NCBI RefSeq assembly: GCF_014652355.1
Contig: NZ_BMYQ01000015.1
Coordinates: forward strand, 1 to 64,000
Length of the DNA: 64,000 bases
Direction of reading: 5' to 3'
Source of the DNA: Gemmobacter lanyuensis
GTDB taxonomy: Bacteria; Pseudomonadota; Alphaproteobacteria; Rhodobacterales; Rhodobacteraceae
In this document: positions 1 through 64,000 of the stretch, in pieces
How positions within the stretch are numbered: the first letter of the stretch is position 1
Layout of the letters: each line of letters starts with the position of its first letter
The notes under the pieces: generated by a model
What the model was told of the DNA's origin: nothing
The model's database searches: none
The model's input: only the letters and a program-made list of their open reading frames with translations
Translations under genes and position numbers: made by a program

Positions 1-86
1 CTGAAACGCCGACACCCGAAAAACCAAAAAACAGGGAATAACTGTCGAAGTCCGGATACAAATGTTTTTGATGATTCACAACTGTA

Positions 87-116
87 AAATGCAGATGTAA
101 ATTTGGATTTGCATTT
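87..116. promoter_or_regulatory. Inverted repeat before the SorC-type regulator gene (candidate operator)
   Basis: Arms AAATGCA (87-93) and TGCATTT (110-116) form a perfect 7-base inverted repeat in an AT-rich stretch about 50 bases before the regulator start at 169. SorC-family regulators often bind next to their own gene, so an autoregulatory operator is inferred. The rest of bases 1-168 shows no gene. Confidence 0.4.
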
Positions 117-168
117 GTATTAGGTTAAGGTGAGTCGACGGCAGCAACCGGCCCTGTGGAGATGTGAC

Positions 169-1128
169 ATGACGATGGGTACCACCGAGGAAAGCGAAGC
201 CTTCCTCACCGAGGTTTGCTGGCATTACTACGTGAACGAACTTACCCAGTCCGAGGTGGCGCGGGCGATGGGGGTCACACGGCTGCGGGTGAACCGGGCG
301 CTGCAAGAGGCGCGGGCGGCGGGCATCGTGCGGGTCGAGATCACCTCACCCTTCCTGGCCCGGATCGAAATGCAGGAAGAGCTGCGCCAGAAGCTGAACC
401 TGGATGAGGTGATCTGCGCCCCGGCCAATCCCGAGGCGCATGATTACCATATGCCCGCGGGCGCAGCGCTGGCCGCCTGGCTTGAACCCGGCCTGCGTGA
501 GGGGCGCTGGCGGTCCATCGGCGTGTCCTGGGGGATGACGCTGAAAAACGCCTTCCTGCGGCTGCCCCGCATGACCTTGCCGGGGGTTGAGATCGTGTCG
601 ATGATCGGCGGCACCTCGCAGGGGGGCAGCTTCAACTCGTTCGGGATCGCCTCGGGGTTCGCGGACAAGCTGGGAGCCAGCTATTCGCTGTTCTCGGCGC
701 CGATCTATCTTTCGCCTGGCACCGACAAGGCGGGGTTCCTGTCCGAGGGGGTCTTCAAGACGCATCTCAGGAAGCTGGAAAAACTGGATCTGGCGGTGCT
801 GGTGGTCGGCGATGTGACCGACAAGTCCTTTCTGGTGTCGATGGGGCTGCCTTCGGGGATCACGGCTGACGACCTGCGCGCGGCTGGGGCGGTGGGTGAC
901 GTGCTGGGCCATTTCCTGACCGTCGACGGGGTCGAGGTCGATCATCCCATCAACCGCTGTGCGATCGGGCTTGATCTGGATTCGCTGTCGCAGGTGCCTC
1001 AATGCGTGCTGGCCGCCGCCGGGGCGCATAAGGTAGAGGCGATCATTGCCAGCTGTCGGCGTGGCGTGGTGGACACGCTGATCACCGACGACGTCACGGG
1101 CCATTTGATCCTGGATAAGCTGGGATGA
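169..1128 (+). CDS. SorC/DeoR-type sugar-binding transcriptional regulator
   Basis: A 319-residue DNA-binding regulator, predicted to sense a phosphorylated sugar or polyol. An N-terminal helix-turn-helix (about residues 24-60, with LTQSEVARAMGV and a recognition helix RLRVNRALQEA) precedes a long sugar-binding domain that ends in the typical tail GAHKVEAIIAS...VDTLITDD. A GTG at 130 is in frame, but ATG 169 is preferred because GGAGAT lies 8 bases ahead of it. The stop overlaps the start of the HAD gene (ATGA), so the two are translationally coupled. Regulator plus HAD phosphatase suggests carbohydrate or polyol use. The inducer cannot be told from sequence. Confidence 0.85.
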   Translation: MTMGTTEESEAFLTEVCWHYYVNELTQSEVARAMGVTRLRVNRALQEARAAGIVRVEITSPFLARIEMQEELRQKLNLDEVICAPANPEAHDYHMPAGAALAAWLEPGLREGRWRSIGVSWGMTLKNAFLRLPRMTLPGVEIVSMIGGTSQGGSFNSFGIASGFADKLGASYSLFSAPIYLSPGTDKAGFLSEGVFKTHLRKLEKLDLAVLVVGDVTDKSFLVSMGLPSGITADDLRAAGAVGDVLGHFLTVDGVEVDHPINRCAIGLDLDSLSQVPQCVLAAAGAHKVEAIIASCRRGVVDTLITDDVTGHLILDKLG

Positions 1129-1823
1129 TCCGGCTGGTCATTTTCGATTTCGACGGCGTCATTGCCGACAGCGAATCCATCGCGCTGGAGGAGCTGGGTC
1201 GGATTTTGGCCGAACACGGACTGCTGATGGACCAGCCCACGCTGATGGACCGGTTCCTGGGTGCCTCGCTTGCCTCAATCGTCGCGGTGCTGCAGGCAGA
1301 AACCGGTCAAGTGGTGGGTGACGCGTTCCGCCGCACATGGCACGATCGGCTTTTTGCCCGCTACCGTCGCGAATTGCTGCCGGTGCCGGGGATCGTCGGG
1401 CTGCTTGATGCGCTGGATGCCGCAGGGATCGACTATTGTATCGCATCGGGCAGTTCGCCCGGTCGTTTGGCCTTGGCACTGGATTGTCTCGGCCTTGCGG
1501 CGCGCTTTGCCAGGCGAGCCTTCAGCGCCGAGGAAGTGCCCATGGGCAAGCCCGCACCGGACCTGATGTTCCATGCCGCAGCCCGACGTGGCGTGCCGCC
1601 TGCGGACTGCCTTGTGGTCGAAGATGCGGTGGCGGGCGTCCGTGCGGCGCGTGCGGCGGGCATGCGCGTGATCGGCTTTCTGGGGGGCAGCCATCTGGCG
1701 CAGTCGCAAGACCGACAGGGACGCGCGTTGATTGCCCATGGCGCCGAGGCGCTGGTCCTTTCGCATGCCGCGCTGGCCCTGAGGATCGGCCTGAGCGAGA
1801 GCGGCCAGAAAAAACTTAGCTGA
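1125..1823 (+). CDS. HAD-superfamily phosphatase (beta-phosphoglucomutase-like)
   Basis: A 232-residue cytoplasmic HAD-IA hydrolase, probably a sugar-phosphate phosphatase or mutase. Motif I is DFDGVIADSE (nucleophile Asp and general acid Asp, residues about 8-17), followed by a helical cap domain. Motif II is the Ser of IASGSSPGR, motif III the Lys of MGKPAPD, and motif IV VVEDAVAGVRAA. All catalytic residues are present. It overlaps the regulator by four bases and has no start signal of its own, so it is expressed with it. The substrate is unknown; a polyol- or hexose-phosphate fits the context. Confidence 0.85.
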   Translation: MIRLVIFDFDGVIADSESIALEELGRILAEHGLLMDQPTLMDRFLGASLASIVAVLQAETGQVVGDAFRRTWHDRLFARYRRELLPVPGIVGLLDALDAAGIDYCIASGSSPGRLALALDCLGLAARFARRAFSAEEVPMGKPAPDLMFHAAARRGVPPADCLVVEDAVAGVRAARAAGMRVIGFLGGSHLAQSQDRQGRALIAHGAEALVLSHAALALRIGLSESGQKKLS

Positions 1824-1838
1824 TCGGCAAAGTTTTCC

Positions 1839-1866
1839 TTGCCCGGCATCTCGGCCCGCGTATAGT
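1839..1866 (+). promoter_or_regulatory. Sigma-70-like promoter placing the ArsR mRNA start at the ATG
   Basis: TTGCCC (1839-1844), a 16-base spacer and TATAGT (1861-1866) resemble -35 and -10 elements. Transcription would begin around 1872-1874, right at the ATG, and no Shine-Dalgarno sequence is visible. A leaderless mRNA is therefore inferred. Confidence 0.5.
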
Positions 1867-1873
1867 TAGCTGT

Positions 1874-2224
1874 ATGGCTAAGCATGAGCCCGATCTTTCG
1901 CTGATCTTTCACGCGCTCTCCGATCCGACGCGGCGCATGATGCTGGCGCGTCTGGCCCAGGGGCCGGCGCCTGTGACGGAACTTGCCGCGCCGACCGGCC
2001 TGCGCCTGCCCACCGTGCTGCGCCATCTTGCGGTGCTGGAAGAGGCGGGTCTGATCTCGACGGCAAAGGACGGTCGTGTCCGATCCTGCGTCATTATCCC
2101 CGAGGCATTGGCCCCGGTTCAGACATGGCTCGATGCGCAGCGTCACATTTGGGAGGTGCGCCTCGACCGCTTTGACGATTATGTCATGACCCTGATGAAG
2201 GAACGCGCCAATGATGACCCTTGA
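1874..2224 (+). CDS. ArsR-family winged-helix repressor
   Basis: A 116-residue repressor. FHALSDPTRRMMLARLAQGP is the hallmark first helix pair of ArsR regulators, followed by the recognition helix in LPTVLRHLAVLEEAGLI and a wing with a DGR turn. No metal-binding ELCVCDL motif is present, so it belongs to the non-metal group that is usually encoded beside SRPBCC (AHSA1) proteins, as here. It overlaps the next gene by 14 bases. It probably represses its own three-gene operon; the ligand is unknown. Confidence 0.85.
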   Translation: MAKHEPDLSLIFHALSDPTRRMMLARLAQGPAPVTELAAPTGLRLPTVLRHLAVLEEAGLISTAKDGRVRSCVIIPEALAPVQTWLDAQRHIWEVRLDRFDDYVMTLMKERANDDP

Positions 2225-2690
2225 TCTCGATCCTGAAACCGACCTGAGCTTTACCCGCCTGCTTGCCGTCCCGCGGGCGCTGGTCTGGGAATGCTGGACC
2301 CGTCCCGAACATATCCCGCATTTCTTTATCCCCGCGCCGAACAAGGTGACGGCGGTTGATCTGGACCTGCGGGTCGGTGGGCGCTTCAATACGGTCTTTG
2401 ACGTGGACGGGCAGCAGATGGACAACCGCGGCGTCTACCTTGAGGTCGTGTCGCAGGAACGGCTTGTCTTTACCGATGCCTATACCGAGGGCTGGAAACC
2501 CGTGCCCGAGCCTTTCATGACGGCCATCCTTCTGCTGTCGGATGCGCCCGAAGGCGGTACCACCTATACTGCCATCGCCCGTCACCGGACCCCCGAGACG
2601 CGCAAGGCCCATGCCGACATGGGATTTTTTGAGGGTTGGGGTACGGTCGCAACCCAGCTTGAAAGCTATGCCAAGGGCTTGATCCGATGA
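2211..2690 (+). CDS. SRPBCC (AHSA1/START-like) domain protein
   Basis: A 159-residue single-domain protein of the SRPBCC helix-grip fold. The AHSA1 signature is visible in the segment ALVWECWTRPEHI, then WRVGG-type VGGRFNT and the C-terminal helix GTVATQLESYAKG. It starts inside the 3' end of the ArsR gene and its stop overlaps the next start (ATGA), so all three genes form one operon. These proteins bind hydrophobic ligands or act as small-molecule hydrolases; the actual role here is not known. Confidence 0.8.
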   Translation: MMTLDLDPETDLSFTRLLAVPRALVWECWTRPEHIPHFFIPAPNKVTAVDLDLRVGGRFNTVFDVDGQQMDNRGVYLEVVSQERLVFTDAYTEGWKPVPEPFMTAILLLSDAPEGGTTYTAIARHRTPETRKAHADMGFFEGWGTVATQLESYAKGLIR

Positions 2691-3559
2691 CCGCGTTTGC
2701 CACGCTGACCTTTGACCGCCAGATTGCGGCCCCGCCCGAAACGGTCTGGCAGGTCTGGACTGCGCCGGCCGCCCGTGCGGTCTGGGCCGCGCCCACAGCC
2801 GATACAGCTGTCGAGGTGCTGGAGACCGATCCCCGCCGGGGTGGCCGCGAAATCTCGCTCTGTCATGCGCCGGGGGGTGAAACCTATCGTTGCGAGGTGA
2901 CATGGCTGGATCTGCAACCCGCCTTGCGCAGCAGCTGCGCCGAGGTGGTGTCGAGCGAGGGCCAGACCCTGTCCACCGCCCTTGTGACGGCAGAGCTGGC
3001 GCCCGCGCCAGCGGGCACCGACCTGCGGGTGACGGTGCAGCTTGCCTCGGTCGGTCAGGACATGCAGGCGGGCTATCGTGAGGGGTTCGAAGCAGGAGTG
3101 ACAGGCTTGGCACAGGTTGCCGAGCGCAGCATGGTGATCCAGCGCCGCATCCGGGCACCGCGCCATCTGGTCTGGGGGGCCTGGGTCAATTCGGAACGGT
3201 TGCCGCAATGGTGGGGACCGGACGGGTTTTCCTGCCGGACAACGCGGATCGACCTGCGCAGCGGGGGCGAATGGGTTTTTGACATGATCGCACCCGATGG
3301 GACGGTCTTTCCCAATCACCACCGCTACTCCGAAATCTCTCCGCAGGATCGGATCTGTTATACCCTGCATTGGGGAGAGAACGGCCCCAAACATGCCGAT
3401 GCCTGGGCGAGTTTCGAAGATACCGAGGACGGAACGCTTGTAACCCTCGGGATGGTGTTTTCGACTGCCGGGGAATACGCCGAGGCGCGGGGCTTTGGCG
3501 CGGTCGAGCTTGGCCTGCAGACGCTTGGCAAACTGGCGCGCGCCGCCGGGGCCGACTGA
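2687..3559 (+). CDS. Tandem two-domain SRPBCC (AHSA1-like) protein
   Basis: A 290-residue protein with two consecutive SRPBCC domains. The first (about 1-135) starts with FDRQIAAPPETVWQVWT. The second (about 145-285) starts with RRIRAPRHLVWGAWVNSERLPQWWGP, the classical AHSA1 motif, and ends in a helix with ELGLQTLGKL. The first copy is more divergent: its PxWW-like motif is lost (RAVWAAPTA). The gene overlaps its upstream neighbour by four bases and ends four bases from the convergent receiver gene. Function unknown; probably works with the 159-residue paralogue. Confidence 0.75.
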   Translation: MTAFATLTFDRQIAAPPETVWQVWTAPAARAVWAAPTADTAVEVLETDPRRGGREISLCHAPGGETYRCEVTWLDLQPALRSSCAEVVSSEGQTLSTALVTAELAPAPAGTDLRVTVQLASVGQDMQAGYREGFEAGVTGLAQVAERSMVIQRRIRAPRHLVWGAWVNSERLPQWWGPDGFSCRTTRIDLRSGGEWVFDMIAPDGTVFPNHHRYSEISPQDRICYTLHWGENGPKHADAWASFEDTEDGTLVTLGMVFSTAGEYAEARGFGAVELGLQTLGKLARAAGAD

Positions 3560-3563
3560 GCGG

Positions 3564-4133
3564 TCAGTTCAAAAGGTCGCGGCCGCGATCCTGCAGGGCC
3601 TGCGCCATCAGGGCATGCAGCCAGGCCGCGACCGACGACACCTGCGACAGCGGGCGCGGATGATCGAGCGCCAGCTGCAGCGCCGCTTCGACAAGGCGGT
3701 CGGCGGCATTGGCATCGGCCATCATCAGGCGGGCGGAAAGGCGCAGCCAGGGCAGCATCGCCTCGATCGTCAATTCGGCGCGGCCCAGTTCCTGCAGCAC
3801 GACTTCCAGCGTCTCATTCCCCGCCACCGGTTTTTCCAGCCGATGCACATCAGCAAAGCGCAGGGGGATCTGTGACAGGTCCAGCGCGGAATAGAAGACG
3901 AACGGGACCCGCGACCGGCGCAGCTGATCGGCAAGATCGAAAACCTGCTCGCCCCGAAGATCGAGGCCCAGGATCGCCAGATCGGCCCCCGGTGCCTGCC
4001 GTTCGGCGGCCGCCAATGTCAGGCACGGACCCAGCACGATGGCCCTAGCGCTTCGGAAATGTTCTGCAAGCTGCTGCGCCGACAGAAGGTTGTCTTCGGC
4101 GATGAGAATACGCCGGCCAGCCAGTTGCTGCAT
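3564..4133 (-). CDS. Degenerate receiver domain fused to a sigma-region-2-like domain (reversed PhyR-like architecture)
   Basis: A 189-residue protein. Residues 7-118 are a CheY-like receiver with acidic pair E13-D14, a Ser (82) at the Thr switch position and the conserved Lys (101). The phosphoacceptor position is Gly56 (AILGLDLRG instead of ...LD...), with an Asp two residues on. Residues 125-185 (LPWLRLSARLMM...ADRLVEAALQLAL...AAWLHALM) align without a gap to sigma region 2 of the EcfG encoded at 19637-20179; I count about 16 identities in 55. PhyR has the opposite order (sigma-like first, receiver last) plus a region-4-like part, which is absent here. ATG 4133 is preferred over an upstream in-frame start because AAAGGAA lies just ahead of it. 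Possible role, inferred: binding NepR or another anti-sigma factor. Confidence 0.7.
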   Translation of the reverse strand: MQQLAGRRILIAEDNLLSAQQLAEHFRSARAIVLGPCLTLAAAERQAPGADLAILGLDLRGEQVFDLADQLRRSRVPFVFYSALDLSQIPLRFADVHRLEKPVAGNETLEVVLQELGRAELTIEAMLPWLRLSARLMMADANAADRLVEAALQLALDHPRPLSQVSSVAAWLHALMAQALQDRGRDLLN

Positions 4134-4329
4134 CCGTCGTTCCTTTCCGTTCAAAGGGCGGGGCGCGGTCAACCTGCGGCCCCCGGTGAAGCAAATATCT
4201 TTGGGCAGATGGTGACGCTGGCAATATGGGCCGGTGGGGGTGAAACCACAACCTTTGGGTGATCCGGGCGGCTGGTTTCCGCGTATATGCGCTCTTCGTT
4301 TTCTGCGCCTGCGCTGTGGCGATGCTGCG

Positions 4330-4354
4330 GGAACAAAATGGCCGGTGGGCGATT
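4330..4354 (+). promoter_or_regulatory. Weak EcfG-like promoter before glgC
   Basis: GGAAC (4330-4334) followed after 16 bases by GATT (4351-4354), 28 bases before the glgC start. Spacing and distance resemble the stress promoters at 8.7-23.8 kb, but the -10 element is off consensus (GATT rather than CGTT/GGTT). Confidence 0.3.
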
Positions 4355-4381
4355 ACCTCTTTGTCGCAAAGGAGGCATCGC

Positions 4382-5494
4382 ATGCAATCGCAGACTTCCC
4401 CTACCTTCTGTGTTCTACTCGCCGGTGGCCAAGGGTCGAGGTTGCATGAGCTGACCGCGATGGATTGCAAGCCGGCTGTTCCCTTTGCCGGGGCCCGGCT
4501 GGTGGATTTCACCATGGCCAATGCGGCGCGGTCGGGGCTTCGGCAGATGCTGGTCGCCCTACAGTATCGCCCCCAGCTTTTGGCCCGCCATCTGCGGGCG
4601 GTCTGGGGGCCGCAATTCCCCGCAGGGCTGGCGCTGTACGACGGGATGTCGGTGCAGCCGGGGGGCTATCGGGGCACTGCCGATGCCGTGCGGGCGCATC
4701 TGCCCGATCTGACCGCCAGCGGCGCGGATGAGGTTCTCGTCCTATCGGCTGATCATGTCTATCAGATGGATTACCGCGCCATGCTGCATCGCCACCGCGA
4801 AAGCGGCGCAAAGCTGACGGTCGCGGTGGATGAAATCCCCTTGGCGCAGGCCGGGCGTTTCGGCGTTTTGACCGCGGATGCGGCAGGGCGTGTCACGGCC
4901 TTTGACGAAAAGCCGCGCCATCCCCAGCCCATTGCCGACCGCCCCACCCATGCGCTGGTCAGCATGGGGATCTATGTGATCGACCGGCTCTGGCTGAGTG
5001 ACCTGCTCCGTCGTACCGACATGGATGACTTCGGTCAGGACGTCCTGCCCGAGGCGGTGGCGCAGGGGGTGGTGCAGGTTCATCGCACCGGGGCCGACTT
5101 TTACTGGCGCGATGTGGGCACGCTGGACAGTTACCGACTGGCCCAGCTGGATTTTCTTGCGACCGGAACACCGCCCCTTCTTGTGCCCGCCTCTGCACAT
5201 CTGCCGGGGCGCGAGGTGCGCCGTGCGGCCGGGCAGGGGAATGTCCTTTTGCCCGGGGCGCATCTGGGGCGGCGGGCACGGGTGCGTCAGACCATTCTGG
5301 CGCCCGGCGCGATGATCCCCGACGGGATGGTCATCGGTGAGGATCCCGACGAAGACCGCCGCTGGTTCCGTGTGACTCCTGGTGGAACAGTGCTGGTCAC
5401 GCAGTCCATGTTGGCCCGGCGACGCGCCGAACAGCAGCGGCCCTGCCAGCTGCCTTTCTATCCGTTGTCCACGGCGCAAACGCAGGGAAGCTGA
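4382..5494 (+). CDS. glgC: Glucose-1-phosphate adenylyltransferase (ADP-glucose pyrophosphorylase)
   Basis: Makes ADP-glucose from ATP and glucose-1-phosphate, the committed step of glycogen synthesis. The N-terminal nucleotide-binding motif LLAGGQGSRLHELT lacks only the usual R of KPA-type loops and is followed by DCKPAVPFAG. The sugar-phosphate site motifs GTADAVR, LSADHVYQMDY and FDEKP are present, and a left-handed beta-helix tail ends in DEDRRWFRVTPGG. At 370 residues it is shorter than the usual 420 or so. ATG 4382 is chosen over upstream in-frame codons because GGAGG precedes it. The stop lies one base before the glgX start. Confidence 0.9.
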   Translation: MQSQTSPTFCVLLAGGQGSRLHELTAMDCKPAVPFAGARLVDFTMANAARSGLRQMLVALQYRPQLLARHLRAVWGPQFPAGLALYDGMSVQPGGYRGTADAVRAHLPDLTASGADEVLVLSADHVYQMDYRAMLHRHRESGAKLTVAVDEIPLAQAGRFGVLTADAAGRVTAFDEKPRHPQPIADRPTHALVSMGIYVIDRLWLSDLLRRTDMDDFGQDVLPEAVAQGVVQVHRTGADFYWRDVGTLDSYRLAQLDFLATGTPPLLVPASAHLPGREVRRAAGQGNVLLPGAHLGRRARVRQTILAPGAMIPDGMVIGEDPDEDRRWFRVTPGGTVLVTQSMLARRRAEQQRPCQLPFYPLSTAQTQGS

Positions 5495-5495
5495 A

Positions 5496-7553
5496 ATGGA
5501 TGGCACCCATCTGCCCCGCAGCTTTGATCGGGCGCGCAGTTCCAACCATACCATCGGCGCAGAATACGACGGGGAGGGCACGAATTTCGCGCTCTTCTCC
5601 GATCATGCCGAACGGGTGGAGCTGGTGCTTTTTGATGACAGCGGCACCCATCAGACCTTTTCCGCCGATCTGCCGGATATGGCGGGCGGCATCTGGCATG
5701 GCTATCTGCGGGGAGTCGGGCCCGGAACGCGATACGGCTATCGCGTCCATGGTCCTTGGGCGCCGGAAGAGGGCCACCGCTTCAACCCGGCCAAGCTGCT
5801 GCTTGATCCCAATGCCCGCGAAATCAGCGGCGATCTGATCTGGGACGATGCTCTGTTCGGATATGTCATCGGGCAGGATGATCTGACGCGCGATGCCCGG
5901 GACAGTGCACCCTTCATGCCGAAATCGGTGGTCAGTGATCCGACCTTCGACTGGGAGGCCGACCGCGCCCTGTGCCACCCCTGGGAACAGACCGTGATCT
6001 ACGAGGCGCATCTGCGCGGCCTGACCATGCTTCACCCCGATGTGCCCGAGGCTGCGCGCGGCACCTTTTCCGGACTGGGGTCCGATGCGGTGATTGCCCA
6101 TCTGAAAGACCTTGGGGTCACGACGGTCGAGCTTTTGCCGGTTCATGCCTTTGTGCAGGATCGCCATCTGCTGCAAAAGGGGCTGCGGAATTATTGGGGC
6201 TATAATACGCTTTCCTTCTTTGCCCCGCATGCGGCCTATCTGAGAACGGGTCAGGTGCGCGAGATGAAGGCTGCGATCAAGCGGCTGCATGCTGCCGGAA
6301 TCGAGGTGATCCTCGATGTGGTCTACAACCACACCGCCGAGGGCAATGAACAGGGGCCGACCCTATCGTTCCGGGGGATCGACAATGCCTCATACTATAT
6401 GCTGATGCCGGAGCGGCGCTATTGCTATGATCCGACGGGCACGGGAAACGGCCTTGATCTTGCACATCCGATGGTCATGCGGATGGTGCTTGATAGTCTG
6501 CGTTACTGGGTGCAGGCCATGCATGTCGACGGATTCCGCTTTGATCTGGCCTCGACCCTCGGGCGGGGGCCGACAGGGTTCGACCAGCGCGCGGCCTTCT
6601 TCGCAACCGTCCTGCAAGACCCGGTGCTGAGCCGCGTCAAACTGATCGCGGAACCCTGGGATATCGGCACCGGCGGGTATCAGCTTGGGGGCTTTCCCTG
6701 GCCGTTCCGCGAATGGAACGACAAGTGCCGTGATGATCTGCGCAAGTTCTGGCGCGGGGACCAGGGCATGGTGCCCCGCCTGTCGCAGCGGCTGGCGGGG
6801 TCGCCGGTCCAATTCGACCATTCCCACCGCCCCGCGACCAGTTCCGTGAATTTCATCGCCGCCCATGACGGGTTCACCCTGTGGGATCTGCTGTCTTATG
6901 ACGCGCCCCGCAATGCGGCCAATGGTGAAGATGGTGCCGATGGTCACGGGGCGAATTACTCCGACAGCATGGGGGTCGAAGGCGAAACCGACGATGCGGA
7001 TCTGACTGCGCGTCGGCTGCGTCGGGCCAAGGCCATGCTGGCAACGCTGGTGCTGTCACAGGGGGTACCGATGGTGCAGGCAGGCGATGAATTCGGCCGC
7101 AGTCAGGATGGCAACAACAATGCCTACTGCCAGGATAACGACATCAGTTGGCTGCATTGGGACAGGATGCGCCATGAGCTTGTCGCCGCGCTGCGGGATC
7201 TGCTGGCCTTCCGGGCCGGGGCAGGCGAAAGCCTGGCGCATCCGCGCTTTGGCCGCGATGATGACGAAGGTCGCCCCAAGCTCCGCTGGCTTCATCCCAG
7301 AGGCGAGGGCATGTCCGAGGCCGACTGGCAGGACGAGGCGCTGCATCTTTTGGGGCTGGAGCTTGATCACCCGCAGCGCGGCCGCATCCTGATGCTGTTC
7401 AATGCGGCCGGCGATGCCGAATTTGCCCTGCCTGCGGGCGACTGGCAGCATGTGATCGACACGGCGGCCGATCCCGTGTCCTGTGATGCCACCTTTGCAG
7501 GAACCCTGTTCCTGCCGCGGCAAAGCGTTCAGGTCTTGCTGTCCCGGCTCTGA
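5496..7553 (+). CDS. glgX: Glycogen debranching enzyme GlgX (GH13)
   Basis: A 685-residue cytoplasmic isoamylase-type debranching enzyme that trims phosphorylase-limit dextrins from glycogen. An N-terminal CBM48 domain (about residues 20-110, GAEYDGEGTNFALFSDHAE) precedes the GH13 barrel. Catalytic regions: DVVYNHTAEG (I), GFRFDLAST with the nucleophile Asp (II), AEPWDIG with the acid Glu (III) and FIAAHDGFTL (IV). ATG 5496 is one base after the glgC stop and has AGGGAAG ahead of it. Synthesis (glgC) and breakdown (glgX) genes are thus in one operon; glgA, glgB and glgP are not in the window. Confidence 0.93.
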   Translation: MDGTHLPRSFDRARSSNHTIGAEYDGEGTNFALFSDHAERVELVLFDDSGTHQTFSADLPDMAGGIWHGYLRGVGPGTRYGYRVHGPWAPEEGHRFNPAKLLLDPNAREISGDLIWDDALFGYVIGQDDLTRDARDSAPFMPKSVVSDPTFDWEADRALCHPWEQTVIYEAHLRGLTMLHPDVPEAARGTFSGLGSDAVIAHLKDLGVTTVELLPVHAFVQDRHLLQKGLRNYWGYNTLSFFAPHAAYLRTGQVREMKAAIKRLHAAGIEVILDVVYNHTAEGNEQGPTLSFRGIDNASYYMLMPERRYCYDPTGTGNGLDLAHPMVMRMVLDSLRYWVQAMHVDGFRFDLASTLGRGPTGFDQRAAFFATVLQDPVLSRVKLIAEPWDIGTGGYQLGGFPWPFREWNDKCRDDLRKFWRGDQGMVPRLSQRLAGSPVQFDHSHRPATSSVNFIAAHDGFTLWDLLSYDAPRNAANGEDGADGHGANYSDSMGVEGETDDADLTARRLRRAKAMLATLVLSQGVPMVQAGDEFGRSQDGNNNAYCQDNDISWLHWDRMRHELVAALRDLLAFRAGAGESLAHPRFGRDDDEGRPKLRWLHPRGEGMSEADWQDEALHLLGLELDHPQRGRILMLFNAAGDAEFALPAGDWQHVIDTAADPVSCDATFAGTLFLPRQSVQVLLSRL

Positions 7554-7570
7554 TTGCGGTGGACAAACGG

Positions 7571-7602
7571 AAAGGGCGCATCCCGCAAGGGATGCGCCCT
7601 TT
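7571..7602. terminator. Bidirectional Rho-independent terminator between glgX and the 7617 gene
   Basis: A perfect 14-base stem (AAAGGGCGCATCCC / GGGATGCGCCCTTT) with a GCAA tetraloop. The A-run and T-run at the stem ends suit both convergent genes. Confidence 0.85.
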
Positions 7603-7616
7603 GCCTTACCTATCGG

Positions 7617-8606
7617 TCAGACGCGGTAGCTGAAGCCGGAATAAAACCGCCCCTGATCGCGGTGCCGCCCGCCCCGCACGGCGCCCGCGGTACTGGCCGC
7701 TGCCGCCGCAAGCGCCGCTGCCGTCAGGATGAACGCCGTAAGTATTGTGCCGATCCGCGCCGTTTCTGCCGCATCGCGGGCCTTCACCTCGGCCTCTTCG
7801 GCCTTGCGCTGCATGTCGCTGCGCAGGCTCTGGGCGGCGGTGATCGCTTCATTCGCGCGGGTTTCGGCCTCGGGCCTCGACAGACCGGTCAGTCGGCTGG
7901 TGGCGGCGACCAGCCACAGGCGGTCGGGTTCGGTGATCTGTCCTGTGGCTGCGGTCCGCGCAAGAATGGCTGCGCTTTGCCGGGCAAGCTCGCGCCGGTC
8001 GGTAGTCGCTGCAGGTTCGGTCGTGGGTGGCGTGTCTTGGGCCAGATCCGGGCGCAAAAGCTGATCGCTGATCCAGTCAATCGCCGCTTCGCCATCGTCG
8101 CCGTCCAGGGTGGCCGCTGCGCCCTGTGCCGCCGCGCCCAGTGCATTGCCCGCGGCCTCGACCACGCCGCTTGCCGCCCCGCCGACCGCCTGACCGGCCG
8201 TGGTGGCCGCAGTGCCCAGGGCCCCGGCAGCCATCCAGGCGGTGACAAGAATGCCCAGCCCCCAGACAACAAGGCCATTCACCCCGTCGCGGGCCATGAT
8301 CTCGTCCGTCGAGGCGGTGTCACCCCGGCGGCGCATCCGTCCGGCGACATATCCGCCCACCAGATAGCTGGCCATGGTGCTGATCACCAGCCAGAGCCCC
8401 GTCAGGATGACACCCACATCGAACGATCCTTCCCCACGTTCGGCGGAAATGGCCGACAGCCCCAGCGCCGCACCAAAGGGCACGGCAAGACTTGCAAGCG
8501 CGGTTGCGATGACAGCCCCTGCCAGAATGGCCGCCCAATCCACGTAAGGGGCGGTTTGCGCCGAACCCGGCACGATTGTTTTGGTCACTGTTTCGCTGCG
8601 TTCCAT
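7617..8606 (-). CDS. Stress-island inner-membrane protein of unknown function
   Basis: A 329-residue membrane protein that I do not assign to a named family with certainty. It shows an N-terminal WAAILAGAVIATALASLAVPFGAALGLSAI-type segment, further membrane segments around residues 65-85 and 110-140, a long Ala/Gly/Thr-rich middle, an Arg/Glu helical region (EAETRANEAITAAQSLRSDM) and a last membrane helix near residue 290. GAGGAGC precedes the ATG. It follows the 24-residue membrane peptide gene by 12 bases and shares its EcfG-type promoter, so a role in the general stress response is inferred. Short Ala-rich membrane proteins of this kind are often annotated PhnA-like. Confidence 0.6.
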   Translation of the reverse strand: MERSETVTKTIVPGSAQTAPYVDWAAILAGAVIATALASLAVPFGAALGLSAISAERGEGSFDVGVILTGLWLVISTMASYLVGGYVAGRMRRRGDTASTDEIMARDGVNGLVVWGLGILVTAWMAAGALGTAATTAGQAVGGAASGVVEAAGNALGAAAQGAAATLDGDDGEAAIDWISDQLLRPDLAQDTPPTTEPAATTDRRELARQSAAILARTAATGQITEPDRLWLVAATSRLTGLSRPEAETRANEAITAAQSLRSDMQRKAEEAEVKARDAAETARIGTILTAFILTAAALAAAAASTAGAVRGGRHRDQGRFYSGFSYRV

Positions 8607-8618
8607 CTGTCTTGCTCC

Positions 8619-8693
8619 TCAGCGGATGCCAAGGAAGGACAGAAGCGCAAGCACGACCACGACAAGGCCGACCAGATAAATGATGCTGTGCAT
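8619..8693 (-). CDS. 24-residue single-pass membrane mini-protein
   Basis: A very short reading frame of 24 codons with a strong start signal (CCGGAGGATCGTC then ATG). It starts MHSIIYLVGLVVVV and ends LSFLGIR: one hydrophobic helix spanning nearly the whole peptide with a terminal Arg. It begins about 55 bases after an EcfG-type promoter and is followed 12 bases later by the 329-residue membrane protein. No function is known. Small peptides of this type recur in stress operons of alphaproteobacteria, and the ribosome binding site supports real translation. Confidence 0.65.
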   Translation of the reverse strand: MHSIIYLVGLVVVVLALLSFLGIR

Positions 8694-8748
8694 GACGATC
8701 CTCCGGATATTGAAAGGGCCATGCTTCAGGGCACGACCACCCGGTTCA

Positions 8749-8773
8749 AACCGTGGTAACGCGGAATTGTTCC
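8749..8773 (-). promoter_or_regulatory. EcfG-type promoter for the 8693-7617 operon
   Basis: On the minus strand GGAAC (8773-8769), a 17-base spacer and GTT (8751-8749), 55 bases before the mini-protein start. It is back to back with the plus-strand promoter at 8777. Confidence 0.65.
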
Positions 8774-8776
8774 GGT

Positions 8777-8801
8777 GGAACAGATTGTTCCTTTCTGGGT
8801 T
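8777..8801 (+). promoter_or_regulatory. EcfG-type promoter for the 8865 gene
   Basis: GGAAC (8777-8781), 17 bases, GTT (8799-8801), 64 bases before the oxidoreductase start. Its -35 is four bases from that of the divergent promoter. Confidence 0.65.
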
Positions 8802-8864
8802 CAGGTCATTTGCGCGCCGGGGACGGCCCGGTCTGCGCACGCCCCCTTTCAGACAGGAACGACC

Positions 8865-9830
8865 ATGGCCCGCATCGGTTATCATGCCTCGCAGGAACAG
8901 TTTTCGCCCCGCGATCTGCTTGAACTTCTTTGCCTGGCAGAGGAGGCAGGTTTTGAGGCCGCCAAATCTTCGGACCATTTTCATCCCTGGTCTGCGGCGC
9001 AGGGCCAGTCGGGCTTTGCCTGGAGCTGGATGGGCGCCGCATTGCAGGCCTGTCGTCTGCCCATGGGGCTGATCACCGCACCGGGCTGGCGCTATCACCC
9101 GGCCCTTGTGGCACAGGCCGCCGCCACGCTGGCCCAGATGTTTCCCGGACGTTTCTGGCTTGCGCTTGGCAGCGGCGAGGCGATCAACGAGGCCATCCTT
9201 GGCCGCTATTGGCCTGACAAGCCCGAACGCAATGCCCGGCTGCGGGAATGTGTCGCCATCATCCGCGCCCTGCTGGCCGGTGAGGAAGTGACCCACCGTG
9301 GCCGCGTCACCGTGGTCGAGGCGCGGCTCTGGACACTGCCGGACCAGCCGGTTCCGCTTTTTGGGGCTGCCGTGACGCCTGAAACGGCGGCCGAAGTCGG
9401 GGCTTGGGCGGACGGTTTGCTGACCGTGGGCGGGACGCCCGATCAGGTGGCCGCGGTGGTCGATGCCTTCCGGGAGGCGGGGGGGGCGGGCAAGCCCGTC
9501 CATATCCAGCACGCCCTGTCATGGGACCAGACAGAAGCCGCTGCCCTGTCGCAGGCCCGCGACCAATGGGCCCCTGTTCTGGCAGGGGGCGAGGTGAACT
9601 GGGACCTGCGCCGCCCGGCCGATTTCGATCGGCTGGGCGCATTGGTCAGCGACGATCACCTGCGCATGGCGCTTGCGATTTCCGCTGATCCGGGCTGGCA
9701 CGCCGCACGGATCGCCGCATTGGCCGAAATCGGGGATGTCGTCCACCTGCATTGCGTCGGCCGCAATCAGCGGGCCTTTCTGGAGGTCTTCGGCCGCGCT
9801 GTCCTGCCGGATCTTCGGCTCCCGGCCTAG
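8865..9830 (+). CDS. Luciferase-like flavin oxidoreductase (non-F420 flavinoid type)
   Basis: A 321-residue TIM-barrel protein of the luciferase-like monooxygenase class, resembling the group called non-F420 flavinoid oxidoreductases. Visible family features are MARIGYHASQEQF at the start, SSDHFHPW near residue 40, the core FWLALGSGEAINE and RLRECVAIIRALLAGEEV. ATG 8865 follows AGGAACGACC; upstream in-frame codons have no such signal. It reads from an EcfG-type promoter and ends tail to tail with the isochorismatase-like gene, the two stop codons sharing CTAG. The substrate is unknown. Confidence 0.75.
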   Translation: MARIGYHASQEQFSPRDLLELLCLAEEAGFEAAKSSDHFHPWSAAQGQSGFAWSWMGAALQACRLPMGLITAPGWRYHPALVAQAAATLAQMFPGRFWLALGSGEAINEAILGRYWPDKPERNARLRECVAIIRALLAGEEVTHRGRVTVVEARLWTLPDQPVPLFGAAVTPETAAEVGAWADGLLTVGGTPDQVAAVVDAFREAGGAGKPVHIQHALSWDQTEAAALSQARDQWAPVLAGGEVNWDLRRPADFDRLGALVSDDHLRMALAISADPGWHAARIAALAEIGDVVHLHCVGRNQRAFLEVFGRAVLPDLRLPA

Positions 9831-10441
9831 GGGCGGGGCCAGTCAGCCAGCACCTCGGCCGTGGTGGCCAGCTCGATCTGCGTGTCGAAGCGCCGGGCAT
9901 AGAGCATCATCAACGCATCATGCGTTTCATCCGACGCGCTGCATAGCGCATCGCTGACAAGGATCACCCGAAAGCCGCGATCCACGGCGCCAAGGACCGT
10001 GGCCAGCACGCATTGATCTGTCTCTCCCCCGCTGACGATCAGGGTATCGACCCGGCCGCGTCCGATCATTCGATCCAGATCGGGCGCGAACCAGGGAGAG
10101 TAGACCATCTTGTCCACGATCCGCGCCGGGGGCACGAACGCATCAAGCGGCGGCGCGAGGTTCAGCGCCGCATCCGGCAGATGGCTGCGGGTGACCCGCT
10201 CCCACTTGCGGTAATAGCGCTGCCAGCTGCCCGGCAGGTCGCTGGCGGTCAGGGGCGGAATGAAGCGGGTAAAGATGGTCCGTGCCGGATCATGGCCCAC
10301 AAGGGCCGTGACCGCGGGCAGGATCCGCTGGAACCAGGCCATGGACCAGGTGTATCCGGGGCCGAACAGGCGCTGCATGTCGACACAGAGATGCAGGCAG
10401 TCCGGACCCGGCGGGCCATGGCGCAGGCCGTGCAGCATCAT
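9827..10441 (-). CDS. Isochorismatase-like cysteine hydrolase
   Basis: A 204-residue alpha/beta hydrolase of the isochorismatase superfamily. The catalytic triad is visible: Asp in LCVDMQRLF (about residue 21), Lys in VDKMVYSPW (about 110) and Cys in SGGETDQCVLATVLGAVDRG (about 143). The cis-peptide motif is also here. It starts 6 bases after the katE stop, so it is probably co-transcribed with catalase, but no clear ribosome binding site is seen for either adjacent ATG (10441, 10438). The substrate is unknown; nicotinamidase- or peroxyureidoacrylate-like amide hydrolysis are possibilities. Confidence 0.8.
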   Translation of the reverse strand: MMLHGLRHGPPGPDCLHLCVDMQRLFGPGYTWSMAWFQRILPAVTALVGHDPARTIFTRFIPPLTASDLPGSWQRYYRKWERVTRSHLPDAALNLAPPLDAFVPPARIVDKMVYSPWFAPDLDRMIGRGRVDTLIVSGGETDQCVLATVLGAVDRGFRVILVSDALCSASDETHDALMMLYARRFDTQIELATTAEVLADWPRP

Positions 10442-10447
10442 CGGGCG

Positions 10448-12730
10448 TCAGCTTTTGATCACAAGGGTCCGGGTCCATTGCCGCAGCTTGCGGCAGGCCC
10501 GCAGAAAATCGCCCGCATTGGTGCCGTCGAGCGGGATCATCCCGTCATCGGCCCCAGTCTGAATGCCCTGCGACACCAGCAGAGGTGTGGCCCCCGGTGT
10601 AAAGCCCATGATCTTGCAATGGGCGAAAGCGTCGCTCACGAAATCGCGGGCGGGCAGACTTTTGGCCAGCATCGCCGCGCCATCGGCATCCAGCAGCAGC
10701 GCCACCGCATCAAAGAGAACCGACGGCGCGCCGTCGATCATGTGATGGGCCGGGATCATGGTCCCATCCGCCGCCCGCGCCCCGCCGACTTTGGGGGCGA
10801 TGATTTCCACGACCGCGCCTTCCGCCTGAAATGTGGCCTGCAGATCGTGCAGGAGGGCCGTTTCGATCCCGTCGCAGACCAGCACGCCCAGCTTGCGCCC
10901 GGCAAAGTTCATCGGCCCATTGGCCAGAATGCTCAGCGCGGGCGACAGCGGCAGATCCTGTGCGGGCAGGGCGGCATCGGCCGGATGTGGCATGCTGTCG
11001 ATGCCCAGCTTTTCTGCCACCATTTCGGCCATGGCACGGTCGATCTGCATCAGATGGGCCACCATCCTGATCCGGATCATGGGCATTTCGCATTTCGACA
11101 GCTCGAAGGTGAGGGCGTCGATGATATGGCGCTGTTCGATTGGCGTCTGGCTGCGGTAGAACTGTCGGGCCTGACTGTAGTGGTCGGCAAAGCTTTCGGG
11201 GCGCAGGCGTTGCTTCGGCCCGGTCGGCTCGGTCGCGTGGCTGCGGTGACCGCGCCTCGGGTCTTCGCGCGGGCCACGGCCCCAGGAATTGGGCTGGTAA
11301 TTCACCCGACCCCGCGGGTTGTGCATCGCCATGTGGCCATCCTGCTGGAAATGCGCGAAGGGGCATTTCGGCGCATTGATGGGCAGATGCGTGAAATTGG
11401 GGCTGCCCAACCGTTTGAGCTGTGTGTCGAGATAGGAAAAGTTGCGCCCCTGCAGCAGCGGATCATCGGAAAAATCGATGCCGGGCGGCACATTCTGCGT
11501 CATGAAGGCGATCTGTTCGGTTTCCGCGAAAAAGTTGTCCGGCATCCGGTCCAGCACCATCCGCCCCACCGGGAGGGGGGGTAAGATCTCTTCCGGGATG
11601 AGCTTCGTGGGGTCCAGAACGTCGAAATCGAAGCTGTCGGCAAAGTCCTGATCAAAAAGCTGCATCTGCAGTTCCCATTCGGGGAAATTCCCGCTCTGGA
11701 TTGCCGACCAAAGATCGCGGCGGTGGAAATCGGGGTCTGCGCCATTGATCTTGACGGCCTCATTCCACAGGACCGATTGCAGGCCCAGCTTGGGTTTCCA
11801 CAGGAATTTCACGAAGGTCGACCGATCTTCGGCATCCACCAGCCGGAACGTGTGAACCCCGAAACCTTCCATGAAGCGGAAGGATCGCGGAATGGCTCGG
11901 TCGGACATGATCCACATGATCATATGCATCGATTCCGGCGTCAGCGAGATGAAATCCCAGAAATTGTCATGTGCCGATTGCGCCTGCGGGAAGGCGCGGT
12001 CGGGTTCAGGCTTTACCGCATGGACCATGTCGGGAAACTTGATCGCATCCTGGATAAAGAAAACCGGAATATTGTTGCCGACCAGATCCCAGTTTCCTTC
12101 ACGCGTGTAAAATTTGACCGCAAAGCCCCGCACATCCCGCGCCAGATCAAATGAGCCTTTGGACCCCGCGACCGTTGAAAAGCGCACAAAGACCGGGGTG
12201 ATTTCGCCCGACCGTTGGAAGATGTCCGCGCGGGTCAGATGCGAAAGGTTCTGGTACGTCTCAAAATAGCCATGCGCACCATAGCCGCGGGCATGGACCA
12301 CCCGTTCAGGGATGCGTTCGTGGTCAAAGTGAAAAAGCTTTTCGCGAAAATGGAAATCCTCGATTAGCGCCGGGCCGCGGGCACCAACCTTCAGGCTGTT
12401 CTGGTCGTCGGCGACCGGGGTGCCCTGCGCCGTGGTCAGAACGTCCTGATCGGTGGCGGTCTGGTGCCATTCGCCCCCGGCCCCGCGCGTAAGTGTCTGG
12501 TCGTGGACCCGGGCCTCTTGCGACGTTGGCGTCAGCCGTCCGACCTCGGGGGCGGGGGGAATGCTGCCCGGCTGCTTGGTGTTGGTATCGGGGCGGTGAT
12601 CCGGATCAATGCGGTGGCGCCCTGCCGGGTCGATCTGCTGCTGGCGCTGGTCGATCACACGGGGGGCCACTTGGCGCAGGTTCTCGGGGCTTTCAGTGTT
12701 GCTTGCATCGCTGTCACGTTCATATGCCAT
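10448..12730 (-). CDS. katE: Large-subunit (clade 2) catalase HPII-type
   Basis: A 760-residue monofunctional haem catalase that breaks down hydrogen peroxide. The catalytic His146 is in [12 protein letters not shown], the distal Asn in [13 protein letters not shown], and the haem-ligating Tyr in [14 protein letters not shown]. After the catalase core (about 110-600) comes a C-terminal flavodoxin/DJ-1-like domain (about 625-760, [10 protein letters not shown]), the mark of large-subunit catalases. The first 100 residues are polar and disordered. It lies in the stress island, but no EcfG motif was found ahead of it, so it may use another sigma factor. Confidence 0.95.
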
Positions 12731-12801
12731 TTGCAGATCCGCCTTATGCTGGGGCCATCGGCGATGCCCGCCGGACTGCGGCCCTGTTCGCTCAACAGGA
12801 T

Positions 12802-12825
12802 GCCAGCGCCGGGGACGGCGCTGGC
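12802..12825 (-). terminator. Hairpin after the PRC-barrel gene
   Basis: A perfect 10-base stem (GCCAGCGCCG / CGGCGCTGGC) around a 4-base loop, between the PRC-barrel gene stop (12856) and the katE start (12730). There is no clear T-run, so it may terminate weakly or only stabilise the mRNA end. Confidence 0.5.
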
Positions 12826-12855
12826 AGGAACCCCCGGGCTGGGCCCGGCTTCGGG

Positions 12856-13704
12856 TCAGTTCTCGGCCGGGCTGGTTGCGGTGCCGAGGGTCGAGGGATC
12901 CTCGGCCGCATAGGTGGGAAGTGCCTCGAGCTGTTCGCGCGTCCAGGGCAGGTAAACCCGGGTTTCGCTGTCGCTGCGATAGATCTGCAGGTCGGCAATC
13001 GGCACGGCCACGCGGTGTTCGCCCATACCCAGGAAACCGCCGATATCAAGAACGGCATGGGTCGCGTTTCCGGCCGTTTCGGTGGTCGCCCCTTCGGTGA
13101 CGCCCGTGGTGCCGGCGGTCATATCGGTTGACGTGCCAGCGGTTCCATCGGTGGTCGTGGTGGTATCGGCCCCCGGGACCGGGTCGCCCGCGCTATCGGT
13201 GCCGGTCGTGCCGGTCGCATCAGGGGTCTGGGCGGTGCTGTCGGTATCCATCGTGCCGGTGGCATTGTCGGTGCCGGTCGTTGCCGTGCCCTCTTGTGTC
13301 AGGGTGCCGTCGGCCGGGGCATCACCCGCAGTGCCGGTTGCCGTGTCGGTCGCAGTGCCGGTCGAGGTGTCCGACATGCTGCCTGTCGTCGCATCTGCGC
13401 CCGTTGCCGCGGGGGCGCTGCCGCCCGATACAGCCTTGTCGAGTACAAGGTCATGGACCGTGCCGATGGCATCCCCTGCGGTGTCATAGATGGTTGCACC
13501 CAGCAGGTCTTCGGCGGTCAGCGCCATGTCCTGCCGCTCAAACCCCTCGGGGGCGGTGATGGTCGGCGCGGTGGTCCCGTCCATGGTTGTGGTGCCCGTT
13601 TCCGCGGTTCCAGTTTCCGAGGTCCCGGTCTCGCTCGTCTGTGCAATCGCACCGGCCACGCCCAGTCCGGTGGCAAGAATGGTGGTCAAAAGCAAGTTTT
13701 TCAT
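12856..13704 (-). CDS. Secreted PRC-barrel protein with a long Thr/Gly/Asp-rich insert
   Basis: A 282-residue exported protein. Residues 1-21 form a Sec signal peptide ([22 protein letters not shown]). A PRC-barrel half is seen at 62-90 ([28 protein letters not shown]), then about 125 residues almost only of Thr, Gly, Asp, Ala and Ser (92-215), then the rest of the barrel at 216-262 ([21 protein letters not shown]...[13 protein letters not shown]). The barrel is thus split by a low-complexity loop. Start supported by CGGAGATC. It sits in the stress island; function unknown, probably envelope-related. Confidence 0.75.
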
Positions 13705-13862
13705 GACTTTGATCTCCGTTTCAGTGTCGTCTGTGGTGGCGACAAGGGATTTCCAAAAGCTGCCCCTAGCCCACCGCGCAGATCCTGCGGTGGAGGGGCC
13801 AGAATGGCGGCCAGATTTCAGGAAGCGTCGAGGGCCCCGGCCGCCTGACCCGAATGCCCCGG

Positions 13863-14369
13863 TCAGCGACCGGCGGGCAGATCGGCCGCATCGCGCGCAA
13901 GGAAGGCCCGCGTCGTTTCATCCATATGGTCGAACAGCCAGTCGGCCATGTTCTGTTCCTCGACCATGCTTTTCTCGAACAGGCTGACGGCGTCGGCATC
14001 ACCCAGTTGGCGCGCCGTGGCGATCAGCACCTTGTAGGCGATGATCTCCATATGTTCGAAAGTGTAGCTGGCCATGCCACCCTTCACGACTTCGTCCTCG
14101 GCAAACATGCCGCTCAGGGCCTGGCCCGTGGCGGCCATCTTGCCCATCGCATCCATCACCATCGAGGTTCCGGCCGCGCGGCTGTCCAGAAGCCCGCGCA
14201 GCACCGCCGCCTGTTCCTGCGTTTCCGCGATATGCTGTTCGATGCGCGCGCTGAGGTCGGGATAATGCTCAAGCCGCGAAAGCATCCCTTTCATCATCGT
14301 AAGCGCTTGTTCCTCCATGGCATGGGCATCGCGCAGCCAAGCGATGTAGTGATTGCGGAGTTCGTCCAT
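13863..14369 (-). CDS. DUF892 (YciE/YciF-like) ferritin-like protein
   Basis: A 168-residue all-helical protein of the DUF892 ferritin-like family: WLRDAHAMEEQALTMMKGML, then repeated helices with E/H metal-ligand candidates (RIEQHIAETQEQAAVL, FEHMEIIAYKVLI, EKSMVEEQNMADW). This is the four-helix layout with a di-iron-like E..H pattern. Start at 14369 with AAGGAAC just upstream. It lies downstream of the 14464 disordered protein, separated by a hairpin. A second family member is at 22161. Members are commonly induced by stress; biochemical role is not settled. Confidence 0.75.
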   Translation of the reverse strand: MDELRNHYIAWLRDAHAMEEQALTMMKGMLSRLEHYPDLSARIEQHIAETQEQAAVLRGLLDSRAAGTSMVMDAMGKMAATGQALSGMFAEDEVVKGGMASYTFEHMEIIAYKVLIATARQLGDADAVSLFEKSMVEEQNMADWLFDHMDETTRAFLARDAADLPAGR

Positions 14370-14424
14370 TGACTGTTCCTTCGGGCAAGCATCGCGCGGG
14401 GCGACAAGAAAGACGGGAAGCGGA

Positions 14425-14454
14425 GGGCAGGGGCGCAAAGCGCCGCTGCCCCCT
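14425..14454 (-). terminator. Imperfect hairpin between the 14464 and 14369 genes
   Basis: GGGCAGGGGCGC and GCGCCGCTGCCC around AAA form a near-perfect stem with one or two mismatches. It lies right after the stop of the Arg/Gly/Asp-rich repeat gene; no clear T-run. Confidence 0.4.
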
Positions 14455-14463
14455 TTTGCCCCC

Positions 14464-14960
14464 TCACCGGCGGCGGTTTTCCCAGCCGCGGCGCGAGGCC
14501 TCGGAATGACCTTCCGAGTCCCCGAACCAGCCGCCTTGGCCATGGTCGCGGCCATAATCATCGTCACGACCGCGCCCGCGCGACGACCGGCGGTCATCGT
14601 CCTCATACCGGCTGGACGACCGGCTACCCGACCCGCGATCATCGTCACGGCGGTTTTCCCAACCGCGGCGCGAGGCTTCGGAATGGCCTTCCGGATCGCC
14701 GAACCATCCGCCTTGACCATGATCGCGGCTATAATCGTCGCCCCGCCCGCGCGACGACCGGCGGTCATCATCGTCATAGCGGCTGGACGAACGCCCACCG
14801 GACCCGCGGTCATCCTCGCGGCGGTGTTCCCAGCCCCGGCGCGAAGCCTCGGAATGGCCTTCATAATCGCCGAACCATCCGCCTTGACCATGATCGCGGC
14901 TATAATCGTCGCCCCGCCCGCGCGACGACCGGCGGTCATCGTCATCGTAGCGGCCCATCG
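14464..14960. repeat. Three long tandem DNA repeats inside the disordered-protein gene
   Basis: The segment beginning GAACCA at 14524, 14701 and 14872 recurs with periods of 177 and 171 bases. The last two copies are nearly identical over more than 50 bases, indicating recent duplication. Confidence 0.75.
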
Positions 14961-15204
14961 AACGGCTGCCGCGCCCGCGGTCTTCGTCCTCATAGCGCCC
15001 GCGCTGATCGCGGTCGTCATATCCCCCGCGGCCCGAGCGTCCGCGCCCGCCGCTGTCCTCATCGCTCATGAAGCGGCCGCGCGAATCCCGTTCGCGGTCG
15101 TTGCTGCCCGAGCTGCCACCGGACCGGCTGCTGCCGCGACGATCATCATCGCTGACAAAGCGACCGCGCGAGTCGCGTTCGGGCATGTCATTGTATCTGG
15201 GCAT
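14464..15204 (-). CDS. Highly charged disordered protein with three 57-59-residue repeats
   Basis: A 246-residue protein almost entirely of Arg, Asp, Gly and Ser, with no hydrophobic core. Two short units of the form ERDSRGRFxSD begin it. Three long repeats follow, each containing GQGGWFGD then GHSEASRRGWE (arms near residues 110-135, 167-192, 226-246). The WFGD/GHSEASRRGWE block resembles the Gly-rich hydrophilin/KGG stress motif. Start at 15204 with GAGGAGGAAAAC ahead. An EcfG-type promoter lies 140 bases upstream. A hydrophilin-like desiccation or osmotic protectant is inferred, not shown. Confidence 0.65.
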   Translation of the reverse strand: MPRYNDMPERDSRGRFVSDDDRRGSSRSGGSSGSNDRERDSRGRFMSDEDSGGRGRSGRGGYDDRDQRGRYEDEDRGRGSRSMGRYDDDDRRSSRGRGDDYSRDHGQGGWFGDYEGHSEASRRGWEHRREDDRGSGGRSSSRYDDDDRRSSRGRGDDYSRDHGQGGWFGDPEGHSEASRRGWENRRDDDRGSGSRSSSRYEDDDRRSSRGRGRDDDYGRDHGQGGWFGDSEGHSEASRRGWENRRR

Positions 15205-15344
15205 GTTTTCCTCCTCAGGAAATGGCGGTCTCAGAGGCGCCCGGGCCGAATGCCGGGGCCTTGCGGGTGGACCCTCTGGGCCCCGATGCGGGGCCAGGAT
15301 CAGGGGTCCGTATGGGCATGCCGTCTGGGGCATGTGGTCGTTTC

Positions 15345-15369
15345 AACAGGCGGCGGGCGGGGATGTTCC
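15345..15369 (-). promoter_or_regulatory. EcfG-type promoter for the 15204 gene
   Basis: Minus strand GGAAC (15369-15365), 17 bases, GTT (15347-15345). It is about 140 bases before the start codon, and lies within the region just after the 15423 gene stop. Bases 15205-15422 hold no other gene. Confidence 0.55.
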
Positions 15370-15422
15370 GGGCTTTCTGCCGCATTTGCGACCGGTCGGC
15401 GGAAACTGCCGTGCGGTGGGCC

Positions 15423-15821
15423 TCAGCAGTCGTTGCCCTTGTCGATCCGGCCGGGGTGCTGGCGGTCTTCGCACATGGCGCTATCCGGGTTGCGCCCCCG
15501 TGGAATGGCGGGGCTGTCGGTCCCCTGGGCCGTGGCATGGCGCGCCACCTCGGCGGGGGTGACGCGCCGTTCTTCGCGCGTCGGCCCCGGTGCGGTTGGC
15601 CCGCGTTCGGCATCCTGTTCGGCGCGGCTGGTTGCTTCCCAGGCGCGGCTTCCGAAAAACCCCTCCTCGGCAGCGCCCTGCACATTTTCGGGGGGCTGCG
15701 GGTTTCCCTTGCGAAACTCGGCCGGTGTGTGGGGCGATCCTTCGTGATCGTCCTGCGCGTTCTGGCGCGGGGTCGACAGGGGGGCGCGTTTCTCGGCGGC
15801 GGGTTTGGGTTCGTTGGGCAT
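15423..15821 (-). CDS. Small disordered hydrophilic protein of unknown function
   Basis: A 132-residue polar protein rich in Pro, Ala, Glu and Arg, with no hydrophobic segment. It starts MPNEPKPAAEKRAP. Near the middle is GFFGSRAWEATSRAEQDAERG and, further on, REERRVTPAEVARHA. ATG 15821 is preferred to an ATG six codons upstream because CAGGAGGCC is placed well for it. A weak EcfG-like promoter is upstream. I do not recognise the family; a stress-linked hydrophilic protein is inferred from location. Confidence 0.55.
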   Translation of the reverse strand: MPNEPKPAAEKRAPLSTPRQNAQDDHEGSPHTPAEFRKGNPQPPENVQGAAEEGFFGSRAWEATSRAEQDAERGPTAPGPTREERRVTPAEVARHATAQGTDSPAIPRGRNPDSAMCEDRQHPGRIDKGNDC

Positions 15822-15853
15822 GATGGCCTCCTGGGACATGGCTTTCAGCATCC

Positions 15854-15879
15854 AATCCGCCGATGGGGGGGAATGTTCC
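15854..15879 (-). promoter_or_regulatory. Weak EcfG-like promoter for the 15821 gene
   Basis: Minus strand GGAAC (15879-15875), then GATT (15857-15854) after 17 bases. The -10 element is off consensus. Its GGAACATTC is an exact inverted copy of that in the divergent promoter at 15898. Confidence 0.4.
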
Positions 15880-15897
15880 GCGCCAAGCGCGCTAGCG

Positions 15898-15923
15898 GGA
15901 ACATTCGCCGCCGACGCGGCGTT
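15898..15923 (+). promoter_or_regulatory. EcfG-type promoter for the DUF421 gene
   Basis: GGAAC (15898-15902) and CGTT (15920-15923) with a 17-base spacer, 33 bases before the start codon. The fit to consensus is exact. Confidence 0.7.
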
Positions 15924-15955
15924 TCCCCGGGTCCTTCCCAAAACCAGAGGTTGCC

Positions 15956-16636
15956 ATGGAAACGGTCGTGCCCTTTGATCTGCAGCGCATGGTGCTGGGC
16001 GATCAGCCCCCCCTGTTTCTGGCCGAGATCCTGTTCCGAATTGCCGTGATCTGGCCCTGGACGATGCTCTTGTTGCGCTGGATCGGGGGGCGCAGCATCT
16101 CGCAGCTGTCGCTGGTCGAATTTTTGCTGGTCATCGCGCTGGGATCGGCGGTGGGGGACAGCCTGTTCTATCCGGACGTTCCTCTTGTGCATGCGATGCT
16201 GGTGATTTTCGTGATCATTGCCATCGACAAGCTGGTTGATCAGGCGATCCGCCTGTTCCGTCCGGCCAAGGGCATTTTTGATGGCCAGCCGGTCGAGGTG
16301 CTGCGCGACGGTGTCATCCACATGTCTGCGCGCGGCACACGCCAGATCGGCAATCTGGAGTTGATGGAACTTTTGCGGTTGAAAGGGGTCGAAAACCTTG
16401 GATCGGTCCGATGTGCCTATATGGAAACTTCGGGCGCGCTGTCGGTTTTTGCTGCTGATCCACCGCAGCCCGGCCTTCGCATCGTGCCGCCGGTCGAATG
16501 CGTGCCGGCCGATTGCAGCCCGGATCAGGCCCGTTGCTGTGTCAATTGCGGGCAAATGGATGACGCCGCGTCCCACTGTCCGAATTGCGGCACGGACGGT
16601 TGGGCCCCCGCGATCGCAGCCCCCAAATACCGCTGA
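15956..16636 (+). CDS. DUF421 (YetF-like) membrane protein with C-terminal zinc ribbon
   Basis: A 226-residue inner-membrane protein. Three membrane helices lie at about 22-40, 53-70 and 76-92 (LVEFLLVIALGSAVGDSLF, VHAMLVIFVIIAIDKLVD), followed by the cytosolic YetF domain with VLRDGVIHMSARG and LMELLRLKGVENLGSVRCAYMET. The tail has two CxxC pairs (CVNCGQ, CPNCGT, residues 195-215), a zinc-ribbon addition not found in the basic family. Promoter is EcfG-type. YetF-family proteins are linked to spore or stress membranes in other bacteria; role here unknown. Confidence 0.8.
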   Translation: METVVPFDLQRMVLGDQPPLFLAEILFRIAVIWPWTMLLLRWIGGRSISQLSLVEFLLVIALGSAVGDSLFYPDVPLVHAMLVIFVIIAIDKLVDQAIRLFRPAKGIFDGQPVEVLRDGVIHMSARGTRQIGNLELMELLRLKGVENLGSVRCAYMETSGALSVFAADPPQPGLRIVPPVECVPADCSPDQARCCVNCGQMDDAASHCPNCGTDGWAPAIAAPKYR

Positions 16637-16654
16637 TACAAAGCCCTGCTGGCA

Positions 16655-16680
16655 GGAACATTCCGCCCCGCGACCGGGTT
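16655..16680 (+). promoter_or_regulatory. EcfG-type promoter for the 16715 gene
   Basis: GGAAC (16655-16659), 18 bases, GTT (16678-16680), i.e. GGAAC-N17-GGTT, 35 bases before the ATG. Confidence 0.6.
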
Positions 16681-16714
16681 CATCCCGGTCAGAGGCAATG
16701 GATTGGATGTCGAC

Positions 16715-16972
16715 ATGATTCCCTGGCTTCGTGTGTTCCTGGTCGCGATCTGGGTCGCGTCCATCGCGGGCGCAGCCCTGATTTTCGGTCTGGCGATGGG
16801 GTTTTATTCCAGCACGACCTTTTTCTGGTCTGGGGTGGCAGGTCTGGTCATCGGCTTGCCCGCAGCCCTTGCTAACTGGGTATGGCTGCGCCCGCGTCGG
16901 GCCGGTCAGGCAGGTTGGAATGGTGGTCTGTTCCGCTGGTTGCGTGATCATTCCTATTGGCGCCGCGCCTGA
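16715..16972 (+). CDS. Small two-helix membrane protein
   Basis: An 85-residue protein with two membrane helices (about 4-28, WLRVFLVAIWVASIAGAALI; about 36-55, FFWSGVAGLVIGLPAALANW) and a basic, aromatic tail (LRPRRAG...WRRA) predicted in the cytosol. ATG 16715 is chosen; an in-frame TTG lies four codons upstream. It reads from its own EcfG-type promoter and is followed by a strong terminator. No family recognised. Confidence 0.6.
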   Translation: MIPWLRVFLVAIWVASIAGAALIFGLAMGFYSSTTFFWSGVAGLVIGLPAALANWVWLRPRRAGQAGWNGGLFRWLRDHSYWRRA

Positions 16973-17001
16973 CGCCAAGATGCCCTAAAAAGCGATGCCA
17001 T

Positions 17002-17031
17002 AAAAAAGGCCAGCCCCGCGGCTGGCCTTTT
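17002..17031. terminator. Rho-independent terminator after the 16715 gene
   Basis: Stem GGCCAGCC (17008-17015) / GGCTGGCC (17020-17027) with flanking A-run and T-run, giving a 12-base stem when the A:T pairs are counted. Confidence 0.85.
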
Positions 17032-17042
17032 CCGATGTCCGC

Positions 17043-17071
17043 AGAGGCCGTGCCCTCTGGGCACGGCCTCT
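17043..17071 (-). terminator. Hairpin after the 17077 gene
   Basis: A perfect 13-base stem (AGAGGCCGTGCCC / GGGCACGGCCTCT) with a 3-base loop just past the stop codon. No T-run on the minus strand. Confidence 0.6.
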
Positions 17072-17076
17072 CGTCC

Positions 17077-17667
17077 TCACATCGGCGGCGGGGTCCGCAG
17101 GCGCGCCTGACGTTCGGTCAGCGCATCGTCATAGCGCCAGCCATCGCTTTCAAAGCGGCTACGCAGGTCGCCGAACCCGACCGACGCCACCTGATCAAGC
17201 GTCGCCGTAACCGTTGGGCGCAGCTCTTCGGGAAAGCGCACCGTCAGGGCCACATTGCCACGCCGCATAGCTTCGTCAAAGACCGGCGCATCTTCATCGC
17301 TGATGCCAAGGTCGGTCAGTGCCCCGATGGTGCCGCCAACCACGGCGCCCCCGACCGCCCCGACCGCCGTCGCAGCCAGCCAGCCCGCTGCGACCAGCGG
17401 GCCGATCCCCGGAATGGCGATCATGCCCAGACCCGCCAGAAGCCCGGCGCCGCCGCCAGCGACAGCCCCGACCCCGGCCCCGGTCGCCGCGCCGGATGTT
17501 TCGGCGTCGGTCGCATCCATCGTCGAATCGTAGGTGTCGTAATGGGAGCGGAGGCGTTCATCCCCCAGCATCCCCACCTCGATGCGCGGGTTGTTCAACG
17601 CCTGGAGCGCCGACCGCGCCCGAGCGGCTGCGGTAAAGTCTTCATATACGCGTGTGATGACAGCCAT
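17077..17667 (-). CDS. Stress protein with glycine-zipper membrane core
   Basis: A 196-residue protein. The N-terminal part (AVITRVYEDFTAAARARSAL...IEVGMLGDE) resembles the general stress protein 17M fold. The middle (about 60-125) is a Gly/Ala-rich double hydrophobic stretch with GxxxG spacing (GAGVGAVAGGGAGLLAGLG, AVGGAVVGGTIGAL), a glycine-zipper membrane insert. The tail (GNVALTVRFPEELRPTV) repeats the alpha-beta pattern. ATG 17667 is preferred, with AGGATGG well placed. It starts 15 bases after the stop of the secreted EF-hand-like gene, so both share the EcfG-type promoter at 18247. Confidence 0.65.
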   Translation of the reverse strand: MAVITRVYEDFTAAARARSALQALNNPRIEVGMLGDERLRSHYDTYDSTMDATDAETSGAATGAGVGAVAGGGAGLLAGLGMIAIPGIGPLVAAGWLAATAVGAVGGAVVGGTIGALTDLGISDEDAPVFDEAMRRGNVALTVRFPEELRPTVTATLDQVASVGFGDLRSRFESDGWRYDDALTERQARLRTPPPM

Positions 17668-17681
17668 GTTCTGTTCCATCC

Positions 17682-18206
17682 TCAGTTCGTTGCGGGGGTG
17701 GTGACGACGTTGCCCTTGTAGTCGATGGCAACCGAGACGGCTTTGCCACCAACCATGCCGGTGCCGCGCCAGATGCCCTGGTCATCCTTGGTCAGCGCCG
17801 AAACATCCGTGACATTCCAGGCAATTGCGCGTTCCTGCGCCTGTTCTTCGGTGAAGCTGTTCGCCCCTTCGAAGGGCGCCCCGGCTTCAGGCGTGTCCTC
17901 GGCCCAGGCCGGGGCGTTGCAGAGCTGCAGGAACTGGTCACGATCCAGTCCGTCAGACCCGGCGGCGACCCCGTCCACCGAGGCGCGGGCATGGTCACGC
18001 GGGGATTCCGCCTCGCTCAGATAGCCGTTGGCATCGGCATCCAGCGTGGTGAATTCACCTTCGCAATCGGGGGCCGTGCCCGCCATTGTTGTGCTGTCTG
18101 CGGTCGCGGCATCCGGGGCTGCGGGCAGGGTGCTGTCTTGCGCCAAGACCGCGGAAGGGGCGGCCAGTGTCGCCAGAAGCAGGTAAGCCAAGCTCTTGTT
18201 CGGCAT
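17682..18206 (-). CDS. Secreted EF-hand-like protein
   Basis: A 174-residue exported protein with a Sec signal (residues 1-22, LAYLLLATLAAPSAVLAQ). An EF-hand-like calcium loop is visible at about 57-68 (DADANGYLSEAE), and a second partial loop follows (GSDGLDRDQF). The C-terminal half has an alternating beta pattern (GIWRGTGMVGGKAVSVAIDYKGNVV), resembling periplasmic PepSY-like small domains. Start supported by AGGAGATTAC. EcfG-type promoter 41 bases upstream. Possible periplasmic calcium-binding stress protein; family not certain. Confidence 0.65.
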   Translation of the reverse strand: MPNKSLAYLLLATLAAPSAVLAQDSTLPAAPDAATADSTTMAGTAPDCEGEFTTLDADANGYLSEAESPRDHARASVDGVAAGSDGLDRDQFLQLCNAPAWAEDTPEAGAPFEGANSFTEEQAQERAIAWNVTDVSALTKDDQGIWRGTGMVGGKAVSVAIDYKGNVVTTPATN

Positions 18207-18246
18207 GTGTAATCTCCTGAACAGAAGGGGATGGGACGGCGGGTTC

Positions 18247-18271
18247 AACTGGCGTGCCGCGCAAATGTTCC
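18247..18271 (-). promoter_or_regulatory. EcfG-type promoter for the 18206-17077 operon
   Basis: Minus strand GGAAC (18271-18267), 17 bases, GTT (18249-18247), 41 bases before the start codon; divergent from the promoter at 18306. Confidence 0.65.
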
Positions 18272-18305
18272 GCTGCGGATGCATTGCCACGCGGCTTTTG
18301 GGGCG

Positions 18306-18330
18306 GGAACATTGCGGCCCAAGGTCGGTT
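18306..18330 (+). promoter_or_regulatory. EcfG-type promoter for the BON-domain gene
   Basis: GGAAC (18306-18310), 17 bases, GTT (18328-18330), 57 bases before the start codon. Confidence 0.65.
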
Positions 18331-18386
18331 TGACGGTCTGATCGCGGCATGGAGCTGCGGTCACCCGCAACGACAAGGAGAGTGTC

Positions 18387-19205
18387 ATGGCGAACAGATC
18401 GGATGACCGGAACGAATATCCGCAGGGCCGCTGGTCATCGCGCCGCGGCGACGAGCCGCGCATGTCGGACCGTTACCGCGAGGACGATGACGAGCGCGAC
18501 TATCGCTTCGGGGACCGTGGCCGCGACGAGCGGCGCATGTGGGATCAGGACGAAGATCGCGGTCGCGATTGGCAGAGCCGGGAAGGCCAAAGCCGTGACG
18601 GCCAAGGTGGCGACCGGCAGAACCGCGGCTGGCAGGGTGGCAGCCGTGAAATGGGCGATATGCGCCGTCGCGAATGGGACCCCGGCAATTACGGCGGTCT
18701 TGATCGCGAGCGTGGCCCCGGCCAGTCGGGAGGCGGTTCCTATGGGTATGGCATGTCGGGCGGCTTGCGTGGCAGCCAGTCGGCGGGGTCGTCTTATGGC
18801 GGTTGGGATGCTGATCCCTGGTCATCGGGCGGTCGCTTTGCGGGCGGGATGGGGCAGGGCGCAGGTTTGCAGCCGCAGCGCGAAGCCGGACCCCACCGCG
18901 GCAAGGGGCCAAAGGGCTATACCCGGTCGGATGACCGCATCCGCGAAGATGTGAGCGACCGTCTCAGCGACGACGACATGATCGACGCTTCCGAAATTTC
19001 CATCGAGGTTTCGGGCGGCGAGGTATCGCTGGAAGGTACGGTTTCCTCGCGGGAAGCCCGCCGGGCTGCGGAGGACTGTGTCGAACGCTGCTCGGGTGTG
19101 ACCCATGTGCAGAACAATCTGCGGGTCCGCGATTCTGCGGGGACAGGCAGCACCGGCCAGTCGGGCCAGAACACTGCCCAGAAAGCCCGGACCAAAGAAA
19201 ACTGA
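18387..19205 (+). CDS. BON-domain protein with charged disordered N-terminal half
   Basis: A 272-residue protein. Residues 1-175 are Arg/Asp/Gly-rich and disordered (DDERDYRFGDRGRDERR, later Gly/Ser-rich GGSYGYGMSGGLRGSQ). A single BON domain follows at about 177-245 (DDRIREDVSDRLSDDDMID...ISIEVSGGEVSLEGTVSSREARRAAEDC...THVQNNLRV). BON domains bind phospholipid or envelope components. There is no signal peptide, so it is probably cytosolic or peripheral to the membrane. GACAAGGAGAG is a good ribosome binding site. It has an EcfG-type promoter and stands just ahead of nepR. Confidence 0.8.
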   Translation: MANRSDDRNEYPQGRWSSRRGDEPRMSDRYREDDDERDYRFGDRGRDERRMWDQDEDRGRDWQSREGQSRDGQGGDRQNRGWQGGSREMGDMRRREWDPGNYGGLDRERGPGQSGGGSYGYGMSGGLRGSQSAGSSYGGWDADPWSSGGRFAGGMGQGAGLQPQREAGPHRGKGPKGYTRSDDRIREDVSDRLSDDDMIDASEISIEVSGGEVSLEGTVSSREARRAAEDCVERCSGVTHVQNNLRVRDSAGTGSTGQSGQNTAQKARTKEN

Positions 19206-19291
19206 ACGGTCGGCCGGGCTGCCCGCGCGGCCCGGCCCCACCCAATCACGCGAAAGAGGCTATGTTCCCGGGCGCTTGTCGCGTAAGATCG

Positions 19292-19310
19292 GATCTGTGA
19301 CTTACAGATC
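19292..19310. promoter_or_regulatory. Inverted repeat in the nepR leader
   Basis: GATCTGT (19292-19298) and ACAGATC (19304-19310) with a 5-base loop, ending 13 bases before the nepR ATG. It could be an operator or an mRNA hairpin covering the start region; no Shine-Dalgarno is visible. Confidence 0.35.
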
Positions 19311-19323
19311 TGGACCAAAGCGC

Positions 19324-19563
19324 ATGAACAACTCGGTCATTCCTTTTCCCGAGGAACCCTCAGACCGAGCTTCGGAGGAGGAGGCCCGCCTTCGAGCGGC
19401 CGCGCAGGCCCTGCTGGATGCCGTGGCCGCAGAACCCGTCCCCGACCGCCTGCGCCACCTTGCGGCAGAGCTGGGTCGCGCGCTCGAGGAACAGCGGCGC
19501 GCGCAAACCGCGCCGAAGCCGACAGATGACGTCCCGGGCAGCGACAACTCGCCCATAGGGTGA
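19324..19563 (+). CDS. nepR: NepR-type anti-sigma factor of the general stress response
   Basis: A 79-residue protein. Its core VAAEPVPDRLRHLAAELGRAL (34-54) matches the short helical NepR motif with the conserved E-P-[IV]-P-D-R. Acidic, disordered arms flank it. In the known pathway NepR binds EcfG and holds it inactive until phosphorylated PhyR displaces it. It lies directly upstream of the ecfG gene, the standard arrangement. There is no good ribosome binding site, and no EcfG promoter ahead of it was found; the only one is between nepR and ecfG. The window contains no full-length PhyR. Confidence 0.75.
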   Translation: MNNSVIPFPEEPSDRASEEEARLRAAAQALLDAVAAEPVPDRLRHLAAELGRALEEQRRAQTAPKPTDDVPGSDNSPIG

Positions 19564-19570
19564 AAAACCG

Positions 19571-19595
19571 GGAACCGTTTTTCTGCCCCACCGTT
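19571..19595 (+). promoter_or_regulatory. EcfG autoregulatory promoter between nepR and ecfG
   Basis: GGAAC (19571-19575), a 16-base spacer, then CGTT (19592-19595): an exact fit to the published EcfG consensus. It lies 42 bases before the ecfG ATG. Confidence 0.75.
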
Positions 19596-19636
19596 TTGTT
19601 TTGCAAACTTCGGCACCAGGGGGAGGGAGACCGGGC

Positions 19637-20179
19637 ATGTCCACGGCGCATGAGAGTGACCCACAGCAACCTGCCAATACCACCGACGAACTGATCGAGA
19701 TGATCCCCGCGCTGCGCATATATGCGCGCAATCTGATGCGGGGGACGGATGAGGTGGATGACCTTGTCCAGGAAACCTTGATGAAGGCTTTGGCAAATGT
19801 CTCGAGCTTTCAGCCGGGAACCAATTTGCGGGCCTGGCTTTTCACCATCATGCGGAATTCTTTCCTGACCCGCGTCGTCAAGCGCACGCGCGAACCCGTG
19901 GGCAATGCCGATTGCGTGTCGGGGACTCTCGTCTCTTTTCCCAAGCACGACGCCCATATCGCGGGCAACCGGGTCATGGCCGCAATCGAGCGTCTGCCCC
20001 CCCAATACCGCGAGGCGCTGATCCTCGTGTTTCTGATGGGGGAAAGCTATCAGGATGTGGCCGAGATCTGCGGCTGCGCCATCGGCACCGTAAAAAGCCG
20101 TATCAACCGGGCCCGCCATATGGTGATCGAGGATCTGGGTGCGACCCGCTTAGACGACCTCATCGCCGCAAACTACTGA
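19637..20179 (+). CDS. ecfG: EcfG-family general stress sigma factor
   Basis: A 180-residue ECF sigma factor. Region 2 lies at about 18-84 (IPALRIYARNLM...VDDLVQETLMKAL...LRAWLFTIMRN), and region 4 at about 115-165 (IERLPPQYREALILVFLMGESYQDVAEICGCAIGTVKSRINRAR). NLRAWLFTIMRN and FLMGESYQ are typical of ECF group 15. AGGGGGAGGGAGACC precedes the ATG. It is predicted to transcribe the stress-island genes from GGAAC-N16/17-CGTT promoters, and it carries one itself. Regulated by NepR upstream; the PhyR and HWE-kinase partners are not in the window. Confidence 0.9.
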   Translation: MSTAHESDPQQPANTTDELIEMIPALRIYARNLMRGTDEVDDLVQETLMKALANVSSFQPGTNLRAWLFTIMRNSFLTRVVKRTREPVGNADCVSGTLVSFPKHDAHIAGNRVMAAIERLPPQYREALILVFLMGESYQDVAEICGCAIGTVKSRINRARHMVIEDLGATRLDDLIAANY

Positions 20180-20194
20180 CGTAACTGCCGCAGG

Positions 20195-20219
20195 GGAACA
20201 AAGCGCGCGCCCGACGGTT
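20195..20219 (+). promoter_or_regulatory. EcfG-type promoter for sodC
   Basis: GGAAC (20195-20199), 17 bases, GTT (20217-20219), 31 bases before the sodC start. Confidence 0.65.
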
Positions 20220-20249
20220 TGCCTGTCATGCAACCAGAAGGATGATCCG

Positions 20250-20765
20250 ATGTTCCGTTTCCTGAAGGCCCCTTGCGTGGCCTTTTCCCTATGTGCCGCT
20301 GGCGTCGCCACGGCCCAGGACAGCCCCGCCGCCCAAGCCAGCTTCCTTGACCTCAAGGGCCAGCCAATCGGGACGGCGAAAGTTGACAGCACCCAGGGCG
20401 GCGTTCTGATCGCGCTGGAGGTGACGGGCCTTCCCGCCAGCAGCTGGGTTGCTTTTCACGTCCATGAAAGCGGAACCTGCGATCCTGCCGCGCATTACGA
20501 AACCGCGGGTGGCCACTTCAACCCGTCCGGCACGGAACATGGTTTCCGCTCCACCACAGGTCCCCATGCCGGGGACATGCCGAATATCTGGGTAGATGCC
20601 GAAGGCCGGGCCAAGGCGGAGCTCTTCAATCCTTTCGTGGTCCTGACAGAGGGCGAGACCCTGATCCGCGGTCGGGCGCTGATGATCCACGCCGGGGCAG
20701 ATGATCACGTGACCCAACCCAGTGGCGGTGCCGGGGACCGTCTGGCCTGCGCTGTGATCGAATGA
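20250..20765 (+). CDS. sodC: Cu/Zn superoxide dismutase
   Basis: A 171-residue periplasmic enzyme that converts superoxide to peroxide and oxygen. A signal peptide covers about residues 1-23 (FRFLKAPCVAFSLCAAGVATAQ). Copper and zinc ligands are in FHVHESGTCD, GGHFNPSGTEHGF and HAGDMPN, and the last His in MIHAGADDH. The conserved Cys pair (GTCDP and LACAVI) and the electrostatic-loop segment are present; the usual Arg near the C-terminus is in GDRLACA. AGAAGGATGATCCG is the ribosome binding site. Placed under an EcfG promoter, it is part of the stress regulon together with katE. Confidence 0.93.
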   Translation: MFRFLKAPCVAFSLCAAGVATAQDSPAAQASFLDLKGQPIGTAKVDSTQGGVLIALEVTGLPASSWVAFHVHESGTCDPAAHYETAGGHFNPSGTEHGFRSTTGPHAGDMPNIWVDAEGRAKAELFNPFVVLTEGETLIRGRALMIHAGADDHVTQPSGGAGDRLACAVIE

Positions 20766-20825
20766 GGCATGCGGCGCGATGTCCGATGTCACCCCGCCGT
20801 CGACATTACCAATTGGAGCAAGCTG

Positions 20826-21026
20826 ATGCAGCACGATGACGACACTGTCCGCCTGCGGGCCTATGAAATCTGGGAACAGAGCGGTCGCCCCCACGGTCTG
20901 CATGAACACCACTGGTTGCAGGCCCAGTCCGAGCTTGTCGGGCTGATCCCGCCGACGCCGATGCTGCCCGACGTGATCCGCCCGCCCCTTGCCGCCGCGC
21001 GGCGGCGGACGCGGGCGAGCCTTTGA
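20826..21026 (+). CDS. DUF2934 small protein
   Basis: A 66-residue protein with the DUF2934 signature RLRAYEIWEQSGRPHGLHEHHWLQAQSEL (about 9-37). The tail is Pro/Arg-rich. ATG 20826 is chosen because GGAGCAAGC precedes it; a start 19 codons upstream lacks support. It lies 60 bases after sodC and probably shares its promoter. DUF2934 proteins are common near stress genes of alphaproteobacteria; function unknown. Confidence 0.7.
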   Translation: MQHDDDTVRLRAYEIWEQSGRPHGLHEHHWLQAQSELVGLIPPTPMLPDVIRPPLAAARRRTRASL

Positions 21027-22097
21027 TCAGACCGTGGCTGCACCCGGCCCCACAAGCTGGCCCTGCATGGCCAGCTTGTGCAATCGGGCGGCCTGGGTGT
21101 CTTCGACGGCATTGTCCCGCACCCACATGGCCAATTCGCCTAGCGAATTTTCGATCGGATGTTCGACGGTAAAGCCCAGATCACGTGCCGCCGCATCGGG
21201 CATGCCGACCAGATGCCGCGCCGCGCCCGTTTCGGTGACGCCGAGCGGGCGGGGATCGAGGTCATAGCGGAACGCGGCTGTAGTGATCAGCCGGGCGACC
21301 TCGTCGCTGCGCAGACCGCGCCCCGAGGCGATATTCAGGATCTGGGTCGGCGTCGTTTGATGTTCCACCGCCAGGCGAAGCGCCCGCGCCGCATCGCGCA
21401 CATGCAGCCAGTCGCGGATCTGACCGCCATCTTCCGCCACGCTGGGGGGGCTGCCGGCGGCGACTTCGGCCATCATGCGTCCAATTGCGCCGGGCAGGGG
21501 GTGTGCGCTTTCATGGGGCGGGCCGAACAGCGCCCCCATCCGCAGAATGCGGATCTGCCGCCCCGGCGCCGAGGCCCAGTCCCGCACCATCGCCTCACGT
21601 GCGAGGGCGACTTGCCCGCGCCGTCCCGTCGGATCGGGGGCTGTGCTTTCGGGGGTGGGCAGGGGCAGCAGCGGCTGGCCGTCCTGCCCGGTCACCTCCC
21701 AGCGGCCCGCCTCCAGATCGGCGGCGCGACGGCGAGGCACCAGCATCCGGCCCGCGCCATCGGCATAAAGCCCTTCACCATAAACCTCGAGCGTGGATTC
21801 CAGCACGAGCCGGGCCGTCCCTGCCTCTGCCATGGCAGCCAGAAGTCGCGGGGTCAGAGGATCGGGCCGGTCGGGGCACAGCAGATGCACCACCACCTCG
21901 ACCTCGGCCAGAACCGTCGTCAGCACGGCGGGGTCTTCCATCAGCCCCGGCACCAGCACCGCTGCCGCGGGCAGATAATCGGGGCGGTTTGGGGTGTCCT
22001 GTTCTTCGATCAGCACGCGATGGCCCATCAGCAGCAAGCTGTCGGCCAGATGTCGCCCCAGAAAGCCGCACCCTGCGGTCACAAACACGCCTGTCAT
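21027..22097 (-). CDS. Extended SDR: NAD-dependent epimerase/dehydratase-like
   Basis: A 356-residue nucleotide-sugar epimerase-like protein. The Rossmann motif is TAGCGFLGRHLADS at the start. The Ser/Tyr positions of extended SDRs are visible as LESTLEVYGEGLY (the YxxxK lysine is not evident: residues after YGEG are LYADG), which casts doubt on catalysis. LNIASGRGLRSDEVA is the typical substrate-loop region. AAGGAGCTTTTCC gives a good start. Tail-to-tail with the DUF2934 gene (adjacent stops). Substrate unknown. Confidence 0.7.
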   Translation of the reverse strand: MTGVFVTAGCGFLGRHLADSLLLMGHRVLIEEQDTPNRPDYLPAAAVLVPGLMEDPAVLTTVLAEVEVVVHLLCPDRPDPLTPRLLAAMAEAGTARLVLESTLEVYGEGLYADGAGRMLVPRRRAADLEAGRWEVTGQDGQPLLPLPTPESTAPDPTGRRGQVALAREAMVRDWASAPGRQIRILRMGALFGPPHESAHPLPGAIGRMMAEVAAGSPPSVAEDGGQIRDWLHVRDAARALRLAVEHQTTPTQILNIASGRGLRSDEVARLITTAAFRYDLDPRPLGVTETGAARHLVGMPDAAARDLGFTVEHPIENSLGELAMWVRDNAVEDTQAARLHKLAMQGQLVGPGAATV

Positions 22098-22124
22098 GGA
22101 AAAGCTCCTTCTGTTGCGGAAAGA

Positions 22125-22149
22125 GGCGGGCCGGATGATCCGACCCGCC
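22125..22149 (-). terminator. Hairpin between the DUF892 and epimerase genes
   Basis: GGCGGG-c-CGGAT and ATCCG-a-CCCGCC pair with one mismatch. It lies just past the stop of the 22658 gene; no clear T-run. Confidence 0.4.
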
Positions 22150-22160
22150 CCCAGGCCGGA

Positions 22161-22658
22161 TCAGGCTGTTTGCAGCGCGTCACGATTAACCTGGCTGTCG
22201 GCAATCTCGGTCAGCATGACATCGGTCGCCTCCTCTTCTGACAGCGTGTTCTGAAGAATGGTGGCGGCCTCTTTCTGCCCGAGAAGCGCGGCCCAGTTCC
22301 GCAAGGTGCCGTAACGGGCGATCTCGTAATGCTCTACCGCCTGTGCGGCCGCCAGTAGACCCGCATCCAGCGCGGCCGAACCCTTGAAGGATTCCATCAC
22401 CTCCTCGCCCTCTTCCACAATCCCGTCGATCGCCGGGCAGGTCTTGCCCCGGGCCGGGCGACCGATCAGGTCAAAGACCTGCTGCAGTCGTTCGACATGG
22501 ATCTCGGTTTCATCCCGGTGACGCTCAAAGGCCGCCCGAAGATCGGGCGATTGTGCGCCGCGCGCCATTTTCGGTAAGGCTTTCAAGATCTTGCGTTCGG
22601 CGTAGTAAACATCCCGCAGCATGTCGAGAAACAGGTCTTCCAGCGTTTTCGTTTTCAT
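22161..22658 (-). CDS. DUF892 (YciE/YciF-like) ferritin-like protein
   Basis: A 165-residue member of the DUF892 ferritin-like family and a paralogue of the 13863 gene. It shows the family opening TLEDLFLDMLRDVYYAERKILKALPKMA, then HRDETEIHVERLQQVFDLI, QAVEHYEIARYGTL and EEEATDVMLTEIADSQVN. The E/H pairs of a di-iron-like centre are present. ATG 22658 follows GGAGTGACG. Upstream is a near-consensus EcfG promoter (GGAAAC variant). Stress role inferred from regulon membership. Confidence 0.8.
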   Translation of the reverse strand: MKTKTLEDLFLDMLRDVYYAERKILKALPKMARGAQSPDLRAAFERHRDETEIHVERLQQVFDLIGRPARGKTCPAIDGIVEEGEEVMESFKGSAALDAGLLAAAQAVEHYEIARYGTLRNWAALLGQKEAATILQNTLSEEEATDVMLTEIADSQVNRDALQTA

Positions 22659-22691
22659 GGCGTCACTCCGTGATATGTGATGTGCAGGTGC

Positions 22692-22717
22692 AACCACGGG
22701 CAGCGCCGTTTGTTTCC
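22692..22717 (-). promoter_or_regulatory. Variant EcfG-like promoter for the 22658 gene
   Basis: Minus strand GGAAAC (22717-22712), 17 bases, GTT (22694-22692), 34 bases before the ATG. The extra A in the -35 makes it weaker evidence. Confidence 0.4.
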
Positions 22718-22759
22718 AGGCTGGTCAAGTTCGCGGTCCATTCGCCGTCAATGGCCCGC

Positions 22760-22784
22760 GGAACAAGCCTGACCCCTGCAGGTT
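22760..22784 (+). promoter_or_regulatory. EcfG-type promoter for the 22814 SDR gene
   Basis: GGAAC (22760-22764), 17 bases, GTT (22782-22784), 30 bases before the ATG. Confidence 0.65.
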
Positions 22785-22813
22785 CTTCTTCCGACCAGAT
22801 CGGAGAAATACCC

Positions 22814-23755
22814 ATGACACATTCAAATCCTGCGACCCAAGGGGCGACAATCATTGCGAATGCCCCCGGACATGATGATATTCCCGGAGCCGCCCGGCCC
22901 AGAACCTACCCGGAACCGCCGTTTCCGGAACAGCAGCAGGAATTGCCGGGAAGTTTCCTCAAGATGGATCCCCGACCAGATCACGGGGAAGAGGCCTGGC
23001 GCGGCGCTGGCCGCCTTGAGGGGATGGTGGCGCTTGTCACCGGAGGCGATAGCGGGATCGGCCGGGCCGTTGCCATCGCCTATGCGCGCGAGGGGGCGGA
23101 TGTGGCGATTGCCTATCTGAATGAATCTGACGATGCCGAAGATACCGCGCGCCTGATCAAGGAGTCCGGTCGCCGCTGTCTGCGTCTGGCCGGCGACATC
23201 GCCGATGCCGACCTCTGCCGTCAGGTGGTCGCCCGGGTGGTCGAACATTTTGGGCGGATCGACATTCTGGTCAACAATGCCGCGCATCAGGCAAGCTTTG
23301 ACACCCTGTCCGAGATCCCTGACGAAGAATGGCAGCGCACATTCGCAGTCAACATCCATGCCATGTTCTATCTGGTCAAGGTAGCTGTGCCGCATATGGG
23401 GCGGGGGGCCGCCATCATCAACACGGCATCCATCAATGCCGATATGCCGAACCCGCGCCTTCTGGCCTATGCCACCACCAAGGGGGCGATCCAGAATTTC
23501 ACCGGCGGGCTGGCGCAGATGCTGGCTGAAAAGGGCATCCGGGTGAATTGCGTGGCACCCGGTCCTGTCTGGACCCCGCTGATCCCGGCAAGCATGCCGC
23601 CGCATGAGGTGGCAAATTTTGGCAAAAGCTATCCGATGAAGCGCCCCGCGCAGCCGGTAGAGCTCGCCTCGGCCTATGTGATGCTGGCCGAGCCGATGTC
23701 GAGCTATATTTCTGGCGCCACGCTTGCCGTGACCGGGGGAAAGCCGCTTCTCTAA
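22814..23755 (+). CDS. Short-chain dehydrogenase/reductase (YhxC/YhdF-like stress SDR)
   Basis: A 313-residue classical SDR with an N-terminal extension of about 65 residues (PPFPEQQQELPG motif). NAD(P)-binding TGGDSGIGRAVA, DILVNNAAHQ, catalytic Ser in INTASINAD, and YATTK (Tyr and Lys) are all intact. C-terminal PGPVWTPLIP is typical of the subfamily often induced in general stress and annotated glucose dehydrogenase or YhxC-like. CGGAGAAATACCC is a strong start signal. Own EcfG-type promoter. The substrate is unknown. Confidence 0.8.
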   Translation: MTHSNPATQGATIIANAPGHDDIPGAARPRTYPEPPFPEQQQELPGSFLKMDPRPDHGEEAWRGAGRLEGMVALVTGGDSGIGRAVAIAYAREGADVAIAYLNESDDAEDTARLIKESGRRCLRLAGDIADADLCRQVVARVVEHFGRIDILVNNAAHQASFDTLSEIPDEEWQRTFAVNIHAMFYLVKVAVPHMGRGAAIINTASINADMPNPRLLAYATTKGAIQNFTGGLAQMLAEKGIRVNCVAPGPVWTPLIPASMPPHEVANFGKSYPMKRPAQPVELASAYVMLAEPMSSYISGATLAVTGGKPLL

Positions 23756-23777
23756 CCGGCCATGCCCGCAGCTGACG

Positions 23778-23802
23778 GGAACAAGTCGGGCGGTGCGGAG
23801 TT
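23778..23802 (+). promoter_or_regulatory. EcfG-type promoter for the 23835 gene
   Basis: GGAAC (23778-23782), 17 bases, GTT (23800-23802), 33 bases before the ATG. Confidence 0.6.
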
Positions 23803-23834
23803 ACATCGGATGACCCCAGACAAAGGAAATACCG

Positions 23835-24116
23835 ATGTCCTCCCCCCGCACCAATCTAGAGCGCGAGAAACGGCGTCATATCGGACCCTTGATCGGCACC
23901 GCCGTGGTGACGATCTTTGCCGTCCTGCTGATCATCTACTGGCTGTTCGAAGAGGTCCAGGAGTCCGACCCCGCCGCCCCGATCGGCGAACAGGACATGC
24001 CCGTCTCCCCGCTGCCGCCCGACACGACAAGCCCCGCTCAGGCGACTGAGCCCGGACAGCAAACCGCCCCGATTGCCCCGCAACCGCAACCCCAAGGCAC
24101 CCCCGGCGCGCCGTGA
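23835..24116 (+). CDS. Small membrane-anchored protein with Pro-rich tail
   Basis: A 93-residue protein: basic N-terminus (LEREKRRHIG), one membrane helix (about 17-38, LIGTAVVTIFAVLLIIYWLF), then a Pro/Gln/Thr-rich disordered periplasmic tail. AAAGGAAATACCG is the start signal. It is the last recognisable member of the stress island before the insertion sequences. No family recognised. Confidence 0.65.
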   Translation: MSSPRTNLEREKRRHIGPLIGTAVVTIFAVLLIIYWLFEEVQESDPAAPIGEQDMPVSPLPPDTTSPAQATEPGQQTAPIAPQPQPQGTPGAP

Positions 24117-24248
24117 TCGCTAGTGTTGTCAACAAGTTGGAATGTCGCTTTATCTGCAAAGTAGAAGTGTCGCTGGGGCTGCGCAGAGCGGTACTGGGCA
24201 GGGCGGAGACCTCCGACATCGCAGACCTGCCCGGTCCTGCGGGCAGGT

Positions 24249-25075
24249 TCATTCAGCGGCATGTCGCGTCCCTGCTGCCGCCTCGGCAGCACGACGGTCC
24301 GCACGTTTCTCAGCCCAGCCCTTGGGACCTGGAGGCTTGCGGCCGGTGGGGGTGTATTTGGTCCTCTGCTTGCCGATCTTCACCTCGTCCATCGCGAGGC
24401 GGGTATCCTGTATCTCCTTGGCGAGGGCCAGGGCTTCCCACAGCCGCTTGTTCTCGGGATCGCCGCATGGGTCACGTGCTGCTGGTCAGGGTCGAAGACC
24501 TTGTAGGGCAGGGAATAACCCCTCCAGCGCACGTCAAAGCGGCCATCCGGCCAGGCATAGGTGTCGACATATTTGCCCACCAGGCCGCGCGAGACCTCGG
24601 TCTCCTCCAGCATGATCCGCTTCCTTTCATGGGAAAACGTCAATTGCTAGCCGACATCGCGTTCGTCGCGCCAACACAGAATGCCGTTCAGCCGGTCCGG
24701 GCTTTCGGTCACCGCGCGGTGGAGGTTGTCAGGGCGGGCAGGGGTTCTTGCAAATTGCTGGTTGTGGCGCTGGGTACACCCCGGCAGCCAAGCATTCCCT
24801 GCCACCATGCCAGTCACGTCATCAAGCCGCATCTCCTTGACAAGACGGTCTTGCAGGGTGCGGTTCTTCCGCTCGACCCACCCCTTGGCCTGGCTCGAAT
24901 TTAAACAGGGAATCTCGATATTTAGCTCCAAAAGCGCACGACCGAACTGCGTGGTGCCGTGACCTGTCCGCGCCTCGGACTTCGCGACACGGAACACCGA
25001 ATGCTTGTCGGAAGGGAAGGCAACAGGTTTGCCATGAGCCCGCAGATAACCCGCCATTGTATCGACCCAGCGGAA
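24249..25075 (-). pseudogene. ISNCY-family transposase, C-terminal part, nonsense and frameshift
   Basis: Only the C-terminal half remains (from YLRAHGKPVAF onwards). It aligns with the fuller copy at 25430-26714 (SDKHSVFR, TQFGRALLELNIEI, SSQAKGWVER, DNLHRAV, HERKRIMLE, GLVGKYVDTYAW, QQHVTHAAI). A TAG at 24647-24649 replaces a Lys codon of the other copy. A one-base deletion after VTHAAI shifts the frame; the following alternate frame restores an ENKRLWEALALAKE-type end and stops at 24249. It cannot encode an active transposase. Confidence 0.8.
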
Positions 25076-25085
25076 TCTGCGCAGG

Positions 25086-25425
25086 TTAAGCCGCTAATGC
25101 GAATGCCTCAGCGGGGGTTTTCATGTCCAGCGCCTGATGCGGGCGTCGGTTGTTGTAGAAGCTGATCCAGTCGCCGATGGCTCGCGTCGCGTGCTGGATG
25201 CTGTCGAAGCGCTGGCGATGGATGCACTGTTCTTTCAGTGTCCGGATCACACGCTCGACCATGCCATTCTGCTGCGGGCAATGCGGCGTGATGAACTCTT
25301 GTTCAGGCCGTAGCTTCGGACCAGCGCGGTGTAGCGGTGGCTGGTGAAGAGTGAGCCAACGCGGCGCCACCGGTCCGAGCCCGATGGCGAACGCCGTTGT
25401 CGGACCTCAGAAGGAACTCGCGCGT
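25086..25425 (-). pseudogene. IS3-family transposase (OrfB) fragment
   Basis: The 3' part of an IS3-type integrase-core transposase. The end shows EFITPHCPQQNGMVERVIRTLKEQC and FYNNRRPHQALDMKTPAEAF, with the last catalytic Glu (in MVERV). Upstream, LLRSDNG carries the second Asp, but at least two frameshifts separate it from the end. The 5' half and the other OrfA are missing. It is wedged between two ISNCY fragments, so one inserted next to or into the other and both decayed. Confidence 0.8.
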
Positions 25426-25429
25426 GACC

Positions 25430-26714
25430 TTTCCCAAGGTGCCGAACCGGCTGATCAGCGCATGCTCCAATGCGCTGGCGGGTTTGACCGTCGGTTGAGA
25501 CGCGGCTTTCTCCTGCTCTTTCTTGATGTAGGCCAGCACGGCGCTGAGATGCTTGTTCTCCGTGATCGCTGCGTGGGTGACACGCTGTTGGTTCGGATCG
25601 AAGATGCTGCAGGGCAGGGCAACGCCTTTGGCACGCACCTGGATCAGCCCATCTCGCATCTCGTAGACATCGACGTATTTGCCGACCAAGCCGCGCGTCA
25701 GCTCGTTGACCTCCAGCCGGATGCGCTTGCGGTCATACTTCAGCGTCAAATCTTTGGTGACATAGCGTTTGTCGCGGAGACAAAAGACTTCTGTGAGGCG
25801 ATCCGGCTCAATGTTCAGAGCGCGGTGCAGATTGTCAGGCTTGGCGGGTGCCTTTGTGAACTTCGCGTTATAGCGTTCAACGAAGCCCAGCAGGAATGCG
25901 CTGCCGTCTTCCATGTTGGTGATACCCGCAATGCGCAGCTCCTTGACCAACCTGTCCTGCAACGTCCGTTCGCGCGTTCGACCCGACCTTTGGCTTGGGA
26001 TGAATTGGCACAGATGATCTCGATGTTCAGTTCAGCCAGGGCACGCCCGAATTGCGTCATCCCCGTCATGTGTTCATTGGGATTCGGATTGCGGAAGACA
26101 CTGTGCTTATCGCTGTAAAATGCGACCGGACGATCGTGCTTAAGCAGATAGCTCTCCAAGGCTTCAAAGTAGCTGAACGTGTTCTCAGACGTCACGAACC
26201 GCAGTTCCATCAACGTGCTGGTCGCGTCGTCGATGAAGACGAGCAGGGTGCAGGGATCCCCCCGATCCTCGAACCATCGACGATCAGAACCGTCGATCTG
26301 GATCAATTCGCCGAAGCACTCCCGGCGTAGTCTGGGCTGATGGAATGTGCGTCGTTGTTTGCGGGATAACCAAATCCCATCCTCGACCATCCACTTGCGA
26401 ACAGTCTCACGCGAAACCTTCAACCCGTGATGTTCAGCCAGCATCTCAGCAGCCAAAGTCGGCCCGAAATCTGCGTAATCCTCTTTGATGAGGTTCAGCG
26501 CATAGTCGCGCTTAGCTTTGTGGATACGGTTGTTCGGAGGTTTGCCGCGCGCCTTGTGCCGGATCGCTGATGCGCCGTCCCGACGATACCGCTGCAACAG
26601 ACGGAAAATTTGACGACGCGTCAGGTCCAACATGCTCGCCGCATTGTCGATGCTCAGCCGACTATCCTCGACCTGCGCCACAACCTCCACACGGTTCAGC
26701 TCGCGCTCGCTCAT
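25430..26714 (-). pseudogene. ISNCY-family transposase, frameshifted and 3'-truncated
   Basis: The 5' part encodes a helix-turn-helix (SMLDLTRRQIFRLLQRYRRDG), an insertion linker and the integrase core with IQIDGSDRRWFED, VFIDDATSTL and SSQAKGRVERAN. There, near 25965, one base is missing: the frame shifts from GRVERAN to TLQDRLVKELR. The second frame continues through FLLGFVERYNAKF, DNLHRAL, YDRKRIRLE and FDPNQQRVTHAA and then runs into IS3 sequence near 25430. Expected length would be about 450 residues. A ribosomal frameshift seems unlikely because there is no slippery run. Confidence 0.8.
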
Positions 26715-26845
26715 AATCACCCATCCCATGTCTGCTCACCCTCAATGATTTTTGAGGGCAGAGTGACATTCCTGAATTGCTCACGGGTGACATTTTAGCT
26801 TTGCCGCTACACACAGCAAAAACGGAGAATGATAATTATGTAACC

Positions 26846-27601
26846 TTAATCCACCCCCGCACCGTCGACGATCATCATCGGGCAGCCGCGGGAGCAGTTT
26901 TCGACGCGGGTGTCGAGGCCGTAGAGTTGGCGGATCAGTTGGGGCGTCAGCACTTCGAGTGTGGGCCCGACGGCGCGGATGCGGCCTTCGGCCACGGCGA
27001 TGGTGGTGGTGCAGTTCCGCATGACCTGATTGAGGTCATGGAGCGCGAGCACCGCCACGGCGCCGGTTTCGGCGACATAGCGGCGCAGCTCCTCCAGCAC
27101 CTCATACTGCCGATAGAGATCGAGCGCCGAGGTCGGTTCATCCATCAGCAGCACCTTGGGCCGCGACACGAGGGTCTGTGCGATGGAGACCAGCTGCCGC
27201 TGCCCGCCCGAAAGCTCGGACAGCTGGCGGTTGGCGAGGTTCCCGATCCGCAGCCGTGCGAGGGTGGCATCCACCGCCGCAAGCTCGGGCGCCGAGAGCC
27301 GCCAGCCCCCGCGGCCCTGTTTCAGGGCGAGGATGATCGATTCATAGACGCTGAGCGCCGCAGTCATGCCGGTGTCCTGCGGCATGTAGCGCAAATCGCC
27401 GGGCGTAGCGCCCTGGAGGCGGACGTCGCCCGCCCCGGCCAGCTGACCCGCGATCCGGCGGAACAGCGTGGATTTGCCCGCCGCATTGGGGCCGATCAGG
27501 GCGGTCAGTCGGCCTCCCGGAACAACCGGGGTGGTTGCATCCTGATAGATGATCTTGCGGCCATAGCGGGCCTCGACCCCTGTCAGTTGAAGCGTCACCA
27601 T
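26846..27601 (-). CDS. ABC transporter ATP-binding protein, iron-complex type
   Basis: A 251-residue ATPase of the FecE/FepC class energising import of an iron complex (siderophore or haem). Walker A GPNAAGKST (about 37-45), Q-loop MPQDTG, signature LSGGQRQ, Walker B VLLMDEPTSALD and switch His in ALHDLNQ are all intact. The C-terminus is unusual in carrying a short Cys pair (NCSRGCPMMI). It overlaps the permease gene by seven bases. Operon order is binding protein, permease, ATPase. Confidence 0.9.
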   Translation of the reverse strand: MVTLQLTGVEARYGRKIIYQDATTPVVPGGRLTALIGPNAAGKSTLFRRIAGQLAGAGDVRLQGATPGDLRYMPQDTGMTAALSVYESIILALKQGRGGWRLSAPELAAVDATLARLRIGNLANRQLSELSGGQRQLVSIAQTLVSRPKVLLMDEPTSALDLYRQYEVLEELRRYVAETGAVAVLALHDLNQVMRNCTTTIAVAEGRIRAVGPTLEVLTPQLIRQLYGLDTRVENCSRGCPMMIVDGAGVD

Positions 27602-28668
27602 GCCCGTCTCCCGTGGGTGAAAATGAGGGTGGCGAAGAACGGCACCCCGACCAATGCCGTAATGATCCCGATGGGCAGCACCGCGCCCGGCAGGATGGCC
27701 TTCGACAGCACCGACGTGGCCGACAGGATCAGCGCCCCGGCGAGGATTGATCCGGGCAGAAAGAAGCGCTGATCCTCACCCAGAAGCAACCGGGCGATAT
27801 GGGGGCCGACGATGCCGATGAAGCCGATTGTCCCCACGAAGGACACCGGCACCGCCGCGAGCAGCGCCACCAGAAGCAACGTTTCAAGCCGAAGGCGGCG
27901 GACCGGCACGCCCATGGCCGCCGCGCGGGTTTCGCCCAGGCGGATTGCGGTCAGCGCCCAAGCCCTGCGCGCAAAAAGCGGCGTGCAGATGAGAAGGACG
28001 GCCGCCGTGACGGCAACTTTGGTCCAGTTTGCCTTGGTCAGGCTGCCCATGGTCCAGAAGACTACCGCGGCCAGTGCCTGTTCCGACGCGAAGTATTGCA
28101 GCAGGGCCAGCAAGGCGTTGAACGTAAAGACCAGTGCGATGCCCAGAAGCACGATGGTTTCCACCGTGACCCCCCGCATGCCCGACAGGAAGAAGATCAG
28201 CAGCGCCGCCCCCATCGCCATGACAAAGGCGTTGACCGGCACCATCAGCGCCAGCGCGGCAGGAAAGAGCGCGACGCCCAGCACCATCGCCAGCGCCGCC
28301 CCGAAGCTTGCCGCGGCAGAGAGGCCAAGGGTAAAAGGGCTGGCCAGCGGATTGGCAAGGATCGTCTGCATCTGCGCCCCGGCAAGCGACAGGCAGCCCC
28401 CCACGGTCACGGCCATCAGCGCCATGGGCAAGCGGATGTCCCATATCACCACCTGCATCTGCATCGGCGCCACTTTCGGCAAAAGCAGCGTCCGCGCCAC
28501 ATCGGCCAGCGGATAACGCGCCGGGCCAAGCGACACATCGACCGCCACCGACAGGCACAAAAGCAGCGTCAGCCCCAGCACCACCACCAGCCGCCGCGCG
28601 ACAAGGCGGTGATAGGGGTGCGGGGCAGCTTGGACCGGGATCTCGGCCGGGTCGGTGAGGCTGGTCAT
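27595..28668 (-). CDS. FecCD-type permease of an iron-complex ABC importer
   Basis: A 357-residue integral membrane protein with about ten helices, of the BtuC/FecCD family. Visible family stretches include the core GGCLSLAGAQMQTILANPLASPF, TLGLSAAASFGAALA, and the cytosolic coupling loop GETRAAAMGVPVRRLR. The end GIITALVGVPFFATLI is typical. The single subunit would act as a homodimer. A stem-loop lies between it and the binding-protein gene. Confidence 0.92.
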   Translation of the reverse strand: MTSLTDPAEIPVQAAPHPYHRLVARRLVVVLGLTLLLCLSVAVDVSLGPARYPLADVARTLLLPKVAPMQMQVVIWDIRLPMALMAVTVGGCLSLAGAQMQTILANPLASPFTLGLSAAASFGAALAMVLGVALFPAALALMVPVNAFVMAMGAALLIFFLSGMRGVTVETIVLLGIALVFTFNALLALLQYFASEQALAAVVFWTMGSLTKANWTKVAVTAAVLLICTPLFARRAWALTAIRLGETRAAAMGVPVRRLRLETLLLVALLAAVPVSFVGTIGFIGIVGPHIARLLLGEDQRFFLPGSILAGALILSATSVLSKAILPGAVLPIGIITALVGVPFFATLIFTHGRRAW

Positions 28669-28696
28669 GGCGCGGCTTTCCAGTAAGGGGACATGC

Positions 28697-28723
28697 GGGC
28701 CGGGGGCAGAACACCCCCGGCCC
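28697..28723 (-). terminator. Stem-loop between binding-protein and permease genes
   Basis: A perfect 10-base stem (GGGCCGGGGG / CCCCCGGCCC) with a 7-base loop. Such a hairpin after a binding-protein gene usually raises its level over the downstream genes by attenuation or mRNA protection. Confidence 0.6.
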
Positions 28724-28729
28724 CGTCAA

Positions 28730-29854
28730 TCAGTTCAGCGACACCCAGTAGCCGGGGCGATACTCCACCGGCAGGAAACGGGCATGCAGCTCTTTCAGCG
28801 TGGCTTCGGGGTCGAGATCGGCAAACAGATCCGGATGCAGCCATTTGGCGATCTGCTGCACCGCAACAAAGCTGTAGGGATTGTTGTAGAACTGGTGCCA
28901 GATTGCGTGGACGTTCCCGGTTTCGACGGCCTTCACCCCGGTGAAGGCGGGTCGTTTCATCAGACCGCCAAGCTTTTCGCGCGCGGCGGCCATATCGGCG
29001 CCGGGCGCCACACCCACCCAGGTGCCACCGGGGACATAGGCCTCCCAGTTGCCGCCGGTGACGATGATGGTGTCGGGGTTCGAGGCGATGATCTGTTCAC
29101 CGTTCACCGTGCCGAAGGTGCCGGGGATGAAGGGGGTCGCCATATTGGCGCCGCCTGCAACCTCGACCATCTGGCCGAAATTCGCTGCGCCAAAGGACAT
29201 GCAGCAATCTTCGGTATAGCCGCCCGCCCGTTCGACAAAGACCAACGGGCGTTTCAGATCGGTCTGGGCGGCGATCACGCGGGTGACCTTGGCCATCTCC
29301 TGCTGGAAGAAGGCGTTGAATTCGGCGGCGCGTGCCTCTTCGCCGTAAAGCTGTCCGATGATCTCCATCGAGCGGGCGTTGTGTTCAAAGGGGTTTTCGC
29401 GGAAATCGACATAGACGATCGGGATGCCCACCTTGGCGAGCTTTTCCTCATAGCCCGCCTCATCCGTGGCGGCCTTGGCCTCAAGGTTCAGGATCATCAC
29501 ATCGGGTTTCAGTGAAACCGCCTGTTCGATGTCGAACGTGCCTTCCTTGAACCCGCCAAAGGTGGGCAGCGCGTTCATCTGCGGGAACTTTTCGGCATAG
29601 GCGGCATAGCTGTCGGGGTCAGCCTGTTTGAAGTCATCCCGCCAGCCCACGACGCGGGCAAACGGGTTTTCGGTGTCCAGCACCGCCGTGAAGAAGGCCT
29701 GCCGTCCCTCACCCAGAATGACGCGCTGCACCGGGGTTTCGACGGCGACCTCGCGGCCGGTGATGTCGGTGATGGTGACCTTGTCGGCGAGCGCGGGGCT
29801 GGCTGCGAGAACGCCAAGCGCAGCAGCGCCCAGCAGGGAACGGACGGGGTTCAT
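28730..29854 (-). CDS. Periplasmic iron-complex-binding protein
   Basis: A 374-residue substrate-binding protein of the FepB/BtuF-like class. Sec signal about 1-23 (SLLGAAALGVLAASPALA). The fold opening is KVTITDITGREVAVETPVQRVIL, then SLKPDVMILN and the second lobe from VFVERAGG. CCMSFG is a notable Cys pair. GAGAGGTCCC is the start signal. The divergent region upstream contains a TGA-N9-TCA palindrome, which fits an iron-responsive regulator, supporting a ferric siderophore or haem ligand. Confidence 0.88.
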   Translation of the reverse strand: MNPVRSLLGAAALGVLAASPALADKVTITDITGREVAVETPVQRVILGEGRQAFFTAVLDTENPFARVVGWRDDFKQADPDSYAAYAEKFPQMNALPTFGGFKEGTFDIEQAVSLKPDVMILNLEAKAATDEAGYEEKLAKVGIPIVYVDFRENPFEHNARSMEIIGQLYGEEARAAEFNAFFQQEMAKVTRVIAAQTDLKRPLVFVERAGGYTEDCCMSFGAANFGQMVEVAGGANMATPFIPGTFGTVNGEQIIASNPDTIIVTGGNWEAYVPGGTWVGVAPGADMAAAREKLGGLMKRPAFTGVKAVETGNVHAIWHQFYNNPYSFVAVQQIAKWLHPDLFADLDPEATLKELHARFLPVEYRPGYWVSLN

Positions 29855-29916
29855 CGGGACCTCTCAGATAGAACGGGATGAGGGGTAGGTTGGCCGATAA
29901 AATTTGTCAACAATAG

Positions 29917-29939
29917 AATCTGACTTGTTTTGTCAGATT
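29917..29939. promoter_or_regulatory. Palindrome fitting a RirA-type iron box (TGA-N9-TCA)
   Basis: AATCTGAC (29917-29924) and GTCAGATT (29932-29939) around 7 bases. The inner TGA-N9-TCA agrees with the iron-Rhodo box of RirA. It lies in the divergent region between the iron-complex binding protein (start 29854) and the methyltransferase (start 29989). A second, outer repeat (GGTAGGT 29884-29890 / ACCTACC 29945-29951) flanks it. Confidence 0.55.
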
Positions 29940-29988
29940 TATTCACCTACCCCAACGGGGCCAATTGCTGCCCTGCGGATGCCCAGCC

Positions 29989-30768
29989 ATGACCCAGATC
30001 CAAAGCCTTCGAACGAACCGCGACCTGCGCGATGATATCCGTGAGTATTGGTCTGACCGGGCCGCAGGGTTTGATTTGGACCCGGGTCACAAGATTGCCG
30101 ACGGCGCCGAACGGCAGGCGTGGGCCGCGCTATTGCGCCGCCATCTGGGCCCGGCTGGGGAGCGGCAGCTTTTGGACCTCGCCTCGGGCACGGGGGAAAT
30201 TTCTCTGCTTTGCCATGAACTTGGGTTCAAGGTCACCGGGTTGGACTGGGCCGAGCCGATGTTGGACCACGCCCGCGCCAAGGCCCGGGCGGCGGGGGCA
30301 GACTGCACCTTTCTGCAGGCCGATGCCGAACGGACCATGCTGCCGGGCGGCAGTCAGGATGTGATCGTGACGCGGCATCTGGTCTGGACGCTGGTCGATC
30401 CGGCCGCGGCCTTTGCCGAATGGGCGCGCGTTCTGGCGTCGGGCGGGCAGATCCTGATCGTCGATGGCGACTTCGTGTCGCGCGGCTGGCTGGGGCGGGT
30501 TCTGGCCCGTTGGATTGGCGGTTCACATGCCCGTCAAAGCAGTGAAATGGCACAGCGCCATGCCGAAATCCTCGCGCGGGTGCATTTCTCGAACGGTGCG
30601 CGGGCCGAGGCGGTGGCCGCCTTGCTGGCGGCGGCCGGGTTTGTCGATCTCCGCATCGATACGGGCTTTGGCGCCATCCACCGCGCACAGGCGCGCGCTT
30701 TCGGCTGGCGCAAATCGCTTCTGCGCCGCAGTGTACACCGCTACGCGATCAGCGCGCGGAAACCCTGA
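29989..30768 (+). CDS. Class I SAM-dependent methyltransferase
   Basis: A 259-residue soluble methyltransferase. SAM-binding motif I is LLDLASGTGEISLLCHELG (about 55), motif II LDWAEPMLDHARAKA, and ADAERTMLPGGSQDVIVTRHLVWTL motif III/IV. ATG 29989 is taken; there is no clear ribosome binding site. Divergent from the iron-complex importer and perhaps under the same box, so it may modify a siderophore or metal ligand; this is only a guess. The 3' end overlaps the convergent GNAT gene by 28 bases. Confidence 0.75.
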   Translation: MTQIQSLRTNRDLRDDIREYWSDRAAGFDLDPGHKIADGAERQAWAALLRRHLGPAGERQLLDLASGTGEISLLCHELGFKVTGLDWAEPMLDHARAKARAAGADCTFLQADAERTMLPGGSQDVIVTRHLVWTLVDPAAAFAEWARVLASGGQILIVDGDFVSRGWLGRVLARWIGGSHARQSSEMAQRHAEILARVHFSNGARAEAVAALLAAAGFVDLRIDTGFGAIHRAQARAFGWRKSLLRRSVHRYAISARKP

Positions 30769-31274
30769 TCCGGGGGCTGATCGTCCAACGTCAGCTGCAG
30801 AAAGGCCAGATCCAGCCAGCGGCCGAATTTGGTGCCGACCTGGCGCAGGTGGCCCACCTGTTCAAAGCCCAGCGTCTCGTGCAGCCGGATCGAGGCGCCG
30901 TTGCTGGCATCGACCGCCGCAACCATCACATGCTTGCCCGCCGCACGGGCGCGGGAGATCAGCGCCTGCATCAGCGCGCGGCCAAGCCCTGCCCCGCGCT
31001 GATCGGCCCGAACATAAACCGAATGTTCAACCGTGTGTCGAAACCCCTCAAAGGGCCGCCAATCCCCAAAAGAGGCATAGCCCAGCAACTGCCCCTCTTC
31101 GGAAACCGCGACAAGGACCGGGAACCCGGCCCTTTGCCGCGCGGCAAGCCAGTCGCTGCGGTTGGCCCGGTCGGCCTGGGTGTCGTTCCAGATCGCGGTC
31201 GTGTTCAGCACCGCATCGTTGTAGATCGCCGTGATCGCCTCGATGTCGGCTTCGGTTGCGTCGCGGATCTGCAT
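30741..31274 (-). CDS. GNAT N-acetyltransferase (phosphinothricin acetyltransferase-like)
   Basis: A 177-residue acetyltransferase of the Pat/YncA subgroup: IRDATEADIEAITAIYNDAV at the start, HSVYVRADQRGAGLGRALMQALI (acetyl-CoA pyrophosphate loop R-G-x-G-x-G), and the C-terminal ASIRLHETLGFEQVGHLRQVGTKFGRWLDLAFLQ. All family motifs are present. Proteins of this group acetylate phosphinothricin or methionine sulfoximine analogues in some species; the natural substrate here is unknown. It starts 7 bases after the stop of the MarR gene. Confidence 0.85.
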   Translation of the reverse strand: MQIRDATEADIEAITAIYNDAVLNTTAIWNDTQADRANRSDWLAARQRAGFPVLVAVSEEGQLLGYASFGDWRPFEGFRHTVEHSVYVRADQRGAGLGRALMQALISRARAAGKHVMVAAVDASNGASIRLHETLGFEQVGHLRQVGTKFGRWLDLAFLQLTLDDQPPDQGFRALIA

Positions 31275-31280
31275 CTGGCT

Positions 31281-31775
31281 TCAGCCCTGCTGGCGCTTGC
31301 GTCGCACGGGCGCCGCCGCATCCGGGTAGCGCCGGGCGAGTTGTTCGGGAAATTCGGTTGCAAGCCACCCGCTGAGCTTGTCGAGCATCCGGCGGAATTC
31401 GGACCGCTCGCCCTCAGTCAGCGCCGACAGGATCAGCGCCTCCATCTCAAGGCTCAGCGGATCGGCCTTGGAACGCAGCGCGACCCCCGCCTCGGTCACG
31501 AACAGGCGGAAATGGCGGGCGTCATCCTCGTCAATCTCGCGCCGCACAAGCTTGGCCTTGATCAGCCGGGACAGGATGCGCGAAGTCGCCGAGCGTTCGA
31601 ATTTCGTCTGCTTGGCAAGGCTCGTGAAAGTGACACCGGGCTGATCGTCGATCAGTCGCAGGACGCGCAGGTCATGCACGTTCAGGCCAAAGCGCAATTC
31701 GAACAGCCGTGCAGGCGGCCTGACGGCATCCTCGGCAATCGAGGCAAGTTGATAGGTGAAACTCTGGCGCAGCAT
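31281..31775 (-). CDS. MarR-family transcriptional regulator
   Basis: A 164-residue winged-helix regulator: LRVLRLIDDQPGVTFTSLAKQTKFERSATSRILSRLIKAKLVRREIDEDDARHFRLFVTEAG is represented by SLAKQTKFERSATSRILSRL (recognition helix) and the wing DEDDARHFRLF. C-terminal dimer helices follow. ATG 31775 is preferred because GAGGGCACC sits ahead of it; an ATG six codons upstream is possible. It is divergent from the amidohydrolase gene and probably regulates it and the GNAT gene downstream. Confidence 0.85.
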   Translation of the reverse strand: MLRQSFTYQLASIAEDAVRPPARLFELRFGLNVHDLRVLRLIDDQPGVTFTSLAKQTKFERSATSRILSRLIKAKLVRREIDEDDARHFRLFVTEAGVALRSKADPLSLEMEALILSALTEGERSEFRRMLDKLSGWLATEFPEQLARRYPDAAAPVRRKRQQG

Positions 31776-31928
31776 GGTGCCCTCACTTTCCATGCAACCT
31801 ATCCTCTGTCGCTCGTTTGCGGAACTCCTACTTTCAATGAGAAATAGTTGCAATATAAAATTACTTGCGACAGACTGCATCAAAGTTCCCCGCCCGCCCC
31901 GGCCCGTGCAGAAAAAGGCAGCACCGAC

Positions 31929-33110
31929 ATGAAGCTTGTCCCGGAAATCCAATCCTATGCGGCAGATTTGACGGCGATTCGTCGTGACCTGCACGCCCAT
32001 CCCGAAATCGGATTTGAAGAACACCGCACCGCCGACCGGGTCGCGGAACTGCTGGAAAGCTGGGGCGTCACCGTCCATCGTGCCATCGGCACGACCGGGG
32101 TGGTCGGGGTGATCAACGGCGTCAAACCGGGCCGCACCATCGGTCTGCGGGCGGATATGGATGCCCTGCCGATGACCGAGGCAACAGGCGCCGCCCATGC
32201 ATCGACCCGGCCGGGGGTGTTTCATGGCTGCGGGCACGATGGACATACGACCATGCTGCTGGGGGCGGCGCGCTACCTGGCCCAGCAGCCCCGGCTCGCG
32301 GGTCGCGTTGTGCTGATCTTCCAGCCGGCAGAAGAGGGACTGGGCGGCGCCGCGCGCATGATTGAAGAGGGCCTGTTCGACCGCTTCCCCTGCGACGAAA
32401 TCTATGCCCTGCACAACTGGCCCAATGCCCCGCTCGGCCAGATCAGCCTGAAACCCGGTGTGGCCATGGCCGCCGCCGACAGTTTCGATGTGGTGATTTC
32501 GGGGCGTGGCGCACATGGGGCGCAACCGCAGAATGCTGTCGACCCGGTGGTGGTGGCCGCAGCCCTGACCCAGGCGCTGCAGACCATTGTCAGCCGCAAC
32601 GTCGATCCGCTGCGCGCGGCCATTCTGTCGGTGACGCAGATCCATGCGGGATCGGCCTATAACGTCATTCCCGATACCGCCCGGCTGAGCGGTACCATCC
32701 GGACCTTTGCCGCTGAAACCCGCAATCTGGTGCTGCAACAGTTGGAGGCGCTGTCCACAGGCATTGCATCGGCCTTCGGCGCCGCGGCCAGCGTTCAGAT
32801 CGACCCCCGCTTTTCCGTTTTGCACAATAGTCCCGCCGAAACGCTTGCCGCGTTGGAGATTGCGCGCGATCTGGTCGGGCCGGATCTGACGGTGGTGGAC
32901 GCAGATCCACAAAGCGGATCAGAGGATTTTGCCGAGATGCTGGCCCATGTGCCGGGGGCCTATCTGCTGGTGGGTCAGGGCACCGGCCCTGCGCTGCACA
33001 ATCCGGCCTATGACTTCAATGACGACATCCTCCCGATCGGAGCCTCGCTTCTGGCACGTCTGGCCGAGGTTCGGGGCGCCGCGCAGCTGTGGTGCCGACG
33101 GGCCGGCTAA
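31929..33110 (+). CDS. M20D-family metal-dependent amidohydrolase
   Basis: A 393-residue di-metal amidase of the hippurate hydrolase / N-acyl-amino-acid hydrolase type. Metal and catalytic motifs are GLRADMDALPMTE (metal-bridging Asp), HGCGHDGHTTMLLGAAR (His ligands) and FQPAEEGLGGA (catalytic Glu pair), with a lid domain in between and SGSEDFAEMLAHVPGAYLLVG near the end. ATG 31929 follows a modest GGCAGC. Divergent from the MarR regulator. It deacylates an unknown N-acyl or indole-conjugated amino acid. Confidence 0.88.
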   Translation: MKLVPEIQSYAADLTAIRRDLHAHPEIGFEEHRTADRVAELLESWGVTVHRAIGTTGVVGVINGVKPGRTIGLRADMDALPMTEATGAAHASTRPGVFHGCGHDGHTTMLLGAARYLAQQPRLAGRVVLIFQPAEEGLGGAARMIEEGLFDRFPCDEIYALHNWPNAPLGQISLKPGVAMAAADSFDVVISGRGAHGAQPQNAVDPVVVAAALTQALQTIVSRNVDPLRAAILSVTQIHAGSAYNVIPDTARLSGTIRTFAAETRNLVLQQLEALSTGIASAFGAAASVQIDPRFSVLHNSPAETLAALEIARDLVGPDLTVVDADPQSGSEDFAEMLAHVPGAYLLVGQGTGPALHNPAYDFNDDILPIGASLLARLAEVRGAAQLWCRRAG

Positions 33111-33712
33111 GACCGCCGCCGCATCAGGGCGGGCCGCGCCACGAGCAAAAGCACCGTCGCCGCCAGATAGGCGACGGGTGCTGCCGTCACCACTTTCACC
33201 CCGATCAGGTGGTGCAGCGCCGCCAAAAGCACTGCCGGATAGGTCAGCCAGTGCAGCTGACGCCAGCGCAGCGCACCGAGCCGCCGCAGTGACATATTGT
33301 TCGAGGTCAGTGCCAGCGGCAGCAGCAACAAAAGCGCCGCCATGCCGATCATCACGAAAGGGCGCTTGGACAGATCCGCAAGGATCTGATCCCAGCGCAG
33401 CGCAAGGTCGAGCAGCAACCAGACCAGAAAATGCGCAGCGGCAAAGAAAAAGGCGGTCAACCCGATGGCGCGTCGATACCGTAGCAAGTTCAGCCCGATG
33501 GTCTTTCGCAGCACCGAGATGGTCAGCCCTGCAATCAACATCTGTAGCGCCAGCGTGCCGCTGTCCGCCGTCAAACGGTCAACCGGGTCGGGGCCGAGTT
33601 GCCCTGTCACCGCCAGCCAGAACCGCCAGGCCGCATAGGCCGCGGCGATGGCATAGATCGGCCAGGCTGGCACCCGCCGCAGCACGCTGTTCAGACGATC
33701 CATGCCCGGCAT
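33107..33712 (-). CDS. msrQ: MsrQ haem-b membrane subunit
   Basis: A 201-residue membrane protein with six helices. It passes electrons from the quinone pool to MsrP for repair of methionine sulfoxide in periplasmic proteins. Haem-ligand His candidates are in FFFAAAHFLVWLLLD, LRWRQLHWLTYPAVLLAALHHLIGVK. The start overlaps the msrP stop (TGATG), so the two are coupled. The end overlaps the amidohydrolase stop by four bases. Confidence 0.9.
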   Translation of the reverse strand: MPGMDRLNSVLRRVPAWPIYAIAAAYAAWRFWLAVTGQLGPDPVDRLTADSGTLALQMLIAGLTISVLRKTIGLNLLRYRRAIGLTAFFFAAAHFLVWLLLDLALRWDQILADLSKRPFVMIGMAALLLLLPLALTSNNMSLRRLGALRWRQLHWLTYPAVLLAALHHLIGVKVVTAAPVAYLAATVLLLVARPALMRRRS

Positions 33713-34602
33713 CAATAATTTTGCCGCAGGTCCATCCCTGCGTATAGCCCGGCAACCTCGGTCTCATAGCCATTGAACGGCAGCGTATCCTGCCGCCCGC
33801 CGAACAGGCCGGACCCGACGACCCGCTCGCTTGCCTGTGACCAGCGGGGGTGATCCACCGCAGGGTTCACATTGGCGTAGAACCCGTATTCTTCCGGCGC
33901 CATCTGGTTCCAGGTCGTGGGCGGCTGATCCGCAGTCAGGGTGATGCGGACGATGGATTTGATCGACTTGAAGCCATATTTCCACGGCACGACCAGCCGC
34001 AGTGGTGCGCCGTTCTGGGGTGGCAGGCTTTCGCCATAAAGGCCCGTCGCCAGCAGGGTCAGCGGGTGCTGGGCCTCATCCAGACGCAAGCCTTCACGAT
34101 AGGGCCAGTCAAGGATCGGGCTCGCCTGCCCCGGCATCTCTTCGGGGCGATACAGTGTTTCAAAGGCCACGTAGCGCGCACCCTTGGCAATGCCCACCTT
34201 TTCAAGCACGGCGGCCAGCGGCACCCCGTTCCAGGGCACGACCATGGCCCAGGCCTCGACGCAACGGAAGCGGTAGATGCGTTCTTCAACCGTCAGCCCG
34301 GTAAGAAGATCGGCCAAAGCATAGGTGCCGGGACGTTCCACCAGACCGCCAACCTCGACGCTCCAGGGCGACAGTGTCAAGGATCCGGCATTGCGGGCGG
34401 GATCTTCCTTGTCGGTGCCGAATTCATAGAAATTGTTGTAACTCGTGACAGCATCTTTCGGTGTGGGGGTCAGATCGGCAGCCGCTCGTGCGGGGGAAAA
34501 CCCCGCCAGACCCAGACCCGCCCCTGCGCCCGCGGCCGCAAGAAAGCGCCGGCGGTTCAGAAACAGATCTTTCGGTGTCACATCCCAGTGGCCCAAGGTC
34601 AT
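33712..34602 (-). CDS. msrP: MsrP periplasmic molybdoprotein methionine sulfoxide reductase
   Basis: A 296-residue Tat-exported enzyme. The twin-arginine signal [10 protein letters not shown] (about 17) leads into the sulfite-oxidase-fold Mo domain. The molybdenum-ligating Cys is in [15 protein letters not shown] (about 134). [19 protein letters not shown] and the [13 protein letters not shown] stretch are family hallmarks. ATG 34602 has GAGAGGGGATG ahead. With MsrQ it repairs oxidised periplasmic methionines. The fasciclin gene and an ECF sigma / anti-sigma pair lie upstream on the same strand. Confidence 0.93.
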
Positions 34603-34658
34603 CTGCACATCCCCTCTCGAAAAATCCCCGCCCGAAAATCCGCGCGGGGACATGGTTT

Positions 34659-34682
34659 GGCCGGGGACGCCTGCCCCCGGCC
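34659..34682 (-). terminator. Hairpin between the fasciclin and msrP genes
   Basis: GGCCGGGG / CCCCGGCC, 8-base perfect stem with a loop of 8. No clear T-run. It may separate transcription of msrPQ from the upstream fasciclin gene. Confidence 0.45.
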
Positions 34683-34691
34683 GTTTGTATA

Positions 34692-35237
34692 TCAGGACGC
34701 AGGCAGAAGGACGGTATCGATCACGTGAATGACACCGTTCGATTGCTTCACATCTGCGATAGTGACGGTCGCCACATTGCCCTGACCATCCTTGATCTGG
34801 ATCTTGTCGCCATCCTTCATCGCGGTGAATTCGCAGCCGCCCACGGTCTTGACCGGGTGGGCGCCCTTGTCGTCATCGATCATCTTGCTGATCGCATCCG
34901 ACATCGCATTGGCTGCGACGACGTGGCAGGTCAGGATCTTGGTCAGCTGATCCTTGTTTTCGGGCTTCAGCAGGGTATCAACGGTGCCGGCCGGCAGTTT
35001 CGCGAAGGCGTCATTGGTCGGGGCAAAGACGGTGAAGGGGCCGGCGCCCTGAAGCGTTTCCACCAAGCCCGCAGCCTGAACGGCGGCAACCAGCGTGGTG
35101 TGATCTTTGGAATTCACGGCGTTTTCGACGATGTTTTTCGTGTCATACATCGGCGCGCCGCCGACCATCGGGTTTTCGGCCAGGGCCGAAGTCGCGGTCA
35201 GAGCAAGAATGGCGGTGGCGATACGGATCGATTTCAT
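34692..35237 (-). CDS. Secreted fasciclin-domain protein
   Basis: A 181-residue exported protein. Signal peptide about 1-20 ([17 protein letters not shown]). The fasciclin (FAS1) H1 motif [17 protein letters not shown] and H2 region [11 protein letters not shown] are both present, with a Cys pair (TCHVV, GGCEF). AGGGAGAAAACG precedes the ATG. An ECF-type promoter motif (TGAAAC-N17-CGTA) lies ahead. In other bacteria fasciclin genes are targets of SigK/RskA-type regulators, and such a pair is encoded directly upstream. Confidence 0.88.
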
Positions 35238-35286
35238 CGTTTTCTCCCTAAAACGCGGCGGGGCCATCCCCGCCGTCGCTGAGAGT

Positions 35287-35313
35287 TACGAAGGCTTTTT
35301 CAGGCAAGTTTCA
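35287..35313 (-). promoter_or_regulatory. ECF-type promoter for the fasciclin gene
   Basis: Minus strand TGAAAC (35313-35308), a 17-base spacer and CGTA (35290-35287), 50 bases before the fasciclin ATG. A similar motif with identical spacing precedes the ECF sigma gene. Confidence 0.5.
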
Positions 35314-35340
35314 GGCTCACGGCCTCGTGATCACTTTGTG

Positions 35341-35973
35341 TCAGAGCGTGATCTCGGCCGCAGCAACCACCGGGCCGGTCGGCACACCGCCCGGCCCGCC
35401 ACCTTCGGGTTCCAGGGTGACCGCCAGCGTCCACCCCTTTGGCAGGGCCGGATATTCCACGCTCAGGCCCTGATCTCCGATCAGGCCGAGCGAGACAGGC
35501 TTGGCTTCGGGCGCGATGATCCACAGCTCATGGCTGCGGCCTGCGGGCGGCGGGGCGCCTGCGATGCGGCCCACATGCAGCTGGGCACCATCATATTGCG
35601 CCTCAAAGCGTAGCGCATCGGTTTCGGCCCCCAGCACGGCCACGACAGTGGCCTGCGGCGCGAAAAGCGGCGGCAGGAACAGCGCGGCCGCCAGAACCGC
35701 GGCGGCAAGCCCCAGCCCGCCAAGCCAGAGCCGCAGGCCAAACCCTGCGCGCGGCGGCGCGGGGAAGAGCCGGGCCTCGATCCGGTCCAGCATGTCCGGC
35801 GGCGGCGCGGCCTCGGGGAAGTCAGCGTTCAAATCGGCCAGACGGGTTTCCCAATCGCGCACCAGACCCTGCAGGGTCGGATCGCCCGCAAGGCGTTTGG
35901 CAAAGGCCAGCCGTTCAGCATGGGGCAAAGTGCCCAGCACATATTCCGCGGCGAGGGTGTCATCGATGCTCAT
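35341..35973 (-). CDS. RskA-type membrane anti-sigma factor
   Basis: A 210-residue single-pass protein. The N-terminal cytosolic anti-sigma domain (about 1-85) has no zinc-ligand motif and carries EYVLGTLPHAERLAFAKRL. One membrane helix lies at about 98-120 (LWLGGLGLAAAVLAAALFLPPLF), followed by the RskA periplasmic domain with SHELWIIAPEAKPVSLGLI and AVTLEPEGG. It overlaps the sigma gene by four bases (ATGA). It is predicted to hold the ECF sigma factor at the membrane and release it on a periplasmic signal. Confidence 0.85.
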   Translation of the reverse strand: MSIDDTLAAEYVLGTLPHAERLAFAKRLAGDPTLQGLVRDWETRLADLNADFPEAAPPPDMLDRIEARLFPAPPRAGFGLRLWLGGLGLAAAVLAAALFLPPLFAPQATVVAVLGAETDALRFEAQYDGAQLHVGRIAGAPPPAGRSHELWIIAPEAKPVSLGLIGDQGLSVEYPALPKGWTLAVTLEPEGGGPGGVPTGPVVAAAEITL

Positions 35974-36521
35974 GTCGGCTGTCCGTCCATGCAGCTGCGG
36001 AGCGCCTGCAGCCCACGCCGCAGCCAGGTCCGCATCGTGTTCAGGGGCACGGCGTGGCGGTCGGCCAGATCCGCATAGCTCAGCCCGTCAAGATAGGCGC
36101 CGCGCAGGGCTTTGGCCCGGTCGGGTTCCAGCGTGCCAAAACATTCGGCAATGCGGCGCGCCTCGCCCAGGGCCACCAGCCGCGATTCCGCGCGGGGACC
36201 GGGGTCGGCGACAGCATCGAAATGATCGTCACTGTCAGCCTGGGTTTCTTCGGGACGTGCGCGCAGACGGTCGATGGCGAGATTGCGCGCCACCGTGATG
36301 ATCCAGGTCATACCCCGGCCCCGGGCGGCATCAAAGCGATGCGCCCGCAACCAGATGCGCGTATAGACCTCTTGCAAGGCATCCTCCGCTTCCGCCCGTT
36401 CCCTCAACAAACGGAGGAGAACACCCATGAGTTTCGCACTCGTGGAGGAATATAACGCACGGAAGGCGGCCCGATCCTGCGCCGCGCAGCGGTGCAGAAG
36501 ATCGGCGATCGGGTCATCCAT
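35970..36521 (-). CDS. ECF sigma factor (SigK-like)
   Basis: A 183-residue ECF sigma factor. Region 2: FRALYSSTSAKLMGVLLRLL...AEDALQEVYTRIWLRAHRFD, with GMTWIITVARNLAIDRLRAR. Region 4: GYLDGLSYADLADRHAVPLNTMRTWLRRGLQALR. It groups by neighbourhood with SigK-RskA pairs. An in-frame GTG lies four codons upstream. The promoter motif TCAAAG-N17-CGTA upstream suggests autoregulation. Predicted targets are the fasciclin gene and perhaps msrPQ. Confidence 0.88.
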   Translation of the reverse strand: MDDPIADLLHRCAAQDRAAFRALYSSTSAKLMGVLLRLLRERAEAEDALQEVYTRIWLRAHRFDAARGRGMTWIITVARNLAIDRLRARPEETQADSDDHFDAVADPGPRAESRLVALGEARRIAECFGTLEPDRAKALRGAYLDGLSYADLADRHAVPLNTMRTWLRRGLQALRSCMDGQPT

Positions 36522-36577
36522 CTGAAAATGCACAGGTTTTGGGGCCAGATCGGCCGGTGGACGGGCAAGCAGTATCT

Positions 36578-36604
36578 TACGTTACATGCCCGATATACCT
36601 TTGA
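36578..36604 (-). promoter_or_regulatory. ECF-type promoter for the SigK-like sigma gene
   Basis: Minus strand TCAAAG (36604-36599), 17 bases, CGTA (36581-36578), about 57 bases before the ATG. The matching spacing and -10 with the motif at 35287 suggest both are read by the same sigma factor. Confidence 0.4.
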
Positions 36605-36620
36605 CCAGCCCCGCCCCCCC

Positions 36621-37658
36621 TCAGCGCTTGCGCGGCATGGGCCAGGTGTCGGCTACCTTGTATCCGCCCGGCCAAGGGTCCGAGGGGTCAAGCATGTGCT
36701 GATGCGTCCCCGTCACCCAGGCGCGGCCACTGATCTGCGGGCGGATGGCCGGCAGATCCCCCACGGTGGTGGTGCCAAGGATCTGGCCATGGAATTCCGA
36801 TCCGATGATCGACACGCCGGTGAAGCGGTCCCCCACCGCCATTTCGCCCCGCGCATGCAGCAATGCCATCCGCGCCGACACCGCCGTGCCGGTCGGCGAG
36901 CGGTCAAGCTTGCCGGGCTGGATCGACACCACCGATTTCGCGCGCAGCCCTGCCGCATCGCGCTGCCAAGCACCCGCGAAAAGGCAGAAGGAATGGTGAC
37001 GCCAATCCGGCCGGTCGGGGTGGTGAAAGCCAAGCTGCGCGTTGGCGGCATTGGTGATCTGCACGCCCAGCACCGCCAGATCACGCGCCTCATCGGTTTC
37101 CAGCGCAAGGCCAAGCGCCGGAGCATCGACCACGACAAAGCTGTCACCACCAAAGGCGGTATCCACGGTCAGGGTGCCCAGACCCTCCACCTCAAGCGGG
37201 ACAGACATCTTGCCCGCGAAGGAGGGCAGGTTTTCCACCGTGATCCGTTCGGCCTTGCCATTGGCGCAATCAGCGCGGACGCGGACCAACCCCCCCGGGG
37301 CCTCCAGCAGCATTTCTGTCACCGGCTCTTGCATGGGGATGATCCCGGTATCGAGCAGCACGGTCGAGACGCAGATCGAGTTCGACCCCGACATTGGCGG
37401 GGTGTCCTCGGGCTCCATGATGATCCAAGCGGCCTGCGCCTCGGGGTGCTTTGGCGGCACCAGCAGGTTCACATGGCGAAAGACGCCGCCGCGGGGTTCG
37501 TTCAGCACAAAGTTCCGCAGCGTCTGATCCTGGGCGATCCAGCTGCGCTGATCCCAGATCGTGGCGCCGGGGGGCGGGGCGACGCCGCCCACGATGACAT
37601 CGCCCACCTCGCCCTCGGCGTGGCAGGACACCACATGAATCACCTTCGTGCTGCGCAT
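36621..37658 (-). CDS. Proline-racemase-family enzyme, trans-3-hydroxy-L-proline dehydratase type
   Basis: A 345-residue enzyme with the proline racemase fold. The first catalytic residue is Ser in [16 protein letters not shown], and the second is Thr in [14 protein letters not shown]; racemases and epimerases have Cys in both. The Thr type is known from trans-3-hydroxy-L-proline dehydratases, which yield pyrroline-2-carboxylate. [18 protein letters not shown] and SEFHGQILG are family features. Divergent from a GntR regulator with a palindromic operator between them. Product feeds proline, and a putA gene lies 0.85 kb away. Confidence 0.75.
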
Positions 37659-37692
37659 CTTGGCCTCGTTTGCAATTAGCTGCGTTATCGTC

Positions 37693-37706
37693 TATCGTAT
37701 ACGATA
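37693..37706. promoter_or_regulatory. Perfect palindrome, likely GntR operator
   Basis: TATCGTA / TACGATA, a 14-base perfect palindrome in the divergent region between the racemase-family gene (start 37658) and the GntR gene (start 37793). FadR-type GntR regulators bind similar short palindromes. Confidence 0.6.
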
Positions 37707-37792
37707 TATTATCAAGATCAACCCGCGATTTGATTTCACAGGGGCGCTCGGCTATGCCCGCGGCCTGGATCGCCAGCACGAGGAGAGGCGCC

Positions 37793-38470
37793 ATGTCCCT
37801 TGCCTTCACGGACGCCCCTGATCTGGGGGCCGCGCCCACCGCTTCGGATGTGATTGCCCGGCATATTCGCGCGGCGATCATGTCGGGGGCGCTGGATGAA
37901 GGCGCACCGATCCGACAGGACGACGTGGCCAAACAGTTCAATGTCAGCAAGATCCCCGTGCGCGAGGCGCTGAAACAGCTTGAAGCCGAAGGTTTCGTGA
38001 CCTTTCAGCGCAACAAGGGCGTGGTGGTGGCAAGCCTAACCGGGCCCGAGATTGCCGAGATTTTCGAGGTCCGCGCCATTCTGGAATCCAATGCCCTGCG
38101 GCGGGCCGTGCCGCTTTTGACCGAGGCAAGCCTAGCCCGCGCAGCGGCGGCCTGTACGGCTTTCGGGCAGGAAACCGACGTGTCGAAATGGGCCGCATTG
38201 AACTGGACGTTTCATTCCAGTCTTTATGCCGACGCGGGCCGCCCCTACCTGCTGCGGATGATCCGGTCGGTCAATGACCGGGTCGAGCGGTATTTGCGGG
38301 TGCAACTGACGGTCTCGGGCGGGCACGCGCTGGCCGACCGGGAACATCAGGCGATCCTGGCCGCCTGTCAGCGCCGCGATGCCGAGGCGGCGGCGCAACT
38401 GGTTTACGACCATATCATGCAGGCCTGCACTTCGCTGCACAGCCACCTGCCCGGCAGTGAGCGCCCCTAA
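37793..38470 (+). CDS. GntR-family (FCD-domain) regulator of hydroxyproline use
   Basis: A 225-residue regulator. The winged helix-turn-helix is ASDVIARHIRAAIMSGALDEGAPIRQDDVAKQFNVSKIPVREALKQLEAEGFV, of which FNVSKIPVREALKQLEAEG is the GntR signature. The FCD domain follows (VRAILESNALRRAVPLLT; metal-type His and Asp in NWTFHSSLY and DREHQAILAAC). ATG 37793 follows GAGGAGAGGCGCC. Divergent from the proline-racemase-family gene and very likely its regulator. Confidence 0.85.
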   Translation: MSLAFTDAPDLGAAPTASDVIARHIRAAIMSGALDEGAPIRQDDVAKQFNVSKIPVREALKQLEAEGFVTFQRNKGVVVASLTGPEIAEIFEVRAILESNALRRAVPLLTEASLARAAAACTAFGQETDVSKWAALNWTFHSSLYADAGRPYLLRMIRSVNDRVERYLRVQLTVSGGHALADREHQAILAACQRRDAEAAAQLVYDHIMQACTSLHSHLPGSERP

Positions 38471-38474
38471 GCAA

Positions 38475-38500
38475 AAGGCCCCCCGAAACCGGGGGGCCTT
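38475..38500. terminator. Bidirectional terminator between the GntR gene and putA
   Basis: AAGGCCCCCC / GGGGGGCCTT, perfect 10-base stem, A-run on one side and TTTT shortly after on the other. Confidence 0.85.
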
Positions 38501-38510
38501 CGGTTTTGGA

Positions 38511-41500
38511 TCACCCGGCCAGCAGGGCCGCGTTGCCGCCCGCTGCAGTCGTATCCACGCAGAGGTGGCGTTCATGCGCCACATGGGCCACGTCGGGCTG
38601 GGCGGTGATCAGCTGGACAATCTCGCCCTCGCGCGCCGCAAGGGCCTGGGCATAGGCGCGCGCAGCCTCGGCATCGCCCCACCACAGCGCGGCGGAAATC
38701 CCGGCCAGACCGGTCAGCGCCTGCGGCGAAACCTCGCCCCCGACCACCACGGCCTGCCCGCCAAGTGCCGTAACGGCCTTGGCCTGCGCCTCGGCCAGCG
38801 CGGCACCGGGGCCCAAGCACAGGACCGGCGGACGCGAGAAGAGCGACAGGCGGTTCAGCTCGCCCGTCGGGCCGGGCATGTGGCGTTCGCTGATCCGGGT
38901 CGAGGGTTTGGCCGCAGCCTCGGCCGCAATCGCCGCCAGATCAGCCTTCGCCGCCCAAAGCCCGTTGGCCGCAGGTGCCGCCGCCGGTTTGAAGAAGCGC
39001 GTCAGGTAGTTCGGACCACCCGCCTTCGGACCCGTGCCCGACAGCCCTTCGCCGCCGAAGGGCTGGCTGCCCACGACCGCGCCGATCTGGTTGCGGTTCA
39101 CATAGATATTGCCGACATGGATCGCCTCGGACACTTCCTGCACGCGGGCATCGATCCGGGTGTGCAGACCGAAGGTCAGGCCAAAGCCTTTGGCGTTGAT
39201 CGCCTCGACCACGCGGCCCAGATCTTCGCCGCGGAAGGTCGCGACATGCAGCACCGGGCCAAAAATTTCGCGGTCCAGATCCTCGATCCCGTTCACCTTC
39301 AGCATGGTGGGCGGAATGAAGGTGCCCTGCGCGGGCACGGCCAGCTGATGCAGGATGCGGCTGCGGTTCTGGGCGATGTAATCCGCGATCCCGGTCTGGG
39401 CGCGGGTGTCGATCACCGGGCCGACGTCGGTGGTCAGGAACCACGGATCGCCCACCACCAGCTCATTCATCGCGCCCTTGATCATCTCGATCACATGGGG
39501 GGCGATGTCTTCCTGCACATAGAGGCAGCGCAGCGCCGAGCAGCGCTGACCCGCCGACCGGAAGGACGAGGCCACGATATCGCGCACCGCCTGTTCCGGC
39601 AGGGCGGTGGAATCGACGATCATCGCGTTCAGACCGCCGGTTTCCGCAATCAGCGGCGTGCCGGGGGCGAGGTTCGTCGCCATGTTGCGCGCGATGGTCT
39701 GGGCCGTCGCGGTCGAGCCGGTAAAGACCATGCCCGCAATCCGCGCGTCCGAGGCCAGCGCCGTCCCCACGACCGACCCACGACCGGGCAGCAGCTGCAG
39801 CGCCGACTTCGGCACGCCGGCCTCATGCAGCAGGCGCACGCCGATGGTGGCGATCATGGGCGTCGGTTCCGCCGGCTTGGCGATGACGGCATTCCCCGCC
39901 ATCAGTGCCGCCGCGATCTGGCCCGAGAAGATGGCCAGCGGGAAGTTCCAAGGGCTGATCGCGCCAAAGATGCCGCGGGGGGCGCCGCTGGCGAATTCGC
40001 CCTCGGTCGCGTAATAGCGTAGGAAATCAACGGCTTCACGCAGTTCGCCCACAGCGTCGGGCAGGGATTTCCCGGCTTCGCGCGCAAGGGTTGCAAAGAT
40101 CGCGCCGAAGTTCTCTTCGTAAAGATCCGCGGCGCGGCGCAGCACGGCGGCCCGTTCGGCCGGGGGGGCATCCCAGACATGTGCGTCTTCGATGGCGCGC
40201 GTCACGGTGGCGGCGTCGACGTGGATCACCTCACCGATCTTTTCGCCCGTGGCGGGGTTGGTGATCGGCTGCATCTCGCCGGTGGCGGGGCGCACGGTCA
40301 GAGCCTCGGCCACGACATGGGCCGAAGTGCGCGCCGCTTCGATCCGGGCCAGCGTGCCCTCATCGCTCAGGTCAAAGCCGACCGAGTTGCGACGACCCGC
40401 GCCGAACAGATCGGCCGGGGCCACCAGCGAGGCCGGAGCCTTGGCCGTGGCCAGCGCGGTGAAGGGGTCGCGGGCCACATCCTCGGGCGAGATCGATTCA
40501 TCGACGATCTGATGCACGAAGGACGAATTCGCGCCGTTTTCCAGCAGACGACGCACCAGATAGGCCAGCAGGTCGCGGTGCGCACCGACGGGTGCATAAA
40601 TGCGGCAGCGGCCCTTGGTTTCCGCCAGGGCGATGTCATGCAGGCGTTCGCCCATGCCGTGCAGGCGCTGGAATTCAAAGGCAATGCCGCCCGCCATTTC
40701 CAGAATGGCCGCCACGGTCTGAGCGTTGTGGGTGGCAAATTGCGGATAGATCCGGTCGGCATACCCGATGAGCTTTTTCGCATTGGCGATATAGCTCACG
40801 TCCGTGGCGGTCTTGGTGGTGAAGAGCGGGAAGCCCGGCAGGCTTTCGACCTGCGCGCGCTTGATTTCGCTGTCCCAATAGGCGCCCTTCACCAGACGGA
40901 CCATGATCTTGCGATCCAGCCGCTTGGCGGTTGCATAAAGCCAGTCGATGATGCCGCCCGCGCGCTTGCCATAGGCCTGCACGACGATGCCGAACCCGTC
41001 CCAACCCGCCAGCGACGGGTCGGCCAGAACTGCCTCGATCACCTTCATCGACAGGACCAGACGGTCCTGCTCCTCGGCGTCGATGTTCATGCCCATGCCC
41101 GCGGCCTTGGCGGCCTGGGCAAGCTTCAGCACGACCGGCACCAGCTCGGCCATGACGCGGGCCTCTTGCGCAACTTCGTAGCGGGGGTGCAGCGCCGAAA
41201 GCTTGATCGAAATCCCGGGGTTGGTTTCGACCGAACCCTTGGTGCAGGCGCGGGCAATCGCGCTGATCGCATTGGCATATTCGCGGGCATAGCGCGCCGC
41301 GTCGGCGGTGGTCATCGCCGCCTCGCCAAGCATGTCATAGCTGTAGGTGAAGCCCTGTGCCTCGCGCTTTTGCGCGCGGTCAAGGGCGGCGTCGATTGTC
41401 TGGCCCAGCACGAACTGGCGGCCCATCTCTTTCATCGCGCGGCCCACGGCGGTGCGGATCACCGGCTCACCCAGACGCTTGACCAGACCGCGCAGCGTGC

Positions 41501-41918
41501 CGGCGATGCCGGGTTGGTCGGCGTCCAGCACCTTGCCCGTCAGCATCAGCGCCCAGGTCGAGGCGTTCACAAGGCTCGACGACGCCTCGCCAAGGTGCTT
41601 GCCCCAGTCAGAGGGCGCGATCTTGTCTTCGATCAGCGCATCGATGGTCAGCTTGTCGGGCACGCGCAGCATGGCTTCAGCCAGACACATCAGGGCCACG
41701 CCCTCACGGGTCGAAAGACCGTATTCCGACAGGAAATGTTCCATCAGCGTGGGCTTGGCCTCGCCGCGGATGCGGCGCACCAGATCGGCACCCTTGGCCG
41801 AAATCCGGGCGCGCAGCTCGTCGCTCAGCGCGGCCTCGGCGACCAGACGCTCCAGCAGCGCGGACTCGGATTGGAATTTGGCGTTCAGGTCGAATGCGGT
41901 CAGATCGTGGGCAGCCAT
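38511..41918 (-). CDS. putA: Bifunctional proline dehydrogenase / P5C dehydrogenase PutA
   Basis: A 1135-residue enzyme that oxidises proline to glutamate. The FAD-linked proline dehydrogenase barrel is at about 60-480 (DAEEQDRLVLSMKV; MVRLVKGAYWDSEIKRAQ; LYATHNAQTVAA-type ATHNAQTVA). The aldehyde dehydrogenase domain is at about 530-1000, with nucleophile Cys in SAGQRCSALRCLYVQED and Glu in LIAETGGLNAM. There is no N-terminal ribbon-helix-helix DNA-binding domain, so it is not self-regulating; the divergent Lrp-type gene fits that. CAGGAGGTTCCC precedes the ATG. Residues above 1030 form the usual extra C-terminal domain. Confidence 0.96.
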   Translation of the reverse strand: MAAHDLTAFDLNAKFQSESALLERLVAEAALSDELRARISAKGADLVRRIRGEAKPTLMEHFLSEYGLSTREGVALMCLAEAMLRVPDKLTIDALIEDKIAPSDWGKHLGEASSSLVNASTWALMLTGKVLDADQPGIAGTLRGLVKRLGEPVIRTAVGRAMKEMGRQFVLGQTIDAALDRAQKREAQGFTYSYDMLGEAAMTTADAARYAREYANAISAIARACTKGSVETNPGISIKLSALHPRYEVAQEARVMAELVPVVLKLAQAAKAAGMGMNIDAEEQDRLVLSMKVIEAVLADPSLAGWDGFGIVVQAYGKRAGGIIDWLYATAKRLDRKIMVRLVKGAYWDSEIKRAQVESLPGFPLFTTKTATDVSYIANAKKLIGYADRIYPQFATHNAQTVAAILEMAGGIAFEFQRLHGMGERLHDIALAETKGRCRIYAPVGAHRDLLAYLVRRLLENGANSSFVHQIVDESISPEDVARDPFTALATAKAPASLVAPADLFGAGRRNSVGFDLSDEGTLARIEAARTSAHVVAEALTVRPATGEMQPITNPATGEKIGEVIHVDAATVTRAIEDAHVWDAPPAERAAVLRRAADLYEENFGAIFATLAREAGKSLPDAVGELREAVDFLRYYATEGEFASGAPRGIFGAISPWNFPLAIFSGQIAAALMAGNAVIAKPAEPTPMIATIGVRLLHEAGVPKSALQLLPGRGSVVGTALASDARIAGMVFTGSTATAQTIARNMATNLAPGTPLIAETGGLNAMIVDSTALPEQAVRDIVASSFRSAGQRCSALRCLYVQEDIAPHVIEMIKGAMNELVVGDPWFLTTDVGPVIDTRAQTGIADYIAQNRSRILHQLAVPAQGTFIPPTMLKVNGIEDLDREIFGPVLHVATFRGEDLGRVVEAINAKGFGLTFGLHTRIDARVQEVSEAIHVGNIYVNRNQIGAVVGSQPFGGEGLSGTGPKAGGPNYLTRFFKPAAAPAANGLWAAKADLAAIAAEAAAKPSTRISERHMPGPTGELNRLSLFSRPPVLCLGPGAALAEAQAKAVTALGGQAVVVGGEVSPQALTGLAGISAALWWGDAEAARAYAQALAAREGEIVQLITAQPDVAHVAHERHLCVDTTAAGGNAALLAG

Positions 41919-42027
41919 GGGAACCTCCTGCGGGTGACCCTGAATAGCCGATTGCCGATGGACGATGCGACCAATCGGGGGCATTATCGTAGGCGAAACG
42001 ACTATTTCCGGGGCGAAAACTTTACAG

Positions 42028-42501
42028 ATGGTCAATCCTGACGATCCGATCAACCGCAAGATCCTGGCCGAGCTGGTCGCCAATGCCCGCATCCCCATGA
42101 GCGAGCTTGCCGAACGTGTGGGCCTGTCCAAGACGCCGGTGGCCCAAAGGGTCCGCCAGATGGAGGAGATCGGCCTCATCACCGGCTATCGCGCGATCCT
42201 GTCGCCGCTGAAACTGGGCCTCACCCATGTCACCTATGTCGAGGTGAAGATGAGCGATACCCGCCAGTCGGCGCTGGACCGCTTCAACGCCGGGGTCCGG
42301 CTGATCCATGAAGTTGAGGAATGCTACATGATTGCCGGGGGGTTTGACTACCTGCTGAAAGTGCGGTCGCGCGACATGGTCCATTTCCGCCAGATCATGG
42401 CCGAAAGGATTTCGGCCCTGCCGTTTATCCACGCGACAAGCAGCTATGTCTCGATGGAGGCGGTGGTCGAACAGAACTGGCTACTCGACCCTTCGAGCTG
42501 A
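42028..42501 (+). CDS. putR: Lrp/AsnC-family activator of putA
   Basis: A 157-residue regulator: helix-turn-helix LAELVANARIPMSELAERVGLSKTPVAQRVRQMEEIG is represented by RVGLSKTPVAQRVRQME, followed by the RAM ligand domain (VEVKMSDTRQSALDRFNAGV...CYMIAGGFDYLLKVRSRDM). It is divergent from putA; the family member PutR is known to activate putA in proline medium in related bacteria. Start at 42028. The 109-base shared region is AT-richer, so both promoters and the binding sites lie there. Confidence 0.88.
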   Translation: MVNPDDPINRKILAELVANARIPMSELAERVGLSKTPVAQRVRQMEEIGLITGYRAILSPLKLGLTHVTYVEVKMSDTRQSALDRFNAGVRLIHEVEECYMIAGGFDYLLKVRSRDMVHFRQIMAERISALPFIHATSSYVSMEAVVEQNWLLDPSS

Positions 42502-42510
42502 CCGCCCTGA

Positions 42511-42774
42511 TCAGCCCATGGCCGATAGGCGCTCGGTGATGCGGTCGCGCAGGCGCCGATATTCATCCGCCGTGGCCAAGGCACTGACCAGCACCTCCGA
42601 GGGCACGGCGCCGGGGTCTTCCTGACCGTCGCGCGGAATAGAGCGATCCTCCAGCCAGCCCAGCAGGGCCGCGCGCAGATCGGGTGCCGACAGACGGATG
42701 ATCTCTGCCAGAAGGGCGCGATGGGCCAGCAGGCGGGCCTCTTGTGCTGGATCATAGGCCGAGCGTTGTTCCAT
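42511..42774 (-). CDS. Hypothetical small helical protein
   Basis: An 87-residue cytosolic, mostly helical protein (AQEARLLAHRALLAEIIRL; DLRAALLGWLEDRS; DEYRRLRDRITERLSAMG). GAAAGGGACTGTC is the start signal. Convergent with putR and divergent from the pomA gene. No family recognised. Confidence 0.6.
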   Translation of the reverse strand: MEQRSAYDPAQEARLLAHRALLAEIIRLSAPDLRAALLGWLEDRSIPRDGQEDPGAVPSEVLVSALATADEYRRLRDRITERLSAMG

Positions 42775-42838
42775 GACAGTCCCTTTCCTGATGTGCGCGG
42801 CAGCTTGCCGGGCCCGCCCAGCATAACGCCGAACTGCC

Positions 42839-42862
42839 CGGCAGGTTCATGAAAACCTGCCG
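42839..42862. promoter_or_regulatory. Inverted repeat upstream of the stator operon
   Basis: CGGCAGGTT (42839-42847) and AACCTGCCG (42854-42862), perfect 9-base arms with a 6-base loop. It directly precedes the sigma-54-like promoter and could be a regulator site or a hairpin. Confidence 0.45.
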
Positions 42863-42875
42863 TCGCCCAGCGTTT

Positions 42876-42891
42876 CGGCATGGCTTTTGCA
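42876..42891 (+). promoter_or_regulatory. Sigma-54-type promoter for the stator operon
   Basis: CGGCATG-GCTT-TTGCA (42876-42891). It differs from the sigma-54 consensus only in the first base, and the key GG and GC are exactly ten bases apart. It lies about 42 bases ahead of the pomA ATG. Related Rhodobacterales run flagellar genes from sigma-54 promoters. Confidence 0.6.
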
Positions 42892-42932
42892 GATCCCGCT
42901 GCGCGAGAAATCTGCGCGTTGAGGGGGTCGGA

Positions 42933-43694
42933 ATGGATATTGCAACACTGATCGGTCTGGCAGGTGCGGTCCTGATGATCATCGGGTCGATGGTCTATGC
43001 CGGCGGTGTGATGCCGTTTGTCGATGTGCCCTCGGTCATCATCGTGTTCGGCGGAACCCTGTTCGTCGTGATGGCCATGAAGCCGATGCCGGTTTTTATC
43101 GGGCACTTCCGGGCCATGATGAAAGCCTTTCGTCCCGATACCTTCGACACGGCCGCGCTGATCGACCTGATGGTGGAGCTGTCGAACATCGCCCGCAAGG
43201 ACGGGATCATGGCGCTGGAAGGCAAGGCGACCTCGGACCCGTTTCTGGAAAAGGGGCTGCAGCTGCTGGTTGATGGCGTTGACGAGCAAAAGATGGTCAA
43301 GCAGCTGAAATATGAAATCAAGGCGCTGAAGGCCCGGCATGAGGCCTATCAGGGGGCAATCAAGGCCTGGATCGACATCGGCCCCGCCATGGGTATGGTC
43401 GGCACGCTGATCGGCCTTGTGCTGATGTTGGGGAACATGTCCGATCCGAAATCCATCGGCCCGGCGATGGCCGTGGCGCTTTTGACCACGCTTTACGGGG
43501 CGCTGATCGCCAATGTCATTTTCGGCCCGATCCTGAACAAGCTTGAGGGCTTTTCCAGCGACGAGGTCACCTGGCGCGAACTGGTGATCGAAGGCCTGCG
43601 CGGCATTGCGCGCGGGGAATCCCCCCGCGCGATCGAGGATCAGCTGATCTGCGCGCTTGAAATGAAGGAACAGCAGAAACGCAAGGCCGCGTAA
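42933..43694 (+). CDS. PomA/MotA-type flagellar stator protein
   Basis: A 253-residue proton- or sodium-channel stator subunit. Four membrane helices, the first opening MDIATLIGLAGAVLMIIGSM. The cytosolic loop carries the torque-generating charges (about 80-150). The channel helices include IGPAMGMVGTLIGLVLML and GPAMAVALLTTLYGALIANV, with the Pro and Thr positions of the ion path. GAGGGGGTCGGA precedes the ATG. The start is closest to the sodium-type PomA. No other flagellar gene is in the window. Confidence 0.88.
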   Translation: MDIATLIGLAGAVLMIIGSMVYAGGVMPFVDVPSVIIVFGGTLFVVMAMKPMPVFIGHFRAMMKAFRPDTFDTAALIDLMVELSNIARKDGIMALEGKATSDPFLEKGLQLLVDGVDEQKMVKQLKYEIKALKARHEAYQGAIKAWIDIGPAMGMVGTLIGLVLMLGNMSDPKSIGPAMAVALLTTLYGALIANVIFGPILNKLEGFSSDEVTWRELVIEGLRGIARGESPRAIEDQLICALEMKEQQKRKAA

Positions 43695-43708
43695 GGGGGG
43701 ATGTCCAC

Positions 43709-44887
43709 ATGGCAAAGGCAAAAGTCGTTCCCTTTCAGCCCCCCGTCCCTGACGATGACGACGACGATCACGAATGCCCGAAATGCCCCCCCGTGGGGGC
43801 GCCGGCCTGGCTTGCGACCTTCGCGGATATCGCCACAAACCTGATGGCGTTCTTCGTGCTGATCCTTGGCTTCGCCCAGTTCGACGAACCTTCGTTCCAG
43901 AAAATGGCGGGGGCAATGCGCGAGCGCTTTGGTGTGCAGGTGGTACCGGGATCATCGGGCGAGTCGGTCATCGACCTGCAACCCAGCCCGACAACCGAAG
44001 AGGGCACGGAACCCGGCTCCACCCCCGAGGAGGAGAGCGGGAAGGCGGATGGCCAGACCACCGCCGAGGCCGTGGCGAAGGCGCTCGGCGCTGCGCTGGA
44101 AAACGGCAAGATCGAGGTCCAGTCCGGCGAGAACCGGGTCGTCGTCAACCTGCCCAAGGCGGCGGGGCCAGAGGCCGCCGACGCCCTCGCCCAAGCCCTT
44201 GCCAAAGCTGCCCGGACCAAAGCGGAACCCGAGCCGCTGCCAGAGCCTGAAACGGCCCCCCATCAGGCCACCAATCCCGAAACCGCAGGTCAGGGCGAAG
44301 ACAAGGGCCAAAAGACACAGATGGCCGGCAATGATCAGCCGGTTGATGGCGATGGCGGTAAGGCCACGCGGGGCCAATCCGGATCGACCGCCGGGGTGGA
44401 CGCGGGGGGGGATGGCGCGGGTCGCGCCATGGCCGTGCGCGCCGAGGTGGACAGCCTGAAGCTTCAGCACCGCCTGCAGCCGGAAATCGGTGAGGGGTTG
44501 GTCAAGGTCGAACAGCGCGACGGCAAAATCTTCCTCACCGTGGGGGCGGGCGGCTCTTTTGCCTCGGGATCGGCCGATCTGACAGAAGAGGCGCGCGCGA
44601 TCATGGCAGAAATCGCAGAGATGACCGAATTTCCCGGCCGGACCATCACGATCACGGGACATACCGACAATGTGCCGATCTCGGGTGGTCGCTATGAGGA
44701 CAACGTGGCACTGGCGGCGGCGCGGGCGTCCAGTGTCATGCGTGAACTGATTGCAAGCGGAACCGTGGACCCGTCCAAGGTTTCGGCAATCAGCAAGGGT
44801 GAATTCGCTCCGGTGGCCGATAATGAGACCGCCGAAGGCCGTGCACAGAACCGCAGGATCGAAATCGAAATCAACTATGCCGAATGA
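43709..44887 (+). CDS. PomB/MotB-type stator protein with unusually long linker
   Basis: A 392-residue partner of the stator subunit. The N-terminus has CPKCPPVGAPAWLATFADIATNLMAFFVLILGFAQFDEP: the essential channel Asp is in FADIATNL (about 38). A plug region follows. Between about 80 and 230 is a long acidic, Ala/Gln/Gly-rich low-complexity linker, longer than usual. The OmpA/peptidoglycan-binding domain starts near 250, with GHTDNVPISGGRYEDNVALAAARASSVM (the HTD and NxxL motifs) and NRRIEIEINY at the end. Stops overlap the convergent nnrS gene by 13 bases. Confidence 0.9.
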   Translation: MAKAKVVPFQPPVPDDDDDDHECPKCPPVGAPAWLATFADIATNLMAFFVLILGFAQFDEPSFQKMAGAMRERFGVQVVPGSSGESVIDLQPSPTTEEGTEPGSTPEEESGKADGQTTAEAVAKALGAALENGKIEVQSGENRVVVNLPKAAGPEAADALAQALAKAARTKAEPEPLPEPETAPHQATNPETAGQGEDKGQKTQMAGNDQPVDGDGGKATRGQSGSTAGVDAGGDGAGRAMAVRAEVDSLKLQHRLQPEIGEGLVKVEQRDGKIFLTVGAGGSFASGSADLTEEARAIMAEIAEMTEFPGRTITITGHTDNVPISGGRYEDNVALAAARASSVMRELIASGTVDPSKVSAISKGEFAPVADNETAEGRAQNRRIEIEINYAE

Positions 44888-45930
44888 GGCGGGCGCCGCG
44901 CGCTCAGGACGGGATGCGGCGGCGCCCCGGTCAGCGCGGGGCGCAAGGCCACCAGAAACGCGATCCAGCCACCGCCCCAGACCCAGCTGGCAGCCAGCGG
45001 CATCGCCATCAACCGCAACAGGGCCGCAAGGCAGATCAGCCCGACAGCCGACCGCAGCATCCCGCGCGGCCGGAGGCCCAGGGGCGTCCGCGCCATCGCG
45101 GCACGGCCCGCCAATGCCAGCACCATGGTCCCCATGCCCCCCACCGACAGCGCATGGATCGCAACCGACGGTGCCAATCCGAGATCGACCAGCGAAAGGC
45201 CCACCAGCACCAGCCCTCCTCCGTGCCACAGCCAGCCGAGACGCAGCATGGTCAGTGCCGGGCGATCCCAGTGTTGCAGGGGCAGCCAGAATGCAAGGCG
45301 CAGCACTTGCACGCCCCCGACCGTCACCAGCAGCGCCGCCGCAATCGGCAAGGCGGTCCCCCGCAGTGCCACGGCGGTCAGAATGCCCGCAGGCGGGACA
45401 AGGTTCCAGATCCGCGACCGGGAGACGCGCCCCCCGGCGGCAAACAAAAACCCAGGCACCGCGGCGCCACCAATCAACGCAATCAGCGCCGTGACCACCA
45501 AGACCTGCCCGGCGGGATCCAGCAGAAAGGGCAGCGCCCCAAGCCCCCAGGGGGCAAGAGCGATCACGCGCCGCCCCGCCGCCATCGGCCCCCGCAAGGC
45601 CAGTCCAAGCCCCGCACAAAAGACCAGATGCACGAAACGCGCCGCCCCGTCGGGCAGCGCAAAGGCCGCAACACCGGCGGCACCTCCCAGGAAGGCAAGC
45701 AACGGCAACCGGGCGCCACACAAAGGCGGGCGCCCGGTCCAATGCGGTGCCGCAGTCAGCAGATATCCAGCCGCGGCAAACCCGACCCAGACCTGCAGAA
45801 ACGCACGGGCATGCAGGCCGACCGGATCATCCGTAGCACCCGGAAACGCCCAAGGCAGCGCCCCGGCCACCGCAGCGATCCCTGCGAGAAGGAAGAACGG
45901 CCGGAAGGGTGCCTGCCACAGATCGGTCAT
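44875..45930 (-). CDS. nnrS: NnrS-family haem-copper membrane protein
   Basis: A 351-residue membrane protein with about ten to twelve helices. The start WQAPFRPFFLLAGIAAVAGALPW and AAGYLLTAAPHWTGRPP are the NnrS signature (with the conserved HWTG), and HALSVGGMGTMVLALAGRAAM is the later motif. NnrS proteins are NO-responsive and protect against nitrosative stress. It overlaps the dnrN gene (ATGA). A second NnrS is at 58073. Confidence 0.85.
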   Translation of the reverse strand: MTDLWQAPFRPFFLLAGIAAVAGALPWAFPGATDDPVGLHARAFLQVWVGFAAAGYLLTAAPHWTGRPPLCGARLPLLAFLGGAAGVAAFALPDGAARFVHLVFCAGLGLALRGPMAAGRRVIALAPWGLGALPFLLDPAGQVLVVTALIALIGGAAVPGFLFAAGGRVSRSRIWNLVPPAGILTAVALRGTALPIAAALLVTVGGVQVLRLAFWLPLQHWDRPALTMLRLGWLWHGGGLVLVGLSLVDLGLAPSVAIHALSVGGMGTMVLALAGRAAMARTPLGLRPRGMLRSAVGLICLAALLRLMAMPLAASWVWGGGWIAFLVALRPALTGAPPHPVLSARRPPHSA

Positions 45931-46400
45931 GCGACCGGGGCGAAGGCCGGGAAAAGCACATCGTTTTCCAGAATCATATGTTCCTTGAGGTCGGAGACGA
46001 GCTTTTCGATCCCTGCATAAAGCCCGCGCCACGATCCGCAGGCCCCGGCGGGCGGGGTGAAATCACGGGTCAACAGGCGCAGCTTTTCGGTCAGCGCCTC
46101 GGCCTCGGCATGGTCCTGACGCATCACCGCGATGGGCTGGGCGATCATCGGATGCCCGCCCTGGCGCATCAGCGGAAACAGCACCTGTTCCTCTTTCGCC
46201 ATATGCTGTTCCAGATCGGTGGCCAGCGCGGTCAGCAGATCGGTCACGCCAAGGGGGGCCTCATCCTGATCGCCATGCACGGTTTCCACCTTGCGGGCGA
46301 GCGGCAGAAGCGCCGCCAGATCGGCGCGATGTTCGGCGTGATAGCGTTGAAGGATATGGTCAATCAAAGCCAGAGGCGATTTGGCGGGATCATGGGCCAT
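45927..46400 (-). CDS. dnrN: Hemerythrin-domain iron-sulfur-centre repair protein (DnrN/RIC)
   Basis: A 157-residue di-iron protein: His and Glu ligands in LIDHILQRYHAEHRADL, DLEQHMAKEEQVLFPLM, QDHAEAEALTEKL and LKEHMILENDVLFPAF match the RIC/ScdA/YtfE hemerythrin fold. It lacks the N-terminal ScdA_N domain. Such proteins rebuild Fe-S clusters damaged by NO and are typical in denitrifiers. AAAGGACAAGACC precedes the ATG. It is translationally linked to ubiX upstream (11-base overlap) and nnrS downstream. Confidence 0.85.
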   Translation of the reverse strand: MAHDPAKSPLALIDHILQRYHAEHRADLAALLPLARKVETVHGDQDEAPLGVTDLLTALATDLEQHMAKEEQVLFPLMRQGGHPMIAQPIAVMRQDHAEAEALTEKLRLLTRDFTPPAGACGSWRGLYAGIEKLVSDLKEHMILENDVLFPAFAPVA

Positions 46401-46974
46401 GGTCTTGTCCTTTCGGTGGGGTCCAGGGAGTGGCCTGCGCCGGGGCAAGGCGCAGCAGATCGACGGCACGGGCGGCGATCTGGTCTGCGGCCTCGGCTAG
46501 GGTGGCAGGGCAGAGGTAAAAGGCAGGCACCGGCGGCAGGATGATGGCGCCGCATTCGGTGGCGGCGGTCATGTTCCGCAGATGGGCAAGGGTTAGCGGC
46601 GCCTCGCGCGCCAGCAGGATCAGCGGCCTGCGTTCCTTCAGCTGCACACCCGCAGCGCGGGTCAGCAGATTATCATCCAGCCCGTGCGCGATGGCGGCAA
46701 GGCTCCGCATCGAACAGGGGGCCACAATCATGCCCGCCACCGCGAAAGACCCCGAGGCGATCTGCGCCCCCAGATCCTGCGGATCATGCAGGCGATGGGC
46801 CAACCCGATCAGCTCGGGCGCGGCGTCGGGGCCAAGTTCAAGCTCCAGCGTGCGGCGCGCCATCGGCGACAGGACCAGATGCAGCTCGGCCCCCAACCGC
46901 CGCAGATGTCGCGCGGCGGCAAGCGCGAGCATCGCGCCAGAGGCCCCCGATACGCCCAGAACCACCCGCATCAT
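46390..46974 (-). CDS. ubiX: UbiX-type flavin prenyltransferase
   Basis: A 194-residue flavoprotein that prenylates FMN, making the cofactor for UbiD-type decarboxylases. GVSGASGAMLALAAARHLRRLG is the FMN-binding start, APCSMRSLAAIAHGLDDNLLTRAAGVQLKERRPLILLAREAPLTLAHLRNMTAATECGAIILPP is the conserved body; LAREAPL and LPPVPAFY are diagnostic. The start overlaps the ubiD stop (ATGA). Paired with ubiD and close to ubiTUV, so anaerobic ubiquinone synthesis is the likely pathway. Confidence 0.88.
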   Translation of the reverse strand: MMRVVLGVSGASGAMLALAAARHLRRLGAELHLVLSPMARRTLELELGPDAAPELIGLAHRLHDPQDLGAQIASGSFAVAGMIVAPCSMRSLAAIAHGLDDNLLTRAAGVQLKERRPLILLAREAPLTLAHLRNMTAATECGAIILPPVPAFYLCPATLAEAADQIAARAVDLLRLAPAQATPWTPPKGQDHGP

Positions 46975-48473
46975 GCCCCCCATCCCGCGGCGCGCAACAC
47001 CGCTTCGGCACGGGCCGCATGGGCGGGGTCCGGGCGGATGATCTCGGCCCAGCCCCGGCCGGTCTCGGCCCCGATCTTGGTCGTCGCATCCAGCCCGATC
47101 TTCCCGGCAAGCCCCATGCGCGGGGCGGAAAAATCCAGGTGGTCCATGGGTGTGCCATCCATCAGCAGCGTATCGCGCGCCGGGTCGAACCGCGTCGACA
47201 GTGCCCAGGCGATGTCATCCCAGTTGCGGGGATTGATATCCTCATCCACCACCACGATCATCTTGGTATAGCTGAACTGCGCCAGCATCCCCCAAAGTGC
47301 CATCATCACCCGCCGCGCCTGCCCTGGATAGCGCTTGGCGATCTGCACCACCGCCATGCGATAGGAACAGGCCGCAGGCGGCAGCCAGAGGTCGCGCAGC
47401 TCGGGGATCTGGGCACGCATGCTGGGCAGGGCAAGCTGGTTGAAGACGCCGCCGATCACCGAAGGCTCATCCGGCGGGCGGCCCGTGACGGTGGTCAGGT
47501 AAAGCGGATCGCGCCGATGGGTGATGCGCGTGACCTGCAGGACGGGATAGGCCTCGGCGGGGTTATTATAGCCGGTATGGTCGCCAAAGGGGCCTTCCAT
47601 CGCGGTGTCACCTGGGTGAACAAAGCCTTCGATCAGGATCTCGGCTGTGGCGGGGGCCAGCATCGGCACGGTCTGCGCGGGCGTGATCTGCGGGCGGGCA
47701 CCGCGCAGCACGCCGGAAAAGGCAAGCTCGGACACCGTTTCCGGCAAGGGCAACGCGGCTGAAAGCAAGAGTGCCGGGTCCGCCCCCAGTGCGACCACAA
47801 CGGGCATCGGCTCAGCCGCGGCGGCCCAACTGCGGGCATGGGCCGCCCCGCCCCGCTGTGACAGCCAGCGCAGGATCATCCGATCCGGCCCGATGACCTG
47901 CGCGCGGTAGACCCCAAGGTTGTAGCGCGCGGTGTCCCTGGCCTCGCTGCCATGAGGGCGGGTGATGACCACGGGCCAGGTGATCAGCGGCCCCGCATCG
48001 CCGGGCCAGGGGATCTGCACCGGCAGCCGAGTCAGATCGGTCGGCGCGGTTTCCTGCTGCGCGGGCGCGTGTTTCACCAACGCCGGGCGGCTTTGCAGCG
48101 CCGCGCGCAGCACGGGCCAGCGCGACAGCGCATCGCGCCAGCCATCAACGGGCGCCGGGGTTCGCAGGGCTGCCAGAAAGGCACCCAGATCGGCAATCCC
48201 TTCGGGGCGCACACCCAGACCGGCCGCAACCCGCGCTTCAGTTCCGAACAGATTGCCGATCACCGGCATGGTCGCAGGCTGCCCGTCCAGATGCGCGCAG
48301 TTGAAGCGCAGCACTGGCCCGCCTGCCCGTAGCGCCGCCTGCTGAAAGGCGGTCATTTCATGGCGCAGGTCCACCCGATCGGGCAGCACGGCAAGATTCT
48401 TTTCCGCGGCGGTCCAGCTCAGGAAGGCGCGCAGGTCGGGGAAGACGGGAAGGGAGCGAAAGGCATCTGACAT
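46971..48473 (-). CDS. ubiD: UbiD-family prenylated-FMN-dependent decarboxylase
   Basis: A 500-residue decarboxylase. Conserved landmarks are YNLGVYRAQVIGPDRMILRW, HARSWAAAAEPMPVVVALGADPALLL, EGPFGDHTGYNN (with the catalytic E/H region), TGRPPDEPSVIGGVFNQLALP and MDGTPMDHLDFSAPRMGLAGKIGLDATTK. In ubiquinone synthesis it removes the carboxylate of the prenylated 4-hydroxybenzoate. The ATG lies just past an FNR box; the box centre would put the mRNA start at the ATG, so a leaderless transcript or other promoter is likely. Confidence 0.9.
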   Translation of the reverse strand: MSDAFRSLPVFPDLRAFLSWTAAEKNLAVLPDRVDLRHEMTAFQQAALRAGGPVLRFNCAHLDGQPATMPVIGNLFGTEARVAAGLGVRPEGIADLGAFLAALRTPAPVDGWRDALSRWPVLRAALQSRPALVKHAPAQQETAPTDLTRLPVQIPWPGDAGPLITWPVVITRPHGSEARDTARYNLGVYRAQVIGPDRMILRWLSQRGGAAHARSWAAAAEPMPVVVALGADPALLLSAALPLPETVSELAFSGVLRGARPQITPAQTVPMLAPATAEILIEGFVHPGDTAMEGPFGDHTGYNNPAEAYPVLQVTRITHRRDPLYLTTVTGRPPDEPSVIGGVFNQLALPSMRAQIPELRDLWLPPAACSYRMAVVQIAKRYPGQARRVMMALWGMLAQFSYTKMIVVVDEDINPRNWDDIAWALSTRFDPARDTLLMDGTPMDHLDFSAPRMGLAGKIGLDATTKIGAETGRGWAEIIRPDPAHAARAEAVLRAAGWGA

Positions 48474-48508
48474 GCCCTTATCGCTATCAGTCAGGAAATT
48501 TTCGTTAC

Positions 48509-48522
48509 TTGATATTTATCAA
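48509..48522. promoter_or_regulatory. FNR box before ubiT
   Basis: TTGAT-ATTT-ATCAA, a perfect FNR consensus. Centred at about 48515, it places a class II transcription start near 48557, 17 bases ahead of the ubiT ATG. The ubiD gene is divergent. Confidence 0.75.
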
Positions 48523-48573
48523 GTTGCGATGCGCCGAGTCACGCTATCCCTTGTTTGCGTCCCGGAGGAACAC

Positions 48574-49098
48574 ATGCCTCTAACCTTCCCTCAAGCGGTG
48601 CGGAACCTACCCGCACCGCCTCTTTTTCCGCTGACCTTCCTGCTTGGCCGCCTGATGCGGCGGGTGGCGGCGCGGCATCCTGCGATCCTCACGCGGCTCG
48701 GTCCCCATGCCGGGGCCCGCATCCTGATTGATGCCCAGGAAGGGCCGGTCCTGTTCCTGATGGAACCTGCCGCCCGACGGTTGACCGCGCATGACCGCAG
48801 CCATGTGCCGCCCCACGATGCCTGCATCACCGGCCCGATGGCAGATTTCCTGTCGATGCTGCACGGGTTGGAAGACGGGGACACGCTGTTCTTTTCCGGC
48901 CGTCTGACCATCAGCGGCGATACCTCGGCGGTGCTGGCCCTGCGCAATGCGCTGGATGATGCCGAACTGGATCTGACCGAGGAAATCATAGCAACCCTCG
49001 CCGCGGGCGATGCTGCCGCGCGGCTGATGCGATGGGGCCTGCGGCGCGCGGGTGCGCTGGCCGGGGTTTCCCTGCACCGCCAACCCGAGGACCGATGA
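48574..49098 (+). CDS. ubiT: UbiT, SCP2-domain lipid carrier for anaerobic ubiquinone synthesis
   Basis: A 174-residue SCP2-fold protein that binds the isoprenoid quinone precursor so that UbiU-UbiV can hydroxylate it. The SCP2 core spans about 40-145 (LGPHAGARILIDAQEGPVLFLMEPAARRLTA; FFSGRLTISGDTSAVLALRNALDDAELD). N-terminal PPLFPLTFLLGRLMRRVAARHP matches UbiT (YhbT). CGGAGGAACAC is the start signal. It heads the ubiT-U-V operon. Confidence 0.88.
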   Translation: MPLTFPQAVRNLPAPPLFPLTFLLGRLMRRVAARHPAILTRLGPHAGARILIDAQEGPVLFLMEPAARRLTAHDRSHVPPHDACITGPMADFLSMLHGLEDGDTLFFSGRLTISGDTSAVLALRNALDDAELDLTEEIIATLAAGDAAARLMRWGLRRAGALAGVSLHRQPEDR

Positions 49099-50075
49099 TG
49101 GAACTTGTCTGCCCCGCCGGAACCCCTGCCGCCCTGCGCGCCGCGCTCGAGGCCGGGGCCGATGCCGTCTATTGCGGCTTTGCCGATGAAACCAATGCGC
49201 GCAACTTTCCCGGCCTGAACTTCAGCCGACCGGAACTTGCCGCCGCCATCGATCTGGCCCATGCGCGCGGCAAAAAGGTGCTGGTCGCGATCAATACCTT
49301 TCCCCGCGCGGGGGCCGAGCCGATGTGGCACCGCGCCATTGCCGATGCCGCGCGCTTTGGCGCCGATGCCATCATCCTGGCCGATCCGGGGCTCCTCGCC
49401 CATGCCGCAGACCGCCACCCAGACCAGCGGCTGCATCTGTCGGTACAGGCCGCCGCGGCCAATGCCGATGCGATCAACCTTTATGCGCGCGAATTCGGGG
49501 TGCGCCGCGTGGTGCTGCCGCGCGTGCTGTCGGTGGAGGAAATCGCCGCCATCACCCCGGAAATCAGCGTCGAGACTGAGGCCTTCGTCTTTGGCGGCCT
49601 GTGCGTCATGGCTGAGGGGCGCTGTTCGCTGTCGTCCTATGCGACCGGGCAGTCACCCAATATGAACGGCGTCTGTTCCCCCGCCAGCCATGTCGCCTAT
49701 GACAGTGCCGGGGGGCAGCAATCCGCGCGGCTGGGGGGCTATCTGATCCACCAGCGGCCGCAGGGGGCGACCATGCCCTATCCGACGCTCTGCAAGGGCT
49801 GTTTCACCTCGCGCGGAGAAACCGGGCATATCTTTGAAGACCCGGTCAGCCTTGATGCCTCACGCCTTGTACCCGCCCTGGCGCGGGCCGGGGTGACGGC
49901 CCTGAAGATCGAGGGGCGACAACGATCCCGTGCCTATGTGGCCGAAGTGGTGCGCGCCTTCCGTGCCGTCGTGGCCGCCATCGGATCGGACACGCCACCG
50001 CCCGCTGCCGCGCTGGCGCGTCTGGCCGAAGGTCAGGCTGCCACCACCGGCGCCTATGCCAAGACCTGGAGATGA
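49098..50075 (+). CDS. ubiU: UbiU, Fe-S subunit of the oxygen-independent ubiquinone hydroxylase
   Basis: A 325-residue peptidase-U32-family protein. Counting from MELVCPAG, Cys169, Cys176 (LCVMAEGRCSLSS), Cys193 (NGVCSP) and Cys232 (LCKGCF) fall at exactly the [4Fe-4S] ligand positions known for Escherichia coli UbiU. ATG 49098 gives the best family alignment; an ATG one codon earlier overlaps the ubiT stop. Forms a complex with UbiV. Operon with ubiT and ubiV. Confidence 0.93.
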   Translation: MELVCPAGTPAALRAALEAGADAVYCGFADETNARNFPGLNFSRPELAAAIDLAHARGKKVLVAINTFPRAGAEPMWHRAIADAARFGADAIILADPGLLAHAADRHPDQRLHLSVQAAAANADAINLYAREFGVRRVVLPRVLSVEEIAAITPEISVETEAFVFGGLCVMAEGRCSLSSYATGQSPNMNGVCSPASHVAYDSAGGQQSARLGGYLIHQRPQGATMPYPTLCKGCFTSRGETGHIFEDPVSLDASRLVPALARAGVTALKIEGRQRSRAYVAEVVRAFRAVVAAIGSDTPPPAAALARLAEGQAATTGAYAKTWR

Positions 50076-50077
50076 CC

Positions 50078-50956
50078 ATGGATTTGACAGTTGGCCCCAA
50101 TGCGTTCTTCTGGCCGGCCGAAACGGTGCGCGCCTTCTATGCCGCTTTGGCGGACGCCCCTGTTGCGCGCGTGGTGATCGGGGAATGGGTCTGTTCGAAA
50201 CGCCTGCCCTTCTGGCAGGATGAAATCCCGGTTGCGGTGGACACACTCTTGGGCGCGGACAAAGAGGTGGCGCTGTCTTCCCTTGCCCTCATCACCCTGC
50301 GGCGGGAACGCAAACTTGCCGCCGATCTGGTGCGCGTGGGCCTTCCTGTTGAAATCAATGATCTTTCCGCACTGATCCATCTAGAGGAAGGCACCCCTTT
50401 CTGGGTCGGGCCGATGGTGAATGTCTATAACGAAGGCACCTTGCGCTGGCTGGCGGCGCGGGGCGCGACCCGGGTCTGCCTGCCGCCCGAGCTGCCGCTG
50501 ACCTCGGTCCGGGTGCTGGCGGAAACCGGGCAGGGCCTGGGCGTCGCGATCGAAGTCTGGGGCCATGGCCGCGCGCCGCTGGCGATTTCAGGGCGCTGCT
50601 ATCACGCGCGCCTGCATGGGCGGGCCAAGGATTCCTGTCAGTTTGTCTGCGGCGATGATCCCGACGGGCGTGAGGTCGAAACGATGGAAGGCCAGCCCTT
50701 CCTGCGGGTGAACGGGGTGCAGACCCTGGGCCATCACACCCAGACCGCCCTGCCCCAACTGGCCGATCTGCGCGCGGCGGGGGTGTCATCCCTGCGCATC
50801 TCGCCGCAGATCAGCGATTTCCCGGCGATCTGCGCGCATTATGACCGCGCGCTGAAGGGTGGGTCCACCGCGCCGCCCGATCTGGCGGGGATGGATTGGG
50901 CCAACGGCTTTCTGGCGGGGCGGCCGGGAGTGGATTGGGCCGTCACGCAGAATTGA
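50078..50956 (+). CDS. ubiV: UbiV, Fe-S partner of UbiU
   Basis: A 292-residue peptidase-U32-family protein. Cys39 (GEWVCSKR), Cys174 (SGRCYHARLHG), Cys187 and Cys191 (DSCQFVCGDD) match the [4Fe-4S] ligand pattern of UbiV. GGAGATGACC puts the start at 50078, two codons after an alternative ATG. With UbiU and UbiT it hydroxylates ubiquinone rings without oxygen, using prephenate as donor in the known system. The stop codon lies within the next FNR box. Confidence 0.93.
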   Translation: MDLTVGPNAFFWPAETVRAFYAALADAPVARVVIGEWVCSKRLPFWQDEIPVAVDTLLGADKEVALSSLALITLRRERKLAADLVRVGLPVEINDLSALIHLEEGTPFWVGPMVNVYNEGTLRWLAARGATRVCLPPELPLTSVRVLAETGQGLGVAIEVWGHGRAPLAISGRCYHARLHGRAKDSCQFVCGDDPDGREVETMEGQPFLRVNGVQTLGHHTQTALPQLADLRAAGVSSLRISPQISDFPAICAHYDRALKGGSTAPPDLAGMDWANGFLAGRPGVDWAVTQN

Positions 50957-50966
50957 TATAAATCAA
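50953..50966. promoter_or_regulatory. FNR box before the Crp/Fnr regulator
   Basis: TTGAT-ATAA-ATCAA, perfect FNR consensus. Transcription would start about 26 bases ahead of the regulator ATG (51027). It overlaps the end of ubiV. Confidence 0.75.
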
Positions 50967-51026
50967 TGCGCTCGCGCCCGCTTGAGGTGATACCCCGCTG
51001 AATGATCTTCAGCGCGGAGCCCGGCC

Positions 51027-51728
51027 ATGAAACCCCAGCATCTCGACCTTGCCCGCAATTCGATGCTGCTGGCCGATGCCCCCGATGATGTGGTGCGTGC
51101 TGTGCTGGCCACGGCGCGGCTGCGTCAGTTCGACCGCGGCGCCACGATCTTTCTGCAAGGGGAACGGGCCGAAGCGATCTATATCGTGGTCGATGGCTGG
51201 GTGAAGCTTTACCGCATCGCACCCAGCGGCGCTGAGGCGGTGGTGGGGGTCTTTACCCGCGGTCGCAGCTTTGGCGAAGCCGTGGCCCTGCGCCACGCCG
51301 CCTATCCCGTCGCAGCCGAGGCGGTAACGGATTGCACCCTGATCCGCATCGATGCCGATACCTTCATGCGCCAGATCCGCGAAAGCCCCGAGATTGCGAT
51401 TTCCATGCTCTCCTCGACCTTTGTGCATTTACAGGGGCTTGTCGCGCAGGTCGAGGCACTGAAGGCGCAAAGCGGCGCGCAACGGGTGGCGGAATTCCTG
51501 CTGGAACTGGCCGAATGCGAACAGGGCGCCTGCGAGGTGTTGCTGCCCTATGACAAGGTGCTGATCGCGGGGCGCCTTGGCATGAAACCCGAAAGCCTGA
51601 GCCGCGCCTTCGCCAAGCTGCGCGAACAGGGCGTGACGATCCGGCAGAACGTGGCGGTCATCGCCAATATTGCCCAGCTGCGTGACTTTGCCGAGGAAGA
51701 CCCTGCGCTGGCCTGGTCGCGCGGCTAA
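51027..51728 (+). CDS. Crp/Fnr-family regulator of the DNR/NNR type
   Basis: A 233-residue regulator. The cyclic-nucleotide-like sensory domain (about 20-130; RGATIFLQGERAEAIYIVVDGWVKLY, GRSFGEAVALRH) lacks the N-terminal Cys cluster of FNR, so it does not sense oxygen through Fe-S. The helix-turn-helix is AGRLGMKPESLSRAFAKLREQGV, typical of DNR/NNR regulators that respond to NO. An FNR box lies in front. Predicted to activate nir and nor through TTAAC-N4-GTCAA boxes. Confidence 0.82.
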   Translation: MKPQHLDLARNSMLLADAPDDVVRAVLATARLRQFDRGATIFLQGERAEAIYIVVDGWVKLYRIAPSGAEAVVGVFTRGRSFGEAVALRHAAYPVAAEAVTDCTLIRIDADTFMRQIRESPEIAISMLSSTFVHLQGLVAQVEALKAQSGAQRVAEFLLELAECEQGACEVLLPYDKVLIAGRLGMKPESLSRAFAKLREQGVTIRQNVAVIANIAQLRDFAEEDPALAWSRG

Positions 51729-51970
51729 CCGGCCAGCGCCAGCACGGCAAACAGCACCATCACCCCCGCAAGCCCGCGCCGGGCGCCCAGAAACCAGCCC
51801 GGCGCCTGCCGCAGTTCCAGATACTCACCTAAAATCAGTCGCGCCTTGCCATAGGCAAGGATCAGCGCGCCGGGCACCAGCACCGCCCGCGGCGGCGCGA
51901 GTTCTGCGAGCAGGACCGTGGCCCCGGTCAGCAAAAGAAGCCCGATCCAGACCTGCGTGATGCGCGTCAT
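51725..51970 (-). CDS. norF: NorF, small membrane protein of nitric oxide reductase
   Basis: An 81-residue protein with two or three membrane helices (IGLLLLTGATVLLAELAP, VPGALILAYGKARLILGEYL, GVMVLFAVLALAG). RLILGEYLELR with the basic helix is the cytochrome-oxidase-IV-like NorF signature. It overlaps the norE stop (ATGA) and shares stop sequence with the convergent regulator. Confidence 0.8.
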   Translation of the reverse strand: MTRITQVWIGLLLLTGATVLLAELAPPRAVLVPGALILAYGKARLILGEYLELRQAPGWFLGARRGLAGVMVLFAVLALAG

Positions 51971-52518
51971 AGCAGATAGACCACCGGCAAAAGCAGCACC
52001 CAGATCAGATCGACCATATGCCAGAAGGCGGTCGCAACCTCGACCCCCGCAGGCTGGGCGGACCACGCGACCCCGATCAGCAGCAAGATCCCCGCCGCCA
52101 CATGCGCCGCATGAAAGCCGGTCAGGAGGAAAAAGAAGGTGAAGAAGGGATGGCTTTCCATGCCGATCCCCTGATCGGCCAGCGCCGCGTAATCATGCGC
52201 CTTCAGGATCAGGAACCCGCAGCCCAGCAAAGCCGCGGCCAGAAGGCTGATCCGGCAGCGCGCGGCCGCCCCTGACCGTGCCGCGGCAAGCCCCCGCGCC
52301 GCCAACCAGCCCGAGGTGATCAGCAGCGCCGTATTTGCCGCCGCAACCGGCTGATCCAGCCGCACCTGCGCCGCGGCAAAGCCCGGGGGATCGGTCAGCC
52401 GCAGGCCAAGCAGAACCGCAAAGCCCGCGCCAAAGACCAGCAGCTCTGACAGGATCAGCACCCACATTAACAGCTCACCCGGCAGGGTGTCGGGCTGGGG
52501 GCGGGCGGCGACGGTCAT
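51967..52518 (-). CDS. norE: NorE, cytochrome c oxidase subunit III-like protein
   Basis: A 183-residue five-helix membrane protein of the COX3 family: GELLMWVLILSELLVFGAGFAVLLGL, FILKAHDYAALADQG, FFTFFFLLTGFHAAHVAAGILLLI, TAFWHMVDLIWVLLLPVVYLL. This is the pattern of NorE, which aids assembly or activity of nitric oxide reductase. Overlaps norD (ATGA) and norF. Confidence 0.88.
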   Translation of the reverse strand: MTVAARPQPDTLPGELLMWVLILSELLVFGAGFAVLLGLRLTDPPGFAAAQVRLDQPVAAANTALLITSGWLAARGLAAARSGAAARCRISLLAAALLGCGFLILKAHDYAALADQGIGMESHPFFTFFFLLTGFHAAHVAAGILLLIGVAWSAQPAGVEVATAFWHMVDLIWVLLLPVVYLL

Positions 52519-54455
52519 CCCTGCACCAGATGGCGATAGATCGCCGGCAGGGCCACGGTCAGCTTTTCCGCCTGCGGGATCAGGGCAAAGCCACCCTGCC
52601 CGAAGATGCGCGGGAACCAGCTTTTCGCCTCGCGGTCCACGGTGATGCCAAAGACCGCCTGGCCTGCACGGCGGGCCTCGCGCACGGCCATTCGGCTGTC
52701 CTCGATCCCGTGGCGGCCCTCATAGTGATCGAGGTCATTCGGCTTGCCATCCGTCAGCACGATCAGCAGCCGCCGCTGCCGCGCCTGCGTTGCCAGATCG
52801 GCCGAAACATGGCGGATCGCGGCACCGAGACGCGTGTAATGGCCGGGGCGCAGGGCGGCGATGCGGCCCTCAACTTCATCCGACATGGGTTCGGCAAAGG
52901 TCTTGGCGCATTGCACGAAAACACGCTGTCGCTTGAGCGAGGAGAAGGCATGGATGGCGAAATCATCGCCGCAGGCCTGAAGCCCCCAGGACAGCGCGGC
53001 CAGCGCCTCGCGCTCCACCTCGATCACGCTGCGCCCGCCATGGCCGTGGCCGGGGATCACGCTTTCGGTTGATCGCGACACATCCAGCAGGATCGACACG
53101 GCAAGGCTGCGGTTTTCCGTGCAGGTCTGGCGCCAGATCCGGTCGGTGCCTTCGCCGCAGGCCCGCAGATCGACCTGCGCGCGCACGGCGCGGTCGGTAT
53201 CCAGCTCATCCCCGTCGGGGTGGCCGGGGGTCGAGATGCGGGCGGGGCGCAGGGCCTCGAACTGGCGGCGGACGGCGCGGATGCGCGCGGCGGCGGCCGG
53301 ATCGCTGCGGAAGGCAGGTGTCGCCTCGGTCGCGGTCAGGGGCGCATGCAGCACCCGCGCATGGGCGGGCAGATAGGCGCCGGTCCGCATATCCCATTCG
53401 GGGTAGAGCGATTGGCCCGACAGCGCCTCGCGGTCCACATCCTCGGGCGCGAGGTCGAGGTGCAGCTTCAGCCGCGTGGCGGGCGCCTTGCTGATCTGGC
53501 CCAGACCGATTTCATCATGGTCATCAGCAGCCTTCTTGGCATCGTCCTGATCGTCGTCTTCAACCCGGCGGTTGAGGTTGAGGAATTCGGCCCAGCTGAG
53601 GATCGCTTCGAATTTATGCAGGATGAAACTGTCATTGCGGTTGGCCTGATCGGCCTTCCGGCGGCGGGCGCGATGGGTGCGGTTGCCCTCGCCCTCTTCG
53701 GGCGTGCCTTCGGTGGCGCGGGCCTCGACCGCCGTCGCCTCGGACCGCCCCTGCGCCCGCAGATCGGGCCAGAGCGTGATGGGGCGGAAAGGCCGATAGC
53801 CCCGGGGCGCGCGGGCGGCATCCGGTGCCAGCAACAGCCTTTGGGCCAGCGGCGGCAGGGGGGCGGGATCGCCCAGTTCCGCGCGGATCAGCGCCTCGAC
53901 CGCGGCTTCGGTGCCGGGCAGATGGGGCGTGCGGCGCAGGGTCAGCGTCGCGCGGGCGAGATCGGCGTAAAGCGCGCGCAGGCCCGGCGCATCCCGCAGG
54001 GTGGCCGCCACCGTGGCACGGGCGGCGGCAAGTCGCGCCAGATCGGCCTGTAGCGGATCTTCGGGCAGCTCCCCTCCGGCGGCATGGGCGGCCGAGGCCG
54101 CAAGCCAAAGGTAAAGCGCGGCATTCGCCTCGCGCAGCGGAAAGACGGCAAGGCTTTCGGGCAGGCGCAGCGTGGCGCCATCGAAACTAGCCCGCGGGGC
54201 GCTTTCGGCCCAAGTACCCAGCCGCCGCATCAGCGACAGCCGGTGATGCGAGGTTTCCTCGCCCGCGGCCTTCACCTCGACGGCAGGATCACCGCCGAGG
54301 CCGCGGAACAGGACTGCCAACCGTCCGCCCACCTCTGACAGGGGGACACGGGCTCCTTCGTGGACGGGATCAGCGTCCAGACGGCTGGCAAAGGCGTGCC
54401 ACAGTTTCCCGACGGTTTCTTCGGGTTCCCATGGCTCGAATTCGATCCGTGACAT
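52515..54455 (-). CDS. norD: NorD, VWA-domain protein for nitric oxide reductase maturation
   Basis: A 646-residue cytosolic protein that, with the AAA+ NorQ, inserts the iron or metal centre into NorB. A variable N-terminal half with acidic linkers is followed by a von Willebrand A domain at about 440-640; the MIDAS motif is in VSILLDVSRSTES (DxSxS), with LTDGKPND and the Thr in TRLGAAIRH nearby. ATG 54455 is preferred over an in-frame upstream codon. Overlaps norE by four bases. Confidence 0.9.
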   Translation of the reverse strand: MSRIEFEPWEPEETVGKLWHAFASRLDADPVHEGARVPLSEVGGRLAVLFRGLGGDPAVEVKAAGEETSHHRLSLMRRLGTWAESAPRASFDGATLRLPESLAVFPLREANAALYLWLAASAAHAAGGELPEDPLQADLARLAAARATVAATLRDAPGLRALYADLARATLTLRRTPHLPGTEAAVEALIRAELGDPAPLPPLAQRLLLAPDAARAPRGYRPFRPITLWPDLRAQGRSEATAVEARATEGTPEEGEGNRTHRARRRKADQANRNDSFILHKFEAILSWAEFLNLNRRVEDDDQDDAKKAADDHDEIGLGQISKAPATRLKLHLDLAPEDVDREALSGQSLYPEWDMRTGAYLPAHARVLHAPLTATEATPAFRSDPAAAARIRAVRRQFEALRPARISTPGHPDGDELDTDRAVRAQVDLRACGEGTDRIWRQTCTENRSLAVSILLDVSRSTESVIPGHGHGGRSVIEVEREALAALSWGLQACGDDFAIHAFSSLKRQRVFVQCAKTFAEPMSDEVEGRIAALRPGHYTRLGAAIRHVSADLATQARQRRLLIVLTDGKPNDLDHYEGRHGIEDSRMAVREARRAGQAVFGITVDREAKSWFPRIFGQGGFALIPQAEKLTVALPAIYRHLVQG

Positions 54456-54463
54456 GGCCGGCC

Positions 54464-55264
54464 TCACCCGAAAACGGCTGTCACAAGATCGCGGAGCCCG
54501 GCCTTCACATCCGGGTCATCGGTCAGGGGTTCGATCATGGCGGTGCGGATGGCCCGCTCGACGCCCATTCCCCCGGCAATCAAGGTGGCGGCATAGACCA
54601 CGAGGCGCGTGGAGATGCCCTCTTCCAGATCCTGCCCTTTCATCGCGCGCAGCTTGCCTGCCAGACGCACCAGCGGCGCCACGCGATCTTCGGCCAGCCC
54701 GCTTTCGCGCGCCACGACCGGAATTTCATGTTCGGCCCGCGGAAAGCCGAATTCGAGACTGACAAACCGCTGCCGGGTGGAAGGTTTCAGCGTTTTCAGG
54801 ATGTTCTGGTAACCGGGGTTGTAGCTGGCCACCAGCAGAAAGCCGGGCGCGGCCTCAAGCTCTTCCCCGGTGCGGTCGATGGGCAGGATGCGGCGGTCAT
54901 CGGTCAGCGGGTGCAGCACCACGGTCACGTCCTTGCGGGCCTCGACCACTTCATCCAGATAGCAGATCGCACCTTCGCGCACCGCGCGCGTCAGGGGGCC
55001 ATCGACCCAGACGGTTTCGCCCCCCTTCAACAGGTAGCGCCCGATCAGATCGGCGGCGGAAAGGTCATCATGGCAGGCGACGGTGTAAAGTGGCCGCCCC
55101 AGACGCGCCGCCATATGGGCGACGAAGCGGGTCTTGCCGCAGCCCGTCGGCCCCTTCAGCAGCACCGGCAGATCATGGGCGGCGGCGGCGGCGAAGACCT
55201 CGCATTCATCGCCCTGGGGGAGGTAGAAGGGGGCGTCGGCCCCCCTCGGCAGGTTTCCATCCAT
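54464..55264 (-). CDS. norQ: NorQ, MoxR-type AAA+ ATPase
   Basis: A 266-residue AAA+ protein. Walker A GPTGCGKT (38-45), Walker B CYLDEVVEARKD, sensor-1 ASYNPGYQNI and the arginine finger in PSTRQRFVSLEF. It partners NorD in activating nitric oxide reductase. Two earlier in-frame starts (ATG 55270, GTG 55273) overlap the norB stop; ATG 55264 has GGAGTGATGACC ahead. Confidence 0.93.
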   Translation of the reverse strand: MDGNLPRGADAPFYLPQGDECEVFAAAAAHDLPVLLKGPTGCGKTRFVAHMAARLGRPLYTVACHDDLSAADLIGRYLLKGGETVWVDGPLTRAVREGAICYLDEVVEARKDVTVVLHPLTDDRRILPIDRTGEELEAAPGFLLVASYNPGYQNILKTLKPSTRQRFVSLEFGFPRAEHEIPVVARESGLAEDRVAPLVRLAGKLRAMKGQDLEEGISTRLVVYAATLIAGGMGVERAIRTAMIEPLTDDPDVKAGLRDLVTAVFG

Positions 55265-55269
55265 GGTCA

Positions 55270-56634
55270 TCACTCCGCAGGCTGGTTGTAGCCGGGTTCG
55301 ATCACTTCACGGCGCGGGAAGGCCATCGCGTAGATGAACAGCACCGCCCCCAGCACCACCGCCACGCCCGAGCCAAAGCGCATCGCGTAGAAGAGCCAGA
55401 GCTGATCCTGCACATCCATATAAGCCTCGCCGTTCACGCGCTGCAGGTGGGTTTGCACCGTTCCCGCAAAGGTCAGTGTGAAGGTCATGAAGACCACGCC
55501 CGCCGACATCAGCCAGAAGGCCGCCATGTTCAGCACCTGGTTGTAGGGGTCACGCCCCCGCAGATGCGGCATGGCATAGCTGATGATCGCAAGGTTGAGG
55601 CAGACATAGGCGCCATAGAAGGCAAGGTGGCCGTGGGCTGCGGTGATCTGCGTGCCGTGGGTATAGTAGTTCACCCCATGCAGCGTGTGCAGGAAACCCC
55701 AGACCCCGGCGCCGAAGAAGGCAAGCGTCGCGCAGCCCAGGCTCCACAACAGGGCGGCCTTGTTCGGGTGATCGCGGCGGCCTTTCCAGACCATGACGAA
55801 GGCGAAGGCCATCATCCCGAAGAAGGGCACGACTTCGAGGCTGGAGAAGATCGAACCGATCCATTGCCAGTACCCGGGCGTCCCGATCCAGTAGTAATGG
55901 TGCCCCGTGCCCAGAATGCCCGAGAAGAGCGCGGTGGCGACGATGACATAAAGCCATTTCTCGATCACCTCGCGGTCAACCCCCGTCAGCTTGAGCATGA
56001 GGAAGGCGAGGATCGAGGCCATCACCAGTTCCCAGGTCCCTTCGACCCAGAGGTGGACGACATACCACCAGTACATCTTGTCGAGCCCGAGGTTCGACGG
56101 GTTGTAGAAGGCAAAGAGGAACAGCAGCGCCAGCCCCCAAAGCCCCAGCAGCAGGATATTGGTGATCGCGGTCTTCTTGCCCGCCAGCACCGTCATGCTG
56201 ATGTTGTAAAGGAAGATGAGCGCGGCCACGACGATGCCGACCTTGACCCAGAGCGGCTGCTCCAGAAATTCGCGCCCGCCATTCCCCATCAGGAAATTGC
56301 CGTCAAAGAGGTTGAACAGATAGGTCACCACCACCCCGGCCGTGCCGATGACGAAGATCGCCAGCTGCAAAAGGGCCAGTTTGGGGGAATGGATCTCACG
56401 CTCGGATTCTTCGGGCACCAGGTAATAGGCCGCGCCGAAAAAGCCCAATAGCAGCCAGACGATCAGGCTGTTGGTATGCAGCATCCGCCCGATGTTGAAG
56501 GGCAGAACCTCGGACAGGAAGTTGGGGCTGACATAGATCCAGCCCAGCACCAGCCCCAGCGTCACCTGCACCGCGAACAGCGCAAGGGCGACGGCGAAAT
56601 AGGCCAGCGCAATCTTTTGCGATTGGTATTTCAT
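55270..56634 (-). CDS. norB: NorB, nitric oxide reductase catalytic subunit
   Basis: A 454-residue 12-helix haem protein of the haem-copper family. Haem and FeB ligands are visible: His53 (RMLHTNSLIVW), His194 (VVHLWVEGTWEL) with Glu198 and Glu202, His245-His246 (GTGHHYYWIG) and the pair in THGTQITAAHGHLAFYG. The Glu in place of the Tyr crosslink of oxidases fits NO reduction to N2O. GGAGAACC precedes the ATG. 12 bases after norC. Confidence 0.97.
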   Translation of the reverse strand: MKYQSQKIALAYFAVALALFAVQVTLGLVLGWIYVSPNFLSEVLPFNIGRMLHTNSLIVWLLLGFFGAAYYLVPEESEREIHSPKLALLQLAIFVIGTAGVVVTYLFNLFDGNFLMGNGGREFLEQPLWVKVGIVVAALIFLYNISMTVLAGKKTAITNILLLGLWGLALLFLFAFYNPSNLGLDKMYWWYVVHLWVEGTWELVMASILAFLMLKLTGVDREVIEKWLYVIVATALFSGILGTGHHYYWIGTPGYWQWIGSIFSSLEVVPFFGMMAFAFVMVWKGRRDHPNKAALLWSLGCATLAFFGAGVWGFLHTLHGVNYYTHGTQITAAHGHLAFYGAYVCLNLAIISYAMPHLRGRDPYNQVLNMAAFWLMSAGVVFMTFTLTFAGTVQTHLQRVNGEAYMDVQDQLWLFYAMRFGSGVAVVLGAVLFIYAMAFPRREVIEPGYNQPAE

Positions 56635-56645
56635 GATGGTTCTCC

Positions 56646-57098
56646 TCAGCCCGCGTCATTCGGGGGCCAGTCCTGCGCGCGGATCGTGTTGGTCCACATC
56701 AGGAAGTCGGTCAGCTGGTGCAGCTCTTCGTCAGTCAGGTTGAATTGCGGCATCTGGCGGCGGCCCTCGATGCCGGTGGGCTGGGCCTCCATCCAGCCTT
56801 TGAAGGCGTCAAAGGCGGCGGCGGGGTCGTCTTGCACGCCCCAGCGGGTCATCACATTGCCCAGTTCGGGGGCGAAATAGGCGCCCTCGCCCAGGATCGA
56901 ATGGCAGTTCACGCAGGAATGTTTTTCCCACAGGTGTTTGCCCGCGGCGACGCTGTCGGTCAGCGTGGCGGTATTGGTCGAGGTGGTGACGATGTAGCGA
57001 TGCGACTGCAACGTCAGCCCCACGAAGATGAGGATGAAGAACAAAGACCCGCCGTAAAAGATGTTGCGGGCCATGCTCTTGGTCATTACTTCGCGCAT
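56646..57098 (-). CDS. norC: NorC, cytochrome c subunit of nitric oxide reductase
   Basis: A 150-residue membrane-anchored cytochrome c. One N-terminal helix (about 12-30, FYGGSLFFILIFVGLTLQ), haem-c motif CVNCH (62-66) and the Met ligand in GRRQMPQFNLTDEE. It feeds electrons to NorB. First gene of norCBQDEF, with a TTAAC-N4-GTCAA box centred about 73 bases ahead. An in-frame ATG at 57086 is possible. Confidence 0.95.
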   Translation of the reverse strand: MREVMTKSMARNIFYGGSLFFILIFVGLTLQSHRYIVTTSTNTATLTDSVAAGKHLWEKHSCVNCHSILGEGAYFAPELGNVMTRWGVQDDPAAAFDAFKGWMEAQPTGIEGRRQMPQFNLTDEELHQLTDFLMWTNTIRAQDWPPNDAG

Positions 57099-57163
57099 GG
57101 CGCGGATCCTTCCCTGAGCGGTTTATGGCCCTTTATCCCTGCCCTGTCGGGCGGGGCCGATCC

Positions 57164-57177
57164 TTAACAAAAGTCAA
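57164..57177. promoter_or_regulatory. NNR/DNR box before norC
   Basis: TTAAC-AAAA-GTCAA (57164-57177), identical to the box before nirS. It lies at the 3' end of the upstream nirX gene. Its centre predicts an mRNA start about 31 bases ahead of the norC ATG. Confidence 0.65.
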
Positions 57178-58076
57178 TTTGGCAGGAATGTTCTGTCAAA
57201 AGGCCGGGCCAGTTCCAGTCGCGCGCCGTGGAAGGCCGAAACGGCGCGGTCGATCCCGTCGCGGGGCAGCAGGCAGCACGCGGTCGAGAGCGCATCGGCC
57301 ACTGCCGCCTGCGGGGCGGAGATGGACACGGTCTCCCACCGCGGCGCCTCGCCTTTTGGCCCAAGGATATGAGGACCCCCTGCCCCACCCAGCGGGCTGC
57401 CAAAGGGGGCGCTGGTGGCCAGGGCGCGGTCGGAGAGCGCCGCCGTGCCGATCTGTTCGCCGCCGGGGGTAGCGATTCCCGCCTGCCAGGCGCGGCCATC
57501 GGGGCGGCGGCCCAGGGCTGCGATTTCGCCCATGTCGATCAGCACATCCTGAAAGCCCGCGGCGCGGACCAGGGCTGCGATGCGATCCGCCGCCCAGCCC
57601 TGAACGATACCATTCAGTGTCAGCGCCATGCCGGGGCCAAGCCGGACCTCTTCGGGTCCGATCTCTACCCGGTCCCAGCCGATCCGTGCGCGGGCGGGGG
57701 CGGGATCATCCCCTTCCGCCAAGGCGCGCCAAAGGGGCTGCACCGTCGGGTCGAACAGCCCGCCGGTGGCCTGATGCACGGCACCGGCAAGGGCCAGAAC
57801 CTGGAACATCTCGGGCGTGGGGTGGGCAAGGCGGCCGTCGCGATTCAGTCGCGTCAGGGCGGAATCACGGTGCAGGGAAAACAGGCTTTCGATCCGCTCC
57901 ACCTCGGCCTCGACCCGGCGGAAAAGGCGCGGGCCTTGTGCCGGGTCTGCCCCCACCAGCCGCAGCGACAGCGCCCCGCCAAGCCCCCGCCCCTGCCAAT
58001 CCAGCACGGTGGCCGCCCGGCCGGGAGTGGCCAGTGCGGCCGCGGCCAGCAGCATCATTTGCCGCCGGGCGATCAT
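57174..58076 (-). CDS. nirX: NirX/ApbE-type FAD:protein FMN transferase
   Basis: A 300-residue protein of the ApbE/NosX fold with a Sec- or Tat-like signal (RRQMMLLAAAALATPGRAA). The fold runs from LFRRVEAEVERIESLFSLHRDSALTRLNRDG through TGGLFDPTVQPLW and the Gly-rich ALTLNGIVQGWAADRIAALV to the metal Asp in VADALSTACCLL. It attaches FMN to a Thr of NirI/NosR-type proteins; nirI is two genes upstream in the same run. Overlaps nnrS. The 3' end contains the norC box. Confidence 0.85.
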   Translation of the reverse strand: MIARRQMMLLAAAALATPGRAATVLDWQGRGLGGALSLRLVGADPAQGPRLFRRVEAEVERIESLFSLHRDSALTRLNRDGRLAHPTPEMFQVLALAGAVHQATGGLFDPTVQPLWRALAEGDDPAPARARIGWDRVEIGPEEVRLGPGMALTLNGIVQGWAADRIAALVRAAGFQDVLIDMGEIAALGRRPDGRAWQAGIATPGGEQIGTAALSDRALATSAPFGSPLGGAGGPHILGPKGEAPRWETVSISAPQAAVADALSTACCLLPRDGIDRAVSAFHGARLELARPFDRTFLPN

Positions 58077-59263
58077 GCTGCACCCCCCCGCGCCAGACGC
58101 GGGGCCAGAAACACCGGCCAAAGCGCGAGAAGATAAAGCCCGAAGGCCAGCACCCAGATCCCGCCCGCCAGCAGCACGGTCACATCATGCAGGTCGGGCA
58201 GAACAGCGCCCAGAACCCGCAGCGCCGCCGCCAGCGGGATCAGACCATAGGCCACCACCACCGGGCGTGGGGCCACCAGCGCCCGCCCGGTATGCCCCAG
58301 CGTCGCGCGCGACATGATGGCCAGCGTCATGCCCCCGGCCCCACCGATGCCCAGCAGATGCAGGCCTGCAAGCTCTGACCCGACGCCCGCCCAGGCAAGT
58401 CCCGTCAATGCAAGCCCAAGCGCCGTCAGGCCATAGCCGAGATGCAGCGCCCAAAGGATCGGCTTGCCTGCCGTCCATCCGCCGCGCCAGAAGGCCAGCC
58501 GGATCAGCCCGACCACCCCCGCCAGCACCGCCAGCCCCCCGGCAACCCAATCGGGCAGGCCCGCAAGCAGCGCCACCGACACCGCCACCGCGGCCCCACC
58601 GGCCAGCAGCGCCAGGGCGGGCGGGTTCCACGGCAGACGCGATTCGCGCCCCGATTGCACCATGGCATTGCGGGTAAAGCCGGGCGTCACGCGCCCGCCC
58701 AGAATGATGATCATGGCGGCCAGCACCGCCAGCCCCGCGCGCAGCCCCGCCCAGCCGGTCTCGGCAAGGCCCAACCACTCCAAATGGCAGGCCAGATCCG
58801 CCGCCCAGAACAGCGTGAGCGTCAGTAGGAACACCATCTGTTGCGGTTTCGGGCGGTGCAGAAGCTGCGTCAGGATCTTGGCGGCCAGCACCGGCACGAA
58901 GGCCAGATCCAGCACCGCCACCAGAAGCGGCGGCAAGACCCCCGCCGCCGCCATGGCGATCCGCCCGGCCAGCCAGATCAGCGCCACCCCGGTGATAAAG
59001 AGATGCGGCGCCGCGCGCGCGCCGGTCCAGTTCGGCACGGCCGTCAGGAAAAATCCGCCCAAGGCTGCCGCGCCATAGCCGAAGATCATCTCATGCGCGT
59101 GCCACAGCTGCGGCGCAGGGCCGAGGGGGAGCGCCCCGCCCCCGCCCGCGAATTGCCAGCCCAGCCAGCCGGACCAGATCGTCATTCCCAGAACGGCAAA
59201 CAGCCCCGCCGCAAGAAAGAACACGCGGAACCCTTCGGAAAACAGGCGTTTCAGGGCAGACAT
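58073..59263 (-). CDS. nnrS: NnrS-family haem-copper membrane protein (second copy)
   Basis: A 396-residue membrane protein with about 12 helices. LFSEGFRVFFLAAGLFAVLGM opens it; LWHAHEMIFGYGAAALGGFFLTAVPNWTG is the NnrS hallmark (HAHE and NWTG). HLLGIGGAGGMTLAIMSRATLGHTGR is the later motif. GGAAGGAGCCTGAA precedes the ATG. It is more typical of the family than the 44875 copy and sits between nirX and nirI. Confidence 0.9.
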   Translation of the reverse strand: MSALKRLFSEGFRVFFLAAGLFAVLGMTIWSGWLGWQFAGGGGALPLGPAPQLWHAHEMIFGYGAAALGGFFLTAVPNWTGARAAPHLFITGVALIWLAGRIAMAAAGVLPPLLVAVLDLAFVPVLAAKILTQLLHRPKPQQMVFLLTLTLFWAADLACHLEWLGLAETGWAGLRAGLAVLAAMIIILGGRVTPGFTRNAMVQSGRESRLPWNPPALALLAGGAAVAVSVALLAGLPDWVAGGLAVLAGVVGLIRLAFWRGGWTAGKPILWALHLGYGLTALGLALTGLAWAGVGSELAGLHLLGIGGAGGMTLAIMSRATLGHTGRALVAPRPVVVAYGLIPLAAALRVLGAVLPDLHDVTVLLAGGIWVLAFGLYLLALWPVFLAPRLARGGAA

Positions 59264-59264
59264 T

Positions 59265-61259
59265 TCAGGCTCCTTCCGTGCTGCGGGCACGGCGTTTCAG
59301 GATCGGGCATTGCGTGGCGTCCTGCATCACCACCTGACAGCGCAGACACAGCACACATTCATTGGCATTGATGCGTCCCAGCGGGTCGATGGCGCCCACG
59401 GTGCATTTCGTTTCACAAAGCCGACACTCACGGCCGCATTGGGGCCGCCGTTTCAGCCAGTCAAAAACCTTGAGCTTGGCGGGAATCGCCAGCCCCGCCC
59501 CCAGCGGGCAAAGGTAGCGGCAATAAAACCGCTCGATGAACAGCCCGGCGATCAGGATGGCGCCGACAAAGGCCAGGAAGGGCCAGGCGCGCAGGAACCG
59601 CAGGCTGATGGCCGTCTTGAAGGGTTCAACCTCGGCCAGCAGCAGGGCCTTGTGCATCGACTGGAAGGACAGGCCCAGCACCGCCACGAAGAGCGTGTAT
59701 TTGATGACCCAAAGCCGTTCGTGCAAGGCCGCGGGCACGGCGATTTGCCGCAGTCCCAGCCGTTGCGCGGCCGCATTGGTCAGTTCTTGCAACGCCCCGA
59801 AGGGGCAAAGCCAGCCGCAATAGACCCCGCGCCCCCAGAACAGCAGCCCCAGCGCGACAAAGCACCAAAGCAGGAAGATCACCGGATCAATCAGGAAGGT
59901 TTCCCAGCGGAAGCCGGTCAGCAGCGAATGGACAAAGGCCACCACCTGCACGACGGAAAGCTGCCCGTTCAGCCCAAGGCCAAGGCCGAGGAAACTGACC
60001 GTCAGAAAAGCCAGCCGCCCGCGCCGCCACAGCAAAGGGCGGCGCACGATCCAGTCTTGCGCGAACAGGATCACCGTCAACACCGCCAGAATGGCGACCA
60101 CCACCCCTGCCTGCACCCGCTTGGCCTGCCAGATCGTCTGCCAGAGCGGCAGCGCCTCGGGCGCGGCGGGGCGGAAGGCGGAGGGCAGCGCATAGGGCAG
60201 CGCGATGGTCACCTGCACCGGCCGGGTAGCGGTTTCGCGGCGGGCAGTCACCTCGATGCGGAAGGGTCGCGTCGGGTCAATCGCGGCGGGCAGGGCGAAA
60301 AAGCTGATCTCCTTCATCGCCGGGGCTTCGGGCAGCGCGAGGCTACGGATGATGCGGTATCGGTCGGCGGTGGGCTGCCAGCGCGTCGCGCCCTGCACGA
60401 TCATCAGGCGGTCAAAGATCCCGGTCTGGTGCCAGTCCGTCCCGCGATGCGATTGCAACCCGGAAGAGAGGATCAAAAGCCCGGCATCCCCCGGCCCCAG
60501 CGCCCCGATGGCGCGGGTAAATTCCTGTTGACCCAACAGGTTCTGGCCAATCGTCGGCGGATCGATCAGCGCAGCCCAAAGGTGCAGGAAATTGCCCTGT
60601 CCCTGCGGAAGTGGCACCTTGGCCCCCGGCAGGGCAGCCGCGGCTTCGGTCAGGGACAGGCGCGTTTCAGCGACCGCCCCTTGCGCCAGCAGATCGGCCC
60701 AGCCCGCCTTGGCATAGCTGTGCCGATCGAGCGCGCTGCCCTGCAGCAGCCCGCGTGCGGTGGCAAGGGTGCGCGCGGTCCGCAGGATGCCATCGCGGAT
60801 CACCCCGCTGGAGACTGTGGCGCGGCTGAGGATATCAGGCACCTCACCCGCCGCCGGATGGGCAAGGTCCAACCCGCGAAAACCTGCGACATAGGCGCTG
60901 ATCTGGGCATCCGAGAGGCCCAGCGTCAGCACCGGTTCTTCATGCCGGATCAGCCGGGCGCCGGTGATCCGCGCCTGCAGATCCAAGGCCACCAGCACAT
61001 CCAGCGGGCGCCCGGAATAGCCGACCGTCCCTGCGATTTCCCAGCTGGAGCCGATCTGCCCGATCACGCGGCCCTCTTGCACCACGGCCCAGCCGGGGAC
61101 GCCCGTCTCGTCGCGTCGGACCTGCACCGGGCCTGCCACACCCAGCAGCGCCGCGGCCTCGGTCCCCGTCACATCCGTCCCCGTCCGTTCGGCCGCCGCG
61201 ACCGGGCGGGCAAGAAACACCGCAAGCGCGATCAGGATCAGGGGCAAAAATCTGGGCAT
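59265..61259 (-). CDS. nirI: NirI, NosR-type flavo-iron-sulfur membrane protein
   Basis: A 664-residue membrane protein needed for nitrite reductase expression. Signal peptide (FLPLILIALAVFLARPVAAA), periplasmic FMN domain with Thr candidate in SRATVSSGVIRDGIL, six membrane helices with CGWLCPFGALQE and CRYLCPLG motifs, and C-terminal ferredoxin Cys sets (ECRLCETKCTVGAI, ECVLCLRCQ). An in-frame ATG lies at 61310. ATG 61259 is preferred because the box at 61326 would start the mRNA near 61291. Probable flavinylation target of NirX. Confidence 0.9.
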   Translation of the reverse strand: MPRFLPLILIALAVFLARPVAAAERTGTDVTGTEAAALLGVAGPVQVRRDETGVPGWAVVQEGRVIGQIGSSWEIAGTVGYSGRPLDVLVALDLQARITGARLIRHEEPVLTLGLSDAQISAYVAGFRGLDLAHPAAGEVPDILSRATVSSGVIRDGILRTARTLATARGLLQGSALDRHSYAKAGWADLLAQGAVAETRLSLTEAAAALPGAKVPLPQGQGNFLHLWAALIDPPTIGQNLLGQQEFTRAIGALGPGDAGLLILSSGLQSHRGTDWHQTGIFDRLMIVQGATRWQPTADRYRIIRSLALPEAPAMKEISFFALPAAIDPTRPFRIEVTARRETATRPVQVTIALPYALPSAFRPAAPEALPLWQTIWQAKRVQAGVVVAILAVLTVILFAQDWIVRRPLLWRRGRLAFLTVSFLGLGLGLNGQLSVVQVVAFVHSLLTGFRWETFLIDPVIFLLWCFVALGLLFWGRGVYCGWLCPFGALQELTNAAAQRLGLRQIAVPAALHERLWVIKYTLFVAVLGLSFQSMHKALLLAEVEPFKTAISLRFLRAWPFLAFVGAILIAGLFIERFYCRYLCPLGAGLAIPAKLKVFDWLKRRPQCGRECRLCETKCTVGAIDPLGRINANECVLCLRCQVVMQDATQCPILKRRARSTEGA

Positions 61260-61304
61260 CGGAAGGGGCGGTCCGGCTGGGGTTTGGGGTCCGGGAAACC
61301 CTGA

Positions 61305-63167
<1,863 letters not shown>

Positions 63168-63175
63168 CGCCTTCG

Positions 63176-63200
63176 CCGCCCCCGGCCTGTCCGGGGGCGG
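63176..63200 (+). terminator. Hairpin between nirS and nirE
   Basis: CCGCCCCCGG / CCGGGGGCGG, a perfect 10-base stem with a 5-base loop and then only TTCC. It probably attenuates rather than ends transcription, raising nirS over nirE. Confidence 0.6.
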
Positions 63201-63232
63201 TTCCTTCCGCCAGTTTTCAAGCGAGCCAGAAG

Positions 63233-64000
63233 ATGAAAGACCAGAGTTCCCGCAGCGGCCATGTGCATCTGATCGGTGCCGGCCCCGGTGCCGCCGATCT
63301 GCTGACGATCCGCGCCGCGCAGCTGATTGCGGGGGCCGAGGTCGTGGTCTTTGACCGACTGGTCAGCGCCGAAATCCTTGAACTCGTGCCCGCGACCGCC
63401 CGCCGGATCGACGTGGGCAAGCTGCCGGGTTATCACAAGGTTCCGCAGGACGACATCAACGCCCTTCTGGTGCGCCTCGCGCAATCGGGGGCCGAGGTCG
63501 TGCGCCTGAAGGGCGGCGATCCCTTCATCTTTGGCCGCGGATCGGAAGAGGCCGCAGCCTGCCGTGCGGCGGGCATTCCGGTCAGCGTCGTGCCGGGCAT
63601 CACTGCGGCGCAGGGCGCCGCCGCCGCGACGGGGGTGCCGCTGACGCATCGGGGCCTAGCAACCGGCCTGCGCTATGTGACCGGCCATCGCGCGCGCGAT
63701 CTGGCGCTCGATCTCGATTGGCAATCGTTGGCTGATCCGCAAACGACGCTGGTCGTCTATATGGGCGTGGCCACCATTGCCGATATTGCCGCGCGGCTGA
63801 TTGCGCGCGGCCTGCCCGCCGATCTGCCGGTGCTGGCCGTCGCCGGGGCGACCACCGCCGCGGAACGGCGCGTGCTTTCGACCCTGGGGGGCGTTGGGCA
63901 GGACGCCACCTGCCTGCCGCCCGAAGTTCCGGCCCTGTTCATCATCGGCCGCGTGGTGACGCTTTACCCCGCCGATCTGGATCTGATGATCCGCGCAGAG
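63233..64000 (+). CDS. nirE: NirE, uroporphyrinogen-III C-methyltransferase (3' end beyond window)
   Basis: The first 256 codons of a SAM-dependent methyltransferase that makes precorrin-2, the start of haem d1 synthesis. VHLIGAGPGAADLLTIRAAQLIAGAEVVVFDRLV is the SUMT signature (GAGPG). Further motifs are RLKGGDPFIFGRGSEEA, VVPGITAAQGAAAATGVPLTHRGLA, and YMGVATIADIAARL. The frame is open to the window edge. It follows nirS in the same direction, so it is likely the second gene of the nir operon. Confidence 0.93.
   Translation, partial: MKDQSSRSGHVHLIGAGPGAADLLTIRAAQLIAGAEVVVFDRLVSAEILELVPATARRIDVGKLPGYHKVPQDDINALLVRLAQSGAEVVRLKGGDPFIFGRGSEEAAACRAAGIPVSVVPGITAAQGAAAATGVPLTHRGLATGLRYVTGHRARDLALDLDWQSLADPQTTLVVYMGVATIADIAARLIARGLPADLPVLAVAGATTAAERRVLSTLGGVGQDATCLPPEVPALFIIGRVVTLYPADLDLMIRAE

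Follow-up and report, generated by a model that had tools for sequence, protein, structure and literature searches.

A receiver–sigma-region-2 protein of Gemmobacter lanyuensis belongs to an apparently undescribed alphaproteobacterial family linked to paralogous NepR–EcfG genes

Introduction

Phosphorylation of PhyR frees its sigma-like domain, which then takes NepR from the sigma factor EcfG, as set out in passages of PMC8103513 and PMC3892343. The window, that is, the whole stretch of 64,000 nucleotides of Gemmobacter lanyuensis DNA analysed here, encodes a protein in which related domains stand in the other order: PhyR has its sigma-like part first and its receiver last, whereas in the window protein the receiver (residues 7–118) precedes a sigma-2-like domain (residues 120–189). 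The first-pass annotation of this DNA described it as a reversed PhyR-like protein. The locus raises the question of whether such a protein is an isolated oddity or a member of a family, how it is related to PhyR and EcfG, and which regulatory circuit it could serve.

Results and Discussion

The Window Protein and Its Receiver Domain

3564..4133, minus strand: receiver and sigma-2-like protein, 189 aa; intact ORF, ATG at 4133
3780..4115, minus strand: receiver domain, residues 7–118; phmmer against solved chains and AlphaFold model
3966..3968, minus strand: codon of Gly56, the phosphoacceptor position; Asp in 35/37 rows of the family alignment
3567..3776, minus strand: sigma-region-2-like domain, residues 120–189; helices 123–137, 141–157 and 168–183; Pfam, models and profile comparison

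According to phmmer against solved chains, the N-terminal half is a receiver, with matches to 2lpm (E 2e-5, residues 8–117) and to SdrG, 5ieb (E 2.4e-5, residues 7–104). These SdrG/Sma0114-type proteins are the closest solved receivers by sequence, but they end after the receiver, whereas the window protein adds a 71-residue sigma-2-like output. The AlphaFold model built on the 37-row family alignment (mean pLDDT 85) consists of a receiver half and three helices, and in the whole-model fold search the receiver half matches receivers with VIA Z up to 14.3. Pfam Response_reg, which matches 28 of the 37 family members, has no match on the window's contig or in the window protein alone, the receiver being too diverged. 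Residues E13/D14, S82 and K101 are all kept and residue 56 is Gly, in line with the receiver boundaries, acidic pair, Lys and Gly phosphoacceptor site given in the first-pass annotation. The phosphoacceptor Asp, a feature of PhyR, is absent from the window protein, and this copy is unable to accept phosphate at residue 56. An error in the single codon of Gly56 is conceivable.

The Sigma-Region-2-Like C-Terminal Domain

The C-terminal part had been aligned without gaps to EcfG region 2 over residues 126–180, with about 16 of 55 positions said to be identical; the count against the EcfG encoded in the window is 17/55, ungapped, a level reached by none of 2000 shuffles (highest shuffle 15). At the profile level, hhalign relates the domain to region 2 of EcfG (ECF15) over 67 ungapped columns (probability 98.3, score 79.5) and to PhyR over 68 ungapped columns (probability 94.0, score 46.2), the underlying sets being unequal (41 rows for EcfG, 14 for PhyR); column-shuffled controls, 20 for each, gave at most 6.3 for EcfG and 1.5 for PhyR. 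Pfam PhyR_sigma2 (PF22029) matches residues 123–176 of the protein searched alone (E 4.8e-6, 26.9 bits, cut-off 27) and reaches 28.9 bits, above the cut-off, in the genome search; it is matched at E ≤ 0.1 by 36 of the 37 family members. Region 4 (PF22233) is found neither in the window protein (E ≤ 1) nor in the 37 members (E ≤ 0.1), and the protein stops after the third helix of region 2, so that its lack of region 4 was correctly recognised from the start. While EcfG has regions 2 and 4, the window protein has region 2 only, fused behind a receiver.

Since receivers dominated the whole-model fold search, which was barely informative on the C-terminal part, the 71-residue domain was also modelled alone (mean pLDDT 87.7). 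This model aligned to sigma region 2 (Z 9.8) and to the PhyR–NepR complex 3t0y (Z 8.2). In the structural alignment to 23 chains, eight sigma factor or PhyR rows lie at Z 7.2–9.8, values under the caution level of the aligner for helical bundles, followed by 9n9q_C (6.7) and by a clearly unrelated row (4.5). Foldseek yielded no match of the lone domain at E ≤ 0.001 (best E 1.1); 10 of the 17 rows in its list are sigma factors or PhyR, and the list also includes 9n9q_C, a chain of a transcription complex. The C-terminal profile compared with solved structures retrieved the sigma factors 5uxx (E 5e-4), SigR 1h3l and SigC 2o7g, and, more weakly, several PhyRs; nine out of ten rows at E ≤ 1 are sigma factors or PhyR, only three of the rows being at E < 0.01. 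Taken together, the Pfam, profile, fold and identity results confirm what the first-pass annotation had observed and proposed to check against PhyR and EcfG, and, judged by its sequence, the C-terminal half is homologous to sigma region 2 of EcfG/PhyR.

Homology to a sigma factor allows for another function, namely, that the domain binds the clamp of core RNA polymerase and acts as a competitor or co-sigma, not as a NepR decoy. The domain shares with EcfG region 2.2 the LV..TL..A pattern, which is missing from the PhyR rows, its profile is nearer to EcfG than to the smaller PhyR set, and a split sigma2/sigma4 system, SigO–RsoA, is described in passages of PMC8103513. However, region 4 is absent, with no second sigma half noticed alongside in a non-systematic search, the basic residues of the third region-2 helix of EcfG are mostly gone from the sigma-2-like domain in the profile alignment, and the family is recurrently linked to NepR-like ORFs (see below); we regard polymerase binding as very unlikely.

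Spread and Conserved Residues of the Family

The window protein is not a lone oddity. The search for its architecture yielded 44 non-redundant loci (47 ORFs minus three duplicates) in several families of Alphaproteobacteria, and the protein is a member of what is apparently an undescribed family, for which we use the name RR-sigma2. A scan of named genomes gave 38 of the loci, including those from Mesorhizobium, Shinella, Aquibium, Labrys, Martelella, Tabrizicola, Roseivivax and Paracoccus, genera that we take, partly from the records and otherwise from general knowledge, to belong to Hyphomicrobiales and Rhodobacterales. As the search for these 38 loci used the motif [AS]ADRLVEx[AT]L, the conservation of its residues is partly due to selection; members found without the motif have IADRVVE (L033), AAERLVE (L105 and L106) and TGDHLVA (L107) instead. 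Counts over the 44 loci do not represent independent events because of near copies (three from Labrys; L105 and L106; L125 and L129).

The full-length profile, scored for eight candidates per genome, matched at least five genomes (six copies) at 247 bits or more among 394 genomes of the same taxonomic family as the window; the next among the matches listed drops to 100.5 bits, and the listed matches after it are confined to the receiver or lie mainly in it. Among 385 genomes of the class, the window's own excluded, three (G434, G659, G417) have a full-length match at E ≤ 1e-25. Here, “full-length” denotes a match spanning more than 140 of the 193 profile positions; L148 is without its start. 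Similar proteins also occur on plasmids, in 34 records with at least 80% of the query covered; among the 25 of them listed, those that carry an annotation are called “response regulator” or “hypothetical protein”.

The receiver residues are nearly invariant over the 37 rows of the family alignment, which was drawn from the named genomes with L148 and L160 left out: D14 in 37/37, E13 in 36/37, D56 in 35/37, S/T82 in 37/37 and K101 in 36/37. Only the window protein, with Gly, and the second Carideicomes copy, with Glu, depart at position 56. Retention of Asp56 in 35 rows indicates that the family as such is probably phosphorylatable and that the window protein is a degenerate case within it. It also narrows the earlier suggestion of phosphate-independent behaviour, which may still be proposed for the window member and one other, and not for the family, which keeps the Asp.

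In Carideicomes alvinocaridis, the second copy (L032:1541-2116, the same as L145) has Glu at the phosphoacceptor position, possibly as a phosphomimic, and the first copy (L031, L123) keeps Asp.

Relation to PhyR and Single-Domain Regulators

PhyR (PF22029, PF22233 and a receiver; NF006623/PRK09191) resembles the family in uniting a receiver and a sigma-2-like domain in one protein, but has regions 2 and 4, whereas the RR-sigma2 family is without region 4. The curated PhyR model NF006623 gives the window protein 22.2 bits, with a cut-off of 240. Both halves of PhyR group apart from those of the family: PhyR receivers form their own group in the receiver tree (SH-aLRT 100), away from the family, and PhyR sigma2 is apart from that of the family in the sigma-2 tree, which has three groups, is unrooted and is based on few columns. 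By the receiver tree and searches, the receiver of the family is nearest to SdrG-type and other single-domain regulators. The AU test rejects neither a single clade of family and PhyR receivers (p 0.359) nor a single clade of family receivers with L153 left out (p 0.584). A simple domain swap of PhyR is thus unsupported by the receiver tree, though the AU test keeps the union. “Reversed PhyR” holds as a description of the layout, but is doubtful as an account of the origin, given that the sigma-2 domain is nearer to EcfG and the receivers stand apart in the tree, with the same reservation about the AU test.

One full-length member, L153:9977-10552, has a receiver that falls outside the receiver group of the family in the tree; by its sequence, it possibly is an independent fusion.

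Genes Linked to the Family

Many members have a PhyR-like neighbourhood, with genes for a NepR-like protein, EcfG and an HWE kinase and an EcfG promoter upstream. For the window copy, the nepR-like and ecfG genes are 15 kb off, with no kinase near.

NepR-like ORFs were searched for with a profile built from four ORFs, that of the window included. They occur within 1.5 kb in 20 of the 44 loci and within 10 kb in 31, three of the 31 being seed loci, for which the profile is circular because their own ORFs seeded it. The same profile had no hit among 16,596 ORFs of reversed DNA from the same loci or in 182,682 bases of other loci. The ORFs share, roughly, the motif E-x-V/T-P-x-x-L-x-x-LA-x-x-LQ-x-x-L; ten of them compared with Pfam NepR all fall below the cut-off (four at E 0.006–0.026, six with no match). 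This class is wider than the family: 23 of 149 genomes of the window's taxonomic family match at E ≤ 0.01, three of which are member genomes, as do 20 of the 146 without a detected member. At E ≤ 0.1, all eight member genomes match, four of them having supplied profile rows.

An ecfG gene is present in 13 of the 44 loci, including that of the window at 15 kb. In another 13-of-44 count, again with the window, no NepR-like ORF or ecfG lies within 10 kb, several of these loci ending at contig ends. In the ecfG tree, one group of 15 rows is tied to the family (support 93/87, not starred): eleven rows are near family genes, L003 and L098 are beside the members of L033 and L107, and two are at other places in member genomes (G051, G272). 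The 13 ecfGs adjoining phyR sit in another group (support 92/91). In L033 and L107, which come from different families, the regulator is convergent with ecfG and the NepR-like ORF precedes the regulator. A Shinella plasmid record contains a compact set of a sigma factor, a 49-aa NepR-like ORF and a response regulator, and the order in a Martelella record is “CheR family methyltransferase”, response regulator, hypothetical protein, ferritin-like protein, sigma factor.

Kinases were searched for by phmmer with one kinase as the query. In 14 of the 44 loci, an HWE-type kinase is no more than 1 kb from the member, a count of adjacency that has no control set; 28 loci have one at any distance, and 15 of these 28 show the H-box pattern. 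According to Pfam, four kinases adjoining members have the CheB-CheR-PAS-HWE_HK composition and one, in Tabrizicola, is PAS-HWE_HK. An EcfG-type promoter, defined by a pattern slightly looser than the consensus given in passages of PMC12148442 and PMC4814048, is found upstream of 17 of the 44 members vs. 2.9 expected. The analysis thus shows the architecture, the conserved active-site residues of most members and a genomic link to NepR-like ORFs, paralogous ecfGs and HWE-type kinases, a link that ties the family to the general stress response.

The CheB-CheR-coiled coil-PAS-HWE_HK fusion kinases, of about 1040 aa, are at L129:6315-9416, L141:6509-9634, L137:10604-13786 and L107:10461-13613. 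On the Martelella plasmid, a gene of like size in the same place is named only “CheR family methyltransferase”.

SdrG and MrrA have a role in the stress response, and the family could likewise modulate the canonical pathway, for example as a phosphate sink or integrator whose C-terminal helices do no more than dimerise or dock to a kinase. The affinity of the receiver to SdrG-type and other single-domain regulators is consistent with this, as are the presence of canonical phyR in all five member genomes checked and, in G051, the location of the family gene 12 kb from phyR. However, nearly all members have an output domain that is conserved and homologous to sigma-2, the family accompanies a paralogous ecfG group, and the window copy is unable to take up phosphate at residue 56. 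This role therefore appears distinctly unlikely.

The Second NepR–EcfG Pair in the Window and the Fate of the Window Copy

19324..19563, plus strand: NepR-like anti-sigma gene of the second set, the proposed partner; Pfam NepR E 0.0092, below cut-off
19571..19595, plus strand: EcfG-type promoter motif GGAAC-N17-GTT, just upstream of ecfG; motif search
19601..20179, plus strand: EcfG-type sigma factor of the paralogous group, the proposed final target; ATG at 19637; Pfam and tree

The canonical phyR, ecfG and HWE/HisKA2 kinase genes of the G. lanyuensis genome are together on contig 12, with a canonical-type NepR ORF between phyR and ecfG. The second nepR–ecfG pair is in the window, 15 kb from the RR-sigma2 gene. 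Its NepR-like gene, which the first-pass annotation had placed at 19324, is indeed present there, weak as it is in Pfam; the NepR-like profile has two matches in the genome, this one being the best, though it is one of the profile's own rows, and the other (E 0.02) being at the canonical phyR locus. No kinase was found near the window gene in its locus, and HWE or HisKA2 had no match at E ≤ 0.001 outside the canonical phyR locus in an assembly listed as 99.95% complete. The window member is thus without both the phosphoacceptor and a dedicated kinase of the HWE/HisKA2 class, a coincidence seen in this single case. In its closest Asp56 relatives, namely L136 and L147 of Tabrizicola and L143 from a metagenome assembly, the upstream DNA includes an HWE-type kinase gene at a distance of about 4.1 kb.

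These losses could mean that the family is functional and the window copy is a decaying remnant with no activity left. Besides Gly56 and the missing kinase, the EcfG promoter motif is absent from the 350 bp upstream of the window gene, and 10 further genomes of the genus yielded no relative. On the other hand, the ORF is intact, and among the 29 columns conserved in at least 90% of the other rows the window protein differs only at position 56 (D56G). Its end branch (0.34) is shorter than the tree median (0.44), and the second nepR–ecfG pair has been kept 15 kb away. Decay is, in our estimation, unlikely.

A Proposed Switch for a Second EcfG Circuit

Our preferred reading, held with moderate confidence and derived from the combined analysis, is that the family probably serves a second EcfG circuit as its anti-anti-sigma switch, and that the window copy, should it have any activity, does not depend on phosphorylation at residue 56. 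The linkage to NepR-like ORFs, the paralogous ecfG group, the kinases and the EcfG promoters support the predicted capture of the NepR-like protein, which would free the paralogous sigma factor (EcfG2). In most members, an HWE-type kinase would phosphorylate the SdrG-like receiver, and this would expose the sigma-2-like domain. The exposed domain would imitate region 2 of EcfG and draw the NepR-like protein away from EcfG2, just as PhyR relieves EcfG1 of NepR. PhyR binds NepR through sigma2 and sigma4 together, and the family would have to manage with region 2.

Given Gly56 and the lack of an HWE/HisKA2 kinase outside the canonical locus, the window copy is presumably not switched by phosphorylation. 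Its domain may be constitutively available, the balance being set by the ratio of the three proteins, or another partner may be in control. A phosphate-free role is plausible in view of Rubellimicrobium, both PhyRs of which bind NepR unphosphorylated according to passages of PMC12148442. Only tentatively would we go further and suggest a second sigma-mimicry switch in Alphaproteobacteria, in which a receiver with sigma region 2 alone, half of the PhyR clamp and in the opposite domain order, controls a paralogous NepR–EcfG pair, and from which the window lineage might have shed the kinase and the phosphoacceptor, leaving a decoy that is independent of phosphorylation and governed by the amounts of the proteins.

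The kind of mechanism, sigma-factor mimicry, is known; the receiver-first, region-2-only layout is apparently undescribed. A search of the open-access literature gave no description of a protein with the receiver first and sigma region 2 last, in agreement with the first-pass annotation, which knew of none; passages of PMC5830050, PMC3892343, PMC4814048, PMC8103513, PMC8999054, PMC7083833 and PMC6599016 contain no such architecture. Mext_0132 of Methylobacterium extorquens, an EcfG paralogue of sigma region 2 only, shares region 2 without region 4, but its description in passages of PMC4814048 mentions no receiver.

As of 2013, extra EcfG copies were present in about half of completed alphaproteobacterial genomes and had not been satisfactorily explained (passages of PMC3892343). 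The RR-sigma2 family offers a candidate regulator and a candidate anti-sigma factor for one group of these extra EcfGs, which makes the question directly testable. If the proposed switch is real, it would show how little of a sigma factor suffices to displace an anti-sigma factor and that response-regulator sigma mimicry exists in two domain orders, and the window copy would provide a natural example of this kind of switch after loss of the phosphorylation site.

Stress and Glycogen Genes around the Members

The window contains 16 EcfG-type promoter motifs (GGAAC-N16-18-GTT) in 64 kb vs. 3.3 expected, a number reached by none of 100 shuffles, and 13 of them fall into positions 8749-23802. This region, apparently a stress-regulon island, has genes for a catalase, a luciferase-like monooxygenase, a BON-domain protein, the nepR–ecfG pair, a Cu/Zn superoxide dismutase and a DUF892 protein. 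In the Tabrizicola-type loci L136, L143 and L147, catalase and luciferase-like genes are within about 1.2 kb of the member, and in the window, at 4–6 kb; their presence near the member in both cases, at different spacing, suggests that the region has been rearranged but kept together.

Glycogen genes also recur near members (window 4259-7553; L204:4883-8570; L202:8444-8579). Beside the window gene these are a glgC-like nucleotidyltransferase gene, identified by Pfam, and a glgX-like gene, identified by eye; glgA/glgX are near the member in Ensifer canadensis, and glgA is about 4 kb away in Shinella zoogloeoides.
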